A DNA stretch of 64,000 bases from Stenotrophomonas maltophilia (GTDB lineage: Bacteria > Pseudomonadota > Gammaproteobacteria > Xanthomonadales > Xanthomonadaceae): contig NZ_CP033877.1 of the NCBI RefSeq assembly GCF_006970445.1, forward strand, positions 1,744,750 to 1,808,749, read 5' to 3'. The notes below the pieces were generated by a model that had not been told where the DNA came from, did not search any database, and saw only the letters and a program-made list of their open reading frames with translations. A program made the translations under genes and the position numbers. Positions 1 through 64,000 of this stretch are shown piece after piece. The number at the start of each line of letters is the position of its first letter. Within the stretch, counting starts at the first letter, position 1.

Positions 1-1
1 G

Positions 2-1264
2 CAGCCGGCGATCCGCATTGCGCGCGAAGGCTTCCCGGTGTACGACCGCATGGCCAAGGGCTATGCGTCACGGCGTGAAGTGATGGAACGCTATCCCGGC
101 ACGCGTGAGGTCTACCTGCGCAACGGCAAGCCAATCGCCACCGGTGACCTGTTCAAGCAGCCGGAACTGGCGCAGACGCTGGAGCGCCTGGCCGCGGATG
201 GCTTCGATGGCTTCTACAAGGGCCAGACCGGAAAGCTGTTGCTGGCAGGCGTGAAGCAGGCCGGAGGCAAGTGGACCGCTGAAGAGCTGGCCGGCTACCG
301 CGTGAAGCAGCGCGAGCCGATCGTGTTCAACTACAACGGCTGGAAGATCACCACCGCACCGCCGCCGTCGTCCGGTGGCATCGCGCTGGCAAGCATGCTG
401 CAGATCCTGGAAGGCTGGGACATCAAGAAGATGGACCCGGCACATCGCACCCACCTGGTGGTGGAGTCGATGCGCCGCGCCTACCGCGACCGCACCTTCT
501 TCCTCGGCGATCCGGACTTCGTGCAGATCCCGCAGAAGGTGCTGACCAGCAAGGACTACGCACAGGGCCTGCGGGCGACCATCCATCCGGAGAAGGCTAC
601 GCCCAGCGACCTGCTGTCGGGCAACCCGACACCGCTGGAAGACGACGAGACCACGCACTTCTCGATCATCGACCGCGATGGCAACCGCGTCGGCGCCACC
701 CAGACCGTCAACCTGCTGTATGGCTCGGGGCTGATTCCCAAGGGCACCGGCGTGCTGCTCAACAACGAGATGGACGACTTCGCGCTGAAGCCGGGCACAC
801 CCAACGCGTTCGGCGTGATGGGCTACGAGGCCAATGCGCCGAAGGCGGGCAAGCGCATGCTCAGCTCGATGACCCCGACCTTCATGGAGAACGCCGACAA
901 GGTGGTGGTGCTGGGTACCCCGGGCGGCAGCCGCATCATCACCATGGTGCTGCTGGGTATCCTGGGCTACGACGCCGGCCTGGATGCGCAGCAGGTTGCC
1001 GCGCTGCCGCGCTACCACCACCAGTGGCTGCCGGACCTGATCGAAGCCGAGGACGATGCGTTCGACGCGGCGACGGTGAAGCAGCTGCAGGCAATGGGTC
1101 ACAAGATCGACCTGCCGGGCAATGTCGCCGCCGGTGGCCGCGGCTCCAGCCATGTGTGGGGCAACCTGCAGACCGTGGAATGGGACCGCAAGGCGAACAG
1201 ACTGTTCGGCGGCAGCGACCCGCGCAATCCGGTGGGCAGCGCCCAGGTCGTACCGGCGCGCTGA
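2..1264 (+). CDS. ggt: gamma-glutamyltransferase, 5' truncated by window
   Basis: Gamma-glutamyltransferase cleaves the gamma-glutamyl bond of glutathione and related peptides, normally in the periplasm after autocleavage of a proenzyme. The open frame runs in from the window edge, and about 420 C-terminal residues are visible out of the roughly 570-590 usual for the family. The autoprocessing site is present as TTHFSI (codon near 650), where the first Thr is the expected N-terminal nucleophile of the small subunit. Further on, GTPGGSRIITMVL matches the conserved small-subunit Gly-rich segment. The real start lies upstream of the window. An intrinsic terminator follows at 1308-1334. Family assignment is firm; physiological substrate is inferred. 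Confidence 0.93.
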   Translation, partial: QPAIRIAREGFPVYDRMAKGYASRREVMERYPGTREVYLRNGKPIATGDLFKQPELAQTLERLAADGFDGFYKGQTGKLLLAGVKQAGGKWTAEELAGYRVKQREPIVFNYNGWKITTAPPPSSGGIALASMLQILEGWDIKKMDPAHRTHLVVESMRRAYRDRTFFLGDPDFVQIPQKVLTSKDYAQGLRATIHPEKATPSDLLSGNPTPLEDDETTHFSIIDRDGNRVGATQTVNLLYGSGLIPKGTGVLLNNEMDDFALKPGTPNAFGVMGYEANAPKAGKRMLSSMTPTFMENADKVVVLGTPGGSRIITMVLLGILGYDAGLDAQQVAALPRYHHQWLPDLIEAEDDAFDAATVKQLQAMGHKIDLPGNVAAGGRGSSHVWGNLQTVEWDRKANRLFGGSDPRNPVGSAQVVPAR

Positions 1265-1268
1265 TCCG

Positions 1269-1290
1269 GTAGCGCCGGCTGCTGGCCGGC
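1269..1290. repeat. SMAG-type palindrome
   Basis: GTAGCGCCGGC, a short loop, then GCCGGC. The GTAG tetranucleotide beside a GC-rich hairpin is the hallmark of S. maltophilia GTAG (SMAG) repeats. It sits just after the ggt stop codon. Confidence 0.6.
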
Positions 1291-1307
1291 AATCTGGCTG
1301 ATTACCG

Positions 1308-1334
1308 AAACCCCGCCTTTGCCGGCGGGGTTTT
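1308..1334 (+). terminator. intrinsic terminator after ggt
   Basis: A CCCCGCC stem pairs with GGCGGGG across a short TTTGCC loop, preceded by AAA and followed by TTTT. It could work in both orientations but lies 44 bases after the ggt stop. Confidence 0.85.
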
Positions 1335-1384
1335 CTGTTTCCTTTCTAGCGATTATTTAACGAGCCGGCGCCGATAATCGACGC

Positions 1385-2272
1385 ATGAAACTCTGGTCTA
1401 TTCGTGGAAACTCGCAGCGCCTCGATGGCGGCGCGATGTTTGGCAACGCGCCGCGTGCGTTGTGGGAAAAATGGGCGGCACCGGACGAGCTCAATCGCAT
1501 CGAGCTGGCCTGCCGTGCGCTGCTTGCCAGCCCGCTGGAAGGCAAGACGGTGCTGTTTGAAACCGGTATCGGGGCGTTCTTCGATCCGCGCATGCGTGAG
1601 CGCTATGGCGTGCAGGAAAGCCAGCACGTACTGATCGATTCGTTGCGCGAAGCAGGTTTCGAGCACGAGGACATTGATGTCGTCGTGCTCAGCCACCTGC
1701 ATTTCGATCATGCCGGCGGCCTGCTGGCGGCATGGAGCGAAGGTCGCGAGCCCGAGTTGCTGTTCCCCAACGCGACCTACGTGGTCGGCGCGCAGCATTG
1801 GCAGCGCGCCGTGCAACCGCACCCGCGTGATCGCGCCAGCTTCATTCCGGAACTGCCGGGCCTGCTGCAGGCCAGTGGCCGGCTGGAAGTGGTGGACGGG
1901 GAGTACTCGAAGGCGCTCGGCCGCAGCGTACGCTTCAGCTATAGCGACGGGCATACGCCGGGGCTGATGCTGGCCGAGATCGTCGGTCACGCGCATGCAG
2001 GCGAAAGTGCGCGTGGTGGCGTGGTGTTCTGTGCCGACCTGATCCCGGGGCGCTCATGGGTACACGTGCCGATCACCATGGGCTACGACCGCAACGCCGA
2101 GCTGCTGATCGACGAGAAGCGGCAGTTCCTTGAAGACAAGCTGGCGCGCAACGTGCGGCTGTTCTTCACCCACGACCCGCAGGTGGCGCTGGCGCAGCTG
2201 GGCCGTGATGACAAGGGACGTTTCGTGACCCTGCACGAACAGGGCGAGCTGAAGGCGCGCGCCCTGGGGTAA
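1385..2272 (+). CDS. MBL-fold metallo-hydrolase
   Basis: A 295-residue metallo-beta-lactamase-fold hydrolase with no signal peptide, so probably cytoplasmic. The metal-binding motif [10 protein letters not shown] lies at about residues 103-112. Further ligands are plausible at the AQHW His (near 137), the CADL Asp (near 220) and the FFTHDP His near 260. This arrangement is shared by glyoxalase II, lactonases and many uncharacterised hydrolases, so the substrate cannot be read from sequence. The gene is monocistronic: ggt's terminator lies upstream and a hairpin follows directly after the stop. Confidence 0.85.
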
Positions 2273-2278
2273 TGAAAT

Positions 2279-2300
2279 GGCCGGGCTATGCCCGGCCTTT
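2279..2300 (+). terminator. hairpin terminator after MBL hydrolase
   Basis: GGCCGGGC-TAT-GCCCGGCC followed by TTT, six bases after the stop codon. The palindrome also resembles the core of a SMAG repeat, so it may be a repeat used as a terminator. Confidence 0.65.
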
Positions 2301-2311
2301 CACTGACGGCG

Positions 2312-2331
2312 GCAGATCCACGCCATGCGTG
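2312..2331. repeat. SMAG-type palindrome (CCACGC/GCGTGG class)
   Basis: AGATCCACGCCATGCGTGGA, the same palindrome that recurs near 10174, 39615, 41916 and 52042. This copy lies between the MBL hydrolase and the convergent PsiF-type gene. Confidence 0.7.
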
Positions 2332-2357
2332 GAAGGCGTACTACCCGGACGTGATTG

Positions 2358-2651
2358 CTACGACGACTTCAGGCAGCTGCTCATGAAGGTCTTGCGCGCA
2401 TCACCGGCCAGCTTCTTGGCGCCGGCGTCGGCATTGCACTTGCGCATGCGTTCCTGCTGCGGATTGACCGCCTTGGTCTCGGCGGCGTGGCCGCTGAGGC
2501 AGGAGCTCTGCGCGGTCTTGTAGGCATCACCCTTCAAGCCCTTGTTCTTGGCCGAGCATTCGGCCATGCGCTGCTGCTGCGGGGTGGTGGCGTTGGCAGC
2601 CAGGGGCAGGCCGACCAGCAGAGCGGCGGCCAGCAGGAAAGAGGCTTTCAT
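2358..2651 (-). CDS. PsiF repeat-containing secreted protein
   Basis: A 97-residue exported protein. The N-terminus MKASFLLAAALLVGLPLAANA is a clear Sec signal peptide, and this Met is chosen over an upstream one because the signal begins there. The mature part carries two PsiF-type repeats, each with Q-R-M-x-x-C and a second Cys about 25 residues later (QQQRMAECSAKNKGLKGD and QQERMRKCNADAGAKKLAGD). PsiF is phosphate-starvation inducible in E. coli, but its molecular function is unknown. The gene is convergent with the MBL hydrolase. Confidence 0.85.
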   Translation of the reverse strand: MKASFLLAAALLVGLPLAANATTPQQQRMAECSAKNKGLKGDAYKTAQSSCLSGHAAETKAVNPQQERMRKCNADAGAKKLAGDARKTFMSSCLKSS

Positions 2652-2765
2652 CAGGGTGCTCCAAGCGGTGGCGGGTGCGCGGAGCATTCGCTTCGGGCCG
2701 GCAAGGCCACGTGAAGAATCACACCATTGCCGCGCCTGCTTGCGGCAACGTTCAGATCGGCGTAT

Positions 2766-2787
2766 TACTTAGCCATATGGGTAAGTA
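2766..2787. promoter_or_regulatory. candidate ArsR operator over the start codon
   Basis: An imperfect 22-base palindrome with arms TACTTAGCCAT and ATGGGTAAGTA, centred on CATATG, overlaps the start codon of the ArsR-family gene at 2777. Only one base pair per arm deviates from perfect symmetry. Position and symmetry fit autoregulation by the downstream winged-helix protein; binding itself is inferred. Confidence 0.6.
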
Positions 2788-3136
2788 TGATCCCGCCATT
2801 CAAGAGGTCTTCCAGGCACTGGCCGACCCGACGCGCTGCGCGATCGTGGCTGCGCTGGGGCAAGGGCCGTGCACGGTGTCGACGCTGGCCGAGCCGTTCG
2901 AGATGGCCTTGCCCTCGCTGATGAAACATCTGGCCGTGCTGGAACGCAGCGGCGTGGTGCGCAGCCACAAGCAGGGGCGCATACGCACCTGCGAACTGGT
3001 GCCGGCGCGACTGGGCCAGGCCGAGCAATGGCTCGCGGAACAGCGTGCCGCATGGGAAGCGCGTGCCGACCGCATGGTCGATTTCGTCGAAACCCTTCAC
3101 CGACAGGAGCAGGTCCATGGCCGTAGACGCAGGTAA
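2777..3136 (+). CDS. ArsR-family winged-helix regulator
   Basis: A 119-residue ArsR/SmtB-type repressor. MGKYDPAIQEVFQALADPTR is the typical N-terminus of the subfamily partnered with SRPBCC (AHSA1-like) proteins. The recognition region SLMKHLAVLERSGVVRSHKQGR is the winged helix-turn-helix. There is no metal-binding CxC motif, so arsenic or metal sensing is unlikely. An upstream in-frame ATG at 2675 is rejected because the family begins at MGKYDP and the palindromic operator sits at 2766-2787. It overlaps the downstream SRPBCC gene by 20 bases, so the two are translated as a unit. Confidence 0.88.
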   Translation: MGKYDPAIQEVFQALADPTRCAIVAALGQGPCTVSTLAEPFEMALPSLMKHLAVLERSGVVRSHKQGRIRTCELVPARLGQAEQWLAEQRAAWEARADRMVDFVETLHRQEQVHGRRRR

Positions 3137-3596
3137 CAACCCCGACACCGATCTGGTCATCAGCCGTGTGCTGAACGCACCGCGTGCCGCCTTGTGGCGG
3201 GCCTGGACCGACCCGGAACTGCTGCGCCAGTGGTGGTGCCCGAAGCCCTGGACCACCGAGGTGCGTGCATTCGACCTGCGCCCCGGCGGGGCCTTCCACA
3301 CCTTCATGCAAGGACCGGATGGCGGCAGTAGTGACAACCCGGGCAGCTTCCTCGAGATCGTGCCGCAGCAGCGCCTGGTGTTCACCTCGATGCTGGGTGC
3401 GGGCTGGCGACCGCAGTCCCCCTGGCTGGGCTTCACCGCCATCATCACCATGGAGGACGAGGGGCAGGGCTGCCGCTACACCGCGCGGGTGATGCACCCG
3501 GACAAGGCCCTGCGTGACCAGCATGAGCAGCTGGGCTTCTTCGACGGCTGGAACACCGTCATCGGCCAGCTGGAAACCTTCGCCGCCGGCCTCTGA
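3117..3596 (+). CDS. SRPBCC / AHSA1-like domain protein
   Basis: A 159-residue single-domain START/AHSA1-fold protein. The pattern ISRVLNAPRAALWRAWTDPE followed by WWCPKPW and the closing GWNTVIGQLETF helix is characteristic of the AHSA1-related group that forms operons with ArsR regulators. These proteins bind hydrophobic ligands in a central cavity; no ligand is predictable here. The start at 3117 lies inside the end of the ArsR gene, with CAGGAG a few bases upstream as ribosome-binding site. Confidence 0.85.
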   Translation: MAVDAGNNPDTDLVISRVLNAPRAALWRAWTDPELLRQWWCPKPWTTEVRAFDLRPGGAFHTFMQGPDGGSSDNPGSFLEIVPQQRLVFTSMLGAGWRPQSPWLGFTAIITMEDEGQGCRYTARVMHPDKALRDQHEQLGFFDGWNTVIGQLETFAAGL

Positions 3597-3612
3597 TGCC
3601 GTGCCTGGAGGC

Positions 3613-3699
3613 GGGGTCAGAGCCCTCTCCTGGGGAGAGGGATCCGACCCCATAGCTGTTGGGGTCAGATCCCTTTCGTTGCGAAAGGGCTCTGACCCC
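3613..3699. repeat. two tandem 39-base palindromes
   Basis: Two related palindromes, 3613-3651 and 3661-3699, each begin GGGGTCAGA and end with the complementary GACCCC, with an AGAGGG or AAAGGG inner stem. They are in tandem, and the second loop is inverted relative to the first. They occupy the gap between the SRPBCC gene and the convergent upp gene. They differ from SMAG repeats in sequence and lack GTAG. Confidence 0.7.
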
Positions 3700-3710
3700 G
3701 GTCCGCCGGA

Positions 3711-4343
3711 TCAACCGACGCGGGTACCGAAGATGCGGTCGCCGGCATCGCCCAGGCCCGGCAGGATGTAGCCCTTGTCGTTGAGCTGGGCATCGATGGC
3801 CGCGGTGTAGATCTCCACGTCCGGGTGCACGGCCTTGACCGCTTCGATGCCTTCCGGCGCGGCTACCAGGAAGATGCCCTTGATGCGGCGGGCACCGGCA
3901 CGCTTGAGCATGTCGATGGTGGCGATCAGGGTGCCGCCGGTGGCCAGCATCGGATCCAGGATCAGCGCGTCGCGCTCTTCCAGGCGGCCGGTCAGGCGCT
4001 CGAAGTAGGGCACCGGCTGCAGGGTTTCCTCATCGCGCTGCAGGCCGACCACGCTGACGCGGGCTGCCGGGATCAGCGACAGCACGCCACTGAGCATGCC
4101 CAGGCCGGCACGCAGGATCGGCACCACGGTGATCTTGGCGCCGGCAATGCGCTGCACCGTGACCGGGCCGGCCCAGCCGGGCAGGGTGTGCGGCTCGGTG
4201 TCCAGGTCGGCGGTGGCCTCGTAGGCCAGCAGCGTACCCAGCTCGTTGGCCAGTTCGCGGAAATCCTTGGTGCTGAGCGCAGCGTTGCGCATCAGGCCGA
4301 TCTTATGCTGCACCAGCGGGTGGCGCACTTCGACGATCTTCAT
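3711..4343 (-). CDS. upp: uracil phosphoribosyltransferase
   Basis: Uracil phosphoribosyltransferase (210 residues) converts uracil and PRPP to UMP in pyrimidine salvage. The N-terminus [19 protein letters not shown] is family-typical and decides the start over longer upstream Met codons. The PRPP-binding loop is [14 protein letters not shown] (about residues 127-140), and the C-terminus [17 protein letters not shown] is the uracil-binding region. It stands alone, convergent with the SRPBCC gene and divergent from the phytase operon. Confidence 0.96.
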
Positions 4344-4511
4344 GGTCGGGAAGGGGAAAAGGAGAGAGGACGCCATTTTGCCGGATTGGCGTGTCGAACC
4401 CCAAACCGGGCCCCGACCCGCCGTACATGAAATGTGCAGATGCATGTCACGGCCATGCAACCTTGCGGACATACCGTGCAGACCCATTCTTAACAGGAAT
4501 GGGGATTCCCA

Positions 4512-7073
4512 GTGCATATCAAGACTCCGTTGGCCGTTGCCATCACCCTGACCCTGGCGATGGGGGCCGCAGCTCCGCTGCAGGCCGCCGGGCAGCAGGC
4601 GGTAGCCGCCACCGGCGCCGTGGCGGCCGACGCGGTCGACCTGGACCGTATCGAAGTGCGCGCCCAGCTCGAATCGCAGATCCGCGCGGTCGACCTCAAG
4701 CGCAGCAGCGACGCCATCGAGGACGCGGTGTCCTCCGATGCCCTGGGCCAGTACCCGGACAAGAACGTCGCCGAATCACTGCAGCGCCTGCCGGGCGTCA
4801 GCGTGACCCGCGACCAGGGTGAAGGCCGCTTCGTGGTCATCCGCGGCCTGGACGCCAACCTCAACAGCGTCAGCGTGGATGGCATCGCCATCGGCACGCC
4901 GGAAGATTCGAGCCGCGCCGCGCCGCTGGACGTGATCCCGTCCGACTCCACCGAGCGCCTGCGCGTGGTGAAGTCGCCGACCCCGGACATGCCGGGTGAT
5001 GCCATCGGTGGCGCCGTGCTGGTGGAATCGGCTTCGGCCTTCGACCGCGACGGTCGCAGCCTGCGCGGCAAGATCGAGGGCAGCCACCAGCAGTTGTCCG
5101 GCGAGACCAGTCCCAAGGCCGCCTTCAACTACAGCGAAGTGTTCAACGATACGTTCGGCGTGGCACTGGGCGTGAATTACCAGAAGCGCAGGTTCGAGTC
5201 GGACAACACCGAAGTGGAGTATGACGGCGAGGACGATGCCGCCCCCGGCGACGTGACCGCGATCAACCTGCAGCACCGCAAGTACGAGATCGAGCGCAAG
5301 CGCATCGGTGCCAACCTCAACCTCGACTGGCGCCCCAACGAAGACAGCAAGTACTACCTGCGCACGCTGTACAGCCAGTTCGATGATGCGGAGACCCGCC
5401 AGCGCGTGATCTTCAACTTCGACGATGCGAAGATGGTCAAGGCCGGCACCGACCAGTACCGCCTGGATGGCATGCCGAAGGATTCCATCGACAAGCGCAT
5501 GCGCTACCGCACCAAGAAGGAAAACACCTTCGCGGCCAGTCTCGGTGGCGAGAACAAGCTGACCAACGCCGTGGTCGATTACCGGATCGGCTACACCCGT
5601 ACCGAAGAGCGCGTGAACGACGAGATGGAGGCGCGCTTCAAGCTCAACGGCAAGGCCTTCAACGGCACCCTGGACCAGAGCAGCCGCCTGCCCAGCTACA
5701 GCTTCGACAATCCGCAGTGGCTGGACAACAGCAGCTACGCGTTCGACCGTTTCGTGCTTTCGCCCAAGCAGGTGAACGACAAGGAACACAGCGCGCAGGT
5801 CAACGTGCGCTTCGACGGCGACAGCAGCAGCATCAAGTTCGGCCTGCTGGGCCGCTGGCGCGACCGCGACGTGAATGTGGATGAGCGCGAACTGCGCGTC
5901 GGTCCGAAGGTGGCGCTGTCGAGCTGGACCACCTCTTCGCCCGAACACCGTCACGGCAACCTCGGCGACGGCATGGATTCGGCCGCGATGCGCGCCTTCT
6001 GGGCCGCCAATGGTGGCCAGTACAGCGCCCGCCCGCAGGACGCCGGTGGCAACGCGATGACATCGCTGGAAGAGGACTACGTGGCCAGCGAAGACATCTT
6101 CGCCAGCTACGCCATGGGAACCTGGGACGTCGGCGCGCTGCGCATCATCGGTGGTGTGCGCGTGGAAAACACCCGCTTCAAGGCGGTCGGCAACCAGGTG
6201 GACGTGGCCGCCAACGGCCGCAGCTTCACCGTCACCCCGCGCGTGGCCAACAGCAGCTACACCGACGTGCTGCCGGGCCTGCACCTGCGCTATGACGCCG
6301 CCGATGACTGGGTGCTGCGCGCCTCGGCCAACAAGACCGTATCGCGCCCGTCCTTCGGCGACGTCTCGCCGCGCGTGGGCTACAGCCGCGGTGACGAGGA
6401 AGTGCGCCTGGGCAATCCGGAACTGGATCCGTACGAATCGAAGAACATCGACCTGTCGGTGGAGAAGTACATCGGCAGCAGCGGCATCGTTTCGCTGGGC
6501 CTGTTCCACAAATCGATCGATGGCTACATCGTGGAAACCGTGCGTACCAATGATCCGGCCTACGGTGGATTCGACGTGACCCAGCCGATCAATGGTCGCA
6601 AGGCCACCGTGCGTGGTGCGGAATTCAACTGGCAGCAGCAGCTGGCCTTCCTGCCGGACGGCCTGGATGGCCTGCTGGTCGGTGCCAGTGGCACCTGGCT
6701 GGATACCAAGTTCGATGCCGGTATCAAGGACCGTGCGGGCGAGGACTTCACCCTGCCGCGCGCTTCCAAGCATGTCTACAGCGCACACATCGGCTATGAA
6801 AAGTACGGTGTGAGCACGCGCCTGGCGGCGGTGTACCGCAGCGAGTACCTGGACAGCATCGGCAAGGGGCGCGCATTCGACATCTACGTGGCACCCAACA
6901 CCCAGCTCGATTTCTCGCTGGACTACAAGTTCACCCCGCGCGTGAGCGTGTACTTCGAAGCGCAGAACCTGCTGGACAAGCCGTTGGAGCTGTACCAGGG
7001 CACGCGTTCGCGCACCCTGCAGATGGAAGAGTACGGCCGCACCTATGCGCTGGGCCTGAAGGTGGCGCTGTGA
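4512..7073 (+). CDS. TonB-dependent outer-membrane receptor (phytase operon)
   Basis: An 853-residue TonB-dependent receptor with a signal peptide ending near AAPLQA. The plug domain contains [22 protein letters not shown] and [13 protein letters not shown], typical of the large Xanthomonas/Caulobacter receptor group. The C-terminal half is a beta-barrel rich in alternating aromatic strands and ends YALGLKVAL. Translation begins at GTG 4512 ([13 protein letters not shown]), 21 bases after AGGAATGGGGA. The stop codon overlaps the start of a phytase-like gene (TGATG at 7071-7075), so uptake of phytate or its products is the likely role; this rests on context, not on residues in the receptor. 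Confidence 0.9.
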
Positions 7074-8188
7074 TGGGGCGTGGCGTCACTGTCCTGGCCG
7101 CCGCACTGGCGGCTACGCTGGTCGCCGGCTGCACGCCGGCCACCGGCAACGATCCGGTTGCGGGAGCGGCCGCGCCGGTCGCCAGTGGCGAGCGCGTGGT
7201 GACCACCATCGCCGAAGCCTTCCTGTCACCGATGACCCCGGCCGACAACATCGACTCGCCGGCGGCCTGGCGCGCGCCGGACGGCGCGCTGTGGCTGATC
7301 GCCACCGCCAAGGCGACCGACAAGCTGGTGGTCTACGACGGCAGCACCGGCCAGCACCTGCGTGACGTTGGCAGCAGCGGCACCGCACCGGGTCAGTTCG
7401 ACCGCCCAAACGGCATCGCGGTGACCGACGACCTGCTGTGGATCGTCGAGCGCGACAATCACCGCGTGCAGGTGCTGAGCCTGCCGGACTTCGCGCCGCT
7501 GGCGACCTTCGCTGCGGACGACCTGCGCAAGCCGTACGGCCTGTGGGTCGACCGCCGTGCCGATGGCTACAGCGTCTACGTCACCGATTCCTGGGACAAC
7601 GGCGAGGATGCGCAGGGGCGTGACATCCTGCCGCCGCTGGCCGAGCTGGACAAGCGCGTGCGCCAGTACCAGGTGACCCGCGACGGCACGAAGGTCGAGG
7701 CAAAGCTGGTGGCCAGCATCGGCGATACCACCGAAGCCGGTGCGCTGCGCGTGGTCGAGTCGATCTGGGGCGACCCCGAGAACGACCGACTGCTGATTGC
7801 CGAAGAGGACGAGAGCTACGCCAGCGAGTTCAAGGTCTACACCCTGGCCGGACGCTTCACCGGTACCACCTTCGGCCGCGATGTATTCAAGGCGCAGGCC
7901 GAAGGCGTGACCCTGCGCACCTGTGGCAAGGACGGCTGGTGGATCACCACCGAGCAGGGCAAGCAACGCAGCGTGTTCCATCTGTTCGACCGGCACACGC
8001 TGAAGCCGGTCGGCGCGTTCCAGGGCAACACCGTGGCCAACACCGATGGCATCTGGATGATGCAGCAGCCCAGCGCGCGCTTCCCGCACGGTGCGCTGTA
8101 TGCAGTGCATGACGACCAGGGCGTGGTGGCGTTCGACTGGGAGAGCGTCGCCAAGCAGCTCGCGCTGCCGCTGGAGTGTGGCGCATGA
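7073..8188 (+). CDS. phytase-like beta-propeller lipoprotein
   Basis: A 371-residue lipoprotein: AATLVAGC is a good lipobox. The mature part resembles beta-propeller phytases, with NIDSPAAWRAPDGALWLIAT and TDKLVVYDGSTG matching the DDPAIW...TDK-GLVVYD segment of the family. An NHL-like strand (GQFDRPNGIAV...ERDNHRVQVL) follows. These enzymes need calcium and release phosphate from phytate outside the inner membrane. The ATG at 7073 overlaps the receptor stop; a GTG three bases upstream is an alternative. The calcium-binding acidic residues cannot be verified by eye, so a related esterase or lactonase propeller remains possible. Confidence 0.75.
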   Translation: MGRGVTVLAAALAATLVAGCTPATGNDPVAGAAAPVASGERVVTTIAEAFLSPMTPADNIDSPAAWRAPDGALWLIATAKATDKLVVYDGSTGQHLRDVGSSGTAPGQFDRPNGIAVTDDLLWIVERDNHRVQVLSLPDFAPLATFAADDLRKPYGLWVDRRADGYSVYVTDSWDNGEDAQGRDILPPLAELDKRVRQYQVTRDGTKVEAKLVASIGDTTEAGALRVVESIWGDPENDRLLIAEEDESYASEFKVYTLAGRFTGTTFGRDVFKAQAEGVTLRTCGKDGWWITTEQGKQRSVFHLFDRHTLKPVGAFQGNTVANTDGIWMMQQPSARFPHGALYAVHDDQGVVAFDWESVAKQLALPLECGA

Positions 8189-9552
8189 GCCGGCACTGCG
8201 TGATGCGCACGCTGGCGCTGGGCCTGTTGCTGGCGCTGCCGTCGCTGTCGTTCGCGGCAGCCGAACCGAATACCCAGGTGCCGGCGGGTAGCCGCCACTA
8301 CGCAGCGACGACGGTGCCGGACCGCATCGTCGCCTCGCCGGCGGTCGATCCCAGCCATGGGTTCGCCGTGGCCTGGCGCACCGATGGCAGCGTGCAGGCG
8401 CCGCTGCTGGAAATCGCGCTGGCCGCAGATTCGCCGGCCATTGAAGGCATCCGCCAGGTGCGTGCGACGACCCGCGCGCTGCAGACCGAGAACGGTCTGT
8501 CGCACCACCATCGAGCGGATATCGATGGCCTGCAGCCGGATACCCAGTACGTCTACCGTGTGCAGGGCAGTGGCAGCTGGAGCGCCTGGAACCAGCTGCG
8601 CACGCTGGCCAGCGCCGATCAGCCGCTGACCCTGCTGTACTTCGGCGATACCCAGAACAAGAACGTCAGCCATGTCAGCCGCGTGGTGCGTGCTGCACAG
8701 AAGGCTGCGCCGCAGGCGCGCATGAGTCTGTTTGCCGGTGACCTGGTCAGCGGTGGCGACAACATGGACGACAGCGAGTGGGGCGAGTGGTTCGCTGCGA
8801 TCAGTTGGCTGGCGCAGGAAACGCTGGTGGCGCCGGCCATCGGCAACCACGAGTACTTCGAGGAATTCGAGGACACCCCGCAGGAGCGCCGCGTGCTGGG
8901 CCGGCACTGGCCGGTGACGTTCGCGCTGCCGGGCAATGGTGCCACCGCGGCGCGTCAGACCAGCTACTGGTTCGATGCGCAGGGCGTGCGCGTGGCCGTG
9001 GTCGATGGCACATCGGCACTCGACCTCGGCACCGCCAAAGCACAGGCACAGTGGCTGGACAAGGTGCTGACCGGCAATCGGCAGCCGTGGACCATCGTGC
9101 TGCTGCACCAGCCGTTCTACTCGCCGCGCGAAGGGCGCGAGAACGCCGCGTTGCGTGACGTGCTGCTGCCGGTGGTACGCCGCCACAACGTCGATCTGGT
9201 GCTGCAGGGCCACGATCACACCTATGGCCGCCGCGGCGAAGGGCAGGCCGCGACGCCGCAGTATGTGGTGACCGTGGCCGGACCGAAGCAGTACCGCCTT
9301 TCCGACGAAGCGCGCAGGACGATGGACCCGGTGGCCGAGGACACCCAGCTGTTCCAGGTGCTGAACATCGACCCGCAGCACCTGCGCTATGAAGCACGCA
9401 CCGTGACCGGCCGTCTTTACGATGCCTTCGAACTGCGTCGTGATGCCAAGGGTGGAAAGCAGCGCACGGAGCTGACCGAAGGCCGCATTGCTCCGCGCGA
9501 CTGCCCGCGGGCGCAGACCGCCAAGGGTCGCGCCGATCGCTGCTGGGAATGA
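8185..9552 (+). CDS. secreted purple-acid-type metallophosphoesterase
   Basis: A 455-residue exported phosphatase. A Sec signal ends around LSFAAA, a fibronectin-like domain occupies about residues 50-150, and the calcineurin-type metal-binding motifs follow in order: YFGDTQN, AGDLVSGGDN, IGNHEYFEEF, LLHQPFY and GHDHTYGRR. All dimetal ligands expected for the purple acid phosphatase group are present. The start overlaps the phytase stop (ATGA at 8185-8188); an upstream GTG is less likely. In the operon it would remove phosphates from partly dephosphorylated inositol phosphates or other phosphoesters. Confidence 0.9.
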   Translation: MSRHCVMRTLALGLLLALPSLSFAAAEPNTQVPAGSRHYAATTVPDRIVASPAVDPSHGFAVAWRTDGSVQAPLLEIALAADSPAIEGIRQVRATTRALQTENGLSHHHRADIDGLQPDTQYVYRVQGSGSWSAWNQLRTLASADQPLTLLYFGDTQNKNVSHVSRVVRAAQKAAPQARMSLFAGDLVSGGDNMDDSEWGEWFAAISWLAQETLVAPAIGNHEYFEEFEDTPQERRVLGRHWPVTFALPGNGATAARQTSYWFDAQGVRVAVVDGTSALDLGTAKAQAQWLDKVLTGNRQPWTIVLLHQPFYSPREGRENAALRDVLLPVVRRHNVDLVLQGHDHTYGRRGEGQAATPQYVVTVAGPKQYRLSDEARRTMDPVAEDTQLFQVLNIDPQHLRYEARTVTGRLYDAFELRRDAKGGKQRTELTEGRIAPRDCPRAQTAKGRADRCWE

Positions 9553-9562
9553 AGAATCGCCT

Positions 9563-10177
9563 ATGACCACGCCCCGCTGCATCGTTCCTCTCGCTGCCAT
9601 CGGTGCCGCCCTGCTGTTGCTGGCCAGTGCGGTGACCGCTGCCGATACCGTGCTGCATCCGTTCCTGGTGGCCCAGCCGAAGCAGGCCCCACAGGAGGTG
9701 AATCTGGCGGTGGAGATTCCGGCCGGCAGCTTCACCAAGTACGAGATCAAGGAAGACGGTCTGGTGCATGTGGACCGCTTCCAGTCGATGCCGGTCGCCT
9801 ATCCGGCCAACTACGGCTCGATGCCGCGCACCCTGGCTGGCGACAACGATCCGCTGGATGCACTGGTGCTGACCCGTGAGCCCCTGCATCCGGGTGTGAT
9901 CGTGCGTTTCCGGCCGATCGGGTATCTGAAAATGATCGATGGCGGCGAGCACGACGAGAAGATCATCGGCGTGCCGACCGACAAGGTCGATCCGACCTAT
10001 GCCAACGTCCGTGACCTGGCGGATCTGCCGGAGGTCGAGCGCCAGCGCATCGAGGCATTCTTCCGGGTCTACAAGGACCTGCCGGCCGGGCGCAACCCGG
10101 TGCAGCTCAACGGCTGGGGCAATGCTGCCGAGGCGCGCACGCTGATCATCGAAGCGATGAAGCGCTTCGAAAAGTAG
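9563..10177 (+). CDS. exported inorganic pyrophosphatase (family I)
   Basis: A 204-residue family I inorganic pyrophosphatase, hydrolysing pyrophosphate to orthophosphate. The signature DNDPLDALVL is intact, with KYEIKEDG before it and GEHDEKIIGVP after. Unlike the usual cytoplasmic enzyme it starts with a signal peptide (MTTPRCIVPLAAIGAALLLLASAVTA), so it acts in the periplasm or outside. It lies 10 bases after the phosphatase and completes a phosphate-harvesting operon. The TAG stop codon is itself part of a SMAG repeat (10174-10196). Confidence 0.9.
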   Translation: MTTPRCIVPLAAIGAALLLLASAVTAADTVLHPFLVAQPKQAPQEVNLAVEIPAGSFTKYEIKEDGLVHVDRFQSMPVAYPANYGSMPRTLAGDNDPLDALVLTREPLHPGVIVRFRPIGYLKMIDGGEHDEKIIGVPTDKVDPTYANVRDLADLPEVERQRIEAFFRVYKDLPAGRNPVQLNGWGNAAEARTLIIEAMKRFEK

Positions 10178-10196
10178 ATCCACGCCATGCGTGGAT
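10174..10196. repeat. SMAG-type palindrome
   Basis: GTAGATCC followed by ACGCCATGCGTGGAT. It supplies the stop codon of the pyrophosphatase gene and abuts the stop codon of the convergent SUKH-like gene at 10197. Confidence 0.8.
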
Positions 10197-10793
10197 TCAG
10201 TCCAGCAACGTCTCGATGAACGACTCGGCCTGCATGCGGTCGCCCAGTACCCGGGCCACCGCCTGTACGGCTGCCTCCTGGTATTCAGGACGGATGCCGC
10301 CATCGTCATCGTCGTTGTAGAGGTCATCGCCGGCATCGAGGTACACCGTGCCTGCAGCAGCCAGAGCCGCCATCAAGGTCGGCACATCGGTAGTGATCTC
10401 GCCGGCATCCAGCAGGCCGCCACCGTGGTGGCTGAACAGCACACGGCCGTCGTCCAGGTCGAGGATGAACGGATCAGCGCCGCGATCGGCAATCACCAGC
10501 CAGTTCGATGGCCAGTCGTTGATCCGTTCGCCGCTGATGCCGTGCCATCGATAGCCGGCCTGCTGGCTCCACAGTCGTTGCAGTGGCGGTATCCAGACAT
10601 CAAGGCCGGGAACGGTGATGCCGGCGCGGCCAACTCTGGCATTGATCTCTTCGCCCAGCGGCCCGACCTGCGCGTAGAAGCACGCCAGTGCCGGGGGCAG
10701 CGGGAACGGGCCCTGCCAGTCACGCTCGTGCTGGGCATGCAGCAGCCCGAAGCGGGCGAATGAGGCGTGCAGATCATCCATGTCAGAGCCCAA
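10197..10793 (-). CDS. SUKH (SMI1/KNR4)-like protein
   Basis: A 198-residue soluble protein. FPLPPALACFYAQVGPLG near residues 29-46 and WLVIADRGADPFILDLDDGRVLFSHHGGG near residues 98-126 fit the SMI1/KNR4 (SUKH) fold, in which an early helix selects against large residues and a central strand pair carries the ADxGxGDPF-type motif. SUKH proteins often serve as immunity proteins against contact-dependent or polymorphic toxins, but no toxin gene lies nearby. The start could be 10793 or the Met four codons later. Confidence 0.7.
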   Translation of the reverse strand: MGSDMDDLHASFARFGLLHAQHERDWQGPFPLPPALACFYAQVGPLGEEINARVGRAGITVPGLDVWIPPLQRLWSQQAGYRWHGISGERINDWPSNWLVIADRGADPFILDLDDGRVLFSHHGGGLLDAGEITTDVPTLMAALAAAGTVYLDAGDDLYNDDDDGGIRPEYQEAAVQAVARVLGDRMQAESFIETLLD

Positions 10794-10890
10794 CGGGTAG
10801 CGGCCGTGCAGCCTAGCAGATGGCGTCTGCGCGCATCTCCTTCACCGCCGCTGGCTATCATGTCCGCCTTCCACAACGAAGGCGGTGCAT

Positions 10891-12306
10891 GTGTCGGTAG
10901 CGTTGGTATGGTTCCGCCGTGATCTGCGGCTGCAGGACAATCCGGCTCTGCAGGCCGCGCTGGACGCGGGTCACGATGTGGTGCCGGTCTACGTCCACGC
11001 GCCGCACGAGGAGGGCGAGTGGGTGCCTGGCGCGGCCTCCGATGCGTGGCGCCACCGTTCACTGGATGCACTGGACGCTGACCTGCGCGCGCGCGGCTCG
11101 TCGCTGGTACTGCGCAGCGGTGACAGCCTGTCGGCCCTCCAGTTGCTTATCGAGCAGACCGGTGCCGAGGCGGTGTACTGGAACCGCAAGTATGAGCCGG
11201 CCACCCAGCCTCGCGATGCCACCATCAAGCGCACGCTGCGTGAGCAGGGCATCGACGCGCAGAGCTGCAATGGCAGCCTGTTGTTCGAGCCCTGGGACAT
11301 CGCGACACAGCAGGGTCAGCCGTACAAGGTGTTCACTCCGTACTGGCGCAACGTACTCAGTCATTGGCGCCTGCCGACGCTGAGTGCCGCGCCGAAGGCA
11401 CTGACCGCGCACTCGGTCGACGGCCTCGCATTGGACGAGCTGCGGCTGGCGCCCACGTTGGACTGGGATGCCGGCTTCTGGGAGCACTGGCAGCCGGGCG
11501 AGGCCGGCGCGCTGGAGGCGTTGTCCGTGTTCGAGGACGGCGCGTTGCGCGGTTACCACGAGCAGCGTGATCTGCCGGACCGGGTCGGCACCTCGCGACT
11601 GTCGCCGCATCTGCATTTCGGCGAGATCGCGCCGTGGCGCATCGCGCATGCGCTGGAGAGGCTGCGTAGTGCCGGCACCGATGCCGACATCGACGGCTAT
11701 CTGCGGCAACTGGGCTGGCGTGATTTCGCCTACCACCTGTTGCATCACTTCCCGAAGACGCCGACCGATAACCTCAATCCGCGTTTCGATCGGTTCCCTT
11801 GGGCCGCGCCCACTGCAGCGCAACTGCACGACTGGCAGCGTGGCAACACCGGCGTGCCGATCGTCGATGCCGGCCTGCGCGAGCTGTGGCATACCGGTTA
11901 CATGCACAACCGGGTGCGGATGATTGTTGCCAGCTATCTGTGCAAGCACCTGCGCGCGCACTGGCTGCATGGCGCGCGCTGGTTCTGGGATACCCTGGTC
12001 GACGCCGACCTGGCCAACAACACGATGGGCTGGCAATGGGTGGCGGGAACCGGCGCCGATGCTGCGCCGTACTTCCGCGTGTTCAATCCGGTCACCCAGG
12101 CCGAGAAGTTCGACCCACAAGCCCGCTACATCAGCCGCTGGGTGCCCGAGCTGGCGGCGTTGCCGGTGAAGGCGCGCTTCGCACCGTGGCAGCATCCGCT
12201 GCTGCTGGCCGCGCATGCCCCGGGCTATCCGCGTACTCCGCTGGTGGACCTGGCCACCGGCCGCGATGCTGCACTGGCTGCCTACCGGCAGTCGGGAGCG
12301 GGGTAA
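10891..12306 (+). CDS. phrB: deoxyribodipyrimidine photolyase
   Basis: A class I CPD photolyase of about 471 residues that repairs cyclobutane pyrimidine dimers using light. The N-terminus ALVWFRRDLRLQDNPAL is the antenna-domain signature. The FAD-binding C-terminal region includes GTSRLSPHLHFGEI, MHNRVRMIVASYL and WFWDTLVDADLANNTMGWQW, with the asparagine that contacts the flavin in the last. GTG 10891 is preferred over GTG 10885 because GAAGG at 10878-10882 is correctly spaced for it. The gene is divergent from the SUKH-like gene and monocistronic. Confidence 0.93.
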   Translation: MSVALVWFRRDLRLQDNPALQAALDAGHDVVPVYVHAPHEEGEWVPGAASDAWRHRSLDALDADLRARGSSLVLRSGDSLSALQLLIEQTGAEAVYWNRKYEPATQPRDATIKRTLREQGIDAQSCNGSLLFEPWDIATQQGQPYKVFTPYWRNVLSHWRLPTLSAAPKALTAHSVDGLALDELRLAPTLDWDAGFWEHWQPGEAGALEALSVFEDGALRGYHEQRDLPDRVGTSRLSPHLHFGEIAPWRIAHALERLRSAGTDADIDGYLRQLGWRDFAYHLLHHFPKTPTDNLNPRFDRFPWAAPTAAQLHDWQRGNTGVPIVDAGLRELWHTGYMHNRVRMIVASYLCKHLRAHWLHGARWFWDTLVDADLANNTMGWQWVAGTGADAAPYFRVFNPVTQAEKFDPQARYISRWVPELAALPVKARFAPWQHPLLLAAHAPGYPRTPLVDLATGRDAALAAYRQSGAG

Positions 12307-12445
12307 AGTGCGGGCTGGGCGATTCGGTCAGTTAGCTGAACGCGGCCCTGTCGGCGTGCCCGATCATCATTCCGGCATCGCATCGGGCTGTTTATTCTCT
12401 TTGCGCCCGCAGGCCGCCGGCCAACCGGAAACCAAGGAGAACCTC

Positions 12446-13141
12446 ATGATCCGCAACACCACCCGCAACGTCGCACTGGCCCTGATGAGTGCGGCCGTCC
12501 TGTCGGCCTGCGCCACCGGCGGCTCGTACGTACAGAGTGACCAGTACGGCAACCCGACCGAGCAGCAGAACCGCACCGGCCGCAACGCGCTGATCGGCAC
12601 CGCGATTGGTGTGGCTGCTGGCCTGCTGACCGGCGACAGCGCCACCGAGCGTCGTCAGCACGCGCTGATCGGCGCCGGCATCGGTGCGCTCAGCGGCGCC
12701 GCGGTCGGCCAGTACCAGGATCGCCAGGAACGCGCACTGCGCGAGCGCACCGCCAACACCGGCATCGATGTTCAGCGCCAGGGCGACAACATCATGCTGA
12801 ACCTGCCGGACGGCATCACCTTCGATTTCGGCAAGGCGACCCTGAAGCCGCAGTTCTACGGTTCGCTCAACGGCGTGGCAGGCACCCTGCGTGACTACAA
12901 CCAGACCATGATCGAAGTGGTCGGCCACACCGACAGCATCGGCAGCGACGCGGTCAACAACCGCCTGTCGAAGGAGCGCGCCGACTCGGTCGCGCAGTAC
13001 CTGATCGGCCAGGGCGTGCAGAGCGTGCGTATCGAAACGCTGGGCGCCGGCAAGTCGTACCCGATTGCGGACAACAGCACCGATGCCGGCCGCGCCAAGA
13101 ACCGCCGCGTCGAGATCCGCGTGATTCCGCTCAAGCAGTAA
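12446..13141 (+). CDS. OmpA-family lipoprotein with glycine zipper
   Basis: A 231-residue envelope protein. The signal ends in a lipobox (AVLSAC). Residues about 50-90 form a glycine-zipper segment (ALIGTAIGVAAGLL and ALIGAGIGALSGAAVG), followed by a C-terminal OmpA-like peptidoglycan-binding domain with VVGHTDSIGSD and NRRVEIRV. YiaD-type proteins have this architecture. The start is set by AAGGAG seven bases upstream of ATG 12446. The intrinsic terminator after it is part of a triplicated repeat unit. Confidence 0.9.
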   Translation: MIRNTTRNVALALMSAAVLSACATGGSYVQSDQYGNPTEQQNRTGRNALIGTAIGVAAGLLTGDSATERRQHALIGAGIGALSGAAVGQYQDRQERALRERTANTGIDVQRQGDNIMLNLPDGITFDFGKATLKPQFYGSLNGVAGTLRDYNQTMIEVVGHTDSIGSDAVNNRLSKERADSVAQYLIGQGVQSVRIETLGAGKSYPIADNSTDAGRAKNRRVEIRVIPLKQ

Positions 13142-13163
13142 CGCGTAGCGTTACGGTTCCGGC

Positions 13164-13560
13164 GTAGCCGGAACGAAAATGCCGCCCTTGCAGGCGGCAT
13201 TTTCTGTAGGTGCCGAGCGTTGCTCGGCACACCGATAGCGCTTCCGGTTGCGGCTTCTCCGAATGGCGCCGACCAAGGTCGGCATCTACCGGAAGCCAGG
13301 TAGCCGGAACGAAAATGCCGCCCTTGCAGGCGGCATTTTCTGTAGGTGCCGAGCTTGCTCGGCACGCCGACAGCGCTCCCGGTTGCGGCTTCTCCGAATG
13401 GCGCCGACCAAGGTCGGCATCTACCGGAAGCCAGGTAGCCGGAACGAAAATGCCGCCCTTGCAGGCGGCATTTTTGTGGGTGCCGAGCGTTGCTCGGCAC
13501 GCCGTTAGCGCTCCCGGTGGCGGCTTTTCCGAACGGCGCCGACCAAGGTCGGCGCCGTTC
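13164..13560. repeat. three tandem ~135-base intergenic units
   Basis: Units begin at 13164, 13300 and 13435, each with GTAGCCGGAACGAAAATGCC. Each contains an intrinsic-terminator-like hairpin (AATGCCGCC...GGCGGCATT followed by T residues), then a SMAG-like GTGCCGAGC/GCTCGGCAC palindrome, then a CGACC-AAGGTCG palindrome ending in CTAC. Copies one and two are nearly identical. Copy three has diverged, and its final palindrome extends into GGCGCCGTTCGGAAAA. This block fills the gap between the OmpA-family gene and smeRv. Confidence 0.85.
13182..13207 (+). terminator. intrinsic terminator of the OmpA-family gene (first copy)
   Basis: AATGCCGCC pairs with GGCGGCATT across CTTGCA and is followed by TTTCTG. 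The same hairpin recurs in the next two repeat units (near 13316-13342 and 13450-13475). Confidence 0.8.
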
Positions 13561-13600
13561 GGAAAACCAAGTCGAGCAAGCTCGACTCCACAGAACCCGG

Positions 13601-14632
13601 TTACGCCGCCGACGCGGCAACCTTCTCCAGGATCCGCTTGCCGCTGCTTTCCAGCGCGGCGTCTTCCTTTTCCTTCTGCTGCTGCGCCAGCTTCGCGCCC
13701 GGGCACTGCGCCAGCATGTAGTTGGCGTCGAAGTTGAGCTTTTCGACCAGGAAGTCGACGAACGCCCGCACCTTCGGCGAGACCAGCCGGCCGCCGGCGA
13801 ACACGGCATTGAAGTCCACTTCCGGGCCGGTCCAGCCGGCCAGCACGCGACGCACCATGCCCGACTCAACGAACGGCTTGGCCATCACGTCGCCGGTCAG
13901 CAGCAGGCCTTCGCCACAGACCAGTGCACCGTTCAGTGCGGACATGTCATTGGCGGTCATCAGCGGGGTGACCGGGAAGTCACGCAGCTCGCCGCCGTTC
14001 TCGCCCAGCTGCCAGGTGAAGCGCGGCGAATTACCGGTGTGATATGGCTTGCGCATCGCCAGGATGCGATGGAACTGCAGCTCTTCCGGATGCAGCGGCT
14101 CGCCATAGCGTTCGATGTAGGCCGGGCTGGCGAACACCTGCGTGCGCAGGCTGCCCAGCTTGCGCGCGACCAGGTTGGAATCGGGAAGGGCACCCACGCG
14201 CAGCGCCAGATCCGCTTCGCCGGCAATCAGGTCCAGCTTCTCGTTGCCCATGTGCATGTCCAGGCGGATCTCCGGATACTGCGCATGGAACTGGCCCAGC
14301 AGCGGGGCGATCCAGGTGATGCCGATCGAATAGGGAACGGTGAAGCGCAGCCAGCCGCGCGGGCCGGACTGCAACTGGCTCACCGCGCTTTCGGCTTCTT
14401 CAAGCTCGCGCGCGATGCGCTGGCAATGCTCGTGGTAGATCGAACCGGCTTCGGTCAGGCCGAGGCGGCGCGTGGTCCGGTGCAGCAGTCGCGCACCCAG
14501 GCGCGTTTCCAGCTCCTGCACTTTGCGGCTGACCGTGGTCTTGGGCAGGCCGAGCGATTTGGCAGCGGCAATGAAACTGCCTTGCTCGACCACTTTGACG
14601 AAGATCAGCGTCTCGTTGAGATCGTGGGACAT
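13601..14632 (-). CDS. smeRv: LysR-type regulator of the SmeVWX pump
   Basis: A 343-residue LysR-type regulator divergent from an operon with the exact smeU1-V-W-U2-X order, hence SmeRv. The helix-turn-helix is IAAAKSLGLPKTTVSRKVQELE (about residues 21-42). Counting from MSHDLNETLI, residue 266 is Gly (VLAGWTG), the position reported to be altered in clinical isolates that overproduce SmeVWX; this allele therefore looks wild type there, and the numbering supports the chosen start. The last 35 residues form a Lys/Ala-rich tail beyond the usual LysR end. It both represses and, when mutated, activates the operon according to published work. Confidence 0.9.
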   Translation of the reverse strand: MSHDLNETLIFVKVVEQGSFIAAAKSLGLPKTTVSRKVQELETRLGARLLHRTTRRLGLTEAGSIYHEHCQRIARELEEAESAVSQLQSGPRGWLRFTVPYSIGITWIAPLLGQFHAQYPEIRLDMHMGNEKLDLIAGEADLALRVGALPDSNLVARKLGSLRTQVFASPAYIERYGEPLHPEELQFHRILAMRKPYHTGNSPRFTWQLGENGGELRDFPVTPLMTANDMSALNGALVCGEGLLLTGDVMAKPFVESGMVRRVLAGWTGPEVDFNAVFAGGRLVSPKVRAFVDFLVEKLNFDANYMLAQCPGAKLAQQQKEKEDAALESSGKRILEKVAASAA

Positions 14633-14662
14633 GGTCGGGGATCCTGGACGTCGGGGATGGGA

Positions 14663-14682
14663 CAATCGTGACAGAACGATTG
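14663..14682. promoter_or_regulatory. inverted repeat between smeRv and smeU1
   Basis: CAATCGT, six bases, then ACGATTG: a perfect 7-base inverted repeat 31 bases upstream of the smeRv start. The size suits a LysR-type recognition site; binding by SmeRv is inferred. Confidence 0.45.
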
Positions 14683-14709
14683 GACCGGGAGCGGGATGAT
14701 TATTCCCCT

Positions 14710-14725
14710 TAATCAGGACTAATCA
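14710..14725. promoter_or_regulatory. TAATCA direct repeats, helical-turn spacing
   Basis: TAATCA at 14710 and again at 14720, ten bases apart, in an unusually AT-rich patch of the smeRv–smeU1 intergenic region. This is a possible second contact site for the regulator or part of a promoter. Confidence 0.3.
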
Positions 14726-14779
14726 AGTAAAGGTTTGAGGTCTATCGTGGCGCCATTCGTGAAATGGAGCCCCCTCGCC

Positions 14780-15007
14780 ATGAGCCTGCGCAACATTCTT
14801 GCCCGCTTCCGGCATGCCGGCCAGAACGCCCTGGATCTGGCGATGACCGTCGAAGCCCGTCCGAGTTCCTTGGTACACAAGGACTTTCGTGAGTTTACCG
14901 CGCCCATGCGTCAGCAGCGTGGCGGTGCCATCCGCCTGGTCCCGCACAAGGGTGACCGGCTGCGCCGGATCGGGACTATCCCGGATTTGGGAGGAAATGT
15001 CCCGTGA
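14780..15007 (+). CDS. hypothetical 75-residue protein ahead of smeU1
   Basis: A small open frame with coding-like third positions begins MSLRNILARFRHAGQNALDL, preceded by GGAG about ten bases upstream, and ends in a TGA that overlaps the GTG start of smeU1 (GTGA at 15004-15007). The overlap suggests translational coupling with the efflux operon. The protein is basic, with an amphipathic N-terminus and no signal peptide or known motif. I do not recognise it, and it may be a leader peptide or a chance frame. Confidence 0.4.
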   Translation: MSLRNILARFRHAGQNALDLAMTVEARPSSLVHKDFREFTAPMRQQRGGAIRLVPHKGDRLRRIGTIPDLGGNVP

Positions 15008-15774
15008 ATGGGATACTGACGCCCGAAGTCCTGGTTCTCGGCGGCACCGGTGCCGTCGGCCAGGGCGTGGTCGGCGCTTTGCTGGAAGCCGGCAGCCCGG
15101 TGCTGGTGGTTGGCCGCGATCCGGGCCGGCTGGCCGCGCTGCACGAGCAGTTCGCCGACGAGCCCGGCCTGGAGACGCTGCTGGGCTCGCTCAGCGACGA
15201 CGGCTCGGCCCGCGCCTTGGCCGAACGCATCGCGCAGCGCCCGCGTCCGCTGGCGGCGGTGATCGCGGCGATGGGTGGCCCCTACCGTCGCGGCCGGGTG
15301 ACCGACCGCAACGGCGATGAGCTGCTGGGTGCGATGCAGGCCGACCTGATGCCGCACGTGCACGCTGTGCGCCACCTGCTGCCGCTGCTGCAGGACAACG
15401 TGCATGCGCGCCGCTACGTGATGATCGGCAGCCCGGCCAACGCCAAGCCCTGGGCGGGCTACGGCGAGACCTCGATCACCACCGCCGCGCTGCGCATGTA
15501 TGCACAGGTGGTGCACCAGGAAGCGCAGGCGCTGGGCGTGCGTGCACAGATGCTGGAAGTCTGCAGCCCGGTGTGCACCCCGGCCAACGCGGCCAACGCC
15601 TGCATCGAGTGGCCAAGCTCGTTGCTCGTCGGCCGTCGCGTGGTCTCGCTGCTGGATGGTTGCCGCGACAACCGCGCCATCGTCCGCTGCGACAGCAGCG
15701 ATGCCGAACTGCCGCGCGGCCTGCTGCACCTGGATGTCCCTCCACTGTGGCGCGATACCGCAGGCGTCGCTTGA
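15004..15774 (+). CDS. smeU1: SDR-fold protein SmeU1
   Basis: A 256-residue short-chain dehydrogenase/reductase-type protein, first of two oxidoreductases in the smeVWX operon. The nucleotide-binding loop LGGTGAVGQG is at about residues 13-22. Where classical SDRs have YxxxK the sequence reads YGETS, so the catalytic Lys appears to be missing. The start is GTG 15004 with GGGAGGA eight bases upstream. Its role in drug efflux is not established; overproduction of the operon affects quinolone, chloramphenicol and tetracycline resistance and redox-stress response. Confidence 0.85.
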   Translation: MNGILTPEVLVLGGTGAVGQGVVGALLEAGSPVLVVGRDPGRLAALHEQFADEPGLETLLGSLSDDGSARALAERIAQRPRPLAAVIAAMGGPYRRGRVTDRNGDELLGAMQADLMPHVHAVRHLLPLLQDNVHARRYVMIGSPANAKPWAGYGETSITTAALRMYAQVVHQEAQALGVRAQMLEVCSPVCTPANAANACIEWPSSLLVGRRVVSLLDGCRDNRAIVRCDSSDAELPRGLLHLDVPPLWRDTAGVA

Positions 15775-15856
15775 CCTCGACCATGGTTGAGGTCGCAGTA
15801 TGCGCCGCCGATTTTTGCAACACGTTCTCATATAGCTGTACCACCCCTCCGTACGG

Positions 15857-17092
15857 ATGCATGCCATGACTTCCCCCAATACCACCCCACATCGTTTCGG
15901 CCATCGCATCGCGATGGTCGGCGTGTCGATCCTCGCCGCGGCCGTGCTTGCGGCCTGCAGCGGCGGCCATGCCGAAGAAGCCGGTGCACCGCCGCCGCCG
16001 CAGGTCAGCGCCGCGCCGGTGCTGGTCAAGCAGGTCAGCCAGTGGGACGAGTTCAGCGGCCGCGTCGAAGCGGTACAGAGCGTTGAACTGCGCCCGCGCG
16101 TGTCCGGCTACATCGACAAGGTCAACTATGTCGAAGGCCAGGAAGTGAAGAAGGGCGAAGTGCTCTTCACCATCGACGCACGCAGCTACCAGGCCGAGTA
16201 CGATCGCGCCGCCGCCGAACTGGCCCGTGCCCGCACCCAGGCCACGCTGGCCCGCAGCGAGTCCGAGCGTGCCAAGCGGCTGTCCGAGCAGCAGGCGATC
16301 TCCACCGAGACCGCCGAGCAGCGTCGTGCGGCCGCCGACCAGTCCGGCGCCGCCGTGCAGGCCGCGCAGGCGGCACTGGATGCGGCCCGCCTCAACCTGG
16401 AGTTCACCAAGGTGCGTGCGCCGATCGATGGCCGGGCCGGCCGCGCGATGGTCACCGCCGGCAACCTGGTCACCGCCGGCGACAGCGCCAGCGTGCTGAC
16501 CACGCTGGTCTCGCTGGATACCGTGTTCGTCTACTTCGATGCCGACGAAAGCACCTTCCTGCGCTACGCACAGATGGCACGCAAGGGCGAGCGCCCGAGC
16601 GAGCGTGACAGCGAACTGCCGGTGAAGGTCGGCCTGTCCGGCGAAGAGGGCTACCCGCATGCGGGCAAGGTCGACTTCCTCGACAACCAGGTGGCCCGCA
16701 GCACCGGCACCATCCGCGTCCGCGCGCTGCTGGACAACGCCGACCGCCAGTTCACGCCGGGCCTGTTCGCCCGTGTGCAGCTGCTCGGCAGCGGCCAGTT
16801 CCAGGCGCTGCTGATCGACGACAAGGCCGTGCTGACCGACCAGGACCGCAAGTACGTGTACGTGGTCGACAAGGATGGCAAGGCCCAGCGCCGTGACATC
16901 CAGCTCGGCCGCACCGCCGACGGCCTGCGCATTGTCGAGCACGGCCTGGCCGCCGGCGACAAGGTGATCATCGACGGCGTGCAGAAGGTCTTCATGCCGG
17001 GCATGCCGGTGCAGGCCAAGGCCGTGGCGATGCAGCCGCAGGCTGCGCCGCCGGCACCGGGCCGTGATGCGACTGCCGCACTGAACCACTGA
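15857..17092 (+). CDS. smeV: RND periplasmic adaptor SmeV
   Basis: Membrane-fusion protein (about 411 residues) linking the inner-membrane pump SmeW to the outer-membrane channel SmeX. The lipobox AVLAAC anchors it. The split biotinyl-lipoyl-like halves (RVSGYIDKVNYVEGQEVKKGEVLFTID and FTKVRAPIDGRAGRAMVTAGNLV) flank a coiled-coil hairpin rich in Ala, Arg and Gln (about residues 115-190). ATG 15866 is an equally possible start. It is 82 bases from smeU1, more than other gaps in the operon, but no terminator is evident. Confidence 0.93.
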   Translation: MHAMTSPNTTPHRFGHRIAMVGVSILAAAVLAACSGGHAEEAGAPPPPQVSAAPVLVKQVSQWDEFSGRVEAVQSVELRPRVSGYIDKVNYVEGQEVKKGEVLFTIDARSYQAEYDRAAAELARARTQATLARSESERAKRLSEQQAISTETAEQRRAAADQSGAAVQAAQAALDAARLNLEFTKVRAPIDGRAGRAMVTAGNLVTAGDSASVLTTLVSLDTVFVYFDADESTFLRYAQMARKGERPSERDSELPVKVGLSGEEGYPHAGKVDFLDNQVARSTGTIRVRALLDNADRQFTPGLFARVQLLGSGQFQALLIDDKAVLTDQDRKYVYVVDKDGKAQRRDIQLGRTADGLRIVEHGLAAGDKVIIDGVQKVFMPGMPVQAKAVAMQPQAAPPAPGRDATAALNH

Positions 17093-17204
17093 TCCGCGTC
17101 CCCGCTTAGCTGCCGGCGCCAGCGGCAGCCTTCCCTGCCTTCGTCATCTCGGCGATGGGCAGGGTGGCTGTTGCCCGCCGAATGCCTTTCCCAGGAATTC
17201 CTCC

Positions 17205-20200
17205 ATGGACTTTTCCCGTTTCTTCATCGACAGGCCGATCTTCGCGGCGGTGCTGTCGATCGTGATCTTCGCCGCAGGCCTGATCACGATTCCAATCCTG
17301 CCGATCAGCGAGTACCCCGAAGTGGTGCCGCCGTCGGTGGTCGTGCGTACGGTGTATCCGGGCGCCAACCCCAAGGTCATTGCCGAGACCGTTGCCACGC
17401 CGCTTGAAGAGGCGATCAACGGCGTCGAAGGCATGATGTACCTGAAGTCGGTTGCCGGCTCGGACGGCGTGCTGCAGATGACCGTCACCTTCCGCCCGGG
17501 TACCGATCCGGACGCGGCGGCGGTGAAGGTGCAGAACCGCGTGGCGCAGGCGCAGGCGCGCCTGCCCGAGGACGTGCGCCGGCAGGGCGTGACTACGCAG
17601 AAGCAGTCGCCGACCTTCCTGATGGTGGTGCACCTGACCTCGCCGCAAGGCAAGTACGACACCCTTTACCTGCGCAACTACGCCCGCCTGCACGTCAAGG
17701 ATGCGCTGGCGCGTATTCCGGGCGTGGGTGACGCGCAGATCTTCGGTGGCGGCGACTACGCCATGCGCGCCTGGCTGGACCCGGACAAGGTGGCTTCGCG
17801 CGGCCTGACCGCCAGCGACGTGGTGCGTGCCATGCGCGAGCAGAACGTGCAGGTTTCGGCCGGCCAGCTCGGCGCCGAACCGTTGCCGAACAGCCAGTTC
17901 CTGACCCTGATCAACGCCCAGGGCCGCCTGAAGACCGAAAAGGAATTCGGCGACATCGTGCTCAAAAGCGGCACCGATGGCGAGATCGTGCGCCTGGCCG
18001 ACGTGGCCCGCCTGGAACTGGGTGCCGGCGACTACACCCTGCGCTCGCAGCTGGATGGCAAGAACGCGGTCGGTATCGGTATCTTCCAGTCGCCGGGTGC
18101 CAATGCACTGGAGATCCGTGACCAGGTCATCTCGACGATGGACGAGATGCAGAAGACCATGCCGGCCGACGTCAAGTACGAAGCGGTGTATGACACCACC
18201 ATCTTCGTGCGCGATTCGATCAAGGCCGTGGTCTCCACGCTGCTGGAAGCGATCGCCCTGGTGGTGCTGGTGGTGATCCTGTTCCTGCAGACCTGGCGTG
18301 CGTCGATCATTCCGTTGATCGCGGTGCCGGTGTCGGTGGTGGGTACCTTCGCCGCGCTGTACCTGCTGGGCTTCTCGATCAACACGCTGAGCCTGTTCGG
18401 CCTGGTGCTGGCGATCGGCATCGTGGTCGACGACGCGATCGTGGTGGTGGAGAACGTCGAACGCAACATCGAGGAAGGATTGTCCCCCACCGCAGCGGCC
18501 CACCAGGCCATGCGCGAGGTCTCCGGCCCGATCGTGGCGATTGCGCTGGTGCTGTGTGCCGTGTTCGTGCCGATGGCCTTCCTGTCCGGCGTTACCGGCC
18601 AGTTCTACAAGCAGTTCGCAGTCACCATCGCCATTTCCACGGTGATCTCGGCGATCAACTCGCTGACCCTGTCGCCGGCCCTGGCCGCGCGCCTGCTGAA
18701 GGCCCATGGTGCGCCGAAGGATGCGCCGAGCCGTCTGATCGACCGCCTGTTCGGCTGGGTGTTCCGTCCGTTCAACCGCTTCTTCAAGTCCAGCTCGGAG
18801 AAGTACGAGCGTGGCGTGGCCCGCATCCTCGGCCGTCGTGGCGCGGTGTTCGTGGTCTACGCGATCCTGCTGGTCGGTACTGGCGTGATCTTCAAGCTGG
18901 TGCCGCCGGGCTTCATCCCGACCCAGGACAAGCTGTACCTGATCGCCGGTGTGAAGCTGCCGGAAGGTTCGTCGATCGCGCGCACCGATGAAATGCTGCG
19001 CAAGGTCGCCAAGATCGCCCAGGAAACCGATGGCGTGGCCCACACCATCTCGTTCCCGGGTTTGAACGCGCTGCAGTTCACCAACACGCCGAACACCGGT
19101 GTGGCGTTCATTCCGCTCAAGCCGTTCGCCGAGCGCCATGGCCGCACCGCCGCGCAGATCAATGCCGAGATCAACCAGAAGATTGCCGGACTGCAGGAAG
19201 GCTTTGCCTTCGCGATGATGCCGCCGCCGATCCTCGGCCTGGGCAACGGCAACGGCTACCAGATGTTCATCGAGGACCGTGGCAACCTGGGTTACGGCGC
19301 GCTGCAGAATGCGGTGCAGGCGATGCAGGGCACCGTTGCGCAGACGCCGGGCATGGCCTTCCCGATTTCCAGCTACCAGGCCAATGTGCCGCAGCTGGAT
19401 GCCGAGGTCGACCGCGTCAAGGCCAAGGCACAGGGCGTGCAGCTCACCGAACTGTTCGACACGCTGCAGACCTACCTGGGTTCGGCCTACGTCAACGACT
19501 TCAACCAGTTCGGCCGTACCTGGCAGGTGATCGCCCAGGCCGATGGTCCGTACCGCGAGACGGTCGAGGACATCGGCAAGCTGCGTACCCGCAACGACCG
19601 CGGCGAGATGGTGCCGATTGGTTCGATGGTCACCATCAAGCAGACCTTCGGCCCGGACCCGGTGCTGCGCTTCAATGGCTACCCGGCAGCGGACCTGGCC
19701 GGTGAAGCCGACCCGCGCCTGCTGTCCTCGGCCGAGGCGATGAACAAGCTGACCGAGATCGCCGGCAAGGTGCTGCCGGTGGGCATGACCACCGAATGGA
19801 CCGACCTGAGCTATCAGCAGGCGACCCAGGGCAAGGCGGCCTTCATCGTCTTCCCGGTGGCGATCATGCTGGCGTTCCTGGTGCTGGCCGCGCTGTACGA
19901 GAGCTGGTCGCTGCCGCTGGCGGTGATCCTGATCGTGCCGATGACCCTGCTGTCCGCACTGTTCGGCGTGTGGCTGACCGGTGGCGACAACAACGTGTTC
20001 GTGCAGGTCGGCCTGGTGGTGCTGATGGGCCTGGCGTGCAAGAACGCGATCCTGATCGTCGAATTCGCCAGAGAGCTGGAGATGGGCGGCAAGGGCATCG
20101 TTGAAGCCGCGCTGGAAGCCTGCCGCCTGCGTCTGCGCCCGATCGTGATGACCTCCATCGCCTTCATCGCCGGCACCGTGCCGCTGGTGCTGTCGCACGG

Positions 20201-20375
20201 TGCAGGCGCCGAGGTGCGCTCGGTGACCGGTATCACCGTGTTCGCCGGCATGCTGGGCGTGACCCTGTTCGGCCTGTTCCTCACGCCGGTGTTCTACGTG
20301 GCCCTGCGCAAGTTCGTCACCCGCAACGGTGGTGGCCAGCTGGTGCAGCACGGCGAGCCGACCATCCACCACTGA
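17205..20375 (+). CDS. smeW: RND inner-membrane efflux pump SmeW
   Basis: A 1056-residue HAE1-type resistance-nodulation-division transporter, the drug/proton antiporter of SmeVWX. MDFSRFFIDRPIFAAVLSIV is the canonical first helix. Twelve membrane segments flank two large periplasmic loops. The proton-relay Asp pair sits in LAIGIVVDDAIVVVENVERNI (near residues 400-420) and LMGLACKNAILIVEFARELE in the second half. Published substrates of SmeVWX include quinolones, chloramphenicol and tetracycline. A very long antisense frame opposite this gene is a coding shadow. Confidence 0.95.
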   Translation: MDFSRFFIDRPIFAAVLSIVIFAAGLITIPILPISEYPEVVPPSVVVRTVYPGANPKVIAETVATPLEEAINGVEGMMYLKSVAGSDGVLQMTVTFRPGTDPDAAAVKVQNRVAQAQARLPEDVRRQGVTTQKQSPTFLMVVHLTSPQGKYDTLYLRNYARLHVKDALARIPGVGDAQIFGGGDYAMRAWLDPDKVASRGLTASDVVRAMREQNVQVSAGQLGAEPLPNSQFLTLINAQGRLKTEKEFGDIVLKSGTDGEIVRLADVARLELGAGDYTLRSQLDGKNAVGIGIFQSPGANALEIRDQVISTMDEMQKTMPADVKYEAVYDTTIFVRDSIKAVVSTLLEAIALVVLVVILFLQTWRASIIPLIAVPVSVVGTFAALYLLGFSINTLSLFGLVLAIGIVVDDAIVVVENVERNIEEGLSPTAAAHQAMREVSGPIVAIALVLCAVFVPMAFLSGVTGQFYKQFAVTIAISTVISAINSLTLSPALAARLLKAHGAPKDAPSRLIDRLFGWVFRPFNRFFKSSSEKYERGVARILGRRGAVFVVYAILLVGTGVIFKLVPPGFIPTQDKLYLIAGVKLPEGSSIARTDEMLRKVAKIAQETDGVAHTISFPGLNALQFTNTPNTGVAFIPLKPFAERHGRTAAQINAEINQKIAGLQEGFAFAMMPPPILGLGNGNGYQMFIEDRGNLGYGALQNAVQAMQGTVAQTPGMAFPISSYQANVPQLDAEVDRVKAKAQGVQLTELFDTLQTYLGSAYVNDFNQFGRTWQVIAQADGPYRETVEDIGKLRTRNDRGEMVPIGSMVTIKQTFGPDPVLRFNGYPAADLAGEADPRLLSSAEAMNKLTEIAGKVLPVGMTTEWTDLSYQQATQGKAAFIVFPVAIMLAFLVLAALYESWSLPLAVILIVPMTLLSALFGVWLTGGDNNVFVQVGLVVLMGLACKNAILIVEFARELEMGGKGIVEAALEACRLRLRPIVMTSIAFIAGTVPLVLSHGAGAEVRSVTGITVFAGMLGVTLFGLFLTPVFYVALRKFVTRNGGGQLVQHGEPTIHH

Positions 20376-20439
20376 CATGGAACCCCGTCGTCGCCGGTCA
20401 TTGGCCGGCGGCGGCTTTCCCCTCACAAGGCATGCATCC

Positions 20440-21177
20440 ATGAATTCCCATCAGAACAAGATCGCGCTGGTCACCGGCGCCACCCGTGGCATCGGCGCGG
20501 AGACCGTGCGCCAGCTGGCCCAGGCCGGTGTGCACACGCTGCTGGCTGGCCGCAAGCGCGAGACCGCCGTGGAGCAGGCGCTGAAGCTGCAGGCCGAGGG
20601 CCTGCCGGTGGAAGCGCTGCAGCTGGACGTCACCGACGGCGCCAGCATCGCCGACGCCGTGCAGCAGGTGCGCGAACGCCACGGCCGCCTCGACATCCTG
20701 GTCAACAACGCCGGCGTGCTGCTGGAAAACCCGGCGCAGCTGCCTTCGGAGCAGTCGCTGGATACCTGGCGCCGCACCTTCGACACCAACGTCTATGCAC
20801 TGGTCGCGGTGACCCAGGCGTTCCTGCCGCTGCTGCAGCAGGCCAAGGCCGGACGCATCGTCAACGTTTCCAGCATCCTCGGTTCGCAGACCCTGCACGC
20901 CGATCCGGCATCGGGCATCTACGATTTCAAGATCCCGGCCTACAACGCCTCCAAGGCGGCGGTGAACAGCTGGACGCTGGCCCTGGCACACGAACTGCGC
21001 AGCTCGCAGATCAAGGTCAACACCGTGCATCCGGGCTACGTGAAGACCGACATGAACGGTGGCCAGGGCGAAATCGAAATCGCCGAAGGCGCGCGTTCCA
21101 GCGTGCAGATGGCACTGATCGGCCATGAAGGCCCGAACGGCAGCTTCACCTACCTGGGCGAGGTGCTGCCATGGTGA
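20440..21177 (+). CDS. smeU2: SDR-family oxidoreductase SmeU2
   Basis: A 245-residue classical short-chain dehydrogenase. All family motifs are present: TGATRGIG (cofactor loop, near residue 12), NNAG (near residue 90), the catalytic Ser in VNVSSILGS, and YNASK (near residue 167). Unlike SmeU1 it should be catalytically competent, probably NADP(H)-dependent from the Arg after the Gly motif. Its stop overlaps the smeX start by seven bases, showing tight coupling within the operon. Confidence 0.92.
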   Translation: MNSHQNKIALVTGATRGIGAETVRQLAQAGVHTLLAGRKRETAVEQALKLQAEGLPVEALQLDVTDGASIADAVQQVRERHGRLDILVNNAGVLLENPAQLPSEQSLDTWRRTFDTNVYALVAVTQAFLPLLQQAKAGRIVNVSSILGSQTLHADPASGIYDFKIPAYNASKAAVNSWTLALAHELRSSQIKVNTVHPGYVKTDMNGGQGEIEIAEGARSSVQMALIGHEGPNGSFTYLGEVLPW

Positions 21178-22592
21178 TCCGCACGTTGGCGATGGCCGTC
21201 TCCAGCCTGGTGCTGGCAGGCTGTGTCAGCGTCGGCCCGAACTACAAGGCCCCGGCGCAGGAGCCGGTGGTCCTGCAGAGCGCACAGCAGCCGGTGTTCA
21301 GTACCGTCTCGCCGGTGGCCAGCTGGTGGGCGCAGTTCGATGATCCGGTGCTGGAACAGCTGGTGCACGGCGCACTGTCGGACAACCTGGATCTTCGCGT
21401 GGCCGTGGCCCGCGTCAGCCAGGCCCGCGCGGTGTTCGTCGAAAGCCGCTTCGACCAGGCGCCGCACATCACCGCGGGCGGCAGCTACGACCGCCGCAAG
21501 CAACCCGATCCGCAGCTGGGTGGGCAGCGGGTGTTCAGTGAAAGCTACCAGCTCGGCTTCGACGCCGGCTGGGAGCTGGATCTGTTCGGCCGCAAGCGCC
21601 GTGCTGCTGAAGCCGCGCGTGCCGACCTCGGTGCCGAGCAGGCCAACCTGGCCGACGCGCAGGTACTGGTCGCCGCTGAAGTGGCACGCAACTACTTCGA
21701 GCTGCGGGGTACGCAGAAGCGCATCGCGGTGGCCCAGCACACGCTGGAAAACCTGCGCGATACGCAGAAGCTGACCGAGGCGCGCTGGGAACTGGGCGCA
21801 GGCAGCGAGCTGGATGTGCAGAGCAGCCGTGCCCGCCTGAAGGCGATCGAGGCTGACATCCCATTGCTGGAAGTGTCCGAGGCGCAGTCGCGCAACCGGC
21901 TGGCCGTGCTGCTGGGCCAGCGCCCGGAAGTGCTGACCGACATGCTCGCACCGCATGACGTACCAGCCTTCGCCAAGGCGCTGCCGCTGGGCGATACCCG
22001 CGAACTGCTGCGCCAGCGCGCCGACGTGCGCGTGGCCGAGCGTCGCCTGGCCGCCGCGACCGCACGCGTGGGCGTGGCCACCGCGGACCTGTTCCCGCGG
22101 CTGTCGCTGTCCGGCTTCGTCGGCTTCCTTGGCGGCGATGCCAGTGGCCTGGTCAATGGCAACAACAAGGCCTGGTCGCTGACCCCGTCGCTGAGCTGGG
22201 CGGCATTCGACTTCGGTACCGTGCGTGCACGCCTGCGTGCCAGCAAGGCTGAGGCCGAAGGTGTGGCAGCACAGTATGAGCAGGCCGTGCTGCTGGCCCT
22301 GGAAGACACCGAGAACGCGCTGACCCGCTATTCCAAGCAGCAGGCACGGTTGGCGATCGTGGTCGAGCAGGCGCAGGCGGCACGGCGTGCCGAATCGCTG
22401 GCGCAGATCCGCTATCGCGAGGGCTCGGAAGACTTCCTGACCCTGCTGGATGCGCAGCGCACGCAGCTGGCCGCCGATGATGCGTTGGCAGCGGCTGAGT
22501 CCGAAGTCAATGTCAGCGTGGTGGGCGTGTACAAGGCGCTGGGTGGCTGGGGGCAATCACCGCAGCAACCGAGCGTGGCGCAGGTGCAGTAA
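21171..22592 (+). CDS. smeX: outer-membrane efflux channel SmeX
   Basis: A 473-residue TolC/OprM-type outer-membrane factor. The lipobox LVLAGC is followed by the NodT-family start VGPNYKAP. Two repeats of the outer-membrane efflux protein domain follow, each with long Ala/Arg/Gln-rich helices, for example LDLRVAVARVSQARAVFVES. It completes the SmeVWX tripartite pump. A hairpin terminator follows at 22601-22632. Confidence 0.94.
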   Translation: MVIRTLAMAVSSLVLAGCVSVGPNYKAPAQEPVVLQSAQQPVFSTVSPVASWWAQFDDPVLEQLVHGALSDNLDLRVAVARVSQARAVFVESRFDQAPHITAGGSYDRRKQPDPQLGGQRVFSESYQLGFDAGWELDLFGRKRRAAEAARADLGAEQANLADAQVLVAAEVARNYFELRGTQKRIAVAQHTLENLRDTQKLTEARWELGAGSELDVQSSRARLKAIEADIPLLEVSEAQSRNRLAVLLGQRPEVLTDMLAPHDVPAFAKALPLGDTRELLRQRADVRVAERRLAAATARVGVATADLFPRLSLSGFVGFLGGDASGLVNGNNKAWSLTPSLSWAAFDFGTVRARLRASKAEAEGVAAQYEQAVLLALEDTENALTRYSKQQARLAIVVEQAQAARRAESLAQIRYREGSEDFLTLLDAQRTQLAADDALAAAESEVNVSVVGVYKALGGWGQSPQQPSVAQVQ

Positions 22593-22600
22593 CCACAGCA

Positions 22601-22632
22601 GGGGACGGAGGCCATGGCGTCCGTCCCCTTCT
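22601..22632 (+). terminator. terminator of the smeU1VWU2X operon
   Basis: GGGGACGGA pairs with TCCGTCCCC across a ten-base loop, nine bases after the smeX stop, followed by TTCTGCTTT. The inner GGCCATGGC-like loop can extend the stem. Confidence 0.75.
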
Positions 22633-22636
22633 GCTT

Positions 22637-23014
22637 TCAAGGCCAGTGGTTGGCCGGGGTACCACGCTCGCGCATGCGCACGACGCAGAAGCGGTGTCCA
22701 CTGGGTGCCTCCATCACCCACCAGCGTTTGACGAAGCCGATGCGGCGCGCCCCCAGCTTCTCGAGGCGATCCGCCTCGGCATCAATGTCGTCGCTCTCGA
22801 TATCCAGGTGCACCCGTGACGGGTGCTCGACACGCTGGACTTCCACGTTCAGGCCTGCAGGTGCGCCCAGCAGGTCGGCATATTCGGCGCCCCCTTCGAC
22901 GCGCGCCGGTTGCGCCTGCAGCCCAAGTGCGGCGGCCCAGAAGCGGGCACCTTCGTCGGCCGGAAGGTCCTGGCAGTCGATGATGAATCCAGCCAGTCGG
23001 CTCTGGTGTGCCAT
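22637..23014 (-). CDS. VOC-superfamily (glyoxalase-like) protein
   Basis: A 125-residue vicinal-oxygen-chelate protein. AGFIIDCQDLPADEGARFWAAALG is the first betaalphabeta module and VHLDIESDDIDAEADRLEKLGARRI the second. EAPSGHRFCVVR is the closing strand, usually carrying a metal ligand, though the Glu ligand pattern is only partly clear. Members include glyoxalase I, fosfomycin-resistance proteins and non-catalytic binding proteins, so no reaction is assigned. It is convergent with smeX. Confidence 0.82.
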   Translation of the reverse strand: MAHQSRLAGFIIDCQDLPADEGARFWAAALGLQAQPARVEGGAEYADLLGAPAGLNVEVQRVEHPSRVHLDIESDDIDAEADRLEKLGARRIGFVKRWWVMEAPSGHRFCVVRMRERGTPANHWP

Positions 23015-23155
23015 GTCCTGCTCCGCAGTTCGGGGGTACGAGGCAGGGTAGCGCGGTGCGGTCTGCGTACCCCTTCACGTTCGTGACGTTTCTGACTCTG
23101 CCGAAACGGGAGCCCGCCGTGTAACTAGTGGGTCAGGTACTTGCGAGGACAGGCG

Positions 23156-23419
23156 ATGGCGGACGGAAGGCGGGATACCCAACGGATGTTGTTCGGCGAT
23201 CCGGGCCCACCAGGTGCGGGGCTGTCGGTGGCGGTCGTGGTGCTGCTGGTGCTGGCGACGATGGCCGCCGCGGTCGGTTTCCTGCGCCTGCAGGATTCGA
23301 TGCTGGGGCTGGGCCTGATCGGCGTCGCCGTGTTCCTGGCAATCGGGGCCCGCATCTGCCAGGCGCGCGATCAGCACCAGGCGCTGTATCGCCTGCTGTC
23401 GCGGCAGCCGCCGCTGTAG
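23156..23419 (+). CDS. small two-helix membrane protein
   Basis: An 87-residue hypothetical protein beginning MADGRRDTQRMLFGD. After a soluble Pro/Gly-rich stretch there are two membrane segments, SVAVVVLLVLATMAAAVGFL (about residues 25-45) and LGLGLIGVAVFLAIGARI (about 50-68), then a basic cytoplasmic tail. ATG 23156 is taken over an upstream in-frame start because of AGGACAGG just before it. No family is recognised. Confidence 0.6.
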   Translation: MADGRRDTQRMLFGDPGPPGAGLSVAVVVLLVLATMAAAVGFLRLQDSMLGLGLIGVAVFLAIGARICQARDQHQALYRLLSRQPPL

Positions 23420-23438
23420 CCGCGGCTGCCGTGAGGAG

Positions 23439-24296
23439 TCAGTGCTTCGGCCAGTCCAGTTCGACCACCAGCGGGAAATGATCCGATGGCAGCACGCCAT
23501 CGATGCGGCGGTCATCGGTCAGGAAGCTGCGCGCATGGAAACCGCGCACCAGCACCCAGTCCAGCTGCACGGTGGCTTTGCCGGTGAAATCATGGAAGGT
23601 CAGTCGCGGGCCCTGCGGTGTTTTCACCTGGGTCCGGGTGTCGTGCAGCACGCGGGTGAATGCCTTGTAGGTATCGCCCCCGGGCTCGCTGTTGAAGTCT
23701 CCGGTCAGCACCACCGGCAGATCGGCCGGCACGCTGGCCAGGCGCTTGCCGATCAGCTCGGCACCCTTTACCCGACGTGGCTCGTCCTCGTCGCGGTAGG
23801 GCAGGTGGGTATCCATGAAATAGAAGCGGCGGCCGTCGTCGATGCGGCGGAACAGCGCCCAGGTGACCATGCGCGGATACAGGTTGCCCCAGGTGATGCT
23901 GCCGGGCACATCAGGCGTGTCGGACAGCCAGAAGTTGCCTGATTCCTCGATCGCCAGCACCTTGCTGTCGTAGAACACACCCATGTGCTCGTCGCTGCTG
24001 CCGCCGCGGCGGCCCTCGCCGAACCAGCGGTAGCCGGGGAGGTGTCCGGCCAGGTACTCGGCCTGCTCCTGCACCAGCTCCTGGGTGCCGATCACTGCCG
24101 GGTGCGCGTCGAGGATCACCTTCACCATCGCATCGCGACGGTCGGGCCAGCGCTTGCCGGGTTCGGTATCGGCCGGGGTGCGCACATTGAACGACATCAC
24201 CTTCAACGGTGCGGGGGCTGCGGCCCAGGCGCTGGTCACAGGCAGGGCAAGCGCCAGCAGTGCAGAAAGCGCGGGGCGACGAAAACACGACAACAT
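23439..24296 (-). CDS. secreted endonuclease/exonuclease/phosphatase-family hydrolase
   Basis: A 285-residue exported protein of the EEP fold. The signal ends ALPVTSAWA. Metal and catalytic residues are seen in MSFNVRTP (Asn), GTQELVQEQ (Glu), DTHLPY, LTGDFNSEPGGD and SDHFPLVVEL, the full set for this superfamily. Secreted members act on phosphodiesters, sphingomyelin or sugar phosphates; the substrate is unknown. A LacI-type operator lies 18 bases upstream of the start, suggesting regulation by sugar availability. The longer upstream frame is rejected because the signal peptide fixes the start. Confidence 0.85.
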   Translation of the reverse strand: MLSCFRRPALSALLALALPVTSAWAAAPAPLKVMSFNVRTPADTEPGKRWPDRRDAMVKVILDAHPAVIGTQELVQEQAEYLAGHLPGYRWFGEGRRGGSSDEHMGVFYDSKVLAIEESGNFWLSDTPDVPGSITWGNLYPRMVTWALFRRIDDGRRFYFMDTHLPYRDEDEPRRVKGAELIGKRLASVPADLPVVLTGDFNSEPGGDTYKAFTRVLHDTRTQVKTPQGPRLTFHDFTGKATVQLDWVLVRGFHARSFLTDDRRIDGVLPSDHFPLVVELDWPKH

Positions 24297-24313
24297 CGTG
24301 GAATCCCTCCATT

Positions 24314-24333
24314 CCATGAAAACGGTTTCATGG
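24314..24333. promoter_or_regulatory. LacI-family-type operator
   Basis: CCATGAAA-ACGG-TTTCATGG: 8-base perfect arms around a central CG, the symmetry and core typical of LacI/GalR operators. It is 18 bases upstream of the EEP-family gene start. No LacI-family gene is in the window. Confidence 0.6.
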
Positions 24334-24413
24334 AGCATCGCACGGAATGCCTGTTCATGGCTGTGCGTGCGCTGGCGGTATCCGCCGGTCGCCGCGGCGT
24401 ATTCAGCAGGGCC

Positions 24414-24483
24414 TTGACAGCGTATTGACCCGCCGGCCCGGGCCTGCGTGCTAGAACGGCGTTGCCGGCCACTGAACCCGGCA
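24414..24483 (+). promoter_or_regulatory. leader region of precursor peptide A
   Basis: TTGACA at 24414 and TTGACC at 24425 are possible -35 elements; the -10 is weak (TGCTAG near 24449). A leader hairpin follows, TGCCGG (24463-24468) with CCGGCA (24478-24483). The equivalent place upstream of peptide B also holds a GC hairpin. Confidence 0.3.
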
Positions 24484-24524
24484 CCGCAGCAACAACCCTC
24501 AACGGAACCACAAGGAGCTGTGCC

Positions 24525-24626
24525 ATGACACGATTGATTCGCGCCCTGCAGGTGTCGCTGAACCTGCGTTTGGACAATTCCACGCAGTGCATCCGTTCCA
24601 AGTATCGCTACTGGAATATCTTCTGA
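24525..24626 (+). CDS. putative RiPP precursor peptide A (33 aa)
   Basis: ATG 24525 with AAGGAG seven bases upstream encodes 33 residues: leader MTRLIRALQVSLNLRLDN and C-terminus SKYRYWNIF. It is 72 bases upstream of a cytochrome P450 gene. The leader matches peptide B at 27725 (R-x-x-RAL-x-VSLN), and six of the seven identical residues of RAL-VSLN use different codons in the two genes, so selection acts on the peptide. The C-terminus has Y27-x-x-W30-x-x-F33, a suitable target for P450 cross-linking. A hairpin separates it from the P450. The precursor role is inferred; a regulatory leader peptide is the main alternative. Confidence 0.7.
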   Translation: MTRLIRALQVSLNLRLDNSTQCIRSKYRYWNIF

Positions 24627-24655
24627 CCGGAAGGACTCCAGTATTCGATGACATC

Positions 24656-24684
24656 GCCAGGGAAGGTCGATGATCTTCCCTGGC
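24656..24684 (+). other. hairpin between precursor A and its P450
   Basis: A perfect 10-base stem, GCCAGGGAAG with CTTCCCTGGC, and a 9-base loop. It lies between the peptide stop and the P450 ribosome-binding site, without a following T tract, so partial attenuation or transcript stabilisation is more likely than full termination. Confidence 0.6.
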
Positions 24685-24698
24685 ATCGGAGACAGGGC

Positions 24699-25925
24699 AT
24701 GGATGAGCGTGCAGCGGATGCGGAAGTGGTTTCCATCGACGACCTGCTCGAACGCGTGCGTCGCGAAGGGCCGGTACTGCGCTTCAACAATGATGTTGTC
24801 GGCATCTTTGATCCGGCCCTGGCGGTCAGGATCGACAAGGCCAACACCGACCAGCACACCGTACCGGATTCACTGATTGATTTTCTTGGGCTGCGCAGCG
24901 CCAGGGATCCCGTCGCATGGCGCGAGGTGCGGGCACTGCTGAGCGAGCAGGCCGGGCGGCTGGCCAGTGCCGGGCATATGCGCGACCTCTACACGCGCAT
25001 GCACGGCTTCCTGGCCCAGCGTGCGGATCGGCCGCATGACCTCAGCGAACTGAGCTGGTGGACGATCTCGCAGTCGCTGTTGCCGCTGCTGATCGATGGC
25101 CTGAGCCGTGCCGACGTCGATGCCCTCATCGGCGAACAGAAGACCCGATACAACGCCATCGTGCTGCAGAACTTCTCGTTCTGGCGGCGGATCATCGATT
25201 TCCATCTTTCCCGCCGCGCGGCCCGCACGGTGTCACGGCACATCCGCCGCCGTGCGCGCGAGACCATGCCGCGCGAGGACTTCCTGCAATCCCTGCTTCC
25301 GCTGGTGGAACGGGTCGGGGTGGATCGTGTGGCCTATCTGGTGTCGATGGTGCTGGCCGGTATGTCAGGCCTGCCTGGCATCACTGCGGCCAGCCTGCTG
25401 TACGCGATGCACCGTTTTCCGCACTGGCACGCCCGCATCCGTGAGGAAACCTCGGCGCTGAGCCTGGAGCAGCTGTACGCGCTGCCGATCAAGTCGTTGC
25501 CGTGCACGTCGCGCTTCGTCAAGGAAACCCTGCGGCTGTGGCCGGGACTGTTCGCCCTGCATCGTCCGGCCTCGCACGATATCGATATCGAGGGCGTGTG
25601 CATCCGCAAGGGCGGGGCGTACGAGTTGTCGTCCTACTTCCAGCATCATTCGCCGGAGTACTGGCAGAACCCGGACAGCTTTGATCCTGATCGCTGGTTG
25701 CCCGAGCGACGCCAGGCCAACAAGGGCGCGTACGTGCCCTTCGGATTCTCCTCGCGGGCCTGCATCGGCAGTGCGGTCGGCCATGCGCAGTTGCTCTTGT
25801 TCTGTGCGCTGGTGACCCGCGATTTCGAGTTGACGGTACAGGCTGATCCAGCACCGTGGATGCAGCTGGAAGGTTTTGCCATTCCGGTCGACTTCATCGG
25901 TACGTTGACGCCGCGGCGCAGCTGA
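24699..25925 (+). CDS. cytochrome P450 A, paired with precursor peptide A
   Basis: A 408-residue soluble cytochrome P450. ExxR is KETLR (E276, R279) and FDPDRWLPER follows. The heme Cys is C355 in PFGFSSRACIG, where the usual second Gly of FGxG is Ser. The I-helix reads AGMSGLPGITA (220-230), lacking the normal acid-alcohol (D/E-T) pair. ATG 24699 is chosen over 24648 because GGAG lies seven bases upstream and the N-terminus then aligns with P450 B (both have REGPVL near residue 24). Together with the upstream peptide it suggests an aromatic cross-linking tailoring enzyme. It is convergent with the LuxR-type gene. No ferredoxin is adjacent. Confidence 0.88.
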   Translation: MDERAADAEVVSIDDLLERVRREGPVLRFNNDVVGIFDPALAVRIDKANTDQHTVPDSLIDFLGLRSARDPVAWREVRALLSEQAGRLASAGHMRDLYTRMHGFLAQRADRPHDLSELSWWTISQSLLPLLIDGLSRADVDALIGEQKTRYNAIVLQNFSFWRRIIDFHLSRRAARTVSRHIRRRARETMPREDFLQSLLPLVERVGVDRVAYLVSMVLAGMSGLPGITAASLLYAMHRFPHWHARIREETSALSLEQLYALPIKSLPCTSRFVKETLRLWPGLFALHRPASHDIDIEGVCIRKGGAYELSSYFQHHSPEYWQNPDSFDPDRWLPERRQANKGAYVPFGFSSRACIGSAVGHAQLLLFCALVTRDFELTVQADPAPWMQLEGFAIPVDFIGTLTPRRS

Positions 25926-25945
25926 CAGTGACCGCAGTACTTGGC

Positions 25946-26650
25946 TTAGTCTTCAATCTCGCCACGGCGGGCTGCCGCGCGCACCGCCTGCGCGGTGGTG
26001 GCTACGCCGAGCCGTTGTCGCGCTCGCCGCAGGTGGTTCTCCACCGTGCGTGCAGACAGCCCCAGCGTGGCCGCGATTTCAGCCTGGCGCCGCCCGGCGG
26101 CGACCCAGCGCAGCACCTCGCGTTCGCGTGCGCTCAGCGCGCCTGCGGGAACATCCGCCGGCGCTTCGGCGAGCCGCCGCGCTGCACGGAAGGCTGACGT
26201 TCCGACCATTTCCAGCAGCAGGCGCGCGCTGGCGGACGCATCAATCGAGGTGCCGGCGAAGCTGACCGCACCCTCCAGGCCGGTCGGGCCGAACGCCGGC
26301 ACCTGCAACCCATGCAGGCCATCGCCGCGCGGCTGCTTCACCACCTGATAGCGTTCGCCGCGCACGCCCTGGCGCTTGCTCCAGAAGAACGGCGCATTGC
26401 TGTCCAGTACATGGCGGTTGACCGGGCAGGCGTGCAGGTAGCGGGCGAGTTCGGTATCGCTGCCGTCGCCGAACCAGTCACCCTCGATCCAGTACACGCG
26501 CTGCGCGTCGCGTTCCAGCCCGGTCCCGGTGGCAAACACCAGCAGTCGATCGTAGCCCAAGGGTGAGGCGGCGGCGCGCAGCACGCCGCCCACCGCAGGC
26601 AGTGACCGCGCCTGTTCCAGTTCCAGCAGCGCGGGCACCAGCGCAGGCAT
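25946..26650 (-). CDS. LuxR-type regulator
   Basis: A regulator of about 234 residues. The C-terminal helix-turn-helix is LSAREREVLRWVAAGRRQAEIAATLGLSARTVENHLRRARQRLGV. The N-terminal half resembles an autoinducer-binding domain (YWIEGDWF...RYLHACPVNRHVL...FFWSKR), but where AHL receptors have the Asp-Pro pair it reads Cys-Pro, so the ligand may differ. It sits in the order hchA then this gene, and lies between two peptide–P450 pairs. Start 26650 is chosen because it follows the hchA stop closely; Met at 26674 is possible. No luxI homologue is in the window. Confidence 0.85.
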   Translation of the reverse strand: MPALVPALLELEQARSLPAVGGVLRAAASPLGYDRLLVFATGTGLERDAQRVYWIEGDWFGDGSDTELARYLHACPVNRHVLDSNAPFFWSKRQGVRGERYQVVKQPRGDGLHGLQVPAFGPTGLEGAVSFAGTSIDASASARLLLEMVGTSAFRAARRLAEAPADVPAGALSAREREVLRWVAAGRRQAEIAATLGLSARTVENHLRRARQRLGVATTAQAVRAAARRGEIED

Positions 26651-26654
26651 GGGC

Positions 26655-27527
26655 TCAGCGCCCCGCCAGTGCATCGAGCAGCGTACGCGCGGCCAGCTTG
26701 CCCAACGCGTTGCCGGCCAGCGGACTGTCGCCGGTCAGCAGCAGGCGATCCTGCAGCACGCTGCCATCGATGCCTTCATTGACGATCTGCACGCCCTGCT
26801 GGGCCAGTCGTTCACCGAAGAACCAACGCAGCTGCCCCGGCATGTAGCCGATCTCCGGTGTCTGCCGGTCCATGGCGTCGGGGAAGGCACAGATGCGGTA
26901 GCCACGGAACAGCGAGCCACCATCGGCTTCGTCGACGCCCGCCGCCAGCAGCGCCGCCGGGCCATGGCAGAGGGTGATGATGTGGCGCTGCCTGGCCATG
27001 GCCCACTGCAGCGTGGCTTTCACCGCCGCGCTCTCCGGCAGGCCGATCAGTGCGCCGTGGCCACCGGGAATGAATACGGCGGCATAGTCCGAATCGGCTC
27101 CCAGGCCGGCCACCACCTCGTCCAGTTGCAACGGCTGGCGGAAGCGCGCCTCGTAGCGTTCGTACAGTGCGCCGATTTCGCGGTCCTCGTGCGGGAAGGC
27201 CCACCACTCGAACTTGACGGCGTTGCCGGACAGCGTCGCCACGTCGATGTCGAAGCCGGCCTTGTCCAGGTGGTACATCGGCAGCAGGGTTTCCACCGGA
27301 TGGTTGCCGGTGGAGAACAGATGGCCATTGGCGGTCGGCAGATAACGCTCGTCGGCGGCGATCATCAGCACCTTCCAGCGGCCATCGCGGCGCGCATCCG
27401 GATAGTCGGCCCCGGACAGGTCGCTCCTGGGCGAGGTGAACTGCGACAGCGAGTACGGCGACGGGAAGAAGGCATCGCGCTCGGCCGGATCTGGGCTGGG
27501 CTGGCGGCTGGGCTCTTGCGTGTTCAT
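26655..27527 (-). CDS. hchA: Hsp31-type glyoxalase III / protein deglycase
   Basis: A 290-residue DJ-1/PfpI-superfamily protein matching HchA: VLMIAADERYLPTANGHLFSTGNHPVE, DYAAVFIPGGHGALIGLPES and the nucleophile elbow ITLCHGPAALL with the catalytic Cys. It converts methylglyoxal to lactate without glutathione and has holdase chaperone activity. The start has GGAGG five bases upstream. The LuxR-type gene follows after its stop, likely in one transcript. It lies back-to-back with precursor B. Confidence 0.92.
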   Translation of the reverse strand: MNTQEPSRQPSPDPAERDAFFPSPYSLSQFTSPRSDLSGADYPDARRDGRWKVLMIAADERYLPTANGHLFSTGNHPVETLLPMYHLDKAGFDIDVATLSGNAVKFEWWAFPHEDREIGALYERYEARFRQPLQLDEVVAGLGADSDYAAVFIPGGHGALIGLPESAAVKATLQWAMARQRHIITLCHGPAALLAAGVDEADGGSLFRGYRICAFPDAMDRQTPEIGYMPGQLRWFFGERLAQQGVQIVNEGIDGSVLQDRLLLTGDSPLAGNALGKLAARTLLDALAGR

Positions 27528-27642
27528 GCGGACCTCCGTTGGGGGAAAGTGAGCCCAGCATAGGAGGCCGCGTGCGCAGGCGCGATGAGGGATTCCCCTC
27601 AATCGGCCGCAACCCGGATGCTGCAGCGCGCCACCCGTCCGG

Positions 27643-27695
27643 TTGGACAGCGGGATTATGTCGTGTTATCTAGCCGGTGCCGGGATAATCCCGGC
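27643..27695 (+). promoter_or_regulatory. promoter and leader palindrome of precursor peptide B
   Basis: TTGGAC (27643-27648), 17 bases, TTATCT (27666-27671) form a reasonable sigma-70 promoter. Just downstream is GCCGGGAT-A-ATCCCGGC (27679-27695), a near-perfect palindrome that could be an operator or a leader hairpin before the ribosome-binding site. Confidence 0.45.
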
Positions 27696-27724
27696 ATAAC
27701 CACACAGCAGGCAAAGGAGTGAAA

Positions 27725-27823
27725 ATGAAAAGATTCGCCCGAGCATTGCGCGTCAGCCTCAACATCCATCCGACCGAGAAGAGCAGTGTGTGGACTGTCT
27801 GGCAGATCTGGGTAGAGTTCTGA
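27725..27823 (+). CDS. putative RiPP precursor peptide B (32 aa)
   Basis: ATG 27725 with AAAGGAG five bases upstream encodes 32 residues: leader MKRFARALRVSLNIHPTE and core-like SVWTVWQIWVEF. Aromatics fall every third position: W23, W26, W29 and F32. The leader is shared with peptide A and the C-terminal W-x-x-F end is identical in pattern. A strong hairpin and a P450 gene follow, as for peptide A. The peptide ends on the last aromatic residue with no follower segment. Modification by the adjacent P450 is inferred from pairing and from known P450-tailored RiPPs. Confidence 0.72.
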   Translation: MKRFARALRVSLNIHPTEKSSVWTVWQIWVEF

Positions 27824-27862
27824 TTCCACGGCGTCATACCCGCGATTGATCTGCAGCAAGAC

Positions 27863-27888
27863 GAAGGGACTCGTCTTCGAGTCCCTTC
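27863..27888 (+). other. hairpin between precursor B and its P450
   Basis: A perfect 11-base stem, GAAGGGACTCG with CGAGTCCCTTC, and a TCTT loop, ending just before the P450 ribosome-binding site. It is the positional counterpart of the hairpin at 24656-24684 but unrelated in sequence. Confidence 0.65.
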
Positions 27889-27906
27889 TTGCCGGAGGCG
27901 TACTTC

Positions 27907-29130
27907 ATGCAAGGGACGTCGAACGAAGGCAGTACAGTTGCTGCCGAACGCCTGGCCGCGCGCGTCGAGCGCGAAGGGCCGGTATTGAAGCTGGAAACCG
28001 GCGGCGTCGGGGTGTTCTGCCCGGAGCTGGCCGGCAAGGTCGACAAGGAAAATTCCGAACACCTGTATGTAATCGAATCGCTGGCCGACCTGTTCCGGCG
28101 GCACGAGCGCGTGCGCTGGACCGAAGTGCGTAGCCTGATTGCCACGCGCAGTGCCGAACTCACCAGTGCACAGAATCTGGATGCGTTGCAGTCGCGCATG
28201 CGGCAGGCGCTGGACGCAGTGTGCGGGCATGAACTGGATGCGACGCCGGCAGTATGGAAGGTCATGGCCCATCCGTTGATCCCAATGGTGATCGACGGGC
28301 TGGATGCACGGGGACGCGCCGCCATAGAGCGTGCGCTGCATCTGCGCTATTCCATCCAGGTCGAGCAGGTCATCCATCGGCGCGACCTTCTGCGCAATTT
28401 CCTGATCAATCGTGCCGAGTCGCGCACGATTCATTCCGAACTGAAGCGGCGCGTGCGCGATGGCCGTGCTCCGCTGGACTACGCGCAGTCATTGCTGACC
28501 CTGCGCGAGCGCATCGGCCTGGACAAGGTTACCTACCTGGTCACCGTGCAGCTGATCGCCATTTCCGGGGTGCCCGGCATGATGGCCGCCTGCCTGCTGC
28601 TGGCGATGCAGATGCATCCACACTGGCGCCAGCGCATCGAGGAGGAATTCGCGCCGCTCTCGGATGCGGAGATCCATGCGCTGCCGATGGCCAGGATTCC
28701 CTGCACGATGCGCTTCCTGAAGGAAGTGATGCGGCTGTATTCCACGCCCTTCAACAACCGTCGGGTGGCCGCCTGCGATCTGCAGGTGGAAGGGCAGGCC
28801 ATCGCCGAGGGCACGGTGTTCGAGCTGAGCTCGTTCATCCAGCATCGCTCGGCAAAATACTGGGATGACCCGCTGCAGTTCGATCCCGATCGCTGGCTGC
28901 CCGAGCGGCGCAAGCGCACCGCCGGCATCTATGTGCCTTATGGCTTCCCCACGCGCTCGTGCGTGGGGTCAGCGGTGGGCAACGCACAGCTGGTACTACT
29001 GTGTGCGCTGCTCGCACGTGAATTCCGTTTCACCCCCAGCGCCGGCTACCGGCCCGAGGTGCGCATGGAAGGCTTCGCGATTCCGGCGGCGCTGCACGGC
29101 ACGTTCTCGCGGCGTTCGGCCGGTGCCTGA
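27907..29130 (+). CDS. cytochrome P450 B, paired with precursor peptide B
   Basis: A 407-residue P450 clearly paralogous to P450 A (shared REGPVL, SG-x-PG, PHW, FDPDRWLPERR, GSAVG, EGFAIP). ExxR is KEVMR (E273, R276). The heme Cys is C352 in PYGFPTRSCVG: the first aromatic is Tyr and the fourth position Pro instead of Gly. The I-helix IAISGVPGMMA (217-227) lacks the acid-alcohol pair, as in P450 A. ATG 27907 has GGAGG eight bases upstream; a TTG at 27889 is rejected. Convergent with the hydrolase gene downstream, so the unit ends here. Confidence 0.88.
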   Translation: MQGTSNEGSTVAAERLAARVEREGPVLKLETGGVGVFCPELAGKVDKENSEHLYVIESLADLFRRHERVRWTEVRSLIATRSAELTSAQNLDALQSRMRQALDAVCGHELDATPAVWKVMAHPLIPMVIDGLDARGRAAIERALHLRYSIQVEQVIHRRDLLRNFLINRAESRTIHSELKRRVRDGRAPLDYAQSLLTLRERIGLDKVTYLVTVQLIAISGVPGMMAACLLLAMQMHPHWRQRIEEEFAPLSDAEIHALPMARIPCTMRFLKEVMRLYSTPFNNRRVAACDLQVEGQAIAEGTVFELSSFIQHRSAKYWDDPLQFDPDRWLPERRKRTAGIYVPYGFPTRSCVGSAVGNAQLVLLCALLAREFRFTPSAGYRPEVRMEGFAIPAALHGTFSRRSAGA

Positions 29131-29147
29131 TCTGTCGGGACCGAGGC

Positions 29148-31169
29148 TTACCTTCCCGTTCGCCCGTGTTCCTGCATGTCCTCATGCAGGATCCGCCGCA
29201 GCTCGACGATGGCCGGCGTGGCTTCCTGCACGCTGTGCCCGGACACGATCACCTTCTCCGAATCCGCGTGCGGCAGGTGCGAGCTCCAGTAGGGCACCAG
29301 CCCGTCATCGGTCTTTTCCAGCGGGCCATCGGCCTTGGCGCGGGCGATGATCGAGTGGTAGTGCACCTTCGGTGACATCGGCAGATCGGCCACGGCGCGG
29401 ACGAACGGGTCGTCCTTGTCCAGGTTCTGGATGCTGTTCATCTGGTAGCCGTGCTTGCCATCGTTGCGATCGATCTGGCCGTCGTTGGCCAGTGTCGCCA
29501 CGTCTTCCAGCACGGTCAGCGGCAGCCGTACCAGGCGGCCGATCCAACGGCCGAGGCGGGTGCCGGCCACGTCGGTGCCGCGATGCGGCGTGGCGATGAA
29601 CACCACCCGCGATACCTCCGGTTCCGGCAGGAAGGTCAGCACCGGCGCGCCCTTGGTCCGCAGCAGCTCGCGCTGGGCGGGCGTCATCTGCGCGGTGGCC
29701 AGCAGGGTGTCGACCAGGTGGTCGCCGGAGGAAGAGACCATCAACCGCGAGATCACCCCGCCCATGCTGTGCCCGACCAGCACCATGTCATGCGAGGCCT
29801 GAGCCTTGCCGCTGGGATCGAAGTGCTTGAACACTTCGGCCAGCGTGTGGCGCATCGCATCGTGGCTCATCGCGATGGGCATGTTGGTCGGGTAGTAGAA
29901 CTGCCAGACCTGGAAGTCCTGGCGGATCTCGTCGTCGCGCATCAGTTCGTTGGCCACGTTGACCCAGGCTTCCGGACTGCTGGCCAGGCCATGGATCATC
30001 AGCAGCACACGGCGGTTCGGGTCGTAGGGTTGCATCATGTACAGATGCGGCGTGTCGATGCCGCCCTTGCCACCAAACAACGAGCGCAGCGACTGGTGGC
30101 TGAAGTTGGAGCGTGCCAGCCACAGCGCATAGCCGGCAGTGAAGTTGGCCGCCAGTGGCACCTGCTGGCCGTGCAGGGTCACTTCCGAGACCTGGTAGGG
30201 ATCGTGGATCTCCAGTTCCGGCTCGTCGTCGTGCAGCACTTCCCACAGGTTCTTTCCCGAGAAGCGCAGCAGCACCGTCATCGAAGGCGAGGGCATCTCG
30301 CTCCAGCTCTGCGCGGCCGAGGTGCTTGCCTGCGCGGTGGGTGTCGTTGCCGAAGGCGGGGTGGCCGTGCTGCCGGCCGGGTCGTCCATCACCGCCACCA
30401 GCTCGGCACCGAAGCCATCGCGGCGATGCACGCTGCGCAGCGTGCCGGTGAAGGACAGCGAGGCCGCCGGTACCAGCTCGGTAGGGGTACGCGTATCCAG
30501 CGGTGATGCTTCGCCTGAAGGGGCCAGCACGAAGGTCCAGCGGCCCAGCTGGAAATGGCTGGCCTGGCTGTGCACGCGGCCGGTGGCATACGCGTTGTAC
30601 AGCTGCACCGAGGCTTCCTGCACAGCCAGGTTGTAGTAGTCGCGCACCTGGGTCTGGCGGTCTTCGAAACCACGCTGGTTGGCGGTGCGTTCGGTGAAGA
30701 ACAGATAGGCATAGGCCTGGCGCGCGACCTGCATCCAGGCGTCCAGCCGCGGCTGGAAGTCGGCATCCAGCTCGGTGATCGCGGTCTTGGCGCGGCCGGA
30801 TGCCGAGTACTCGCGCTTCGGCGCCGGCAGGGTCATCGCATACTGCAGCCACAGCTCGGCCAGGCTGGAGCGCTTGTCTTCCTCGCGCACCACGATGCTG
30901 CCTTCCATCGCCTCGATGCAGGGCAGGCCAGGCTTGGCACAGACGCCCTCATCGAGCCCGGCCACGCGCAGGGTCTCGGTCGTCGCCGCGCTGAGCTTGC
31001 CGGTGGTGAGGATGTCACCGCGCTTGAGCGCGATGTACTGGCCGGGCGTGACCGAGGCAACCTGCACCGACGGTCCGAACTGGCGCAGCGTCGCGCAGCC
31101 GCCCAGGGTGAGCAGCACGGTGAAAATGAGGGTCGTGCGGCCGATGAAGCCCAAGCCCGTGGTAGCCAT
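29148..31169 (-). CDS. alpha/beta-hydrolase lipoprotein
   Basis: A 673-residue envelope protein. The signal peptide ends in the lipobox TLGGC. The N-terminal half (about 350 residues) is unfamiliar. The C-terminal half is an alpha/beta hydrolase with the oxyanion segment LLMIHGLASSPEAW, the nucleophile elbow VLVGHSMGGVISR and IATPHRGTDVAG, resembling triacylglycerol-lipase or esterase folds. The catalytic His may lie in VSGHSVQEA near the C-terminus. Substrate unknown. It converges with P450 B 18 bases apart. Confidence 0.82.
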   Translation of the reverse strand: MATTGLGFIGRTTLIFTVLLTLGGCATLRQFGPSVQVASVTPGQYIALKRGDILTTGKLSAATTETLRVAGLDEGVCAKPGLPCIEAMEGSIVVREEDKRSSLAELWLQYAMTLPAPKREYSASGRAKTAITELDADFQPRLDAWMQVARQAYAYLFFTERTANQRGFEDRQTQVRDYYNLAVQEASVQLYNAYATGRVHSQASHFQLGRWTFVLAPSGEASPLDTRTPTELVPAASLSFTGTLRSVHRRDGFGAELVAVMDDPAGSTATPPSATTPTAQASTSAAQSWSEMPSPSMTVLLRFSGKNLWEVLHDDEPELEIHDPYQVSEVTLHGQQVPLAANFTAGYALWLARSNFSHQSLRSLFGGKGGIDTPHLYMMQPYDPNRRVLLMIHGLASSPEAWVNVANELMRDDEIRQDFQVWQFYYPTNMPIAMSHDAMRHTLAEVFKHFDPSGKAQASHDMVLVGHSMGGVISRLMVSSSGDHLVDTLLATAQMTPAQRELLRTKGAPVLTFLPEPEVSRVVFIATPHRGTDVAGTRLGRWIGRLVRLPLTVLEDVATLANDGQIDRNDGKHGYQMNSIQNLDKDDPFVRAVADLPMSPKVHYHSIIARAKADGPLEKTDDGLVPYWSSHLPHADSEKVIVSGHSVQEATPAIVELRRILHEDMQEHGRTGR

Positions 31170-31309
31170 ACGATCCTCCTGCGCGGTGGCGCCACTCTAG
31201 CGGCCGGCCTGTCAAAGCGGAATAGACCGGGTGGTCGGTTTGGGCCTGGCCGCCGTGGGCGATTCAGCCATTCCCGTGTGACACTGCGGTGAATGGAAGT
31301 GACACGGTG

Positions 31310-31777
31310 ATGGCGATGGCCTGGCTGGAAACCCGCATTCCCCCGCCCGTGGTGATGCTGCTGTGCGCCGCTGCAGGCTTTGCAGCACGCTGGCTGCTGC
31401 CGGGTTTCCACCTTCGGCTGCCGGTGCCGGTTCTGCTGGCAGGCGTGATGATGACGCTGGGTATCGTGCTCAATCTGCTGCCCAAGCTGTCGTTCCAGCG
31501 CGCCGGTACCACCGTCAATCCTCTGCGACCTTCGGCGTCGAGCGCGCTGGTTACCAGCGGAATCTACCGCCGCACGCGAAATCCGATGTATCTCGGGCAG
31601 GCGCTGGTCCTGTTTGGGGCCATGGTGTACCTGCAGAACCTGATCGCGCTGCTGGTGGTGCCGCTGTTCCTGGTGTACATCACCCGGCTGCAGATCCTGC
31701 CGGAAGAGCGGGCACTGATGGCCCGCTTTCCCGAGGCGTACGCGCAGTACCGCCATCGCGTGCCGCGCTGGCTGTAG
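31310..31777 (+). CDS. ICMT-family membrane methyltransferase
   Basis: A 155-residue membrane protein of the isoprenylcysteine carboxyl methyltransferase / phospholipid methyltransferase group. Four hydrophobic helices are visible. The SAM-binding signature is present as SGIYRRTRNPMYLGQ, with the C-terminal EERALMARFPEAYAQYRHRVPRW. Bacterial members methylate lipids or small molecules; the substrate here is unknown. ATG 31310 with GGAAG upstream is preferred to GTG 31289. Confidence 0.85.
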   Translation: MAMAWLETRIPPPVVMLLCAAAGFAARWLLPGFHLRLPVPVLLAGVMMTLGIVLNLLPKLSFQRAGTTVNPLRPSASSALVTSGIYRRTRNPMYLGQALVLFGAMVYLQNLIALLVVPLFLVYITRLQILPEERALMARFPEAYAQYRHRVPRWL

Positions 31778-31791
31778 CGTCGGCTACGCCA

Positions 31792-32274
31792 TCAGCGGCT
31801 GATCTGGCACTTCACCGCTGCCGAATAGCCCTCGTAGTCGTCGCCCGCGATCACGTGCAGGGTGTGGCGCTTGTCGATGCGCTTCACGTACGACGGCTCT
31901 TCGGTGTTGGCATGCTCGTTGACCTCGGTCACCGACCAGGCCTTGGCCAGGCGCTTGGAATCGACGCCGTTCAAGTACACGAAGAGGCTCTTCTCGCCCT
32001 CGGCCACGTTTACATCGGCACTGGTGACCGTGCCGCCAAACAGCGCGACCGGCTTGTCCTCCGGCTCGAAGGTGCCGCCTGGCTTCTTGGCCAGGCCAGC
32101 CGCCTGCAGCGCATCGATGGCTTCGGCTGCACTGAAGTTCGAGCCGGCCTTGCAGGCCAGCAGCGCTTCCAGCGTGGCAGTGCCGGGTGGGGCGATGGCC
32201 GGTGCCGCAGCGCGCGCGACTGGGACCGCGACGAGGGCAGTGAGGAGCAGGGAAACCGTGAGGGCAGCTTTCAT
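31792..32274 (-). CDS. secreted hypothetical protein
   Basis: A 160-residue protein with a signal peptide (MKAALTVSLLLTALVAVPVARA). The mature region begins with a Pro/Ala-rich linker, then TLEALLACKAGSNFSAAEAIDALQAAGL and ends EGYSAAVKCQISR; the two Cys, one near each end, could form a disulfide. AAGGATC lies six bases before the start. No family is recognised. Confidence 0.7.
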   Translation of the reverse strand: MKAALTVSLLLTALVAVPVARAAAPAIAPPGTATLEALLACKAGSNFSAAEAIDALQAAGLAKKPGGTFEPEDKPVALFGGTVTSADVNVAEGEKSLFVYLNGVDSKRLAKAWSVTEVNEHANTEEPSYVKRIDKRHTLHVIAGDDYEGYSAAVKCQISR

Positions 32275-32301
32275 GGCAGATCCTTCTGATGGGGGCAGGA
32301 A

Positions 32302-32748
32302 TCAGAACGCCGGTTCGATTACCGGGAACTCTTCAGCGGAGGAGTAGAGGCGATACGCCTGCGTGGCGCCGGCGCGGACGTTGATTTCGGTCGAGCGCCG
32401 ACGGGAATTGTTGGTCTTCTCCGATTGCAGCACGCCGCACAGGCCCCGCCCCTGGACAGGCGTGGCGGTCAGTACGTGGCGCCCCTCGGCCAGGACAAGG
32501 GACAGGCGCTCGGCGGGGTCGAGGTGTGCGGCCATCTTGCCGTCGACCATGACGCCCATGTAGCAGCCGCTGCCCACGAATCCGACATCGCGGGTGATCG
32601 TGATGGTGCCCGTGGGTTCACCCTGGGCATCGATCGGGAAAATGCGCGCGGCCGGAGCATCCTTGATCTGCTCGGGCGACGCCTGCTTGGTGGGCATGCA
32701 GCCGGACAATGCGGCAATCAGCAGGGCAGGGACGAGCAGCTTCTTCAT
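32302..32748 (-). CDS. hypothetical lipoprotein, paralogue of 32951-33367
   Basis: A 148-residue lipoprotein (lipobox AALSGC). Its core, TITITRDVGFVGSGCYMGVM...LDPAERLSLVLAEGRHVLTA...GLCG, aligns with the divergently transcribed neighbour (INVTRDKGFAGGGCSFDIL...LKPGESVSMHVVPGTYFLKL...GLCQ). Both keep two Cys that may pair. AAGGAAG precedes the start. The PEGA-like beta-sandwich look (short strands ending in a carrier-type GTY/GRH) is only an impression. Function unknown. Confidence 0.72.
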   Translation of the reverse strand: MKKLLVPALLIAALSGCMPTKQASPEQIKDAPAARIFPIDAQGEPTGTITITRDVGFVGSGCYMGVMVDGKMAAHLDPAERLSLVLAEGRHVLTATPVQGRGLCGVLQSEKTNNSRRRSTEINVRAGATQAYRLYSSAEEFPVIEPAF

Positions 32749-32950
32749 CGCAATTCTTCCTTGGCGGAGATCGGGGTCTCGATGGCCGGAATGATGCAAT
32801 GAAAAGGGCCTGGAGTTACAGCCTTCCAGGCGTGCGGGGACGAAGATGGCCGGAACCCAGTCGTCACGGGATCCGGCTTCTTGCCTCGGACGGGCAAGTT
32901 TTCCTTGAACTTGTCGGCCGGGTAGACTCGCAGGCCTACAGGGAGGACGC

Positions 32951-33367
32951 ATGAAGAAGATTTCGGCTCTGGGGTTCTTGGTCCTACTTGCCACCGGATG
33001 TTCCTCAACGGCAGTAGCCCCAGGGACAGCGAAGGCTGTGTCAGCCGGTCGGTTGTACGACGCCAGTTACCTTGAGAGCAGTCCCGATCGCTCTGCCACC
33101 ATCAACGTGACTCGTGATAAAGGATTTGCGGGCGGTGGCTGCTCGTTCGACATCCTGATAGACAACCAGAAGGTCGTTGCGTTGAAGCCAGGCGAATCGG
33201 TCAGCATGCACGTGGTGCCTGGAACTTACTTCCTAAAGCTTGAGGCCGGTGGCGGTCTTTGCCAGAACGTTTCAACGTTCCAGAACTTGACGGTCGCTGC
33301 TGGCGATGTCCTGGCCTATCGCATCTCCTGGCCCGCCGGTGGACGGCCAACGATGGAGCGGCAGTAG
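32951..33367 (+). CDS. hypothetical lipoprotein, lower GC than neighbours
   Basis: A 138-residue lipoprotein (lipobox LLATGC) with GGAGGA before its ATG. It is a divergent paralogue of the lipoprotein at 32302-32748. Its third positions are visibly less GC-rich than the surrounding genes, and it ends close to the ssrA 3' end, a common site for acquired DNA, but no integrase or attachment repeat is seen. Function unknown. Confidence 0.72.
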   Translation: MKKISALGFLVLLATGCSSTAVAPGTAKAVSAGRLYDASYLESSPDRSATINVTRDKGFAGGGCSFDILIDNQKVVALKPGESVSMHVVPGTYFLKLEAGGGLCQNVSTFQNLTVAAGDVLAYRISWPAGGRPTMERQ

Positions 33368-33480
33368 GCTGCCGCTCCTCTAAGAGTTGCAGTACTTCTA
33401 GCTAGTTGACGCATTCCAAGCGCTGGATGTACCCCCGCAGTCGTACGGCCAGCAATGGAAGCCTTGGGCAACATGGAACA

Positions 33481-33527
33481 AAAAAAAGCCGGAGACCCTT
33501 GATTTTCTTGGGTTCCGGCTTCTTTTT
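33481..33527. terminator. terminator of ssrA (bidirectional)
   Basis: AGCCGGA and GGGTTCCGGCT arms around an AT-rich loop, bounded by a run of A on one side and CTTTTT on the other. It lies 22 bases past the tmRNA 3' end on the minus strand and can also end the lipoprotein transcript on the plus strand. Confidence 0.8.
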
Positions 33528-33548
33528 GGTCCCGACTGGACCGGTAAA

Positions 33549-33941
33549 TGGTGGAGGTGGGCGGAATTGAACCGCCGTCCGAAGGCACTCCATCCCCAGC
33601 ACTACATGCTTAGCTCACCGTTGAATCTCGTCCCCGAACAGCACGGTGCGCAAAGCGCATCCGGGAACCAGCCTGTTGTGTTCTAGTGCCGGACTGACAG
33701 GCAGCCACCCAGCGCGATTCCATGATAGTGACTCTACGCTGCGAGCATGGACACAAGCAGTTTCGAGGCTCCGCCTAAGTCGGCAGAAGGTCACGCACCG
33801 CAGTTTTTAGGCTGCGAGAGCGACCGGAGCGTAGTTGTCGTCGTTGGCAACTAGAGTTTTGCAGCTGGATTTACGAGGACAGCTACCCCCTCGGCATGCG
33901 CCAGGCGACTTCACAACCCCCGTCGAAACCAATGCACCCCC
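33549..33941 (-). ncRNA. ssrA: transfer-messenger RNA (ssrA)
   Basis: tmRNA for ribosome rescue. The 5' end GGGGGUGCAUUGGUUUCGACGG pairs with the 3' acceptor strand CACCUCC, followed by ACCA. The T-arm loop GGTTCAATTCC is intact. The tag frame (33807-33848, minus strand) encodes ANDDNYAPVALAA and stop, the expected beta/gamma-proteobacterial tag ending in ALAA. Pseudoknot regions fill the rest. Its partner smpB is about 3.4 kb away. Confidence 0.96.
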
Positions 33942-34118
33942 GGTTTCTACAGTGCTGCAAGGTACAGGGCCGATTCCGTGTCGCCACGGGCAGGGCCTGC
34001 CCAACGATGCGAATGGTACGGCAATCTTCCTGAACAGTCACGCCCGGCACGTGGATCCGCCTGAACGCAGCCACGCAGCCATCTGCCACGCCAGGCGGCC
34101 GGCAGGGTTGGGCCCAGC

Positions 34119-34790
34119 TCAACGCCCGCCCGCCTCCGGCCATTCGGGCGGGGGGAAGGTCGTGGCCAGAAGAACCAGCTCCTGGTTGCTCGATACCCCG
34201 AGCTTTTTCATGGCGCTGATCTTCTGCGCGCTGATGGTCTTCTTGCTCCGCTGCAGCAGCGTTGCGATGGCGGTGACGTTCATGCCGGAAAGATAGAGCC
34301 GAAGGACCTGCTGCTCGCAGGTGGACAGGGTACCGGTGCCGACGATCACTGGACGCTGGTTGTGGGCAGCAGCGGGAGCACCGCCCTTGAGCGTGTCGAT
34401 CACGCCCCGGATGAGGGTGTTGATGGGGCAGGTCTTGTCCTGCACAAGGTGGGCGCCTGCACGCAGAATGCGCCGGTGCAGCGCGTCGCTCGGTTGCGAT
34501 GTAATGACGATGATGCGGGTGCTCGGCGACAAGCGGCCGATATCCGCGATCGGTGCGTGGCCGGGGTGCGTGCTGCCTTCCACCTGCAGGGTGTAGCCGG
34601 TGATGACCACGTCGGGCTGCTGCTGTTCCACCAGTTCCAGCAGCACGGTGCGACGGGTGGTCTGGCCGGTCACCACAACCTGCGGAAGCACCCGCAGCGA
34701 GCTCACCATGCCGAGCACGAAGATGGCATGCTCGTCCGCCACCACCACGGTCTTGCCGGTCGCAGCGGTCTGGGAGCCCGTACCCTGCAA
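34119..34790 (-). CDS. RcsB-like LuxR-type regulator with a degenerate receiver
   Basis: A regulator of about 223 residues. The C-terminal helix-turn-helix (LSTCEQQVLRLYLSGMNVTAIA...RSKKTISAQKISAMKKLGV) closely resembles RcsB. The receiver-like N-terminus keeps the acidic pair (VVADEH) and the Lys (VQDKT), but the phospho-acceptor Asp is Gly (VVITGYTL), so ordinary phosphorylation is unlikely. TTG 34790 is chosen: it follows the upstream gene's stop by four bases with GGGGTGA before it. ATG 34850 would overlap that gene by 56 bases and is the alternative. Confidence 0.78.
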   Translation of the reverse strand: MQGTGSQTAATGKTVVVADEHAIFVLGMVSSLRVLPQVVVTGQTTRRTVLLELVEQQQPDVVITGYTLQVEGSTHPGHAPIADIGRLSPSTRIIVITSQPSDALHRRILRAGAHLVQDKTCPINTLIRGVIDTLKGGAPAAAHNQRPVIVGTGTLSTCEQQVLRLYLSGMNVTAIATLLQRSKKTISAQKISAMKKLGVSSNQELVLLATTFPPPEWPEAGGR

Positions 34791-34794
34791 CCGT

Positions 34795-35427
34795 TCACCC
34801 CGATGCAGCGCGCGCAGCACGGGGGCGCAGCAGCCACGAGAACACGCCATATCCGGCAGGGCGGGCCGGTGGCGTTGTGCCGACAAACGCCGGCCACGCT
34901 TTCCTGGCTTGTTTCAGGCCGTGCAGTGCGAGCTGTACATCCTGCAGCCGCATCTGCGTGCGCCGGGCGATGTCGTGCGCACTGGCGCCCCTTTCCAGCA
35001 TCGGCGCGACCCGGTCCAGGAAACGCTGGAGCTCCAGTGGAAGCGCGGCCTTCTTGGCCTTGATCAGCATGAACACCGTGTCCGGATCGGATAGCGGGCC
35101 CGTCGCCGGGTCTGTCGCTGAAACGGTCGGCTGTCGGCGCGGAAACAGCTGCAGCAGGTCCAGGTGCAGGGCCTGCGTCGCGTAGATCGGCTTCTGTTCG
35201 AAACTGAAACTGCATCGGTGCCTGGAGAACCACCGGGCAAGTTTGAAGATCCGGTCCTTGCCCTCGATGTTCTGCTCGATGGAGAACGATGCGACCAGTC
35301 CCGCGGCCACATGCAGGTTCAGGGTTTTTCCCTGGACCGGGCCGAGCGAAAGCACGCCCGACCGTGCGCCAATCAGCACGATGATGTCTTCCAGGTCGAT
35401 GCCGTCCAGGTCGCCATGAAACGCCAT
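34795..35427 (-). CDS. DUF4388-like protein
   Basis: A 210-residue cytoplasmic protein. MAFHGDLDGIDLEDIIVLIGARSGVLSLG and the following strand pair resemble the DUF4388 (PatA N-terminal) domain, often fused to or next to response regulators. The C-terminal part (LPLELQRFLDRVAPMLERGASAHDIARRTQM) looks helix-turn-helix-like. The start is supported by GGAGGG upstream. Probably co-transcribed with the downstream RcsB-like gene. Function is unknown; domain call is moderate. Confidence 0.6.
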   Translation of the reverse strand: MAFHGDLDGIDLEDIIVLIGARSGVLSLGPVQGKTLNLHVAAGLVASFSIEQNIEGKDRIFKLARWFSRHRCSFSFEQKPIYATQALHLDLLQLFPRRQPTVSATDPATGPLSDPDTVFMLIKAKKAALPLELQRFLDRVAPMLERGASAHDIARRTQMRLQDVQLALHGLKQARKAWPAFVGTTPPARPAGYGVFSWLLRPRAARAASG

Positions 35428-35702
35428 GCCTCTGCCCTCCCGATCCATTCCATGTTGCGGTCCCGGACACTGCAGGAACGCCGCGACTGTGAGGTGGCGA
35501 GAATAATGCGGGGAGCACGTTGGCCCGCATGAGACCATTCCGATTCTGGCGTGCCGCACCCTGCTGCAAGGCCTGGAGTACCTGGAATCACCGCTGTTTT
35601 CGGGGTTGTCTTATTGGGTGCCGGCATGCGCCTCCCTACCATTTTCTCCTTCACTGGAGTCCCTGCTTTCGGCGGCGGGCACACATAGGGAAGGAGTGCG
35701 TG

Positions 35703-36164
35703 ATGGCCTCGATCAGGGTCCTGTTGGTGGGTGAGCGAACAATGGAGCGGCTTGCGATGGAGTCGCGCCTGTCGATCGATGCGCGGGTCAGCGTTGAAGT
35801 GGTCGGTGACGCGTGCAGCGCGGCGACGCTGGTGGAATGGCGGCACTACAGCCTGCTGGTGGTGAACGTCGTCGGCCTGGGGCGGTCGCTGGTGGACCTG
35901 ATCAACACGTTCTCCGAGCACTCGCGCGAATCGCGTATCGCCTTCTTCGGTGGCAGGTCCACGGCGATGGTGAAGGCTGCGGAGCTGATTTCCCAGGCGC
36001 GAGGGCTGTGCCTGCTGAAGGTTCCCGGGCTGGATCAGCCTGAGGATGGCAACCGGGAGTACCGTCGGTTCGTCGGTGAGCGTGTCTGCGCTGTATCGGT
36101 CGACTCTGTGCATGAACGTTGCCAGGAGCCGCCCATCGTGGCGCAGCCCTCGCTCTCTGCTTGA
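35703..36164 (+). CDS. degenerate receiver-like protein
   Basis: A 153-residue single-domain protein with AAGGAG before its ATG. IRVLLVGERTMERLAMESRLS and LLVVNVVGLGRSLVDLI follow the strand/helix order of a receiver domain, but the acidic pair reads Gly-Glu and the phospho-acceptor position is Asn. The Lys in CLLKVPG is kept. It is divergent from the DUF4388-like and RcsB-like genes, the latter also with a broken receiver. Role unknown; possibly a phosphorylation-independent partner. Confidence 0.6.
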   Translation: MASIRVLLVGERTMERLAMESRLSIDARVSVEVVGDACSAATLVEWRHYSLLVVNVVGLGRSLVDLINTFSEHSRESRIAFFGGRSTAMVKAAELISQARGLCLLKVPGLDQPEDGNREYRRFVGERVCAVSVDSVHERCQEPPIVAQPSLSA

Positions 36165-36333
36165 GCTGATCCGCCGCCTGGTCCCAGCGGTGGGATTGGC
36201 GGCGTGCGCGCAGCGTTGTCAATCTGCAATAAGTTGCACTGCAGGGGTCATAGCGGATTGGTAACTTCATTGGCACGAATTTGCGACACACTGAAGACGA
36301 CCATCCGAGCCAGGACAGACACGGAGACTGTGG

Positions 36334-36906
36334 GTGACCGAGGCAAGCCAACAACGCAGCCTGCGACAGCTGGTCGGACCCGTCGGGGCCGACTACCAGC
36401 GGCGCGCATTGCCCCCCGGCTGGGTCTGGGCCGTGCTGGGCGCGCTGCTGGCGGCCACCTGCCTGACCGAATTGCCGGCCACGGCGGCGGCGGCACTGGT
36501 GGCCAGCGCGGTGGTGGTGCACTGGCCGCAGCGCGGCCGTACCCACTGGCTGGGCTGGCGACTGCCGGCGTTGGCAGTGATGGCGGCCCTGCTGTGGGGG
36601 CCGGAGGTGCTGTCACAGTGGTTTGAACACGGCTTGGCCGTGGTCCTGATGTCGCTGGCCAGTCTCAGTATCGGCGTGCATGTCTGGCAGTCGCGCCAGC
36701 TGGCGCGCCAGTTGCAGGGTGCGGCCGATTCGCTGGATGACGCCGAGCTGCTTGCCCTGTTGCCAGCCGATGCGGCCCCTCTGGCACAGCAGTGGCGCGC
36801 GGGCGATGACCGTCATGCGCCGGAACTGGCGGTGGTGATGCACCTGGCCGTGATGCACGCGGCGCTGGCACCGCGCATGCGCGGGCAAAGCGTGCTGGCA
36901 GGGTGA
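36334..36906 (+). CDS. hypothetical membrane protein
   Basis: A 190-residue protein starting at GTG 36334 (MTEASQQRSLRQLVG) with GGAG a few bases upstream. Three or four hydrophobic helices lie between residues about 28 and 120 (WVWAVLGALLAATCLTEL, ATAAAALVASAVVVHW, WRLPALAVMAALLWG, LAVVLMSLASLSIGVHVW). A soluble Ala/Leu-rich C-terminus follows. No family recognised; no obvious partner gene. Confidence 0.6.
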   Translation: MTEASQQRSLRQLVGPVGADYQRRALPPGWVWAVLGALLAATCLTELPATAAAALVASAVVVHWPQRGRTHWLGWRLPALAVMAALLWGPEVLSQWFEHGLAVVLMSLASLSIGVHVWQSRQLARQLQGAADSLDDAELLALLPADAAPLAQQWRAGDDRHAPELAVVMHLAVMHAALAPRMRGQSVLAG

Positions 36907-36935
36907 TCGGTCGGCGGTTTCTACAGCCGCCGTGG

Positions 36936-37367
36936 TCAGGAGCCTGACAACGGCTTGCGCAGGTAGATCCGCTCGTGACCGGGCGGGCAGTCGGGCAACC
37001 GCCCATATACGGTGTAGCCCTGCCGCAGATAGAAGGCTTCGGCCTGCCAGTCGAAGGTATCCAGCATCACGCTGCGGGCGCCATGGCGGTACGCAATGGC
37101 TTCCGCTTCCGCCAGCAGCCGCTGGCCGATGCCTTGCCCGCGCAGTTCCGGGTCCACCCACAGCACATGCACCTGCAGCCAGCCGGCACAGACGTCGGCC
37201 AGCACGCCACCGCGCAGCGCGCCGTGCTCGTCATGCCAGGCCAGGCGCACTGGAATCTCATCGAACGCATCGCCGCCGTGGGCCTGGTTGAAGGCCAGCA
37301 GGCGCGCGCACAACGTGCGCGTTTCATCGGCGCTGGCGGTCACCATGGCGCCGATGGGGGTGATCAT
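36936..37367 (-). CDS. GNAT-family N-acetyltransferase
   Basis: A 143-residue GCN5-related acetyltransferase. The acetyl-CoA pyrophosphate loop is [11 protein letters not shown] (about residues 76-86), preceded by the strand VHVLWVDPE and followed by [18 protein letters not shown]. The acceptor is not predictable. Its ATG overlaps the smpB stop by four bases, so the two are co-translated. Confidence 0.9.
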
Positions 37368-37867
37368 GCGTCGCGGTTGCCGCGACGCATCACACGCTGC
37401 TTCTCGATCGCCCAGTCGCGGTCCTTGGCGGCATCGCGCTTGTCGTGGGTCTGCTTGCCCTTGGCCAGTGCGATCTCGAGCTTGATCTTGTTCTTGCTCC
37501 AGTACATCGCGGTGGGCACGATCGTGTAGCCATCGCGCTCGACCTTGCCGACCAGCTTGTCGATCTCGTTCCGGTGCAGCAGCAGCTTGCGCTCGCGCCG
37601 GTCATTGGCCACCACGTGGGTGGAGGCCTGGATCAACGGGGTGATCTGCGCGCCGATCAGGAAGATCTCGCCCTGCTTCACATAGGCGTAGGCGTCGATG
37701 ATGTTGCCGCGGCCCGCGCGGATCGACTTCACCTCCCAGCCCTGCAGTGCCAGGCCGGCTTCGAAGCGCTCTTCGATGTGGTACTCGTGGCGGGCACGCT
37801 TGTTCAACGCGATGGTCTTGTTGGCCGTCGCGCTCTTTGCTTTATCCTTGCCGCTGTTCTTGCTCAT
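37364..37867 (-). CDS. smpB: SsrA-binding protein SmpB
   Basis: A 167-residue partner of tmRNA in trans-translation. The core has [44 protein letters not shown] and a basic C-terminal tail rich in Lys/Arg that becomes helical in the mRNA channel. The start MSKNSGKDK is the family N-terminus and rejects the longer frame. It is divergent from ratA and close to ssrA, as in relatives. Confidence 0.97.
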
Positions 37868-37924
37868 TTCCGTATTGTCTCCGATTCGGGCCCGCCCGGT
37901 CGATTGCCGAAACGTCCTGTATTC

Positions 37925-38350
37925 ATGCCTACTATCCGCCGCAGCGCCCTGGTCGAACATTCGGCCGCGCGCATGTTCGACCTGGTCAACGATGTCCAGG
38001 CCTATCCGCGCCGCTTCCGCTGGTGCTCGGCTGCCCAGATCCTGGAGCAGGGCGAGGACCGCCTGGTGGCGCGCCTGGACCTGGGCCTGGGCTCGTTCAG
38101 TACCTGGTTCCAGACTGAAAACACCCTGCAGCGCCCGCACAGCATTGATATGCAGCTGCGCGATGGCCCGTTCAAGCAGCTGCACGGCCGCTGGGAATTC
38201 CATGCGCTGGCCGAGGATGCCTGCAAGGTCACCCTGACCCTGGAGTTCGAACCCAGCTCACGCCTGCTCGGTCCGGCCCTGGCGATCGGCTTCCAGGGGC
38301 TGGCCGATCGCATGGTCAACGATTTCGTCCGCGTCGCCGACGAGGCCTGA
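37925..38350 (+). CDS. ratA: RatA/Coq10-type START-domain protein
   Basis: A 141-residue single START-like domain. [34 protein letters not shown] and the closing [16 protein letters not shown] match RatA/YfjG. In E. coli RatA inhibits 70S formation when overproduced, while eukaryotic relatives (Coq10) bind ubiquinone; the native role is debated. Four bases separate its stop from rnfH, forming the usual ratA-rnfH pair beside smpB. Confidence 0.92.
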
Positions 38351-38353
38351 TCG

Positions 38354-38611
38354 ATGATCGAGGTCGAGGTGGTACTGGCCTGGCCGCAGCGGGTGCTGTC
38401 GCGCCGCTTGCAGCTGGAAGAGGGTGCGACCGTGGCCGACGCCATCGCCGCCGCCGCGCTGGAAGGCAGTGCCGACTGTCCGGCCGCCGCCGTGCATGGC
38501 GTGCTGGCACGTCCACAGCAGGCGCTGCTGGAGGGTGACCGCATCGAGCTGCTGCGCCCGCTGCTGGCCGACCCCAAGGACAACCGCCGGCGTCGCGCGC
38601 TCGGCGGTTGA
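38354..38611 (+). CDS. rnfH: RnfH-family ubiquitin-like protein
   Basis: An 85-residue beta-grasp protein. MIEVEVVLAWPQRVLSRRLQLEEGATVADAI and GDRIELLRPLLADPKDNRRRRA are diagnostic of RnfH (RatB). Function is not established. The basic tail is typical. Co-transcribed with ratA. Confidence 0.93.
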   Translation: MIEVEVVLAWPQRVLSRRLQLEEGATVADAIAAAALEGSADCPAAAVHGVLARPQQALLEGDRIELLRPLLADPKDNRRRRALGG

Positions 38612-38647
38612 TCCCGGCAACCCGTCCGCGTGGACGGGCAGGGGGCC

Positions 38648-39040
38648 TCAGCGGCCCTTCTTCTTCTTGTCCTTCGGCAGGTTGCGGCCGAACTGGCGGA
38701 CGGTCTGCTGGGCCAGGGCCTTGTCGTTGCCCGGGAAATACTCGCCTTCCCAACGGGTCACGTTGTCGTTCTCGAAGAACACGGTGAAGTTCTTCACCTC
38801 GGTACGGCCGAGGCGGTTCACGCGCTGGCTGGCGGTGTAGTCCCAGCGCTGGGCGTGGAACGGGTCGGGAATGGACGGGGTGCCCAGCAGCGCGGTGACC
38901 TGCTGCTTGCTTTGCCCGACCTGCAGCTTGGCCACGGCATCTTCCCGGATCAGGTTGCCCTGATAGATGGGTTGCTTGTAGATGATGCCGCACCCGGTGG
39001 TGGACAGGGCGACGGCGGCGACCAACAGGAGATTGCGCAT
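38648..39040 (-). CDS. bamE: outer-membrane assembly lipoprotein BamE
   Basis: A 130-residue lipoprotein component of the BAM complex that inserts beta-barrel proteins. The lipobox is LSTTGC, then GIIYKQPIYQGNLI and KLQVGQSKQQVTALLGTPSIPDPF, which is the conserved BamE signature. A Lys-rich C-terminal tail (PKDKKKKGR) follows. Divergent from fur, as in many gammaproteobacteria. Confidence 0.95.
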   Translation of the reverse strand: MRNLLLVAAVALSTTGCGIIYKQPIYQGNLIREDAVAKLQVGQSKQQVTALLGTPSIPDPFHAQRWDYTASQRVNRLGRTEVKNFTVFFENDNVTRWEGEYFPGNDKALAQQTVRQFGRNLPKDKKKKGR

Positions 39041-39143
39041 CGGGACTGGCGGTTGGGGAAATCAAACCGATGATACACTCCCGGCGTGCCACCGCGACCC
39101 AATCCGAGGCAGCTGGCGCTAAATCGCCAATGAACGGAGACCT

Positions 39144-39551
39144 ATGGAAACCCACGACCTGCGTAAAGTCGGCCTGAAGGTGACCCATCCGCGGATGCGG
39201 ATCCTGGCGCTGCTCGAGCAGCGCAATGCCCAGCACCACATGACCGCCGAAGACATCTACCGCCAGCTGCTGGAGCATGGCGACGAGATCGGGCTGGCCA
39301 CGGTGTACCGGGTGCTGACCCAGTTCGAGGCCGCCGGCCTCGTGCTCAAGCACAATTTCGAGGGCGGCCAGGCCGTCTACGAGCTGGACCGCGGCGGCCA
39401 CCACGACCACATGGTCGACGTGGACAGTGGCAAGATCATCGAGTTTGAAAGCCACGAGATCGAGGAGCTGCAGCGCAAGATCGCCGCAGACCACGGCTAC
39501 GAGCTGGAAGAGCACTCGCTGGTGCTGTACGTGCGCAAGAAGCGCAAGTAA
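39144..39551 (+). CDS. fur: ferric uptake regulator Fur
   Basis: A 135-residue iron-responsive repressor. The DNA-binding domain includes LRKVGLKVTHPRMRILALLE and GLATVYRVLTQFEAAGLV; the metal site includes the HHDHM cluster and Glu/His further on. It lacks the CxxC structural zinc motif found in E. coli Fur at the corresponding place (the sequence reads VDVDSGKIIEF), as in other Xanthomonadaceae-like Fur. A strong terminator follows. Confidence 0.96.
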   Translation: METHDLRKVGLKVTHPRMRILALLEQRNAQHHMTAEDIYRQLLEHGDEIGLATVYRVLTQFEAAGLVLKHNFEGGQAVYELDRGGHHDHMVDVDSGKIIEFESHEIEELQRKIAADHGYELEEHSLVLYVRKKRK

Positions 39552-39577
39552 GCCGTTCCAGCCAGCTGGATGCGACG

Positions 39578-39603
39578 AAACCCCGGGCTTGCCCGGGGTT
39601 TTT
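39578..39603. terminator. terminator after fur
   Basis: AAACCCCGGGC-TT-GCCCGGGGTTTTT, a near-ideal intrinsic terminator 27 bases after the fur stop. Symmetry means it can also serve the convergent SGNH hydrolase. Confidence 0.9.
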
Positions 39604-39609
39604 CGTTGC

Positions 39610-40860
39610 TCACAGTAGATCCACGCCATGCGTGGATGGCCCCAGCAACACCTCCAGATCCACCGCCTCGGCCATGGCCCGGTTGCCCGCATCGCCCGGG
39701 TGCAGGTGGTCACCGGAATCGTAGGCGGCGGCCATCCGTGACGGATCGGCCGGGTCGCGCAGTGCGGCGTCCAGGTCGATCACCGCGTCGAACGGGCTGT
39801 CCGTGCGCAGCCAGGCATTGAGCTGCCGTCGCAGGGCGTCCTTGTCCGGGTGGTAGTAGTCGTCCAGCGGCGTGCCGGGCAGGGCACCAGCGAACGGTGG
39901 CAAGGTAGCGCCCACGATCCGCACACCTCGGCGGTGGGCCTGTTCTGCCAACGCGCGATACCCCGCCTGCAGCTCGCCCAGCGTGGGCCGGGGCTGGTTG
40001 CGGGCGAACGCGGTGCCGGGCCAGCTGATGTCATTGATGCCGATCAGCACGATCACGCTGGCCACGCCGGGCTGATCCAGTGCGTCGTGCTGGAAGCGGG
40101 CCAGTGTGGACTTGCCCATGCCGTCGCGCAGCAGTCGACCGCCGGAGATGCCTGCGTTGACCACGGCAACGCCGCGCGGTGCCAGGCGTGCGGCCAGATG
40201 GTCGGTCCAGCGCTGGTCCTGGTCGAGACTGGCGGTGGCGCCGTCGGTGATCGAATCGCCGATCACCACCACGCTGCGCGCGCTGGCGCCAGCGCCGGCC
40301 TCGACCTCGATACCGGTCAGGAACAGGCGGGCAGTGGTGCTGCTGGCTGCGCTCAAGGCCGGGGCCCGGCTCTGGTCGCCGGGGGCGATCCAGCTGGTCT
40401 GGCGGCCTTCCCAATGGAACGTCTGCACCGGCGTCGGCCCCGGCACAAAGACGCTGACCTGCAGCGCCTGGCGGTTTTCCGTGGCCAGTGGCAGCGGATC
40501 GCTCAGCCGTTCCTGGCCGGGGCCGATCAGCACCCCGGGCTGGCCGTCGAAACTGAGCGCCTGAGGTGTGGCCCCCGCCTGGGCGGCCACGCTCGCCGCC
40601 CCGATCCGCAGCGGTTGGGTGCCATAGGCATTGCTCAGCCGCACCCGCAGCCGCGGCCCGCCCAGGCTGATGCGAGCGGTCTGGCGGAAGGTCTGGTTCT
40701 GCAGCGTGGCCGGAACCAGGGTCGGGAACAGGAAATCCGCGCCCCAGACCGGTTGCGGGCTGGCCTGCCAGCTGGCGACCCAGTGCGGGGCGGATGCGGC
40801 ACTGGCGACGCCGGACAGGGCGAGCAGGGCGGTGGTGGCGAGGTGGCTCAAGCGGTTCAT
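39610..40860 (-). CDS. secreted SGNH/GDSL-family hydrolase
   Basis: A 416-residue exported esterase. The signal ends ALSGVASA. The SGNH blocks are present: VVIGDSITDGA (Ser, near 200), NAGISGGRL (Gly), LIGINDI (Asn) and SGDHLHPGDAG (Asp-His). The N-terminal 180 residues form a carbohydrate- or lipid-esterase-type beta domain. The last eight residues, STHGVDLL, are encoded by a SMAG repeat (39615-39637), so a repeat has extended the protein. It is divergent from a LysR gene that probably regulates it. Confidence 0.88.
   Translation of the reverse strand: MNRLSHLATTALLALSGVASAASAPHWVASWQASPQPVWGADFLFPTLVPATLQNQTFRQTARISLGGPRLRVRLSNAYGTQPLRIGAASVAAQAGATPQALSFDGQPGVLIGPGQERLSDPLPLATENRQALQVSVFVPGPTPVQTFHWEGRQTSWIAPGDQSRAPALSAASSTTARLFLTGIEVEAGAGASARSVVVIGDSITDGATASLDQDQRWTDHLAARLAPRGVAVVNAGISGGRLLRDGMGKSTLARFQHDALDQPGVASVIVLIGINDISWPGTAFARNQPRPTLGELQAGYRALAEQAHRRGVRIVGATLPPFAGALPGTPLDDYYHPDKDALRRQLNAWLRTDSPFDAVIDLDAALRDPADPSRMAAAYDSGDHLHPGDAGNRAMAEAVDLEVLLGPSTHGVDLL
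39615..39637. repeat. SMAG-type palindrome inside the SGNH gene 3' end
   Basis: GTAGATCC then ACGCCATGCGTGGAT. It lies within the coding frame and encodes the C-terminal residues of the SGNH hydrolase on the minus strand. Confidence 0.8.
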
Positions 40861-40904
40861 CGGGCGGTCCCGAGTGGAGGGACCGCCATGGTGATTCCGG
40901 GGTT

Positions 40905-40945
40905 ATCTGTGAACTAGACTGCGCATGGATAATCATCTGTGAACT
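40905..40945. promoter_or_regulatory. direct repeats between SGNH and LysR genes
   Basis: ATCTGTGAACT occurs at 40905-40915 and 40935-40945, exactly 30 bases apart (about three helical turns) in the divergent promoter region. The spacing suits a LysR-type regulator contacting one DNA face. Confidence 0.55.
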
Positions 40946-40957
40946 GGATTCATCGCC

Positions 40958-41875
40958 ATGGCGCGACCCGACATCAACCGATCCGGCGAACTGGAAGTGT
41001 TCGTGCGGGTGATCGAGACCGGTGGCTTTTCCGCCGCAGCCCGCACGCTGGACATGACGCCCTCGGCGGTGAGCAAGCTGGTGGCCCGGCTGGAACAGCG
41101 GCTGGGCACGCGCCTGCTGCAACGCTCGACCCGGCAGTTGCAGCTGACCCCGGAAGGCTGCGCGTTCTACGAGCGCGGCCTGCGCGTGCTGGCCGACCTG
41201 GAGGAGGCCGAGCGCTGTGCCAGTGCCCATGCCGAGCCGCGCGGGCGCCTGCGGGTCAACGCCAACGTGCCGTTCGGCCAGCATTTCTTGCTGCCGCTGC
41301 TGCCGGCGTTCCTGGAGCGCAACCCGCAGGTGGGTGTGGACCTGACCCTCAACGACGAGGTGATCGACCTGCTGGAGCAGCGCACCGACGTGGCGGTGCG
41401 GGCGGGGCCGCTGAAGAGCTCCAGCCTGGTGGCGCGACGGCTGGGTGCGACGCGGATGATGATCGTGGCCGCGCCGGCCTACGCGCAGCGGCATGGGCTG
41501 CCGCGCACCGCCGAGGAACTGCAGTCGCACAACCGGCTGGACATCGGCCATGCCCGCGCGATGCAGGGGTGGCCGCTGCTGCAGGACGGGCGCGAGCGGA
41601 TGCTGTTGCCCAGCGGCAACGCCCGCGCCAGCAATGGCGACGCGCTGCGTCAGCTGGTGCTGGGTGGGCTGGGCATGGCGCGCCTGGCGGCGTTCCAGGT
41701 ACAGGAGGACATTGCTGCCGGGCGCCTGCTGCCAGTGCTCGAAGAAGCCAACCCGGGTGACCTGGAAGAGGTGCACGCGGTGTTCCTGGGGCAGGGCGGC
41801 TACCTGCCGCTGCGGGTGCGTGCGTTCCTCGATTTCCTGGTGGAAAAGGTCGATCTGACGCAGCCGCTGGGATGA
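40958..41875 (+). CDS. LysR-family regulator next to SGNH hydrolase
   Basis: A 305-residue LysR-type regulator. The helix-turn-helix is FSAAARTLDMTPSAVSKLVARLEQRLG (about residues 25-51), followed by the effector domain with RLRVNANVPFGQHFLLPLLPAF. It belongs to the DsdC/AaeR-like subfamily common beside oxidoreductases or esterases. Divergence from the SGNH gene and the shared direct repeats make that gene the likely target. Confidence 0.9.
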   Translation: MARPDINRSGELEVFVRVIETGGFSAAARTLDMTPSAVSKLVARLEQRLGTRLLQRSTRQLQLTPEGCAFYERGLRVLADLEEAERCASAHAEPRGRLRVNANVPFGQHFLLPLLPAFLERNPQVGVDLTLNDEVIDLLEQRTDVAVRAGPLKSSSLVARRLGATRMMIVAAPAYAQRHGLPRTAEELQSHNRLDIGHARAMQGWPLLQDGRERMLLPSGNARASNGDALRQLVLGGLGMARLAAFQVQEDIAAGRLLPVLEEANPGDLEEVHAVFLGQGGYLPLRVRAFLDFLVEKVDLTQPLG

Positions 41876-41882
41876 AACGCGT

Positions 41883-41938
41883 TGCCGGCCAGCGGCCGGC
41901 ACTACCGTGCGCGTTGTAGATCCACGCCATGCGTGGAT
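41883..41938. repeat. two SMAG-type palindromes
   Basis: TGCCGGCC-AGC-GGCCGGCA followed by CTAC (41883-41906), then GTAGATCC-ACGCCATGCGTGGAT (41916-41938). They fill the short gap between the LysR gene and recN. Confidence 0.75.
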
Positions 41939-41953
41939 AACCGCGAACAGGCG

Positions 41954-43615
41954 TTACACCTGCAGCAGCTTGCGGGCGGCGGCGCGCGCTTCCTTGCTCA
42001 CTTCCACGCCACCGAGCATGCGCGCCAGTTCTTCCTCGCGCGCCTTGCTGTCCAGCTTTTCCACTGCGCTCTGGGTCATGCCTTCCACCGGGGCCTTGCT
42101 GACCCGGTAATGGGCATGACCCTTGGAGGCGACCTGTGGCAGGTGGGTCACGCACAGCACCTGGCGCTTTTCGCCGAGGGCGCGCAGCTTCTGGCCAACA
42201 ATGTCAGCCACTGCACCGCCGATGCCGGAGTCGACTTCGTCGAACACCATGGTCGGCACCGCATCCAGGTCCAGCGCAGCCACTTCGATGGCCAGCGAGA
42301 TACGTGACAGTTCACCGCCCGAGGCCACCTTGCGCAGTGCGCGCGGCGGCTGGCCGGCGTTGGCCGCCACCAGGAACTCCACGCGTTCGGCACCCTGCGG
42401 ATCGGGCTTGCCAGTGTCCTGCGGTTCCAGCTCGATCAGGAACTGGCCGCCGCCCATGCCCAGCTCGGCGATGATGCCGGTGGTGGTGGCCGACAGTTCG
42501 GCAGCGGCGCTGCGACGGCTTGCAGTCAGCACTTCAGCCTGTACGCGCCAGGCGGCGGCGGCCTTGTCGATCTCGCCGGCCAGGCGCTGCAGGCGCTCAT
42601 CGGCGCCACGCAGTTGCTCCACTTCGGCGTGCATGCGCTCGCGCTGCGCGCCCAGTTCGTCCATCGGCACGCGGTGCTTGCGGGCCAGGTCGTGCAGGCG
42701 GCCGAGGCGGCGCTCGTTCTCCTCGAACTGTTCCGGGTCGGCGTCGAGGTCGTCATGCACACGGTCCAGCAGCGACAGGGCTTCGTGCAGCTGGATCGAG
42801 GCATTCTCGATCAGGCCGTCCACCTCGCCCAGGCGCGGGTCATGTTCGATCAGGCGCGACAGCTCGTGGCGCACCTGCTGCAGCAGGTCCAGCGCGGAAC
42901 TGCCGTCGTCGCCGTTGAGCTGGTTGCTGGCCGCCTGGCAGGCGCTCAGCAGCGCGCTGGCGTGGGCCTGGCGGCGATGGCTGGCACCGAGCGCCACGAT
43001 CGACTCCGGCTCCAGGTCTTCGCGATCCAGCTCGCGCAGCTGGTGTTCCAGGAAGCCGATCCGGTCGCTGACGTCGCCCTGTTGCGACAGTGCCAGCGAT
43101 TCATCGACCAGCGCCTGCCATGCGGCAGCGGCGCGGCGCACCTGGCGGCGCTCGTTCTCGTTGCCGGCATAGGCATCCAGCAGGGCCAGCTGCGATGGGC
43201 GCGCCAGCAGGGCCTGCTGTTCGTGCTGGCCGTGGATTTCCACCAGCAACGAAGCCAGGTCACCCAGCTGTGCCAGGGTCACCGGGCGGCCATTGATCCA
43301 GGCCCGCGAGCCGCCGTCGGCGCGGATCACCCGGCGCAGCTGGCATTGTTCCTCGTCGTCCAGCTCGTTGTCGGCCAACCACTGGCGCGCGGCCTGCAGC
43401 TGCTCCAGCGCGAACTCGGCCGAAAGCTCGGCACGGGCGGCGCCGTGGCGGACCACGCCGCTGTCGGCGCGCAGGCCGGACAGGAAGCCCAAGGCGTCGA
43501 CCATCAGCGACTTGCCGGCGCCGGTCTCGCCTGAAACCACGGTCATACCTGGCCCGAACTCCAGTTCGGTGGCGCGGACGACGGCGAAATCCTTGATCGA
43601 AAGATGTCTGAGCAT
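41954..43615 (-). CDS. recN: DNA repair ATPase RecN
   Basis: A 553-residue SMC-like protein that gathers broken DNA ends during double-strand break repair. The N-terminus MLRHLSIKDFAVVRATELEF and Walker A GETGAGKSL are family-typical. A coiled-coil middle and C-terminal Walker B region (VPTMVFDEVDSGIGGAVADIVGQKL, ahead of CVTHLPQVAS) complete the SMC-type head. Divergent from hrcA, as in other Xanthomonadaceae. No LexA box could be verified by eye. Confidence 0.95.
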   Translation of the reverse strand: MLRHLSIKDFAVVRATELEFGPGMTVVSGETGAGKSLMVDALGFLSGLRADSGVVRHGAARAELSAEFALEQLQAARQWLADNELDDEEQCQLRRVIRADGGSRAWINGRPVTLAQLGDLASLLVEIHGQHEQQALLARPSQLALLDAYAGNENERRQVRRAAAAWQALVDESLALSQQGDVSDRIGFLEHQLRELDREDLEPESIVALGASHRRQAHASALLSACQAASNQLNGDDGSSALDLLQQVRHELSRLIEHDPRLGEVDGLIENASIQLHEALSLLDRVHDDLDADPEQFEENERRLGRLHDLARKHRVPMDELGAQRERMHAEVEQLRGADERLQRLAGEIDKAAAAWRVQAEVLTASRRSAAAELSATTTGIIAELGMGGGQFLIELEPQDTGKPDPQGAERVEFLVAANAGQPPRALRKVASGGELSRISLAIEVAALDLDAVPTMVFDEVDSGIGGAVADIVGQKLRALGEKRQVLCVTHLPQVASKGHAHYRVSKAPVEGMTQSAVEKLDSKAREEELARMLGGVEVSKEARAAARKLLQV

Positions 43616-43675
43616 GGGTAAGGGGGTGTCAGCAGCCGCGCAAAGCTAGCACGCGGGCGCGGGAGGTCCAATGAC

Positions 43676-43703
43676 TTGCCAAGGCGATGCGCCGCCATTA
43701 TCT
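43676..43703 (+). promoter_or_regulatory. candidate hrcA promoter
   Basis: TTGCCA (43676-43681), 16 bases, TTATCT (43698-43703). The -10 neighbourhood CCGCCATTAT also has some sigma-32 character. No CIRCE inverted repeat (TTAGCACTC-N9-GAGTGCTAA) is visible near it. Confidence 0.4.
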
Positions 43704-43730
43704 AGTGTCCGTGTCTCACAGGTTGATTCC

Positions 43731-44795
43731 ATGCACGGTTCTCCCGACCAGCTTGCCCCGCGTGCGCGCCATCTGCTGCGCACGCTGATCGCGCGCTACA
43801 TCCAGGACGGTGAGCCGGTCGGCTCGCAGACGCTGGCGCGGGTGGCCGGCCTGGAGGTCAGCCCGGCCACCATCCGCAACATCCTCGGCGACCTGGAAGA
43901 CCTCGGGCTGCTGGCATCGCCGCATACCTCGGCCGGGCGCATTCCGACCGCGCACGGCTACCGGGTGTTCGTCGACAGCCTGTTGCAGATGCAGCCGCCG
44001 GGCGAGGGCGAGCTGGCCCGGTTGCGCCAGGAGCTGGCCGGAGGCGGCAGCACCCAGGCCCTGCTCGGCAGCGCCTCGGAGCTGCTGTCGGCGATGAGCC
44101 ACTTCGTCGGCGTGGTCAGCGCGCCGCGGCGCGAGCAGTTCGCCTTCCGCCAGGTCGATTTCGTGGCGCTGGACGGGCGCCGGGTGTTGGCGATCCTGGT
44201 GTTTGCCGACAACGAGGTGCAGAACCGCGTCATCGAGACCCGCCAGGAGTTCGCGCCGGGCCAGCTGGAGCAGGTCGCCAACTACCTCAATGCGCACTTC
44301 GCCGGCCTGCCGATGGCCGAGATCCGCACCCGCCTGCTGCTGGAGCTGCGCGATGCCCGCTCCGAGCTGGAGCAGCTGCTGGCGCACAGCATCGAGCTGG
44401 CCGAGCAGGCCCTGCAGCCGGCGGCCGACGACATGCTGGTGGCCGGCCAGACCCGCCTGATGGGGGTGCAGGACCTGTCCGACCTGGAGCGCCTGCGCGA
44501 GCTGTTCGAGCTGTTCTCCAGCAAGCGCGAGATCCTGCAGCTGCTGGAGCGGACCATCCAGGCCCCGGGCGTGCGCATCTTCATCGGCGAGGAGACCGGA
44601 ATGATGCCGCTGCAGGGCGTCTCGCTGGTCACCGCCCCGTACACCGCCAATGGCCAGGTGCTGGGCGTGCTGGGCGTGATCGGCCCCAAGCGGATGGCCT
44701 ACGACCGCATGATCCCGCTGGTCCAGGCCACCGCCGATGTGCTTGGCGCGGCCTTTTCGCCGGCCGGGCGCACTCCCGGAACATCTGACGCTTGA
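43731..44795 (+). CDS. hrcA: heat-inducible transcription repressor HrcA
   Basis: A 354-residue repressor of heat-shock genes, which binds CIRCE elements. The winged helix includes GEPVGSQTLARVAGLEVSPATIRNILGDLEDLGLLASPHTSAGRIPT, the highly conserved HrcA start. A GAF-like effector domain follows. It heads the hrcA-grpE-dnaK-dnaJ cluster but no CIRCE lies in this window, so its target (usually groESL) must be elsewhere. Confidence 0.95.
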   Translation: MHGSPDQLAPRARHLLRTLIARYIQDGEPVGSQTLARVAGLEVSPATIRNILGDLEDLGLLASPHTSAGRIPTAHGYRVFVDSLLQMQPPGEGELARLRQELAGGGSTQALLGSASELLSAMSHFVGVVSAPRREQFAFRQVDFVALDGRRVLAILVFADNEVQNRVIETRQEFAPGQLEQVANYLNAHFAGLPMAEIRTRLLLELRDARSELEQLLAHSIELAEQALQPAADDMLVAGQTRLMGVQDLSDLERLRELFELFSSKREILQLLERTIQAPGVRIFIGEETGMMPLQGVSLVTAPYTANGQVLGVLGVIGPKRMAYDRMIPLVQATADVLGAAFSPAGRTPGTSDA

Positions 44796-44817
44796 AACGC
44801 AGCATCCCGCCCACACT
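44791..44817 (+). promoter_or_regulatory. sigma-32-like promoter for grpE
   Basis: CTTGAAA (44791-44797), 12 bases, CCCACACT (44810-44817). This closely matches the RpoH consensus CTTGAAA-N11-15-CCCCATNT and overlaps the hrcA stop codon. Confidence 0.6.
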
Positions 44818-44858
44818 AGGGTGGGTGGAGGCGGAGATTGACCGCCAGGGACCCAGAC

Positions 44859-45374
44859 ATGAACCACGAACATCCAGATATCGAATCCCAGCAGAGTGCC
44901 GCCGATGCGGCCGCCGCCACTGGCGTCAACGACGAAGTGGAGCGCCTGCGCGCCGAAGTTGAACAGGTCAGGGCCGATGCGCTGCGCGAGCGCGCCGACC
45001 TGGAGAACCAGCGCAAGCGCGTTGCCCGTGACATCGAGCAGGCCCGCAAGTTCGCCAACGAGAAGCTGCTCGGCGAGCTGCTGCCGGTATTCGACAGCCT
45101 GGATGCCGGCCTGAAGGCTGCCGGCGACGACGCCCACCCGTTGCGCGAAGGCCTGGAGCTGACCTACAAGCAGCTGCTGAAGGTCGCCGGTGACAATGGC
45201 CTGGTCCTGCTGGACCCGACCGGCCAGCCGTTCAACCCGGAACACCACCAGGCCATCAGCCAGGTGCCGGCCCCGGGCGCCGGCCCCGGCACCGTGGTGA
45301 CCGTGTTCCAGAAGGGCTACCTGCTCAACGAGCGCCTGCTGCGGCCGGCGCTGGTGGTGGTGGCCGCCGACTGA
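44859..45374 (+). CDS. grpE: nucleotide exchange factor GrpE
   Basis: A 171-residue co-chaperone that releases ADP from DnaK. A long N-terminal coiled coil ([33 protein letters not shown]) leads to the beta domain with the signature [32 protein letters not shown] is taken as start; an upstream in-frame Met exists seven codons earlier. Confidence 0.96.
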
Positions 45375-45380
45375 TTGACT

Positions 45381-45426
45381 GGGCCGGGCCATGCCCGGCC
45401 CCGGTCGTGCCAGGCCATGCCTGGCA
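45381..45426. repeat. two SMAG-like palindromes between grpE and dnaK
   Basis: GGGCCGGGC-CAT-GCCCGGCCCC and, a few bases on, TGCCAGGC-CAT-GCCTGGCA. The first directly follows the grpE stop and may terminate or process the transcript ahead of the dnaK promoter. Confidence 0.6.
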
Positions 45427-45464
45427 AGGTTTTCCAGGCGCTGAACACAGCGTTCGGGAGATGG

Positions 45465-45493
45465 CTTGAATGTTCCACGAGCCTCCCCCACAT
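45465..45493 (+). promoter_or_regulatory. sigma-32-type heat-shock promoter of dnaK
   Basis: CTTGAAT (45465-45471), 14 bases, CCCCACAT (45486-45493), 64 bases before the dnaK start. Both elements agree with the RpoH consensus almost fully, making this the clearest promoter in the window. Confidence 0.8.
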
Positions 45494-45556
45494 CCTATTC
45501 ATCCACCGGCCGAACGGCCGGACTGACCCCAACAAGCATCCTCAGGAGTCTCCCCC

Positions 45557-47479
45557 ATGGGCAAGATCATTGGTATCGACCTCGGCACCACCAACTCGTG
45601 CGTGGCGATCATGGACGGCGGCAAGGCCCGCGTCATCGAGAATTCGGAAGGCGATCGCACCACCCCGTCGATCGTCGCCTACACCAAGGACGGCGAAGTC
45701 CTGGTGGGCGCCTCGGCCAAGCGCCAGGCGGTCACCAACCCCAAGAACACCTTCTACGCGGTGAAGCGCCTGATCGGCCGCAAGTTCACCGACGCCGAAG
45801 TGCAGAAGGACATCGCCCACGTCCCGTACGGCATCCTGGCCCATGACAATGGCGATGCCTGGGTGTCGACCAGCGATGGCAAGAAGATGGCCCCGCAGGA
45901 AATCTCGGCCAAGGTACTGGAAAAGATGAAGAAGACCGCCGAGGACTTCCTCGGTGAGAAGGTCACCGAAGCGGTCATCACCGTGCCGGCCTACTTCAAC
46001 GACAGCCAGCGCCAGGCGACCAAGGACGCCGGCCGCATCGCCGGCCTGGACGTCAAGCGCATCATCAACGAGCCGACCGCGGCCGCGCTGGCCTATGGCC
46101 TGGACAAGGGTGACAACAAGGATCGCAAGATCGTGGTGTACGACCTGGGCGGCGGTACCTTCGACGTGTCGGTGATCGAGATCGCCAACGTCGACGGCGA
46201 GAAGCAGTTCGAAGTGCTGGCCACCAACGGCGACACCTTCCTGGGCGGCGAAGACTTCGACAACCGCGTCATCGAGTACCTGGTTGAAGAGTTCAACAAG
46301 GACCAGGGCATCGACCTGCGCAAGGATCCGCTGGCCCTGCAGCGCCTGAAGGACGCGGCCGAGCGCGCCAAGATCGAGCTGTCCAGCGCCCAGCAGACCG
46401 AAGTGAACCTGCCGTACGTCACCGCTGACGCGTCGGGCCCGAAGCACCTGAACATCAAGCTGACCCGCGCCAAGCTGGAAGCGCTGGTGGAAGACCTGAT
46501 CAAGAAGTCGATCGAGCCGTGCCGCGTCGCCCTGAACGATGCCGGCCTGCGTTCGAGCGACATCAGCGAAGTGATCCTGGTCGGTGGTCAGACCCGCATG
46601 CCGAAGGTGCAGCAGGCGGTGACCGAGTTCTTCGGCAAGGAACCGCGCAAGGACGTCAACCCGGACGAAGCCGTGGCACTGGGTGCGGCGATCCAGGGCG
46701 GCGTGCTGGGCGGCGACGTCAAGGACGTGCTGCTGCTGGACGTGACCCCGCTGTCGCTGGGCATCGAGACCATGGGCGGCGTGTTCACCAAGATCATCGA
46801 GAAGAACACCACCATCCCGACCAAGGCCTCGCAGGTGTTCTCCACCGCCGAGGACAACCAGTCGGCCGTGACCGTGCACGTGCTGCAGGGTGAGCGCGAA
46901 CAGGCCCGTTTCAACAAGTCGCTGGCCAAGTTCGACCTGTCCGGCATCGAGCCGGCCCCGCGCGGCCTGCCGCAGGTGGAAGTGTCCTTCGACATCGACG
47001 CCAACGGCATCCTGCACGTGTCGGCCAAGGACAAGAAGACCAACAAGGAACAGAAGGTCGAGATCAAGGCCGGTTCGGGCCTGTCCGAGGAAGAGATCGC
47101 GCGCATGGTCGCCGACGCGGAAGCCAACCGCGAAGAAGACAAGAAGTTCCAGGAACTGGTGCAGGCCCGCAACCAGGCCGACGCCCTGATCCACGGCACC
47201 CGCAGCGCCATCACCGAGCACGGCAGCAAGGTCGGCGGCGATGTCATCGGCAAGGTCGAGGCGGCTCTGGCCGATCTGGAAACCGCGATGAAGGGTGACG
47301 ACAAGGCACAGATCGAAGCCAAGTCGAAGGCACTGGAAGAAGCTGGCCAGTCGCTGTTCGCCGCTGCTTCGGCCGACCAGGGCGGTGCCCCGGGTGCCGA
47401 CGCCGGTAATGCCGGCAAGGCGCAGGACGACGTGGTCGACGCCGAGTTCACCGAAGTCAAGGACGACAAGAAGTCCTGA
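45557..47479 (+). CDS. dnaK: molecular chaperone DnaK
   Basis: A 640-residue Hsp70. The phosphate-1 loop [35 protein letters not shown] and [16 protein letters not shown] mark the ATPase domain; the substrate-binding domain begins after [15 protein letters not shown]. The Gly/Ala-rich C-terminus ends [15 protein letters not shown]. Its own sigma-32 promoter lies 64 bases upstream and a hairpin follows the stop. Confidence 0.98.
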
Positions 47480-47490
47480 TCCGGACCGAC

Positions 47491-47520
47491 ACGGGACGCT
47501 GGCCATCAGCGTCCCGTTGT
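47491..47520 (+). terminator. hairpin after dnaK
   Basis: ACGGGACGCTG pairs perfectly with CAGCGTCCCGT across GCCAT, 12 bases after the dnaK stop, with only TGT following. It is probably a partial terminator or 3' stabiliser, because dnaJ follows without an obvious promoter. Confidence 0.6.
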
Positions 47521-47565
47521 CGCATCAGGGTCCTGACCGCCCACCGGCGTGTCGGGGCGCCCGAC

Positions 47566-47590
47566 GCAAGAGCGGACCTGGTTCCGCTCT
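47566..47590 (+). other. second hairpin between dnaK and dnaJ
   Basis: AAGAGCGGA pairs with TCCGCTCTT across CCTGGT, about 45 bases before dnaJ. No T tract follows. It may help set the DnaK:DnaJ ratio. Confidence 0.5.
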
Positions 47591-47633
47591 TCCGCTTTGA
47601 CGAATCCCGACTTTCCGGAACCAGATCCACGAT

Positions 47634-48761
47634 ATGAGCAAGCGCGATTACTACGAAGTGCTGGGCGTTGCCCGCACCGCCACCGACGAAGAGCTGAAGA
47701 AGGCCTACCGTCGCTGCGCGATGAAGTTCCACCCGGACCGCAACCCGGGTGATGCGGCGGCCGAAGCCTCCTTCAAGGAGTGCAAGGAAGCCTACGAAGT
47801 GCTGTCCGACGGCAACAAGCGCCGCATGTACGACAGCCACGGCCACGCCGCGTTCGAGCACGGCATGGGTGGTGGCGGCGGTCCGGGCGGCCCGGACATG
47901 AACGATATCTTCGGCGATATCTTCGGCAACATTTTTGGCGGTGGCGGCGGTGGTCCGCGCCAGGCCCGTCGCGGTGCCGACATCGGCTACGTGATGGAGC
48001 TGGACCTGGAAGAGGCCGTGCGCGGCGTCGAGCGCCGGATCGATATCCCGACCCTGGCCGAGTGCGGCGACTGCGATGGCAGTGGCTCCGAAGACGGCAA
48101 GGTCGAGACTTGCAACGTGTGCCACGGCCGCGGCCAGGTGCGCATCCAGCGTGGCATCTTCGCCATGCAGCAGGCCTGCCACAACTGCGGCGGCCGCGGC
48201 CAGATCATCGCCAAGCCCTGCAAGACCTGCCACGGCAACGGCCGTGTCGAGGAAGACAAGGTGCTGTCGGTGAAGGTGCCGGCGGGCGTCGATACCGGCG
48301 ATCGCATCCGCCTGCAGGGCGAGGGCGAGGCCGGTCCGGCCGGTACGCCGCCAGGCGACCTGTACGTGGAAGTGCGCGTGCGCGAGCACCACATCTTCCA
48401 GCGCGATGGCGATGACCTGCACTGCGAAGTGCCGATCCGCATCTCGCAGGCGGCACTGGGCGACACCGTGCGCGTGGCCACCCTTGGCGGAGAAGCGGAG
48501 ATCCGCATTCCGGCCGAGACCCAGACTGGCAAGCTGTTCCGCCTGCGCGGCAAGGGCGTGCGTTCGGTGCGCAGCCGCAGCGAAGGTGACCTGTACTGCC
48601 GCGTGGTGGTGGAGACTCCGGTCAACCTCACCAACGACCAGCGCAAGCTGCTGGAGCAGTTCGAAGCCACCTTCGTCGGCGAGGAAGCGCGCAAACATTC
48701 GCCGAAGTCGGCCACCTTCATGGATGGCGTGAAGGGTTTCTGGGACCGGATGACGTCCTGA
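47634..48761 (+). CDS. dnaJ: co-chaperone DnaJ
   Basis: A 375-residue type I Hsp40. The J-domain ([20 protein letters not shown]) contains HPD in [11 protein letters not shown] Gly/Phe-rich stretch with GGGG runs follows, then four zinc-binding CxxCxGxG modules ([32 protein letters not shown]) and the C-terminal peptide-binding domain. It stimulates DnaK ATPase. Start ATG 47634 lacks a strong Shine-Dalgarno. Confidence 0.97.
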
Positions 48762-48784
48762 GTTTTTCAACGGAAGCGTTGAAC

Positions 48785-48810
48785 GTTAGCGCCGGGCCAT
48801 GCCCGGCGTT
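48785..48810. repeat. SMAG-type palindrome
   Basis: TTAGCGCCGGGC-CAT-GCCCGGCGTTTT, 24 bases past the dnaJ stop; the trailing T residues could make it the dnaJ terminator. Confidence 0.65.
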
Positions 48811-48832
48811 TTCGTATGTGAAGGGTTTTACA

Positions 48833-49720
48833 ATGCGTGGCATGATCCTGCACCTGCATTTCGAATCACGCATGGCACCACGCGCCATTCTGTGCGGGGC
48901 GTTGACTGCGGTCTTGTCCTTCATTGGTACGGTATCGGCCGATGAGTGCCGATTGGACGTGCCGTTGTCCGGCATGCAGGCAGCGCCTTCGTCATCTCCA
49001 GGGACGCAATGGACCTACTCGGGTGGAGCAGGCTTTCCGGCAACGCCGATGCTGCTGAAGGCAGTCCAGAACGGTCAGCGTGAACTGGAGATCGCGGGTG
49101 GGCTTCTACGGCGCGAATGGACTGCCACGTATGCTGACGTCAATCCGTTGCGGAAGGGTGAGAAAGTGCTGCTGCGCTTCCCGCTCAAGGTGGGTGACCA
49201 GTGGCAGGACAGGTTCGAGGAACCCGGTGAGTTCAACGCACGTTCCGGTCGTTATCGTTACGACTACGAAGAGCAGGGCCAGAGCCGGGTAACGGCCATC
49301 GAAACCGTGCGCACCGCACTGGGAGATATCAGCGCCTATCGCATAGAACGTGAAGCGCGCTGGCGGAAGTCCAATGCGCGCGCGGTTGATGGGGTGGACA
49401 GGCGCAACGCAGGTGATGGCCAGGTCGAGGGCCTGGAGCGCAGTATCAGTTGGTACTCACCCGGCGTCGGGCGAGTCGTGCTGCGGCGTCATGTCAGCGG
49501 TAATCCCCAGTTCGCCGCGTATTTTTCCGCAGAAGATGACACCGATCATCTAAGCGTCACCGAGCTGATTGGATTCCAGCAACCCGAGGGGTGCCGGGTT
49601 GAGGGCGCGCCGACCCAGGCACGCGTGGCAGGTCAGGTTTTCCCGTTGCACTATTCGCTGGTGGACAGTGACACGTGGGAGTTTCGTCTCATGCGTGATC
49701 CGCACGTGCCGGCACGTTAG
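48833..49720 (+). CDS. secreted hypothetical protein
   Basis: A hypothetical of about 295 residues. A signal peptide is visible within MAPRAILCGALTAVLSFIGTVSA; ATG 48833 or the Met at 48872 are both possible starts. The mature part is rich in beta strands (TQWTYSGG, REWTATYADVNPLRKGEKVLLRFPLKVGDQWQDRF, RVTAIETVRTALGDISAYRIERE), with a pattern seen in DUF3108-like envelope proteins, but I cannot assign a family. Codon use is slightly less GC-rich than the adjacent core genes. Confidence 0.65.
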   Translation: MRGMILHLHFESRMAPRAILCGALTAVLSFIGTVSADECRLDVPLSGMQAAPSSSPGTQWTYSGGAGFPATPMLLKAVQNGQRELEIAGGLLRREWTATYADVNPLRKGEKVLLRFPLKVGDQWQDRFEEPGEFNARSGRYRYDYEEQGQSRVTAIETVRTALGDISAYRIEREARWRKSNARAVDGVDRRNAGDGQVEGLERSISWYSPGVGRVVLRRHVSGNPQFAAYFSAEDDTDHLSVTELIGFQQPEGCRVEGAPTQARVAGQVFPLHYSLVDSDTWEFRLMRDPHVPAR

Positions 49721-49722
49721 CG

Positions 49723-50520
49723 TCAGCGGAAGAACGCGGCCGGCGTCTGCCCCAGCTGCCGCTTGAACATGCTGGTGAACGCGCTGGGGCTGTCGTAGCC
49801 CGTCGCCAACGCGACATCGATGACCTTGTCGCCGATCGCCAGCCGTTCCATCGCGGCAAGCAGCCGTGCCTGCTGTCGCCACTGCCCGAAGGTCATGCCC
49901 AGCTCGTTGGCGAAGTGGCGCTGGATGGTTTTCACATCCACTTCCAGCGCCTGCGCCCAGTCCTGCAGCGTGGCGTCATCGCCGGGGTGCTTCTGCAGGT
50001 GTTGGCAGATCCGCTGCAGGCGCGGGTCGGTCGGCGCGGGCAGGTGCAGCGGCAGCACGTCCATGCGGTGCAGTTCGTCCAGCAGCAGGCGCACCACGCG
50101 GCCATCGCGGCTGTCCTCGATGTGCTCGCCCTTGACCAGCGTGGCGGCCTGCAGCAGCTCGCGCAGCAGGGGTGACACCTGCACCGCGAACGGCTCGGCC
50201 GGCAGCTGCGGGGCGAACGACGGATCGATGTACAGGCTGCGCATATGCACGGCGGCGATGCAGTCCACCGCGTGCACCATCCCGGCCGGCATCCAGATCG
50301 CGCGGTTGGATGGCACCACCCAGCTGCCGACTTCCGATCGCACCACCATCAGGCCGGAGATCGCGTAGACCAGCTGGTGGCGCTGGTGCTTGTGTCCGGG
50401 AATGTGGGTGCCTACCGGGTACTGGGTGACCCGATAGGTGACCGGGCGGTGCAGTGGAACCTCCCGCCAGGGCGCGGCTGGATCGACGTCACTGGCAATG
50501 TCCTTTTTGCGATAGGGCAT
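49723..50520 (-). CDS. AraC-family regulator with cupin sensor
   Basis: A 265-residue regulator. The N-terminal cupin-like domain has GHKHQRHQLVYAISGLMVVRS and WMPAGMVHAVDC. The C-terminal double helix-turn-helix has LQDWAQALEVDVKTIQRHFANELGMTFGQWRQQARLLAA and VIDVALATGYDSPSAFTSMFKRQLGQTPAAF. MPYRKKD is taken as the start. It is divergent from the MFS pump gene, which it probably controls. Confidence 0.9.
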   Translation of the reverse strand: MPYRKKDIASDVDPAAPWREVPLHRPVTYRVTQYPVGTHIPGHKHQRHQLVYAISGLMVVRSEVGSWVVPSNRAIWMPAGMVHAVDCIAAVHMRSLYIDPSFAPQLPAEPFAVQVSPLLRELLQAATLVKGEHIEDSRDGRVVRLLLDELHRMDVLPLHLPAPTDPRLQRICQHLQKHPGDDATLQDWAQALEVDVKTIQRHFANELGMTFGQWRQQARLLAAMERLAIGDKVIDVALATGYDSPSAFTSMFKRQLGQTPAAFFR

Positions 50521-50592
50521 GACCTGAATGCGGCAGAAGGGAGGGAGGGGCCACCGTAGCATGCGTGGCTCGCCCCCAACCTGACTGCGTCC

Positions 50593-51792
50593 ATGTCGAC
50601 CCTGGCTTCTCCCGCAACGACCTCACGCCCGGCGGCTCCCGGCGTGCTGGCCGCCATCTCCACTTCGCATGTCGTCAACGACATGATGCAGTCGCTGATC
50701 CTGGCCATCTATCCGGTGATCAAGGGTGGCTTCAATCTCAGCTTCACCCAGATCGGCCTGATCACGCTGACCTACCAGCTCACCGCGTCGATCTTCCAGC
50801 CATTGATCGGTGTGGCCACCGACCGCCGCCCGGCACCGTATTCGCTGCCGATCGGCATGGCCTCGACCCTGTGCGGGATGCTGCTGCTGGGCTTCGCGCC
50901 GAACTACGCGATGGTGCTGCTGGCCGCGGCAATGGTCGGCATCGGTTCGGCGATCTTTCATCCGGAGGCATCGCGCATCGCGCGGCTGGCGTCGGGCGGT
51001 CGTCATGGCTTTGCGCAGTCGGTGTTCCAGGTCGGTGGCAATTTCGGTACCGCGCTGGGCCCGCTGATTGCCGCCGCGGTGATCGTGCCGTATGGCCAGC
51101 ACGCTGCATCGTGGTTTGCCGGCGCCGCCCTGATCGGCATCGCACTGTTGACCTATGTCGGCCGCTGGTACGCGTTGCATCTGGGCGCGCCCCGCCCCGC
51201 CAGCACGGCGGCGATGGCACCGCGACACCCGCCGCGCACCGTGGCCAAGGTGCTGGCGATCCTGCTGGTACTGATCTTCAGCAAGTACTTCTACATGGCC
51301 AGTATCGGCAGCTACTTCACCTTCTACCTGATCCACCATTTCGGCATTCCGGTGGCGCAGGCACAGCTGCACCTGTTTGCGTTCCTGGTGGCGTCCGCCG
51401 CCGGCGGCTTCCTCGGCGGCCCGCTGGGTGACCGCATCGGCCGCAAGCCGATCATCTGGACCTCGATCCTCGGCGTGGCCCCGTTTGCACTGATGCTGCC
51501 GCATGCCGATCTGTTCTGGACCACGGTGCTGGCGGTGCTGATCGGTTTCGTGTTGTCCTCGGCGTTCTCGGCGATCGTGGTCTATGCGCAGGAAATGATG
51601 CCGCACCGCATCGGCATGGTGTCCGGCCTGTTCTTTGGTTTCGCGTTCGGCATGGGCGGGCTGGGTGCCGCCGTGCTCGGCCTGTTGGCGGACAAGACCA
51701 GCATCGAATACGTCTACCAGCTGACCGCGTTCCTGCCGCTGCTGGGCATTGTGGCGGCATGGCTGCCGCCGTCGCGGCCTGCTGCTCACTGA
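50593..51792 (+). CDS. MFS transporter, Fsr (fosmidomycin resistance)-like
   Basis: A 399-residue major-facilitator transporter with 12 predicted helices. SHVVNDMMQSLILAIYPVIKGGFNLSFTQIGLITLTYQLTASIFQPLIG and the long FHPEASRIARLASGGRHGFAQSVFQVGGNFGTALGPL match E. coli Fsr, which exports fosmidomycin. The native substrate is unknown. The AraC-type regulator upstream is divergent. Confidence 0.87.
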   Translation: MSTLASPATTSRPAAPGVLAAISTSHVVNDMMQSLILAIYPVIKGGFNLSFTQIGLITLTYQLTASIFQPLIGVATDRRPAPYSLPIGMASTLCGMLLLGFAPNYAMVLLAAAMVGIGSAIFHPEASRIARLASGGRHGFAQSVFQVGGNFGTALGPLIAAAVIVPYGQHAASWFAGAALIGIALLTYVGRWYALHLGAPRPASTAAMAPRHPPRTVAKVLAILLVLIFSKYFYMASIGSYFTFYLIHHFGIPVAQAQLHLFAFLVASAAGGFLGGPLGDRIGRKPIIWTSILGVAPFALMLPHADLFWTTVLAVLIGFVLSSAFSAIVVYAQEMMPHRIGMVSGLFFGFAFGMGGLGAAVLGLLADKTSIEYVYQLTAFLPLLGIVAAWLPPSRPAAH

Positions 51793-51856
51793 GGGGGTTT
51801 GGATTGCAGGGCTTGCAGCCCTGCACCCGCAGAGGCAACGTCAACAGCAGAAGCGG

Positions 51857-52283
51857 GCTATCCGTGGGTTGGCGGGGTGGGTCCGGTTGCAGGGGACGCC
51901 GTAAACCCATCCCTGGGGGCTTGGCCGCGGCATCCATGCCGCGGACACCCCTGCAACCGGACCCACCCCGCCTTCGACAGTTTTCCGTGATCTGTCGGAA
52001 CAGCATTCTGCTCTGATGGGTGTCGACCTTGGTCGACACGGTAGATCCACGCCATGCGTGGATGAATTCATTCGATATCTGACAGATGTGTCGACCAAGG
52101 TCGACACCTACCAACAGCCGTGCGGAACAACAGCCGCAGTTACCAACAGCCGCGTGAACCTGTCGAAGGTGGGGCGGTGTCGGATTGCGGGGTGTCCGCG
52201 GCATGGATGCCGCGGCCAAGCCCCCATGGACGGGTTCACGGCGTCCCCGCACTCCGACACCGCCCCGCCATCCCACGGATAGC
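51857..52283. repeat. paired inverted long-stem elements plus SMAG palindromes
   Basis: Two copies of one element in opposite orientation. Copy 1 has 25-base perfect arms at 51871-51895 and 51948-51972; copy 2 has 22-base arms at 52171-52192 and 52245-52266 with one mismatch. Each encloses CCGCGGCAT/ATGCCGCGG. Arm sequences differ between copies yet keep pairing. Between them lie TGTCGACC/GGTCGACA palindromes and GTAGATCC-ACGCCATGCGTGGAT (about 52042-52064). No gene is supported in this 590-base gap between the MFS gene and pdxY. Confidence 0.8.
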
Positions 52284-52381
52284 TCGCTTTGGCTTTTGCC
52301 GTTGCCGTTGCCGTTGCTTGAAGCTTCGGCAGGTGCAGGGCGCAGCCCTGCCGAACCCTCCACCGGGCGTAGAATGCGGGC

Positions 52382-53290
52382 ATGAGCGAATCCCTCGATA
52401 ACCACCTGGTCCACGGCCGCCGCCAGCGGCCCGACGGCCCGTCGCCGATCGATGTCATCTCGGTCCAGTCGCAACTTGTCTACGGCCACGCCGGCAACAG
52501 CGCCGCCGTGCCGCCGATGCGTGCACTCGGCGTGCGCGTCGCCGAAATCCCGACCGTGTTGCTGAGCAATGCGCCGTTCTACGACACCACCCGCGGCCGC
52601 GTGCTGCCCGCCGACTGGTTCGCCGACCTGCTGCTTGGCACCCGTGAACGCGGCCTGCCGCAGCGGGCGAAGATGCTGGTGTCCGGCTACTTCGGCAGCA
52701 CCGCCAACGGTGCCGCCTTCGCCGACTGGTTGGATGAGATCCTGCCGGCCTGCCCGCAGCTGCGCTACTGCCTGGACCCGGTGATCGGTGACACCCATAC
52801 TGGCCCCTACGTCGAACCGGGCCTGGAAGTGATCTTCGCCGAGCGCCTGCTGCCGCACGCCTGGCTGGTGACGCCGAACGCTTTCGAACTGAACCGCCTG
52901 ACCGGCATGCCGGCGCTGGCCGAGGCCGATGCCATCGCCGCCGCACGCACGCTGCTGGACCGTGGCCCGCACTGGGTGATCGCGCACAGCGTGGGCGGCA
53001 ACCCGGGTGAACTGGTGACCCTGGCCGTTGGCCGCGAGGAGACCTGGCGCTGGACCTCGCCACTGCTGCCGGTGGACGTGGCCGGTACGGGTGATGTGCT
53101 GATGTCGCTGGTGGTGTCGTTCCTGCTGCGCGGCGAATCGATGCAGCAGGCGATTTCGCGCGCGATTGCCGGCACCCATGCGGCGCTGGAAGCGACCCTG
53201 GATAACGGCTTCGAGGAGTTCGACGTGATCGCCGCGGCGCCGGCGGCACTGGCCGAAGGAACGCGCTTCCGCGCCGAACGCGTGGCATGA
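52382..53290 (+). CDS. pdxY: pyridoxal kinase PdxY
   Basis: A 302-residue pyridoxal kinase of the ribokinase fold, phosphorylating pyridoxal to PLP. VISVQSQLVYGHAGNSAAVPPMRALG is the family start, GYFGSTANG the substrate loop, DPVIGD and TPNAFELNRLTG follow, and the catalytic Asp lies in DVAGTGDVLMSLV. ATGA overlap with tyrA at 53287-53290. Confidence 0.95.
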   Translation: MSESLDNHLVHGRRQRPDGPSPIDVISVQSQLVYGHAGNSAAVPPMRALGVRVAEIPTVLLSNAPFYDTTRGRVLPADWFADLLLGTRERGLPQRAKMLVSGYFGSTANGAAFADWLDEILPACPQLRYCLDPVIGDTHTGPYVEPGLEVIFAERLLPHAWLVTPNAFELNRLTGMPALAEADAIAAARTLLDRGPHWVIAHSVGGNPGELVTLAVGREETWRWTSPLLPVDVAGTGDVLMSLVVSFLLRGESMQQAISRAIAGTHAALEATLDNGFEEFDVIAAAPAALAEGTRFRAERVA

Positions 53291-54411
53291 GCGGCCTGGA
53301 CCCACGCACGCCGCGCACGGTCGGCATCATCGGCAGCGCTGGCGCCTACGGGCGCTGGCTGACCCGCTTCTTCCAGCAGCACATGCAGCTGCAGGTGATC
53401 GGCCACGATCCGGCCGACCCGGGCTCGCACACGCCGGAACACCTGCTGGCGCAGGCCGATGTGCTGGTGTTCTCGGCACCGATCCGGCACACCCCGGCAT
53501 TGATCGCCGAGTACGTGCGGCAGTCGGCGGGCCGCGAGCGCGGCAGGCTATGGCTGGATGTGACCTCGGTAAAGGAGGCGCCGGTGCAGGCCATGCTGAC
53601 CTCGCAGGCAGAGGTGGTCGGCCTGCACCCGATGACGGCGCCGCCGAAGGCGCCGACCCTGAAGGGCCGGGTGATGGTGGTCTGCGAAGCGCGGCTGCAG
53701 CACTGGCAGGCGTGGGTGGATACGCTGTGTACGGCGCTGCAGGCCGAGTGTGTGCGGGCCACCCCGCAGCACCACGACCAGATGATGGCGCTGGTGCAGG
53801 CGATGGTGCATGCCACCCACCTGGCCCAGGCCGGCGTGCTGCGCCAGTACCAGCCACAGCTGGGCGATCTGGCTGCGATGATGCCGTACCGTTCGGCGTC
53901 GTTCGAGCTGGATACGGCGATCATCTCGCGCATCCTGTCGCTGAACCCGGCGATCTACGAAGACATCCAGTTCGGCAACCCGTACGTGGCGCCGATGCTG
54001 GAGCGGCTGGTGGGACAGCTGCAGGCGCTGCAGGCGCAGGTCGGGCAGGGTGACGACGGTGCGCGTGGTGCATTCCGTGAGCAGCTGCTGTCGGCCAATC
54101 GCACGGCCTTCGGCGAGCAGGCGCTGGCGGACGGCAACTACACGTTCGAACGCGTGGGCTATCTGCTGGCTGACCTGACCGAGCGCAATGCGCTGTCGGT
54201 GCACCTGCCGGAAGACCGGCCCGGCTCGCTGCGTGAGCTGCTGAACGTGTTCGAGCAGCATCGCATCAGCCTGGCTTCGATCCATTCCTCGCGCACGCCC
54301 GGCGGCGAAGTGCATTTCCGAATCGGGTTCATCGCAGGCAGTGATCCGGCGGCGATCACCCGGGCGGCCGCTGAGGTGGACGCCAGCGGCATCGGGCGGG
54401 TGCTCGGCTGA
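53287..54411 (+). CDS. tyrA: prephenate dehydrogenase
   Basis: A 374-residue prephenate dehydrogenase, in tyrosine biosynthesis. The NAD-binding motif is GIIGSAGAYGRWL, with DVTSVKEAP and GLHPMTAPPKAPTLKGRVMVV typical of TyrA. A C-terminal ACT domain (ALSVHLPEDRPGSLRELLNVFEQHRISLASIHS) probably gives tyrosine feedback. Overlaps pdxY by four bases; the pair may link PLP supply to amino-acid metabolism only by co-transcription. Confidence 0.93.
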   Translation: MSGLDPRTPRTVGIIGSAGAYGRWLTRFFQQHMQLQVIGHDPADPGSHTPEHLLAQADVLVFSAPIRHTPALIAEYVRQSAGRERGRLWLDVTSVKEAPVQAMLTSQAEVVGLHPMTAPPKAPTLKGRVMVVCEARLQHWQAWVDTLCTALQAECVRATPQHHDQMMALVQAMVHATHLAQAGVLRQYQPQLGDLAAMMPYRSASFELDTAIISRILSLNPAIYEDIQFGNPYVAPMLERLVGQLQALQAQVGQGDDGARGAFREQLLSANRTAFGEQALADGNYTFERVGYLLADLTERNALSVHLPEDRPGSLRELLNVFEQHRISLASIHSSRTPGGEVHFRIGFIAGSDPAAITRAAAEVDASGIGRVLG

Positions 54412-54527
54412 CCAGATTCATCCACAGGCGGTGTGGATGGATTCTGAGCAAAGGTGTGGATAACCTCGCTCAGACCTTGGCAGCAAAGGCTGTCAAGATG
54501 GTTGGTCAAAAATTGATCACGCATTTT

Positions 54528-54636
54528 GTAGCGCCGGGCCATGCTCGACTGCCGTCGGCAAAAAGCGTGTCGACCAAGGTCGACACCTACCAGAGCGGGT
54601 CGATACGAATTCCAGTAGCGCCGGGCCAGGCCCGGC
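54528..54636. repeat. cluster of SMAG-type palindromes
   Basis: TGTAGCGCCGGGCCATGCTCGA (54528-54549), GTGTCGACC-AAGGTCGACACCTAC (54567-54592) and AGTAGCGCCGGGCC-AGGCCCGGCA (54614-54636). They occupy most of the gap after tyrA. Confidence 0.7.
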
Positions 54637-54641
54637 AAACC

Positions 54642-54836
54642 TCAAATCGTCAACCGCAGTTCACCACCACTGGTGGTGAACTCTCGGCCGCTGCGCACCA
54701 GCAGGCGACCGTCGTCGAGCTCATAACGCGGCGTGGCTTCCGAGTGGTGCCCGCTGCCATTTGCCTCGGGCTTGAACTCGATGATGATGTGGCTTTCGCC
54801 ATTGCTGTCGACTGCAGGGAACTGACGGAACGACAT
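54642..54836 (-). CDS. small conserved-looking protein (64 aa)
   Basis: A 64-residue soluble protein beginning MSFRQFPAVDSNGESHIIIEF with GGAGG close upstream. It is beta-rich with strands HIIIEF, RYELDDGRLLVRSG and GGELRLTI and no signal or Cys. The start context is strong. I do not recognise the family. It stands alone between tyrA and the ABC exporter gene. Confidence 0.65.
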   Translation of the reverse strand: MSFRQFPAVDSNGESHIIIEFKPEANGSGHHSEATPRYELDDGRLLVRSGREFTTSGGELRLTI

Positions 54837-54906
54837 CGTGTACCTCCTTCAGCGGATGCTGCTGATGCGAGGCCAGCTTGGTCCGGCCGATGTTAGCCGG
54901 CCGTCA

Positions 54907-56679
54907 TCAATCGATGAACTGCAGTCGTGCCAGTTCAGCGTACAGTCCGCCTTCGGCCAGCAGCTGCGCATGCGTGCCTTCGGCCACGATGCGGCCCTGG
55001 TCCATCACCACGATGCGGTCGGCCTTGAGCACGGTGGCCAGGCGGTGGGCGATGACCAGCGTGGTGCGGCCGGCCATCAGCCGCTCAAGCGCCTGCTGCA
55101 CGCCATGCTCGCTCTGCGCATCCAGCGCGCTGGTTGCTTCGTCCAGCAGCAGGATCGGCGCATCCTTCAGCAGTGCGCGGGCAATCGCCACGCGCTGTTG
55201 CTGGCCGCCGGACAGGCGTGCGCCGCGTTCGCCCAGCTCACTGTCGTAGCCCTGCGGCAACGCACGCAGGAAACCATCGGCCTCGGCCGCGCGCGCCGCG
55301 TTCTCGACCTCGGCGTCGCTGGCCTGCAGCCGGCCGTAGCGGATGTTGTCGCGTGCACTGGCCGCGAACAGCGTCGGCTGCTGCGGCACCAGCGCCAGCT
55401 GCGCGCGCAGTTCGGCCGGGTCGACCTGGCGCACGTCGATGCCATCCACGCAGATGCGGCCGCTGGCCGGATCGTGGAAGCGCAGCAGCATCGACAGTAC
55501 CGTGCTCTTGCCTGCGCCCGACGGGCCGACCAGGGCCACGGTCTCACCCGGGCGGACATGCAGGTTGAAGTGATCCAGCGCGGCCTGGTCAGGGCGCTGC
55601 GGATAGTGGAACACCACGTCGTCGAACTGGATTTCGCCGCGTAGCGGCTGCGGCAGTGCGTGTGGCTGCGCCGGCGCACGGATCTCGATGTCTTCCTGCA
55701 GCAGCTCGCCGATGCGGCCCATGCCTCCGGCCGCACGCTGCAGCTCGTTCCACACTTCGGCCAGGGCACCCACCGAGCCGCCGCCGATCAGCGCGTACAA
55801 CACGAACTGGCCCAGCGTGCCGGCACTGAGACGTCCGTCGATGACATCGTGGGCGCCCAGCCACAGCACGCCAACGATGGCGCCAAACACCAGCAGGATG
55901 GCGCTGGCGGTGACCAGTGATTGCGCACCGATGCGCCGGCGTGCGGCGCCGATGGCGTCGCCCAGCGCCTTGTCGAAACGGCCGCGCTCATAGGGCTCGC
56001 GTGCATGCGCCTGCACCGTGCGCACTGCGCCCAGCGTCTCGCTGGCCAGGCTGTTGGCATCGGCGATGCGGTCCTGGCTGCTGCGCGCAACGGTGCGCAG
56101 CTTGCGTGCGCCGATGATGATCGGCAGCACCGCCAGCGGAATGCCGAGCAGCGACCACGCGGCCAGCCGCGGGCTGGTGACGAACAGCATCGCCAGGCTG
56201 CCGACCACGGTGACGCTGCTGCGCAGGGCGACCGACATGGTCGAGCCGACCACGCTGCGCAGCAGTTCGCTGTCGGCGGTCAGGCGCGAGACCAGTTCGC
56301 CGCTGCGGCTGCGGTCGTGGAATCCGGCACCGAGCTGGATCAGGTGTGCATACAGGCGGCTGCGCAGGTCGGCGACGACCTTTTCGCCCAGCAGCGATAC
56401 GAAGAAGAACCGTGCGGCCGTCGCCAGGGCCAGCACCACCGCCACCAGCATCAGCAGGGCGAAGGCTCGGTTGATCTGGCCACCGCTGGTGAAGCCATGG
56501 TCGATCATCTGCTTCACCGCCGGAGGCAGGCTCAGCGTGGCGGCCGAAGACACCGCGAGGGCCAGCAGCCAGGCCGTGAACAGCCCGCTATGGCGGCGCA
56601 CGAACGGCCACAACGTCCGCAGGCTGCCGAGGCGGCGCAGCGGCGGGGTCGAGGCGGGGGCGTCGTCCTTCTCAGTCAT
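54907..56679 (-). CDS. ABC exporter (MsbA/MDR-like half transporter)
   Basis: A 590-residue half-size ABC exporter: six membrane helices (about residues 20-310) followed by an ATPase domain with Walker A GPSGAGKST, signature LSGGQQQRVAIARALL, Walker B ILLLDEATSALD and the H-loop VIAHRLATV. It functions as a homodimer exporting lipids or drugs. Substrate cannot be told; the S. maltophilia SmrA pump is of this type but I see no basis for equating them. MTEKDDAP is taken as the start; it overlaps the YigZ stop by eight bases. Confidence 0.9.
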   Translation of the reverse strand: MTEKDDAPASTPPLRRLGSLRTLWPFVRRHSGLFTAWLLALAVSSAATLSLPPAVKQMIDHGFTSGGQINRAFALLMLVAVVLALATAARFFFVSLLGEKVVADLRSRLYAHLIQLGAGFHDRSRSGELVSRLTADSELLRSVVGSTMSVALRSSVTVVGSLAMLFVTSPRLAAWSLLGIPLAVLPIIIGARKLRTVARSSQDRIADANSLASETLGAVRTVQAHAREPYERGRFDKALGDAIGAARRRIGAQSLVTASAILLVFGAIVGVLWLGAHDVIDGRLSAGTLGQFVLYALIGGGSVGALAEVWNELQRAAGGMGRIGELLQEDIEIRAPAQPHALPQPLRGEIQFDDVVFHYPQRPDQAALDHFNLHVRPGETVALVGPSGAGKSTVLSMLLRFHDPASGRICVDGIDVRQVDPAELRAQLALVPQQPTLFAASARDNIRYGRLQASDAEVENAARAAEADGFLRALPQGYDSELGERGARLSGGQQQRVAIARALLKDAPILLLDEATSALDAQSEHGVQQALERLMAGRTTLVIAHRLATVLKADRIVVMDQGRIVAEGTHAQLLAEGGLYAELARLQFID

Positions 56680-57277
56680 CCTGGTTGTCGTCTTGTATGC
56701 GGATACGGTCACGGGTGGCGTCGCGCAGGCGGATTTTCAATGCATCGACCTGATCGGCCGGCAATTCGGCCCGCAGGCACACGCCGTTGGCATCGAACTG
56801 TTCATCGAGCTTCTCGGCGCCGAAGGCGGCCAAGGTAGCGTGCAGGGTGCCCAGGTCCTCGAAGCCGGCCAGCAGCTGCAGCCGGGCCATCGCCACCAGC
56901 GGCAAGCGCGGGGCGGTGCGCAGGCACTCGGCGGCAGCGCCACCATAGGCGCGCACCAGCCCGCCGGCGCCCAGCTTGATACCGCCGAACCAGCGCGTCA
57001 CCACCACCACCACCCGGTCGAAACCCTGGCCATCGATCGCGGCCAGGATCGGCCGCCCGGCCGTACCGGCGGGCTCGCCATCGTCACTGGAACGGTAGTC
57101 CTGGCCGTGCCGGTAGGCCCAGCAGTTGTGGGTCGCGTCGGCTACCGCCACCTGCTGCAGGAACGCCGCCGCCGCCGTGGCACCGTCGATCGGAGCGGCA
57201 TGGGCAATGAAGCGGCTGTGTTTGACTTCCAGCGTGTGGCTGACCGGCTGGGCGAGGGTATCGAGCATTCCCGTCAT
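56672..57277 (-). CDS. YigZ/IMPACT-family protein
   Basis: A 201-residue protein of the IMPACT/YigZ family. SRFIAHAAPIDGATAAAAFLQQV, THNCWAYRHG and DDGEPAGTAGRPIL are diagnostic, with GGIKLGAGGLVRAYGGA following. Function in bacteria is unresolved; the eukaryotic relative regulates translation. The Met at 57268 is an alternative start. It overlaps the ABC exporter gene downstream by eight bases, so they form one operon. Confidence 0.92.
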   Translation of the reverse strand: MTGMLDTLAQPVSHTLEVKHSRFIAHAAPIDGATAAAAFLQQVAVADATHNCWAYRHGQDYRSSDDGEPAGTAGRPILAAIDGQGFDRVVVVVTRWFGGIKLGAGGLVRAYGGAAAECLRTAPRLPLVAMARLQLLAGFEDLGTLHATLAAFGAEKLDEQFDANGVCLRAELPADQVDALKIRLRDATRDRIRIQDDNQDD

Positions 57278-57308
57278 TCTACGGGGTTGCCGGAGGTCAC
57301 TGTCCGCT

Positions 57309-58313
57309 TCAGTCGTCCAGCAGCGGACGCAGGTCGCGCGGCAGGCGTGCTTCCGGATACTGCTGCACATAGCGCTCCAGGCTGGCGCGGGCCAGGTCGC
57401 GCTGGCCGTCGTCGCGGCGCGCGCGGATCTTCTGCAGCCACTGCCGGCGCGGCAGTCGTGCATCGGCGTCCACTTCGGCCTGCACCGCATCCGCACTGAG
57501 CCCCGCATCGGCGCTACGGCGCATGACGCCGGGGGCGGAGCGGCTCGGGGCCTGGCGCTTCATCGAGGTGATCTCTACCCGATCCAGCGCCTGCGCCCGT
57601 TCGGCATCGGCAGTGTAGGCCGCTGGCGCCTCGGCAGTGCGTGCTTTCATCGCGCCTGCCGGGGCGGGCGCCAATGCCGGTGCAGGTGCAGGTACCGAGT
57701 ACGCGGCGGGTGCGGGTGGCGCGGGCGGTGCTGCTGCCGGCGCTGCGGCCGGAGCGGGCGGGAGCGCCGCAAAGGACGTATCGGCGGCCGCATCCGCCGC
57801 CATCGAACGAGCAGCCTGGGCGGGTGCTTCAGCGGTTTCGGCCGGCGCAGGCTTGGGTGCGCGCGCGGCGGACGGTGCCGGAGGGGCGGCAACAGGGGCT
57901 GCCTGCGGTGCTGCGGGTTCGGCGGCGGTTTCCGAAGCGGCAACCGCGCTGTCGGCTGCACTGCTCTCAGCGACCTGGTTGGCGGCCGCGACGTCTGCCG
58001 CAGCCGGTGCCGCAGCAACAGCGGCCTCGCCTGCCGGAACCGGCGGCGGTTCCGGGCGCAGCTGCCAGGCGATGCCGATGGCGAACACCATCGAGGCGGC
58101 GATGCCGAACACCGCCGGCCAACGCGGACGTGTGCGCTGCCTGCGCGGGGCCTCGGCGGAGACAGCAGCATCGGCAGCCGGTGCGTCCACGGCAGCGCGC
58201 GCCGCGGCCAGGATGGTGGCGTCCAGCGCAGCCGATGGGGCGTGTTCGGCGCGGCGGCCGAGCAGGCGCGCCAGCTCGCGTTCTTCCGGCGTCAGCGGTT
58301 CGTCTCGGTTCAT
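57309..58313 (-). CDS. putative anti-sigma factor with Ala/Pro-rich periplasmic region
   Basis: A 334-residue single-pass membrane protein. The cytoplasmic N-terminus (MNRDEPLTPEERELARLLGR) and one helix (WPAVFGIAASMVFAIGIAWQL, about residues 65-85) fit an anti-sigma factor. A very long low-complexity Ala/Pro region (about 90-235) then spans the periplasm, ending in a small helical domain (QWLQKIRARRDDGQRDLARASLERYV). The ATG overlaps the sigma factor stop by four bases. Function is inferred from this coupling. Confidence 0.75.
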   Translation of the reverse strand: MNRDEPLTPEERELARLLGRRAEHAPSAALDATILAAARAAVDAPAADAAVSAEAPRRQRTRPRWPAVFGIAASMVFAIGIAWQLRPEPPPVPAGEAAVAAAPAAADVAAANQVAESSAADSAVAASETAAEPAAPQAAPVAAPPAPSAARAPKPAPAETAEAPAQAARSMAADAAADTSFAALPPAPAAAPAAAPPAPPAPAAYSVPAPAPALAPAPAGAMKARTAEAPAAYTADAERAQALDRVEITSMKRQAPSRSAPGVMRRSADAGLSADAVQAEVDADARLPRRQWLQKIRARRDDGQRDLARASLERYVQQYPEARLPRDLRPLLDD

Positions 58314-58933
58314 GCGTTCAATCCCGCACGCAGCTTGTCCATCGCATAGCGCAGCCGCGATTTCACGGTTTCCCGGCCTACGCCGGTGATCTGGCCGATC
58401 TCCTCCAGGCTCAGTTCCTGATCCAGCCGCAACTGCAGCACTTCGCGCTGCTCGGGCGGCAGTTGCTCCATCGCCAGCTGGATGCGGCGACGTTGTTCGA
58501 ATTCGGAAAGCTCGGCTTCCGGGGTCTGCCCATCCTCGATCGCGGCCAGGCGCAGGTCAGCGTCGGCCGGTGCGGCAGGGCGATGGCGGGCGGCGCGCCA
58601 ATGGTCGTTCAGCCGGTTGTGGGCGATGCGGAACAGCCAGGTGCTGAATGCGGCTTCAGGTTGCCAGCCGGCACGGGCGCTGATCACCCGCTGCCAGACA
58701 TCCTGGAAGATCTCCTCGGCCAGCGCGTTGTCGCGCAGTTGCCGCAGCAGGAAGCCGAACAGGCGCTTGCGATGGCGCGCATACAGGCTTTCGAACGCGC
58801 GCAGGTCGCCACCGGCCCAGGCCAGCATCAAGGCTTCATCGGTTGGCAGTGCGCTGGCTTCCACGCCGTACAGGGTAAGGCCTGCAGGCGGTGGCGCATA
58901 GCCGGTGGCGGGGGCGGGCAGGGCGAGGTTCAT
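58310..58933 (-). CDS. ECF-type RNA polymerase sigma factor
   Basis: A 207-residue sigma-70-family factor. Region 2 is SLYARHRKRLFGFLLRQLRDNALAEEIFQDVWQRV and region 4 is LPPEQREVLQLRLDQELSLEEIGQITGVGRETVKSRLRYAMDKLR. A Pro-rich N-terminal extension of about 45 residues precedes region 2. MNLALPAP is chosen as the start over an upstream Met because the divergent GGDEF/EAL gene needs the intervening DNA. Followed with overlap by the anti-sigma gene. Confidence 0.9.
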   Translation of the reverse strand: MNLALPAPATGYAPPPAGLTLYGVEASALPTDEALMLAWAGGDLRAFESLYARHRKRLFGFLLRQLRDNALAEEIFQDVWQRVISARAGWQPEAAFSTWLFRIAHNRLNDHWRAARHRPAAPADADLRLAAIEDGQTPEAELSEFEQRRRIQLAMEQLPPEQREVLQLRLDQELSLEEIGQITGVGRETVKSRLRYAMDKLRAGLNA

Positions 58934-59075
58934 GGCGTTGAAGCGGCTACGGACAGCAGGAAAAACGTACGGGCGCACGATTCGGGGTTTACGGGCTTCC
59001 ATTGCCCCCCGGGTGGCGCGCTATGCTCGGCGGCTCAGGGGAGGCGACGCACAGACGGCGCCAAGAGATTGTCAT

Positions 59076-61916
59076 TTGTCCACGCACGTTGAACCGGCGG
59101 AAGAGCCACTACACGAGGCCGTGCTGAGCACGGCGCTGGTGCGCGCGTTGCATGCGCTGCTGCCGGATTCGGCCGTGGTCCGCGTTGGCTGGGACGACCC
59201 GCAGCTCGGGCGCGGCCAGGGCGGCTGGCCGGCCGTGGTGGCGGCAGGCACGTTTACGGCGCCGGGCATCGGCGACGGTTGCCATGACTGGGAATATGAC
59301 GGTGCCCGCCTGCGGCTGTCGGTGGAAGGTGCCGTGCCTTCGGCGGCGTGGTGGGGGCTGGCCCGGCAGGCCATGGAACTGGCACTGCAGCGTGGCCGCC
59401 AGGCCGGGCAGATCAAGGCGCTGGAAGAAGCTGAACGGCTGCAGCAGGCGCTGTTCCAGATCGCTGATCTGGCCGGCGCCGACCTGGAGATGTCGGAGAT
59501 GCTGCGTCACGTGCACGGCGTGCTCGGCACGCTGATGTACGCGGAAAACTGCTACATCGTCGAGTACGACGACGTCCGCGACCAGATCCGCTTCCTGTAC
59601 TTCGCCGACCAGGTCGACGACTTCGTCGCCGATCCGTCGCAGAGCCATGACGCTGACGAGATGCCGCGCAGCCTGACCGTGGCGCTGCTGCGCCACGGCA
59701 AGCCGCTCAGCGGCCCCTCGCGCGAACTGCTGGCGCGGGTGGTCGAGCAGGAACACGACCCGCAGCGTGGCCCTGAAAGCCTGGACTGGCTGGGCGTGCC
59801 GATGCTGCGCGATGGCCGGGTATGCGGCGCCATCGTAGTGCAGAGCTATGAGCTGGCCGCCCGTTATGGCGAGGCCGAGCGGGCGCTGCTGGGCTTTGTC
59901 GCGCAGCACGTGCAGACCGCGATGGACCGACGCCAGGCGCAGGTCCGGCTGGAACAGCAGGTGGAACGGCGCACGCTGGAGCTGCAGCGTGCCAACCACA
60001 GCCTGCAGGATGAAGTGGCCGAGCGTCGCCGCGCCGAGCAGCTGCAGACCGCGCTGTACAACATCGCCGAAATGGCGATGTCGGCCGACAGCCTGGCCCA
60101 GTTCTACGGGCAGGTGCATGGCGTGGTCGGTCGCCTGCTCGATGCGCGCAACTTCTACATCGCGCTGGTGAACGGAACAGGCAACGGCCTGGACTTCGTC
60201 TATTCGGTGGACGAGCACAACGCCAGCCGCGCACCCCGGTCGTTCAGCCGGGGACTGACCGAATACGTGGTGCGCAACCGGCGGCCACTGCTGGCTTCGC
60301 GCGCGCAGATCGATGCGCTGCTGGCCAGCGGCGAGGTGCGTGAATCCGGCGCACGCTCGCATTGCTGGCTGGGCGTGCCGCTGCTGCGCGATGACGAGGT
60401 GGTCGGCGCGATCGTGGTGCAGAGCTACAGCGAGAACAGTACGTTCAGCGTGCACGATCAGCGGCTGCTGACCTTCGTTGCGCAGAACATCGGAACCGGG
60501 CTGGCACGCCAGCGCGACCAGCAGCGGCTGCGTTCGGCACATGCCGAGCTGGAAAAGCGTGTGGAGGAACGCACCCGCGAGCTGGCCGAGGTCAACGAAA
60601 AGCTGCTTGGGCAGATCGGTGAGCGCCTGCGTGCCGAGCAGCGCCTGACCCATCAGGCCATGCACGATGCACTGACCGGCCTGCCCAACCGCCTGCACCT
60701 GCTCGATCGCCTGCAGGATTCACTGGCGCTGGCCAAGCGTGAGGGTGGGCCGGTGTTCGCCGTGCTGTTCCTTGACCTGGACCGCTTCAAGCTGGTCAAC
60801 GACAGCATCGGCCACGCCGCTGGCGACCGCATGCTGGTGGAGGTGGCCAAGCGCATCGTATCGATGGCCGGCACCGACGACGTGGTGGCGCGGCTGGGCG
60901 GTGATGAATTCGCGGTGCTGCTGCAATGCCCGCAGGGCCTGGCACAGGCATTGGATTTCGGCCAGCGCCTGCTGCTGGCACTGCAGGAATCGATGTGGAT
61001 CGCCGGCCGCGAACTGTTCCCGTCCGGCAGCCTGGGCATCGCGTTGTGGAACCCGCGCTACCGCACCGGCGAGGAGCTGCTGCGCGACGCCGACGCGGCG
61101 ATGTACCGGGCCAAGGCACAGGGTCATGACCGCTGCGCGATCTTCGACGAGGACATGCGTGAGCAGGCCATGCGCAGCCTCGATCTGGAGGCCGACCTGC
61201 GGCGTGCGATCAACAACCACGACTTCGTTCCGTTCTACCAGCCGATCGTGCGCCTGTCTGATGGCGAGGTGGTGGGGCACGAGGCGTTGCTGCGCTGGCA
61301 GCACGAGCGTCGTGGCCTGCTGCTGCCGGGCGCGTTCCTGGAACTGGGTGAGGAAAGCGGCCTGATCGAACAGGTTGACTGGCTGATCTACGAACAGGTC
61401 ATTGCTGGCCTGGCCGAAGGCGGGCACAGCTATGTCTCGGTGAACGTATCGCCGCGTCATTTCCGCTCTGCGGAATTCAGCGGCCGACTGTTCGGCCTGC
61501 TGGACGAGTACGGCGCCGATCCGCAGCGGCTGCGCCTGGAAATAACAGAGGTGGCGCTGCTCGATGATGGTCCGCACACCCTGCGCATCCTGCAGGGCCT
61601 GCGCGAGCGCGGCATCCAGGTGCAGCTGGACGATTTTGGTACCGGCTTCTCGGCGCTGTCCTACCTGCACCGCTTCCCGATCAGCACGCTGAAGATCGAC
61701 CAGAGTTTCATCGCCGGCCTGCATGGGCCGGAAGTGCAGAGCACGCGCGCGCTGGTCGAAGGCGTGCTGTCACTGGCCCGCACCCTGGGCATCGAAACCA
61801 TCGGCGAAGGCATCGAGACCGAGGCGCAGCGGCAGACGCTGCGCGAGCTCGGTTGCGACTACGGCCAGGGCTACCTGCTCGGCCGTCCGGCACCGTGGGA
61901 GCGCGCGGTGGCCTGA
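59076..61916 (+). CDS. GAF–GAF–GGDEF–EAL cyclic-di-GMP protein
   Basis: A large soluble protein of about 946 residues with two GAF-like domains (near 125-270 and 330-480), a coiled-coil linker (QRLRSAHAELEKRVEERTRELAEVN), a diguanylate cyclase domain with RLGGDEFAVLL, and a phosphodiesterase domain. EAL is GHEALLRW; the metal residues in NVSPRHF, LEITEVALL, QLDDFGTGFSALSYL and IGEGIETEAQ are all intact. Both catalytic sites could be active. Start is uncertain: TTG 59076 is taken, because the longer frame overlaps the divergent sigma-factor gene. Confidence 0.9.
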   Translation: MSTHVEPAEEPLHEAVLSTALVRALHALLPDSAVVRVGWDDPQLGRGQGGWPAVVAAGTFTAPGIGDGCHDWEYDGARLRLSVEGAVPSAAWWGLARQAMELALQRGRQAGQIKALEEAERLQQALFQIADLAGADLEMSEMLRHVHGVLGTLMYAENCYIVEYDDVRDQIRFLYFADQVDDFVADPSQSHDADEMPRSLTVALLRHGKPLSGPSRELLARVVEQEHDPQRGPESLDWLGVPMLRDGRVCGAIVVQSYELAARYGEAERALLGFVAQHVQTAMDRRQAQVRLEQQVERRTLELQRANHSLQDEVAERRRAEQLQTALYNIAEMAMSADSLAQFYGQVHGVVGRLLDARNFYIALVNGTGNGLDFVYSVDEHNASRAPRSFSRGLTEYVVRNRRPLLASRAQIDALLASGEVRESGARSHCWLGVPLLRDDEVVGAIVVQSYSENSTFSVHDQRLLTFVAQNIGTGLARQRDQQRLRSAHAELEKRVEERTRELAEVNEKLLGQIGERLRAEQRLTHQAMHDALTGLPNRLHLLDRLQDSLALAKREGGPVFAVLFLDLDRFKLVNDSIGHAAGDRMLVEVAKRIVSMAGTDDVVARLGGDEFAVLLQCPQGLAQALDFGQRLLLALQESMWIAGRELFPSGSLGIALWNPRYRTGEELLRDADAAMYRAKAQGHDRCAIFDEDMREQAMRSLDLEADLRRAINNHDFVPFYQPIVRLSDGEVVGHEALLRWQHERRGLLLPGAFLELGEESGLIEQVDWLIYEQVIAGLAEGGHSYVSVNVSPRHFRSAEFSGRLFGLLDEYGADPQRLRLEITEVALLDDGPHTLRILQGLRERGIQVQLDDFGTGFSALSYLHRFPISTLKIDQSFIAGLHGPEVQSTRALVEGVLSLARTLGIETIGEGIETEAQRQTLRELGCDYGQGYLLGRPAPWERAVA

Positions 61917-61935
61917 GCCACCGCGCCAGATCACT

Positions 61936-62529
61936 TCAGCGCAGAGCGGAGCGACGCTTTTCGTCGATCCACTTGGAAGCCTGGGCCGGCTGGTAGTTCT
62001 GCATCCACACCAGCATTTCCTCGATGTCCGAGCCGTACCACAGGTCCTGGCGCTGGTCCGGATGCAGGAAGCGTTCTTCCACCATGCGATCGATCATGCC
62101 GATCAGCGGGGCATAGAAGCCTTCCACATCGAGGAAGGCGCACGGCTTGTTGCCGATGCCCAGCTGGCGCCAGGTCAGCATCTCGAAGATCTCTTCCATG
62201 GTGCCGAAGCCGCCGGGCAGGGCGACGAAACCATCGGCGAGATCGAACATGCGCGACTTGCGCTCATGCATCGAACCGACGATCTCCAGTTCGGTCAGGC
62301 CGCGGTGGGCCACTTCCCAGTCGGCCAGCTGGCGCGGGATCACGCCGGTCACCTCGCCGCCAGCGGCGAGCACGGCATTGGCCACGGTTCCCATCAGGCC
62401 GACGTTGCCGCCGCCATACACCAGGCGCAGGCCGTCGCGGGCGATGCGGTCGCCCAGGGCAATGGCGCGTTCAGTGTAGGCAGGCTTGCTGCCAGCGTTG
62501 GAACCACAGTACACACAGATCGACTTCAT
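61936..62529 (-). CDS. LOG-family (TIGR00730) phosphoribohydrolase-like protein
   Basis: A 197-residue Rossmann-fold protein. SICVYCGSNAG at the N-terminus, YGGGNVGLMGTVANAVLAAGG, and the signature PGGFGTMEE match the LOG/TIGR00730 family, which includes cytokinin 5'-monophosphate phosphoribohydrolases and nucleotide 5'-monophosphate nucleosidases. A role in nucleotide salvage is likely in a bacterium. Convergent with the GGDEF/EAL gene. Confidence 0.9.
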   Translation of the reverse strand: MKSICVYCGSNAGSKPAYTERAIALGDRIARDGLRLVYGGGNVGLMGTVANAVLAAGGEVTGVIPRQLADWEVAHRGLTELEIVGSMHERKSRMFDLADGFVALPGGFGTMEEIFEMLTWRQLGIGNKPCAFLDVEGFYAPLIGMIDRMVEERFLHPDQRQDLWYGSDIEEMLVWMQNYQPAQASKWIDEKRRSALR

Positions 62530-62555
62530 GGATCTTCCTGTCTCTTGGCCGGAAA

Positions 62556-62600
62556 CGAAAACGCCCCGTCGCCGACCGCAGAGCGGTCAGGGGACGGGGT
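62556..62600 (-). terminator. two-part terminator after the aminotransferase gene
   Basis: Outer stem CCCCGTC/GACGGGG with an inner GACCGC/GCGGTC hairpin; read on the minus strand it is followed by CGTTTTCGTTTCC. It ends the class III aminotransferase transcript, about 70 bases past its stop. Confidence 0.7.
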
Positions 62601-62632
62601 GTCTCTCAATTATGGGCCTTTGCGGTTGCTGT

Positions 62633-62663
62633 CTGTAGGGCCGGGCATGGCTCGGCCCTACAG
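62633..62663. repeat. SMAG-type palindrome with both GTAG ends
   Basis: CTGTAGGGCCGGGC-ATG-GCTCGGCCCTACAG. This is a full palindrome including CTGTAG and its complement, nearer a complete SMAG unit than most others here. Confidence 0.75.
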
Positions 62664-62670
62664 AAACTGC

Positions 62671-64000
62671 TTACGCCGCAGCGGCCTGCTCGCGGCGCGG
62701 GCCTTCACGCAGGGCGCGGCCGACCATGCCCACCAGCAGGTCCAGCTCGTCGCTGTCCATGCCGAAGTGCGGGGTGAAACGCAGCGAGTTCTCGCCGCCA
62801 TGGATCACGTTGATGCCGTGCTGGCGCAGCCATTCCTCGGTGGAGTTGGCGCCGTAGCACTTGAACTGCGGGGCCAGCTCGCAGGAGAACAGCAGGCCAG
62901 TGCCCTGCACCTTGGTGATCAGGCCGCCCAGCTCGCTCCTGAGCTGCTCCAGCTTGCGCACGGCCTCGGCACCGCGTTCGGCGATGTTGGCGCGCACCTG
63001 CGGGGTCAGCTGCGCCAGGGTGGCGCAGGCCACGTCCAGCGCACGCGGGTTGCTGGTCATGGTGTTGCCGTAGATGCCCTTGCGGTACAGCTGCGCGGCA
63101 TGCTCGGTCACCGCCAGCACCGACAGCGGGTACTGCGCGGCGTTGAGCGCCTTGGAGTAGGTCTCCATGTCCGGCGGGTCCAGGCCTTCGAAGCCCGGGT
63201 AATCGACCACCGACAGCACGCCATGCGCGCGCAGGCCAGCCTGGATCGAGTCCAGCAGCAGCAGGCTGCCGTGCGCACGGGTCAGCTCACGGGCCACGGC
63301 ATAGAACGCCGGCGGCACCGAACGGCCCGGGTCGCCTTCGCCCATTACCGGTTCCAGGAACACCGCCTCGATGAACCACTGGTTGCGTGCAGCGTCCTCG
63401 AACACCTTGCGCAGGCCCGCCTCATCGTACGGCGCCACGGTGATCACCGAATCCTCGCCGCGGTAGCTGGCCAGGTGCTGCATGTAGCTCTTGCGGCTGG
63501 AATCGGAATACAGGGCAGGACGGTCGGTACGGCCATGGAAGCTGCCCTTGACCACCACGCGCTTGATCGTGGCGCCGGCGTGGCGCGCGCCCGGGTCGGT
63601 CTGCAGCTTGGCGTTGACGTCGGCGATGCGGGCGGCCAGGCCAACCGCCTCGGAGCCGGAGTTCAGGCACATGAAGCGGGCGAACGGGCAGCCGCCACGG
63701 CGGTGGCCGATCTCGGCGCGCAGGGCGGTGATGAAGCGCTGCTGCGACAGGCTGGGGGTCATGATGTTGGCCATCACCTGTGGGCGGGCCATCGCCTCCA
63801 GCACGGCGTCCGGGGTGTGCCCGAAGCCGAGCATGCCGTAGCCGCCGGCGTCGTACAGCACCGCGCCCTTCAGGGTGACCACCCACGGGCCGCGCGCAGC
63901 CAGCGCCACGTACGGGGTCACTGCATCATCGGCATAGAAATTGACGAAGCCGTCCTGCATCGCGTCGATCTGCGCCTGTTCGTCCTGCGCCAGCAGCGGC
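62671..64000 (-). CDS. class III (PLP-dependent) aminotransferase, 5' end outside window
   Basis: At least 440 residues of a class III aminotransferase; the frame stays open to the right edge (PLLAQDEQAQIDAM before the first visible Met), so the start is probably beyond the window. GHTPDAVLEAM, CLNSGSEAVGLAARIAD and VFLEPVMGEGD are typical. The PLP Lys is in ETYSKALNAAQYPL, where the usual SKALGGG-like loop is SKALNAAQ. A close relative of ornithine/acetylornithine aminotransferases, but substrate is not assigned. Confidence 0.85.
   Translation of the reverse strand, partial: PLLAQDEQAQIDAMQDGFVNFYADDAVTPYVALAARGPWVVTLKGAVLYDAGGYGMLGFGHTPDAVLEAMARPQVMANIMTPSLSQQRFITALRAEIGHRRGGCPFARFMCLNSGSEAVGLAARIADVNAKLQTDPGARHAGATIKRVVVKGSFHGRTDRPALYSDSSRKSYMQHLASYRGEDSVITVAPYDEAGLRKVFEDAARNQWFIEAVFLEPVMGEGDPGRSVPPAFYAVARELTRAHGSLLLLDSIQAGLRAHGVLSVVDYPGFEGLDPPDMETYSKALNAAQYPLSVLAVTEHAAQLYRKGIYGNTMTSNPRALDVACATLAQLTPQVRANIAERGAEAVRKLEQLRSELGGLITKVQGTGLLFSCELAPQFKCYGANSTEEWLRQHGINVIHGGENSLRFTPHFGMDSDELDLLVGMVGRALREGPRREQAAAA

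Follow-up and report, generated by a model that had tools for sequence, protein, structure and literature searches.

P450-only RiPP clusters are sought as a source of rigid cyclic peptides, and the rules by which a core is matched to its enzyme are still open. In the parts of the published accounts that are drawn on here, P450s are described that link Trp i, through its C7, to N1 of Trp i+3, and others that join Trp C2 to a backbone nitrogen or Trp C3 to N1 of Trp i+2 (PMC11002830). ScaB cross-links WxxW cores and, in the portion of its account used here, accepts 11 of 13 additional precursors (PMC12352619), and the excerpted descriptions of the atropopeptides include members in Xanthomonas also (PMC11450843, PMC12352619, PMC11002830). 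None of the open-access literature titles listed concerned P450-modified RiPPs in Stenotrophomonas, including S. maltophilia, or in Lysobacter. Work of Hu et al. from 2023 and of Liu et al. from 2024 may include P450 RiPP clusters of Stenotrophomonas or Lysobacter.

The window, by which we mean the whole stretch of 64,000 nucleotides that was analysed, is part of the 4.55 Mb single-contig genome of a Stenotrophomonas maltophilia strain (G000 C1:1744750-1808749). It contains two short precursor genes with one P450 gene beside each, both pairs falling within 4.6 kb (Table 1). We consider it quite probable that peptide B is a P450-modified RiPP precursor which is matured by P450 B and carries rings between Trp residues at i and i+3, and a cross-linked RiPP function is likely. 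The bacteria with such modules include S. maltophilia. The genes of each pair run head to tail, with 83 bp between those of B and 72 bp between those of A, and both enzymes match PF00067 (P450 B with an E value of 1.1e-26 in Pfam). The position of AAGGAG makes the ATG the credible start for peptide B; a GTG at 27719 overlaps the AAGGAG. An earlier note on this DNA had drawn attention to the i, i+3 spacing of W23, W26, W29 and F32 in peptide B, which can be read directly from the translation, and to a leader, R-x-x-R-A-L-x-V-S-L-N, which is indeed present in both peptides. The C-terminal W-x-x-F is also common to the two. The closest relatives of P450 B in named records come from S. maltophilia, S. 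sepilia and an uncultured Stenotrophomonas (8 loci; family Lysobacteraceae); these overlap the genome set, L010 having the coordinates of G044 and L006 those of G048, and were left out of the counts.

Table 1. Features of the two precursor-P450 pairs and their surroundings (positions in the window)
Feature	Position	Strand	Description	Basis
Peptide A	24525..24626	+	33-residue precursor, MTRLIRALQVSLNLRLDNSTQCIRSKYRYWNIF; leader motif as in peptide B, core SKYRYWNIF	
Hairpin A	24656..24684	+	between peptide A and P450 A; sequence unrelated to hairpin B	
P450 A	24699..25925	+	408 aa, partner of peptide A	ORF, PF00067, comparison with P450 B
Palindrome, putative SmoR box	27586..27601	.	TGAGGGATTCCCCTCA; -59 to -74 of hchA, just beyond the edge of the B cassette; the peptide B ATG follows after about 124 bp	
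B cassette	27607..29162	+	missing in the relative G053	blastn of 20001-33000
Probable promoter block	27643..27671	+	TTGGACA...TGTTAT...	
Palindrome, possible operator or leader hairpin	27679..27695	+	GCCGGGATAATCCCGGC; promoter block to ribosome-binding site	
Ribosome-binding site of peptide B	27714..27719	+	AAGGAG	sequence
Peptide B	27725..27823	+	32-residue precursor, MKRFARALRVSLNIHPTEKSSVWTVWQIWVEF, ATG 27725 to stop ending 27823; leader with RALxVSLN, core ...SVWTVWQIWVEF	ORF and orthologue alignment
Hairpin B	27863..27888	+	GAAGGGACTCG-TCTT-CGAGTCCCTTC, 11 bp stem, between peptide B and P450 B; no U-run after	
P450 B	27907..29130	+	407 aa, predicted to cross-link peptides; SGVPG in the I-helix, C352 as Cys ligand	

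Between the A and B modules lie two genes identified by Pfam, one of the DJ-1/PfpI type and one of the LuxR type, the latter encoding an autoinducer-binding domain. Going by the arrangement given in the part of the source used here, they would be hchA-smoR (PMC4432800), and the palindrome TGAGGGATTCCCCTCA, which sits between the divergent hchA and the B cassette, would be the SmoR box, an assignment made by its published position and not by its letters. Control of peptide B by SmoR or quorum sensing is a guess. Pair A has an outer-membrane efflux gene upstream of it, and P450 B is followed by an alpha/beta hydrolase gene on the opposite strand. The region just upstream, 20329-22592, has short-chain dehydrogenase and outer-membrane efflux protein genes, which we take to be an smeVWX-type efflux locus. 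Among the 10 neighbouring ORFs scanned no clear dedicated leader peptidase or exporter was found in the transcription unit of the pairs, the Pfam neighbour scan being one of the window's neighbours only; besides the P450s, or frames over them, the A and B loci of different genera had no further clear neighbour in common. An M16 protein as leader peptidase in the window genome was considered and set aside, the two matches there to the M16 peptidase of a C-type locus, each in a 973-aa open frame and with 31% identity at best, being too generic.

The block TTGGACA...TGTTAT..., which is probably the promoter of the peptide B operon, shows almost no change in 13 of the 15 B loci of Stenotrophomonas and has diverged in G027 and G074; a scan for consensus promoters found no site. 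Eleven of these 15 loci have the palindrome GCCGGGATAATCCCGGC in exactly this form; in G009 and G063 it is shortened by one base, in G027 it is altered, and in G074 both of its arms are altered (CAGGATAATCCTG). It is possible that the palindrome represents an operator or a leader hairpin.

Comparison of orthologues proved informative about peptide B. Across 19 B-type loci from three genera W23, W26, W29, E31 and F32 are invariant and the NIHP block, E18, S20 and S21 are also fixed, and variation was seen at residues 24, 25, 27, 28 and 30, five of the six non-anchor positions from 24 to 31. Relative to peptide B of the window, dN and dS were 0.26 and 1.28 for G150, 0.11 and 0.72 for G061, and 0 and 0.11 for G009, with G048 (0.10 and 0.24) among the weakest cases; for G388, G178 and G224 dN was 0.33 and dS, at 1.8-2.8, saturated, and all these values are rough for a gene of 32 codons. 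The earlier note had argued for selection on peptide B because six of the seven shared RAL-VSLN residues use different codons in A and B. The codon count is correct (R CGA/CGC, A GCA/GCC, L TTG/CTG, V GTC/GTG, S AGC/TCG, L CTC/CTG, with N AAC in both), but codon differences between two paralogues do not carry that argument, and it is the orthologue comparison that shows selection. The precursor-P450 B module is real and under selection.

Among the genus genomes, 91 in all, the set with peptide-B DNA (E <= 0.01) coincides with the set of 15 encoding P450 B. Loss of peptide B from a genome that keeps P450 B, which the same note had named as evidence against the pairing, was thus seen in 0 of the 15, and the DNA search gave no orphan peptide-B gene in the other 76 genomes, although a much diverged copy could escape it. 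A P450 of the A/B family is present in 18 of the 91 genomes (B in 15, A in 11 and both in 8), with 73 having neither; three have A only (G038, G053 and G059) and seven B only (G009, G032, G044, G061, G082, G083 and G090). Peptide-A DNA matched 11 genomes, eight of them strongly and all eight with P450 A, the other three through 24-29 bases (E 0.004-0.009) in genomes without P450 A; the remaining P450-A genomes, G027, G059 and G074, have a diverged A-type precursor that was detected at the protein level.

Each cassette is present or absent as one unit. In G053 (A only) positions 27606 and 29163 of the window map to positions 5829 and 5807 of L074, the flanks lying 21 bases apart, and the site of the B cassette in G038 (likewise A only) is occupied by other DNA, about 1.1 kb long. 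Conversely, 24351-25947 is absent from G032 and G083 (B only), with 1.05 and 0.67 kb of other DNA in its stead. The two modules sit on separate contigs in G027 and G074, and what looked like a stop (one TAA) in the P450 B of these two genomes proved to be just a shorter C-terminus, the protein having 403 aa. In G009 (L035), where pair B is present, all that is left of P450 A is a match of 88 residues containing one stop, and no precursor of type A was detected; pair A appears to be decaying there on its own. P450 B is related to P450 A, as had been proposed, at 41% identity (166/406). A recent local duplication of A into B was rejected, since by identities and in the tree each P450 is nearer to P450s of the family from other genera than to the other. 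A and B are separate modules.

Outside the genus, a P450 profile matched 20 of 395 genomes sampled from the family at E <= 1e-50, five of them from Stenotrophomonas; it matched the window genome only among 369 genomes sampled from the class, and two genomes of the genus together with the C-type G1008 among 398 sampled from the phylum. B-like precursors of the form NIHPNE(K/T)SSLWK(T/V)WP(L/Y)WVEF were found at four loci in two other genera and A-like ones, QSIRSKYIYWILF, at two loci outside the genus. Because the precursor screens listed an ORF only if several aromatic residues stood close to its end, they favour aromatic cores. In a tree of 60 P450s, which was midpoint rooted for drawing only and has several long end branches, the 13 with A cores form one clade (100/100) and the 10 of type C another, and the 19 with B cores share one side of a 96/89 branch with 14 metagenome P450s for which no precursor is known. 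The four from B-like loci in other genera do not make a single clade. In Stenotrophomonas, the P450s with VWTVWQIW cores (G000, G045, G009 and G063) make up one subclade (91/97, just under the tool's star). Within Stenotrophomonas B the three core states need two changes on the P450 tree, the minimum possible, and V/I at residue 30 needs two against a minimum of one. Precursors and P450 clades pair like with like at all 32 A/B loci, and the conflict between the two trees that the earlier note had held to be damaging was not found, core type agreeing with P450 clade. It is plausible that each enzyme accepts only its own core.

The structure model of P450 B (pLDDT 88.5, pTM 0.88; 58-row alignment) is a full P450, and the PDB matches listed, the best 50, are solved P450s. 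A PDB profile search ranked 3dbg, presumably CYP170A1, and 7wzl first, the latter being CYP184A1 going by 7wzm in the structure match list. An acid-alcohol pair in the I-helix is a usual feature of P450s, with a role in oxygen activation. In P450 B this pair is replaced by Pro-Gly (I-helix residues 219-224). Pro-Gly stands at these positions in 42 of 42 aligned P450s with a known precursor and in 59 of 60 overall, the one other, P0076, having Pro-Ala and no known precursor; none of the 60 lacks ExxR or the Cys ligand. The Pro-Gly I-helix offers a marker for finding more such P450s and raises the question of the oxygen activation route. As a mark of every P450 in these clusters it had to be rejected, Val-Gly or Leu-Gly being found in all four second P450s of C loci.

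A strong hairpin separates precursor and P450 at all 32 A/B loci. That of B is nearly identical throughout the 15 B loci of Stenotrophomonas, where its loop has 4 or 5 bases and G074 differs in a single base of one arm, the 13 A loci have a common hairpin of their own, and the four B-like loci L036-L039 have hairpins of other sequence. In the correctly cut spacers of the main fold set z ranged from -1.8 to -4.3 against mononucleotide shuffles, a range that excludes L036-L039, L026 and L033, folded without shuffles, L002, whose spacer was cut short, and L025, which overran. An alignment of six A hairpins, made without a seventh sequence (G063) that was misaligned by a base, had 97.4% of cells paired and three pairs changed on both sides (compensatory); the pair count was reached in 163 of 500 shuffles and the covariation score in 0 of 500. 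The lack of a U-run argues against a strong terminator at the B hairpin. The hairpin probably trims or shields the mRNA, which would leave the precursor in excess over the enzyme.

In the mechanism suggested here, the N-terminal ~20 residues of peptide B (MKRFARALRVSLNIHPxEKSS) would be a leader that docks on P450 B and the C-terminal VWxxWxxW(V/I)EF would be the core. P450 B would oxidise the bound Trp and join W23 to W26 and/or W26 to W29, by analogy with the Trp i to i+3 joining of cihunamides and atropopeptides. The bonds would be C-N or C-C and would close one or two small rings. F32 might act as the third partner or else serve for recognition at the C-terminus, and a housekeeping protease would then release the ring, with whatever bioactivity it may have. 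Pair A would be a sister module with a Tyr/Tyr/Trp/Phe core. To our knowledge Phe is not a usual partner of such cross-linking P450s, and the full i,i+3 ladder may therefore not be cross-linked. It is doubtful, though conceivable, that one P450 builds the whole W23-W26-W29-F32 ladder as a fused multicyclic rod, within a Pro-Gly I-helix superfamily that has a clade-specific core grammar (WxxWxxWxxF in B, YxYWxxF in A and WxWxxYH in C).

The same pair might also perform other Trp chemistry, such as hydroxylation, indoline- or furan-type fusion, or the formation of Trp-Phe or backbone bonds. The leader resembles the precursor family of hyalucidin A, the product of which is a benzofuranoindoline, the usual I-helix acid-alcohol pair is missing, and there is precedent, in the excerpt cited, for Trp-backbone and Trp i+2 bonds made by P450s (PMC11002830). 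However the core spacing is exactly i,i+3, like that of known Trp-Trp cross-linkers, there is a single P450 at A/B loci, and core B has no Tyr for a benzofuran, so that we regard such chemistry as rather unlikely in comparison with Trp i to i+3 rings. A quite different role, in which peptide B is a regulatory leader peptide and expression of the P450 gene is attenuated, depending on tryptophan, by means of its Trp codons and the hairpin after them, appears very improbable. Three TGG codons do precede an 11 bp hairpin, and a terminator scan lists one weak site in the peptide gene, at 27795-27815 (0.4 expected by chance). The intergenic hairpin, on the other hand, has no U-run, pairing between the peptide gene and the hairpin arms (7 and 6 bp) was reached by 75 and 150 of 300 shuffles and is at the level of chance, residues far from the Trp codons (RA, RV, NIHP, E, SS) are conserved equally, and the A peptides, with one Trp and two Tyr, also precede a hairpin.

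It may also be that the P450s are unspecific, the shared RALxVSLN leader letting either enzyme process either peptide. Since in Stenotrophomonas the genes of a pair are tightly linked, with less than 100 bp between them, and co-inherited, agreement between the trees would be expected even with promiscuous enzymes. The seven identical RAL-VSLN residues in A and B, this short distance between the genes of a pair in the window, and the promiscuity of ScaB towards 11 of 13 additional precursors, as far as the cited part describes it (PMC12352619), all fit this explanation. Against it, the cores differ, the P450s are only 41% identical, and either module is found without the other intact (3 A only and 7 B only of 91), and we hold unspecific enzymes to be possible but less likely than not. 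Two related pairs with a shared leader and unlike cores, together with natural variants of B in three genera, make the question of leader versus core open to swaps.

A third type of locus, C, extends the comparison. Its precursors (MKK-/MKR-...W(R/H)W...YHNI-like) were found at nine family loci and one in another family of the class, and at these 10 loci a short precursor with a WRWVxYHNI-like core stands before a P450 in the layout of A and B, the P450s being distant. In the clusters L063-L067 (G151, G384, G309, G103 and G1008) as many as three precursors stand in tandem, with WRWVxYHNI or a like sequence at the end. These five C loci were read at 14 kb, with a simple picking of ORFs by which genes may be missed; a second P450 lies near the first in four (G384, G309, G103 and G1008), M16 peptidase genes are present in four (G151, G384 and G309 by Pfam, G103 by similarity only), and G1008 has an ABC transporter. 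By their gene content the C loci look like RiPP clusters, and they are possibly hyalucidin-like, in Lysobacteraceae and one other family.

Yin et al. reportedly described hyalucidin A in Angew. Chem. in 2026 as a benzofuranoindoline that tandem P450s produce. NF053510, the model of the hyalucidin A precursor, matched 12 of 15 distinct precursors below its cut-off (E 0.00025-0.64, best 21.1 bits), one of the 12 also matching another model, and 10 shuffled precursor controls had no match of any kind. Peptide A matched at E 0.054; peptide B of the window had no NCBIfam match at E<=1, and one Stenotrophomonas variant and one C-type precursor were also without an NF053510 match. At a lax E <= 10 as many as 9 of 14 control genomes match the model, yet the window genome does not, so that weak genome-wide matches mean nothing. 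Among 20 family genomes matching at E <= 0.05 only G098 and G177 did so over the full model length, just upstream of a C-type P450. Membership of the hyalucidin A family was rejected, as the whole-protein cut-off of 35 bits was reached by none of the 15 precursors and in none of the 395 family genomes. The likeness consists in a short precursor with a similar N-terminus, P450-based RiPP chemistry and, in most C-type loci read, tandem P450s, whereas the A/B matches cover the leader only (ending at residue 16-20), with one P450 and a core B that has no Tyr.

Other known systems can be set beside the locus in the same way. PHROGs gave no matches. In line with the general description of a P450-modified RiPP, a short conserved precursor here adjoins, and co-occurs with, a P450. 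The aminopyruvatide enzyme ApyO (NF050147), a RiPP aromatic cross-linker, is among the best NCBIfam matches of P450 A and P450 B (4e-16), yet their scores of 58.6 and 58.5 bits fall well short of the cut-off, which is 525, the C-terminal YLYD is absent and there is no MNIO in the 10 neighbouring ORFs. Biarylitides, in the part of their description used here, likewise combine a minimal precursor with a cross-linking P450, but are pentapeptides with aromatics at positions 3 and 5 (PMC13417212), as against 32 residues and i,i+3 spacing here. The atropopeptides (among them bitryptides and cihunamides) differ in their KSLK leader motif, which, with the variants listed in the part of the source seen (PMC11450843), is absent here, and in having one WxxW in place of a WxxWxxWxxF ladder. 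In the stead of KSLK, EKSS stands before V/L-W in Stenotrophomonas and G150, and ETSS in G388, G178 and G224. As far as their excerpted descriptions go, they share with the present pairs a two-gene cluster, a precursor of about 30 aa, a WxxW core and a P450 (PMC11450843, PMC12352619, PMC11002830). The VW at residues 22-23 would fit the atropopeptide xWxxWx, with Trp at core position 2, if the core started there.
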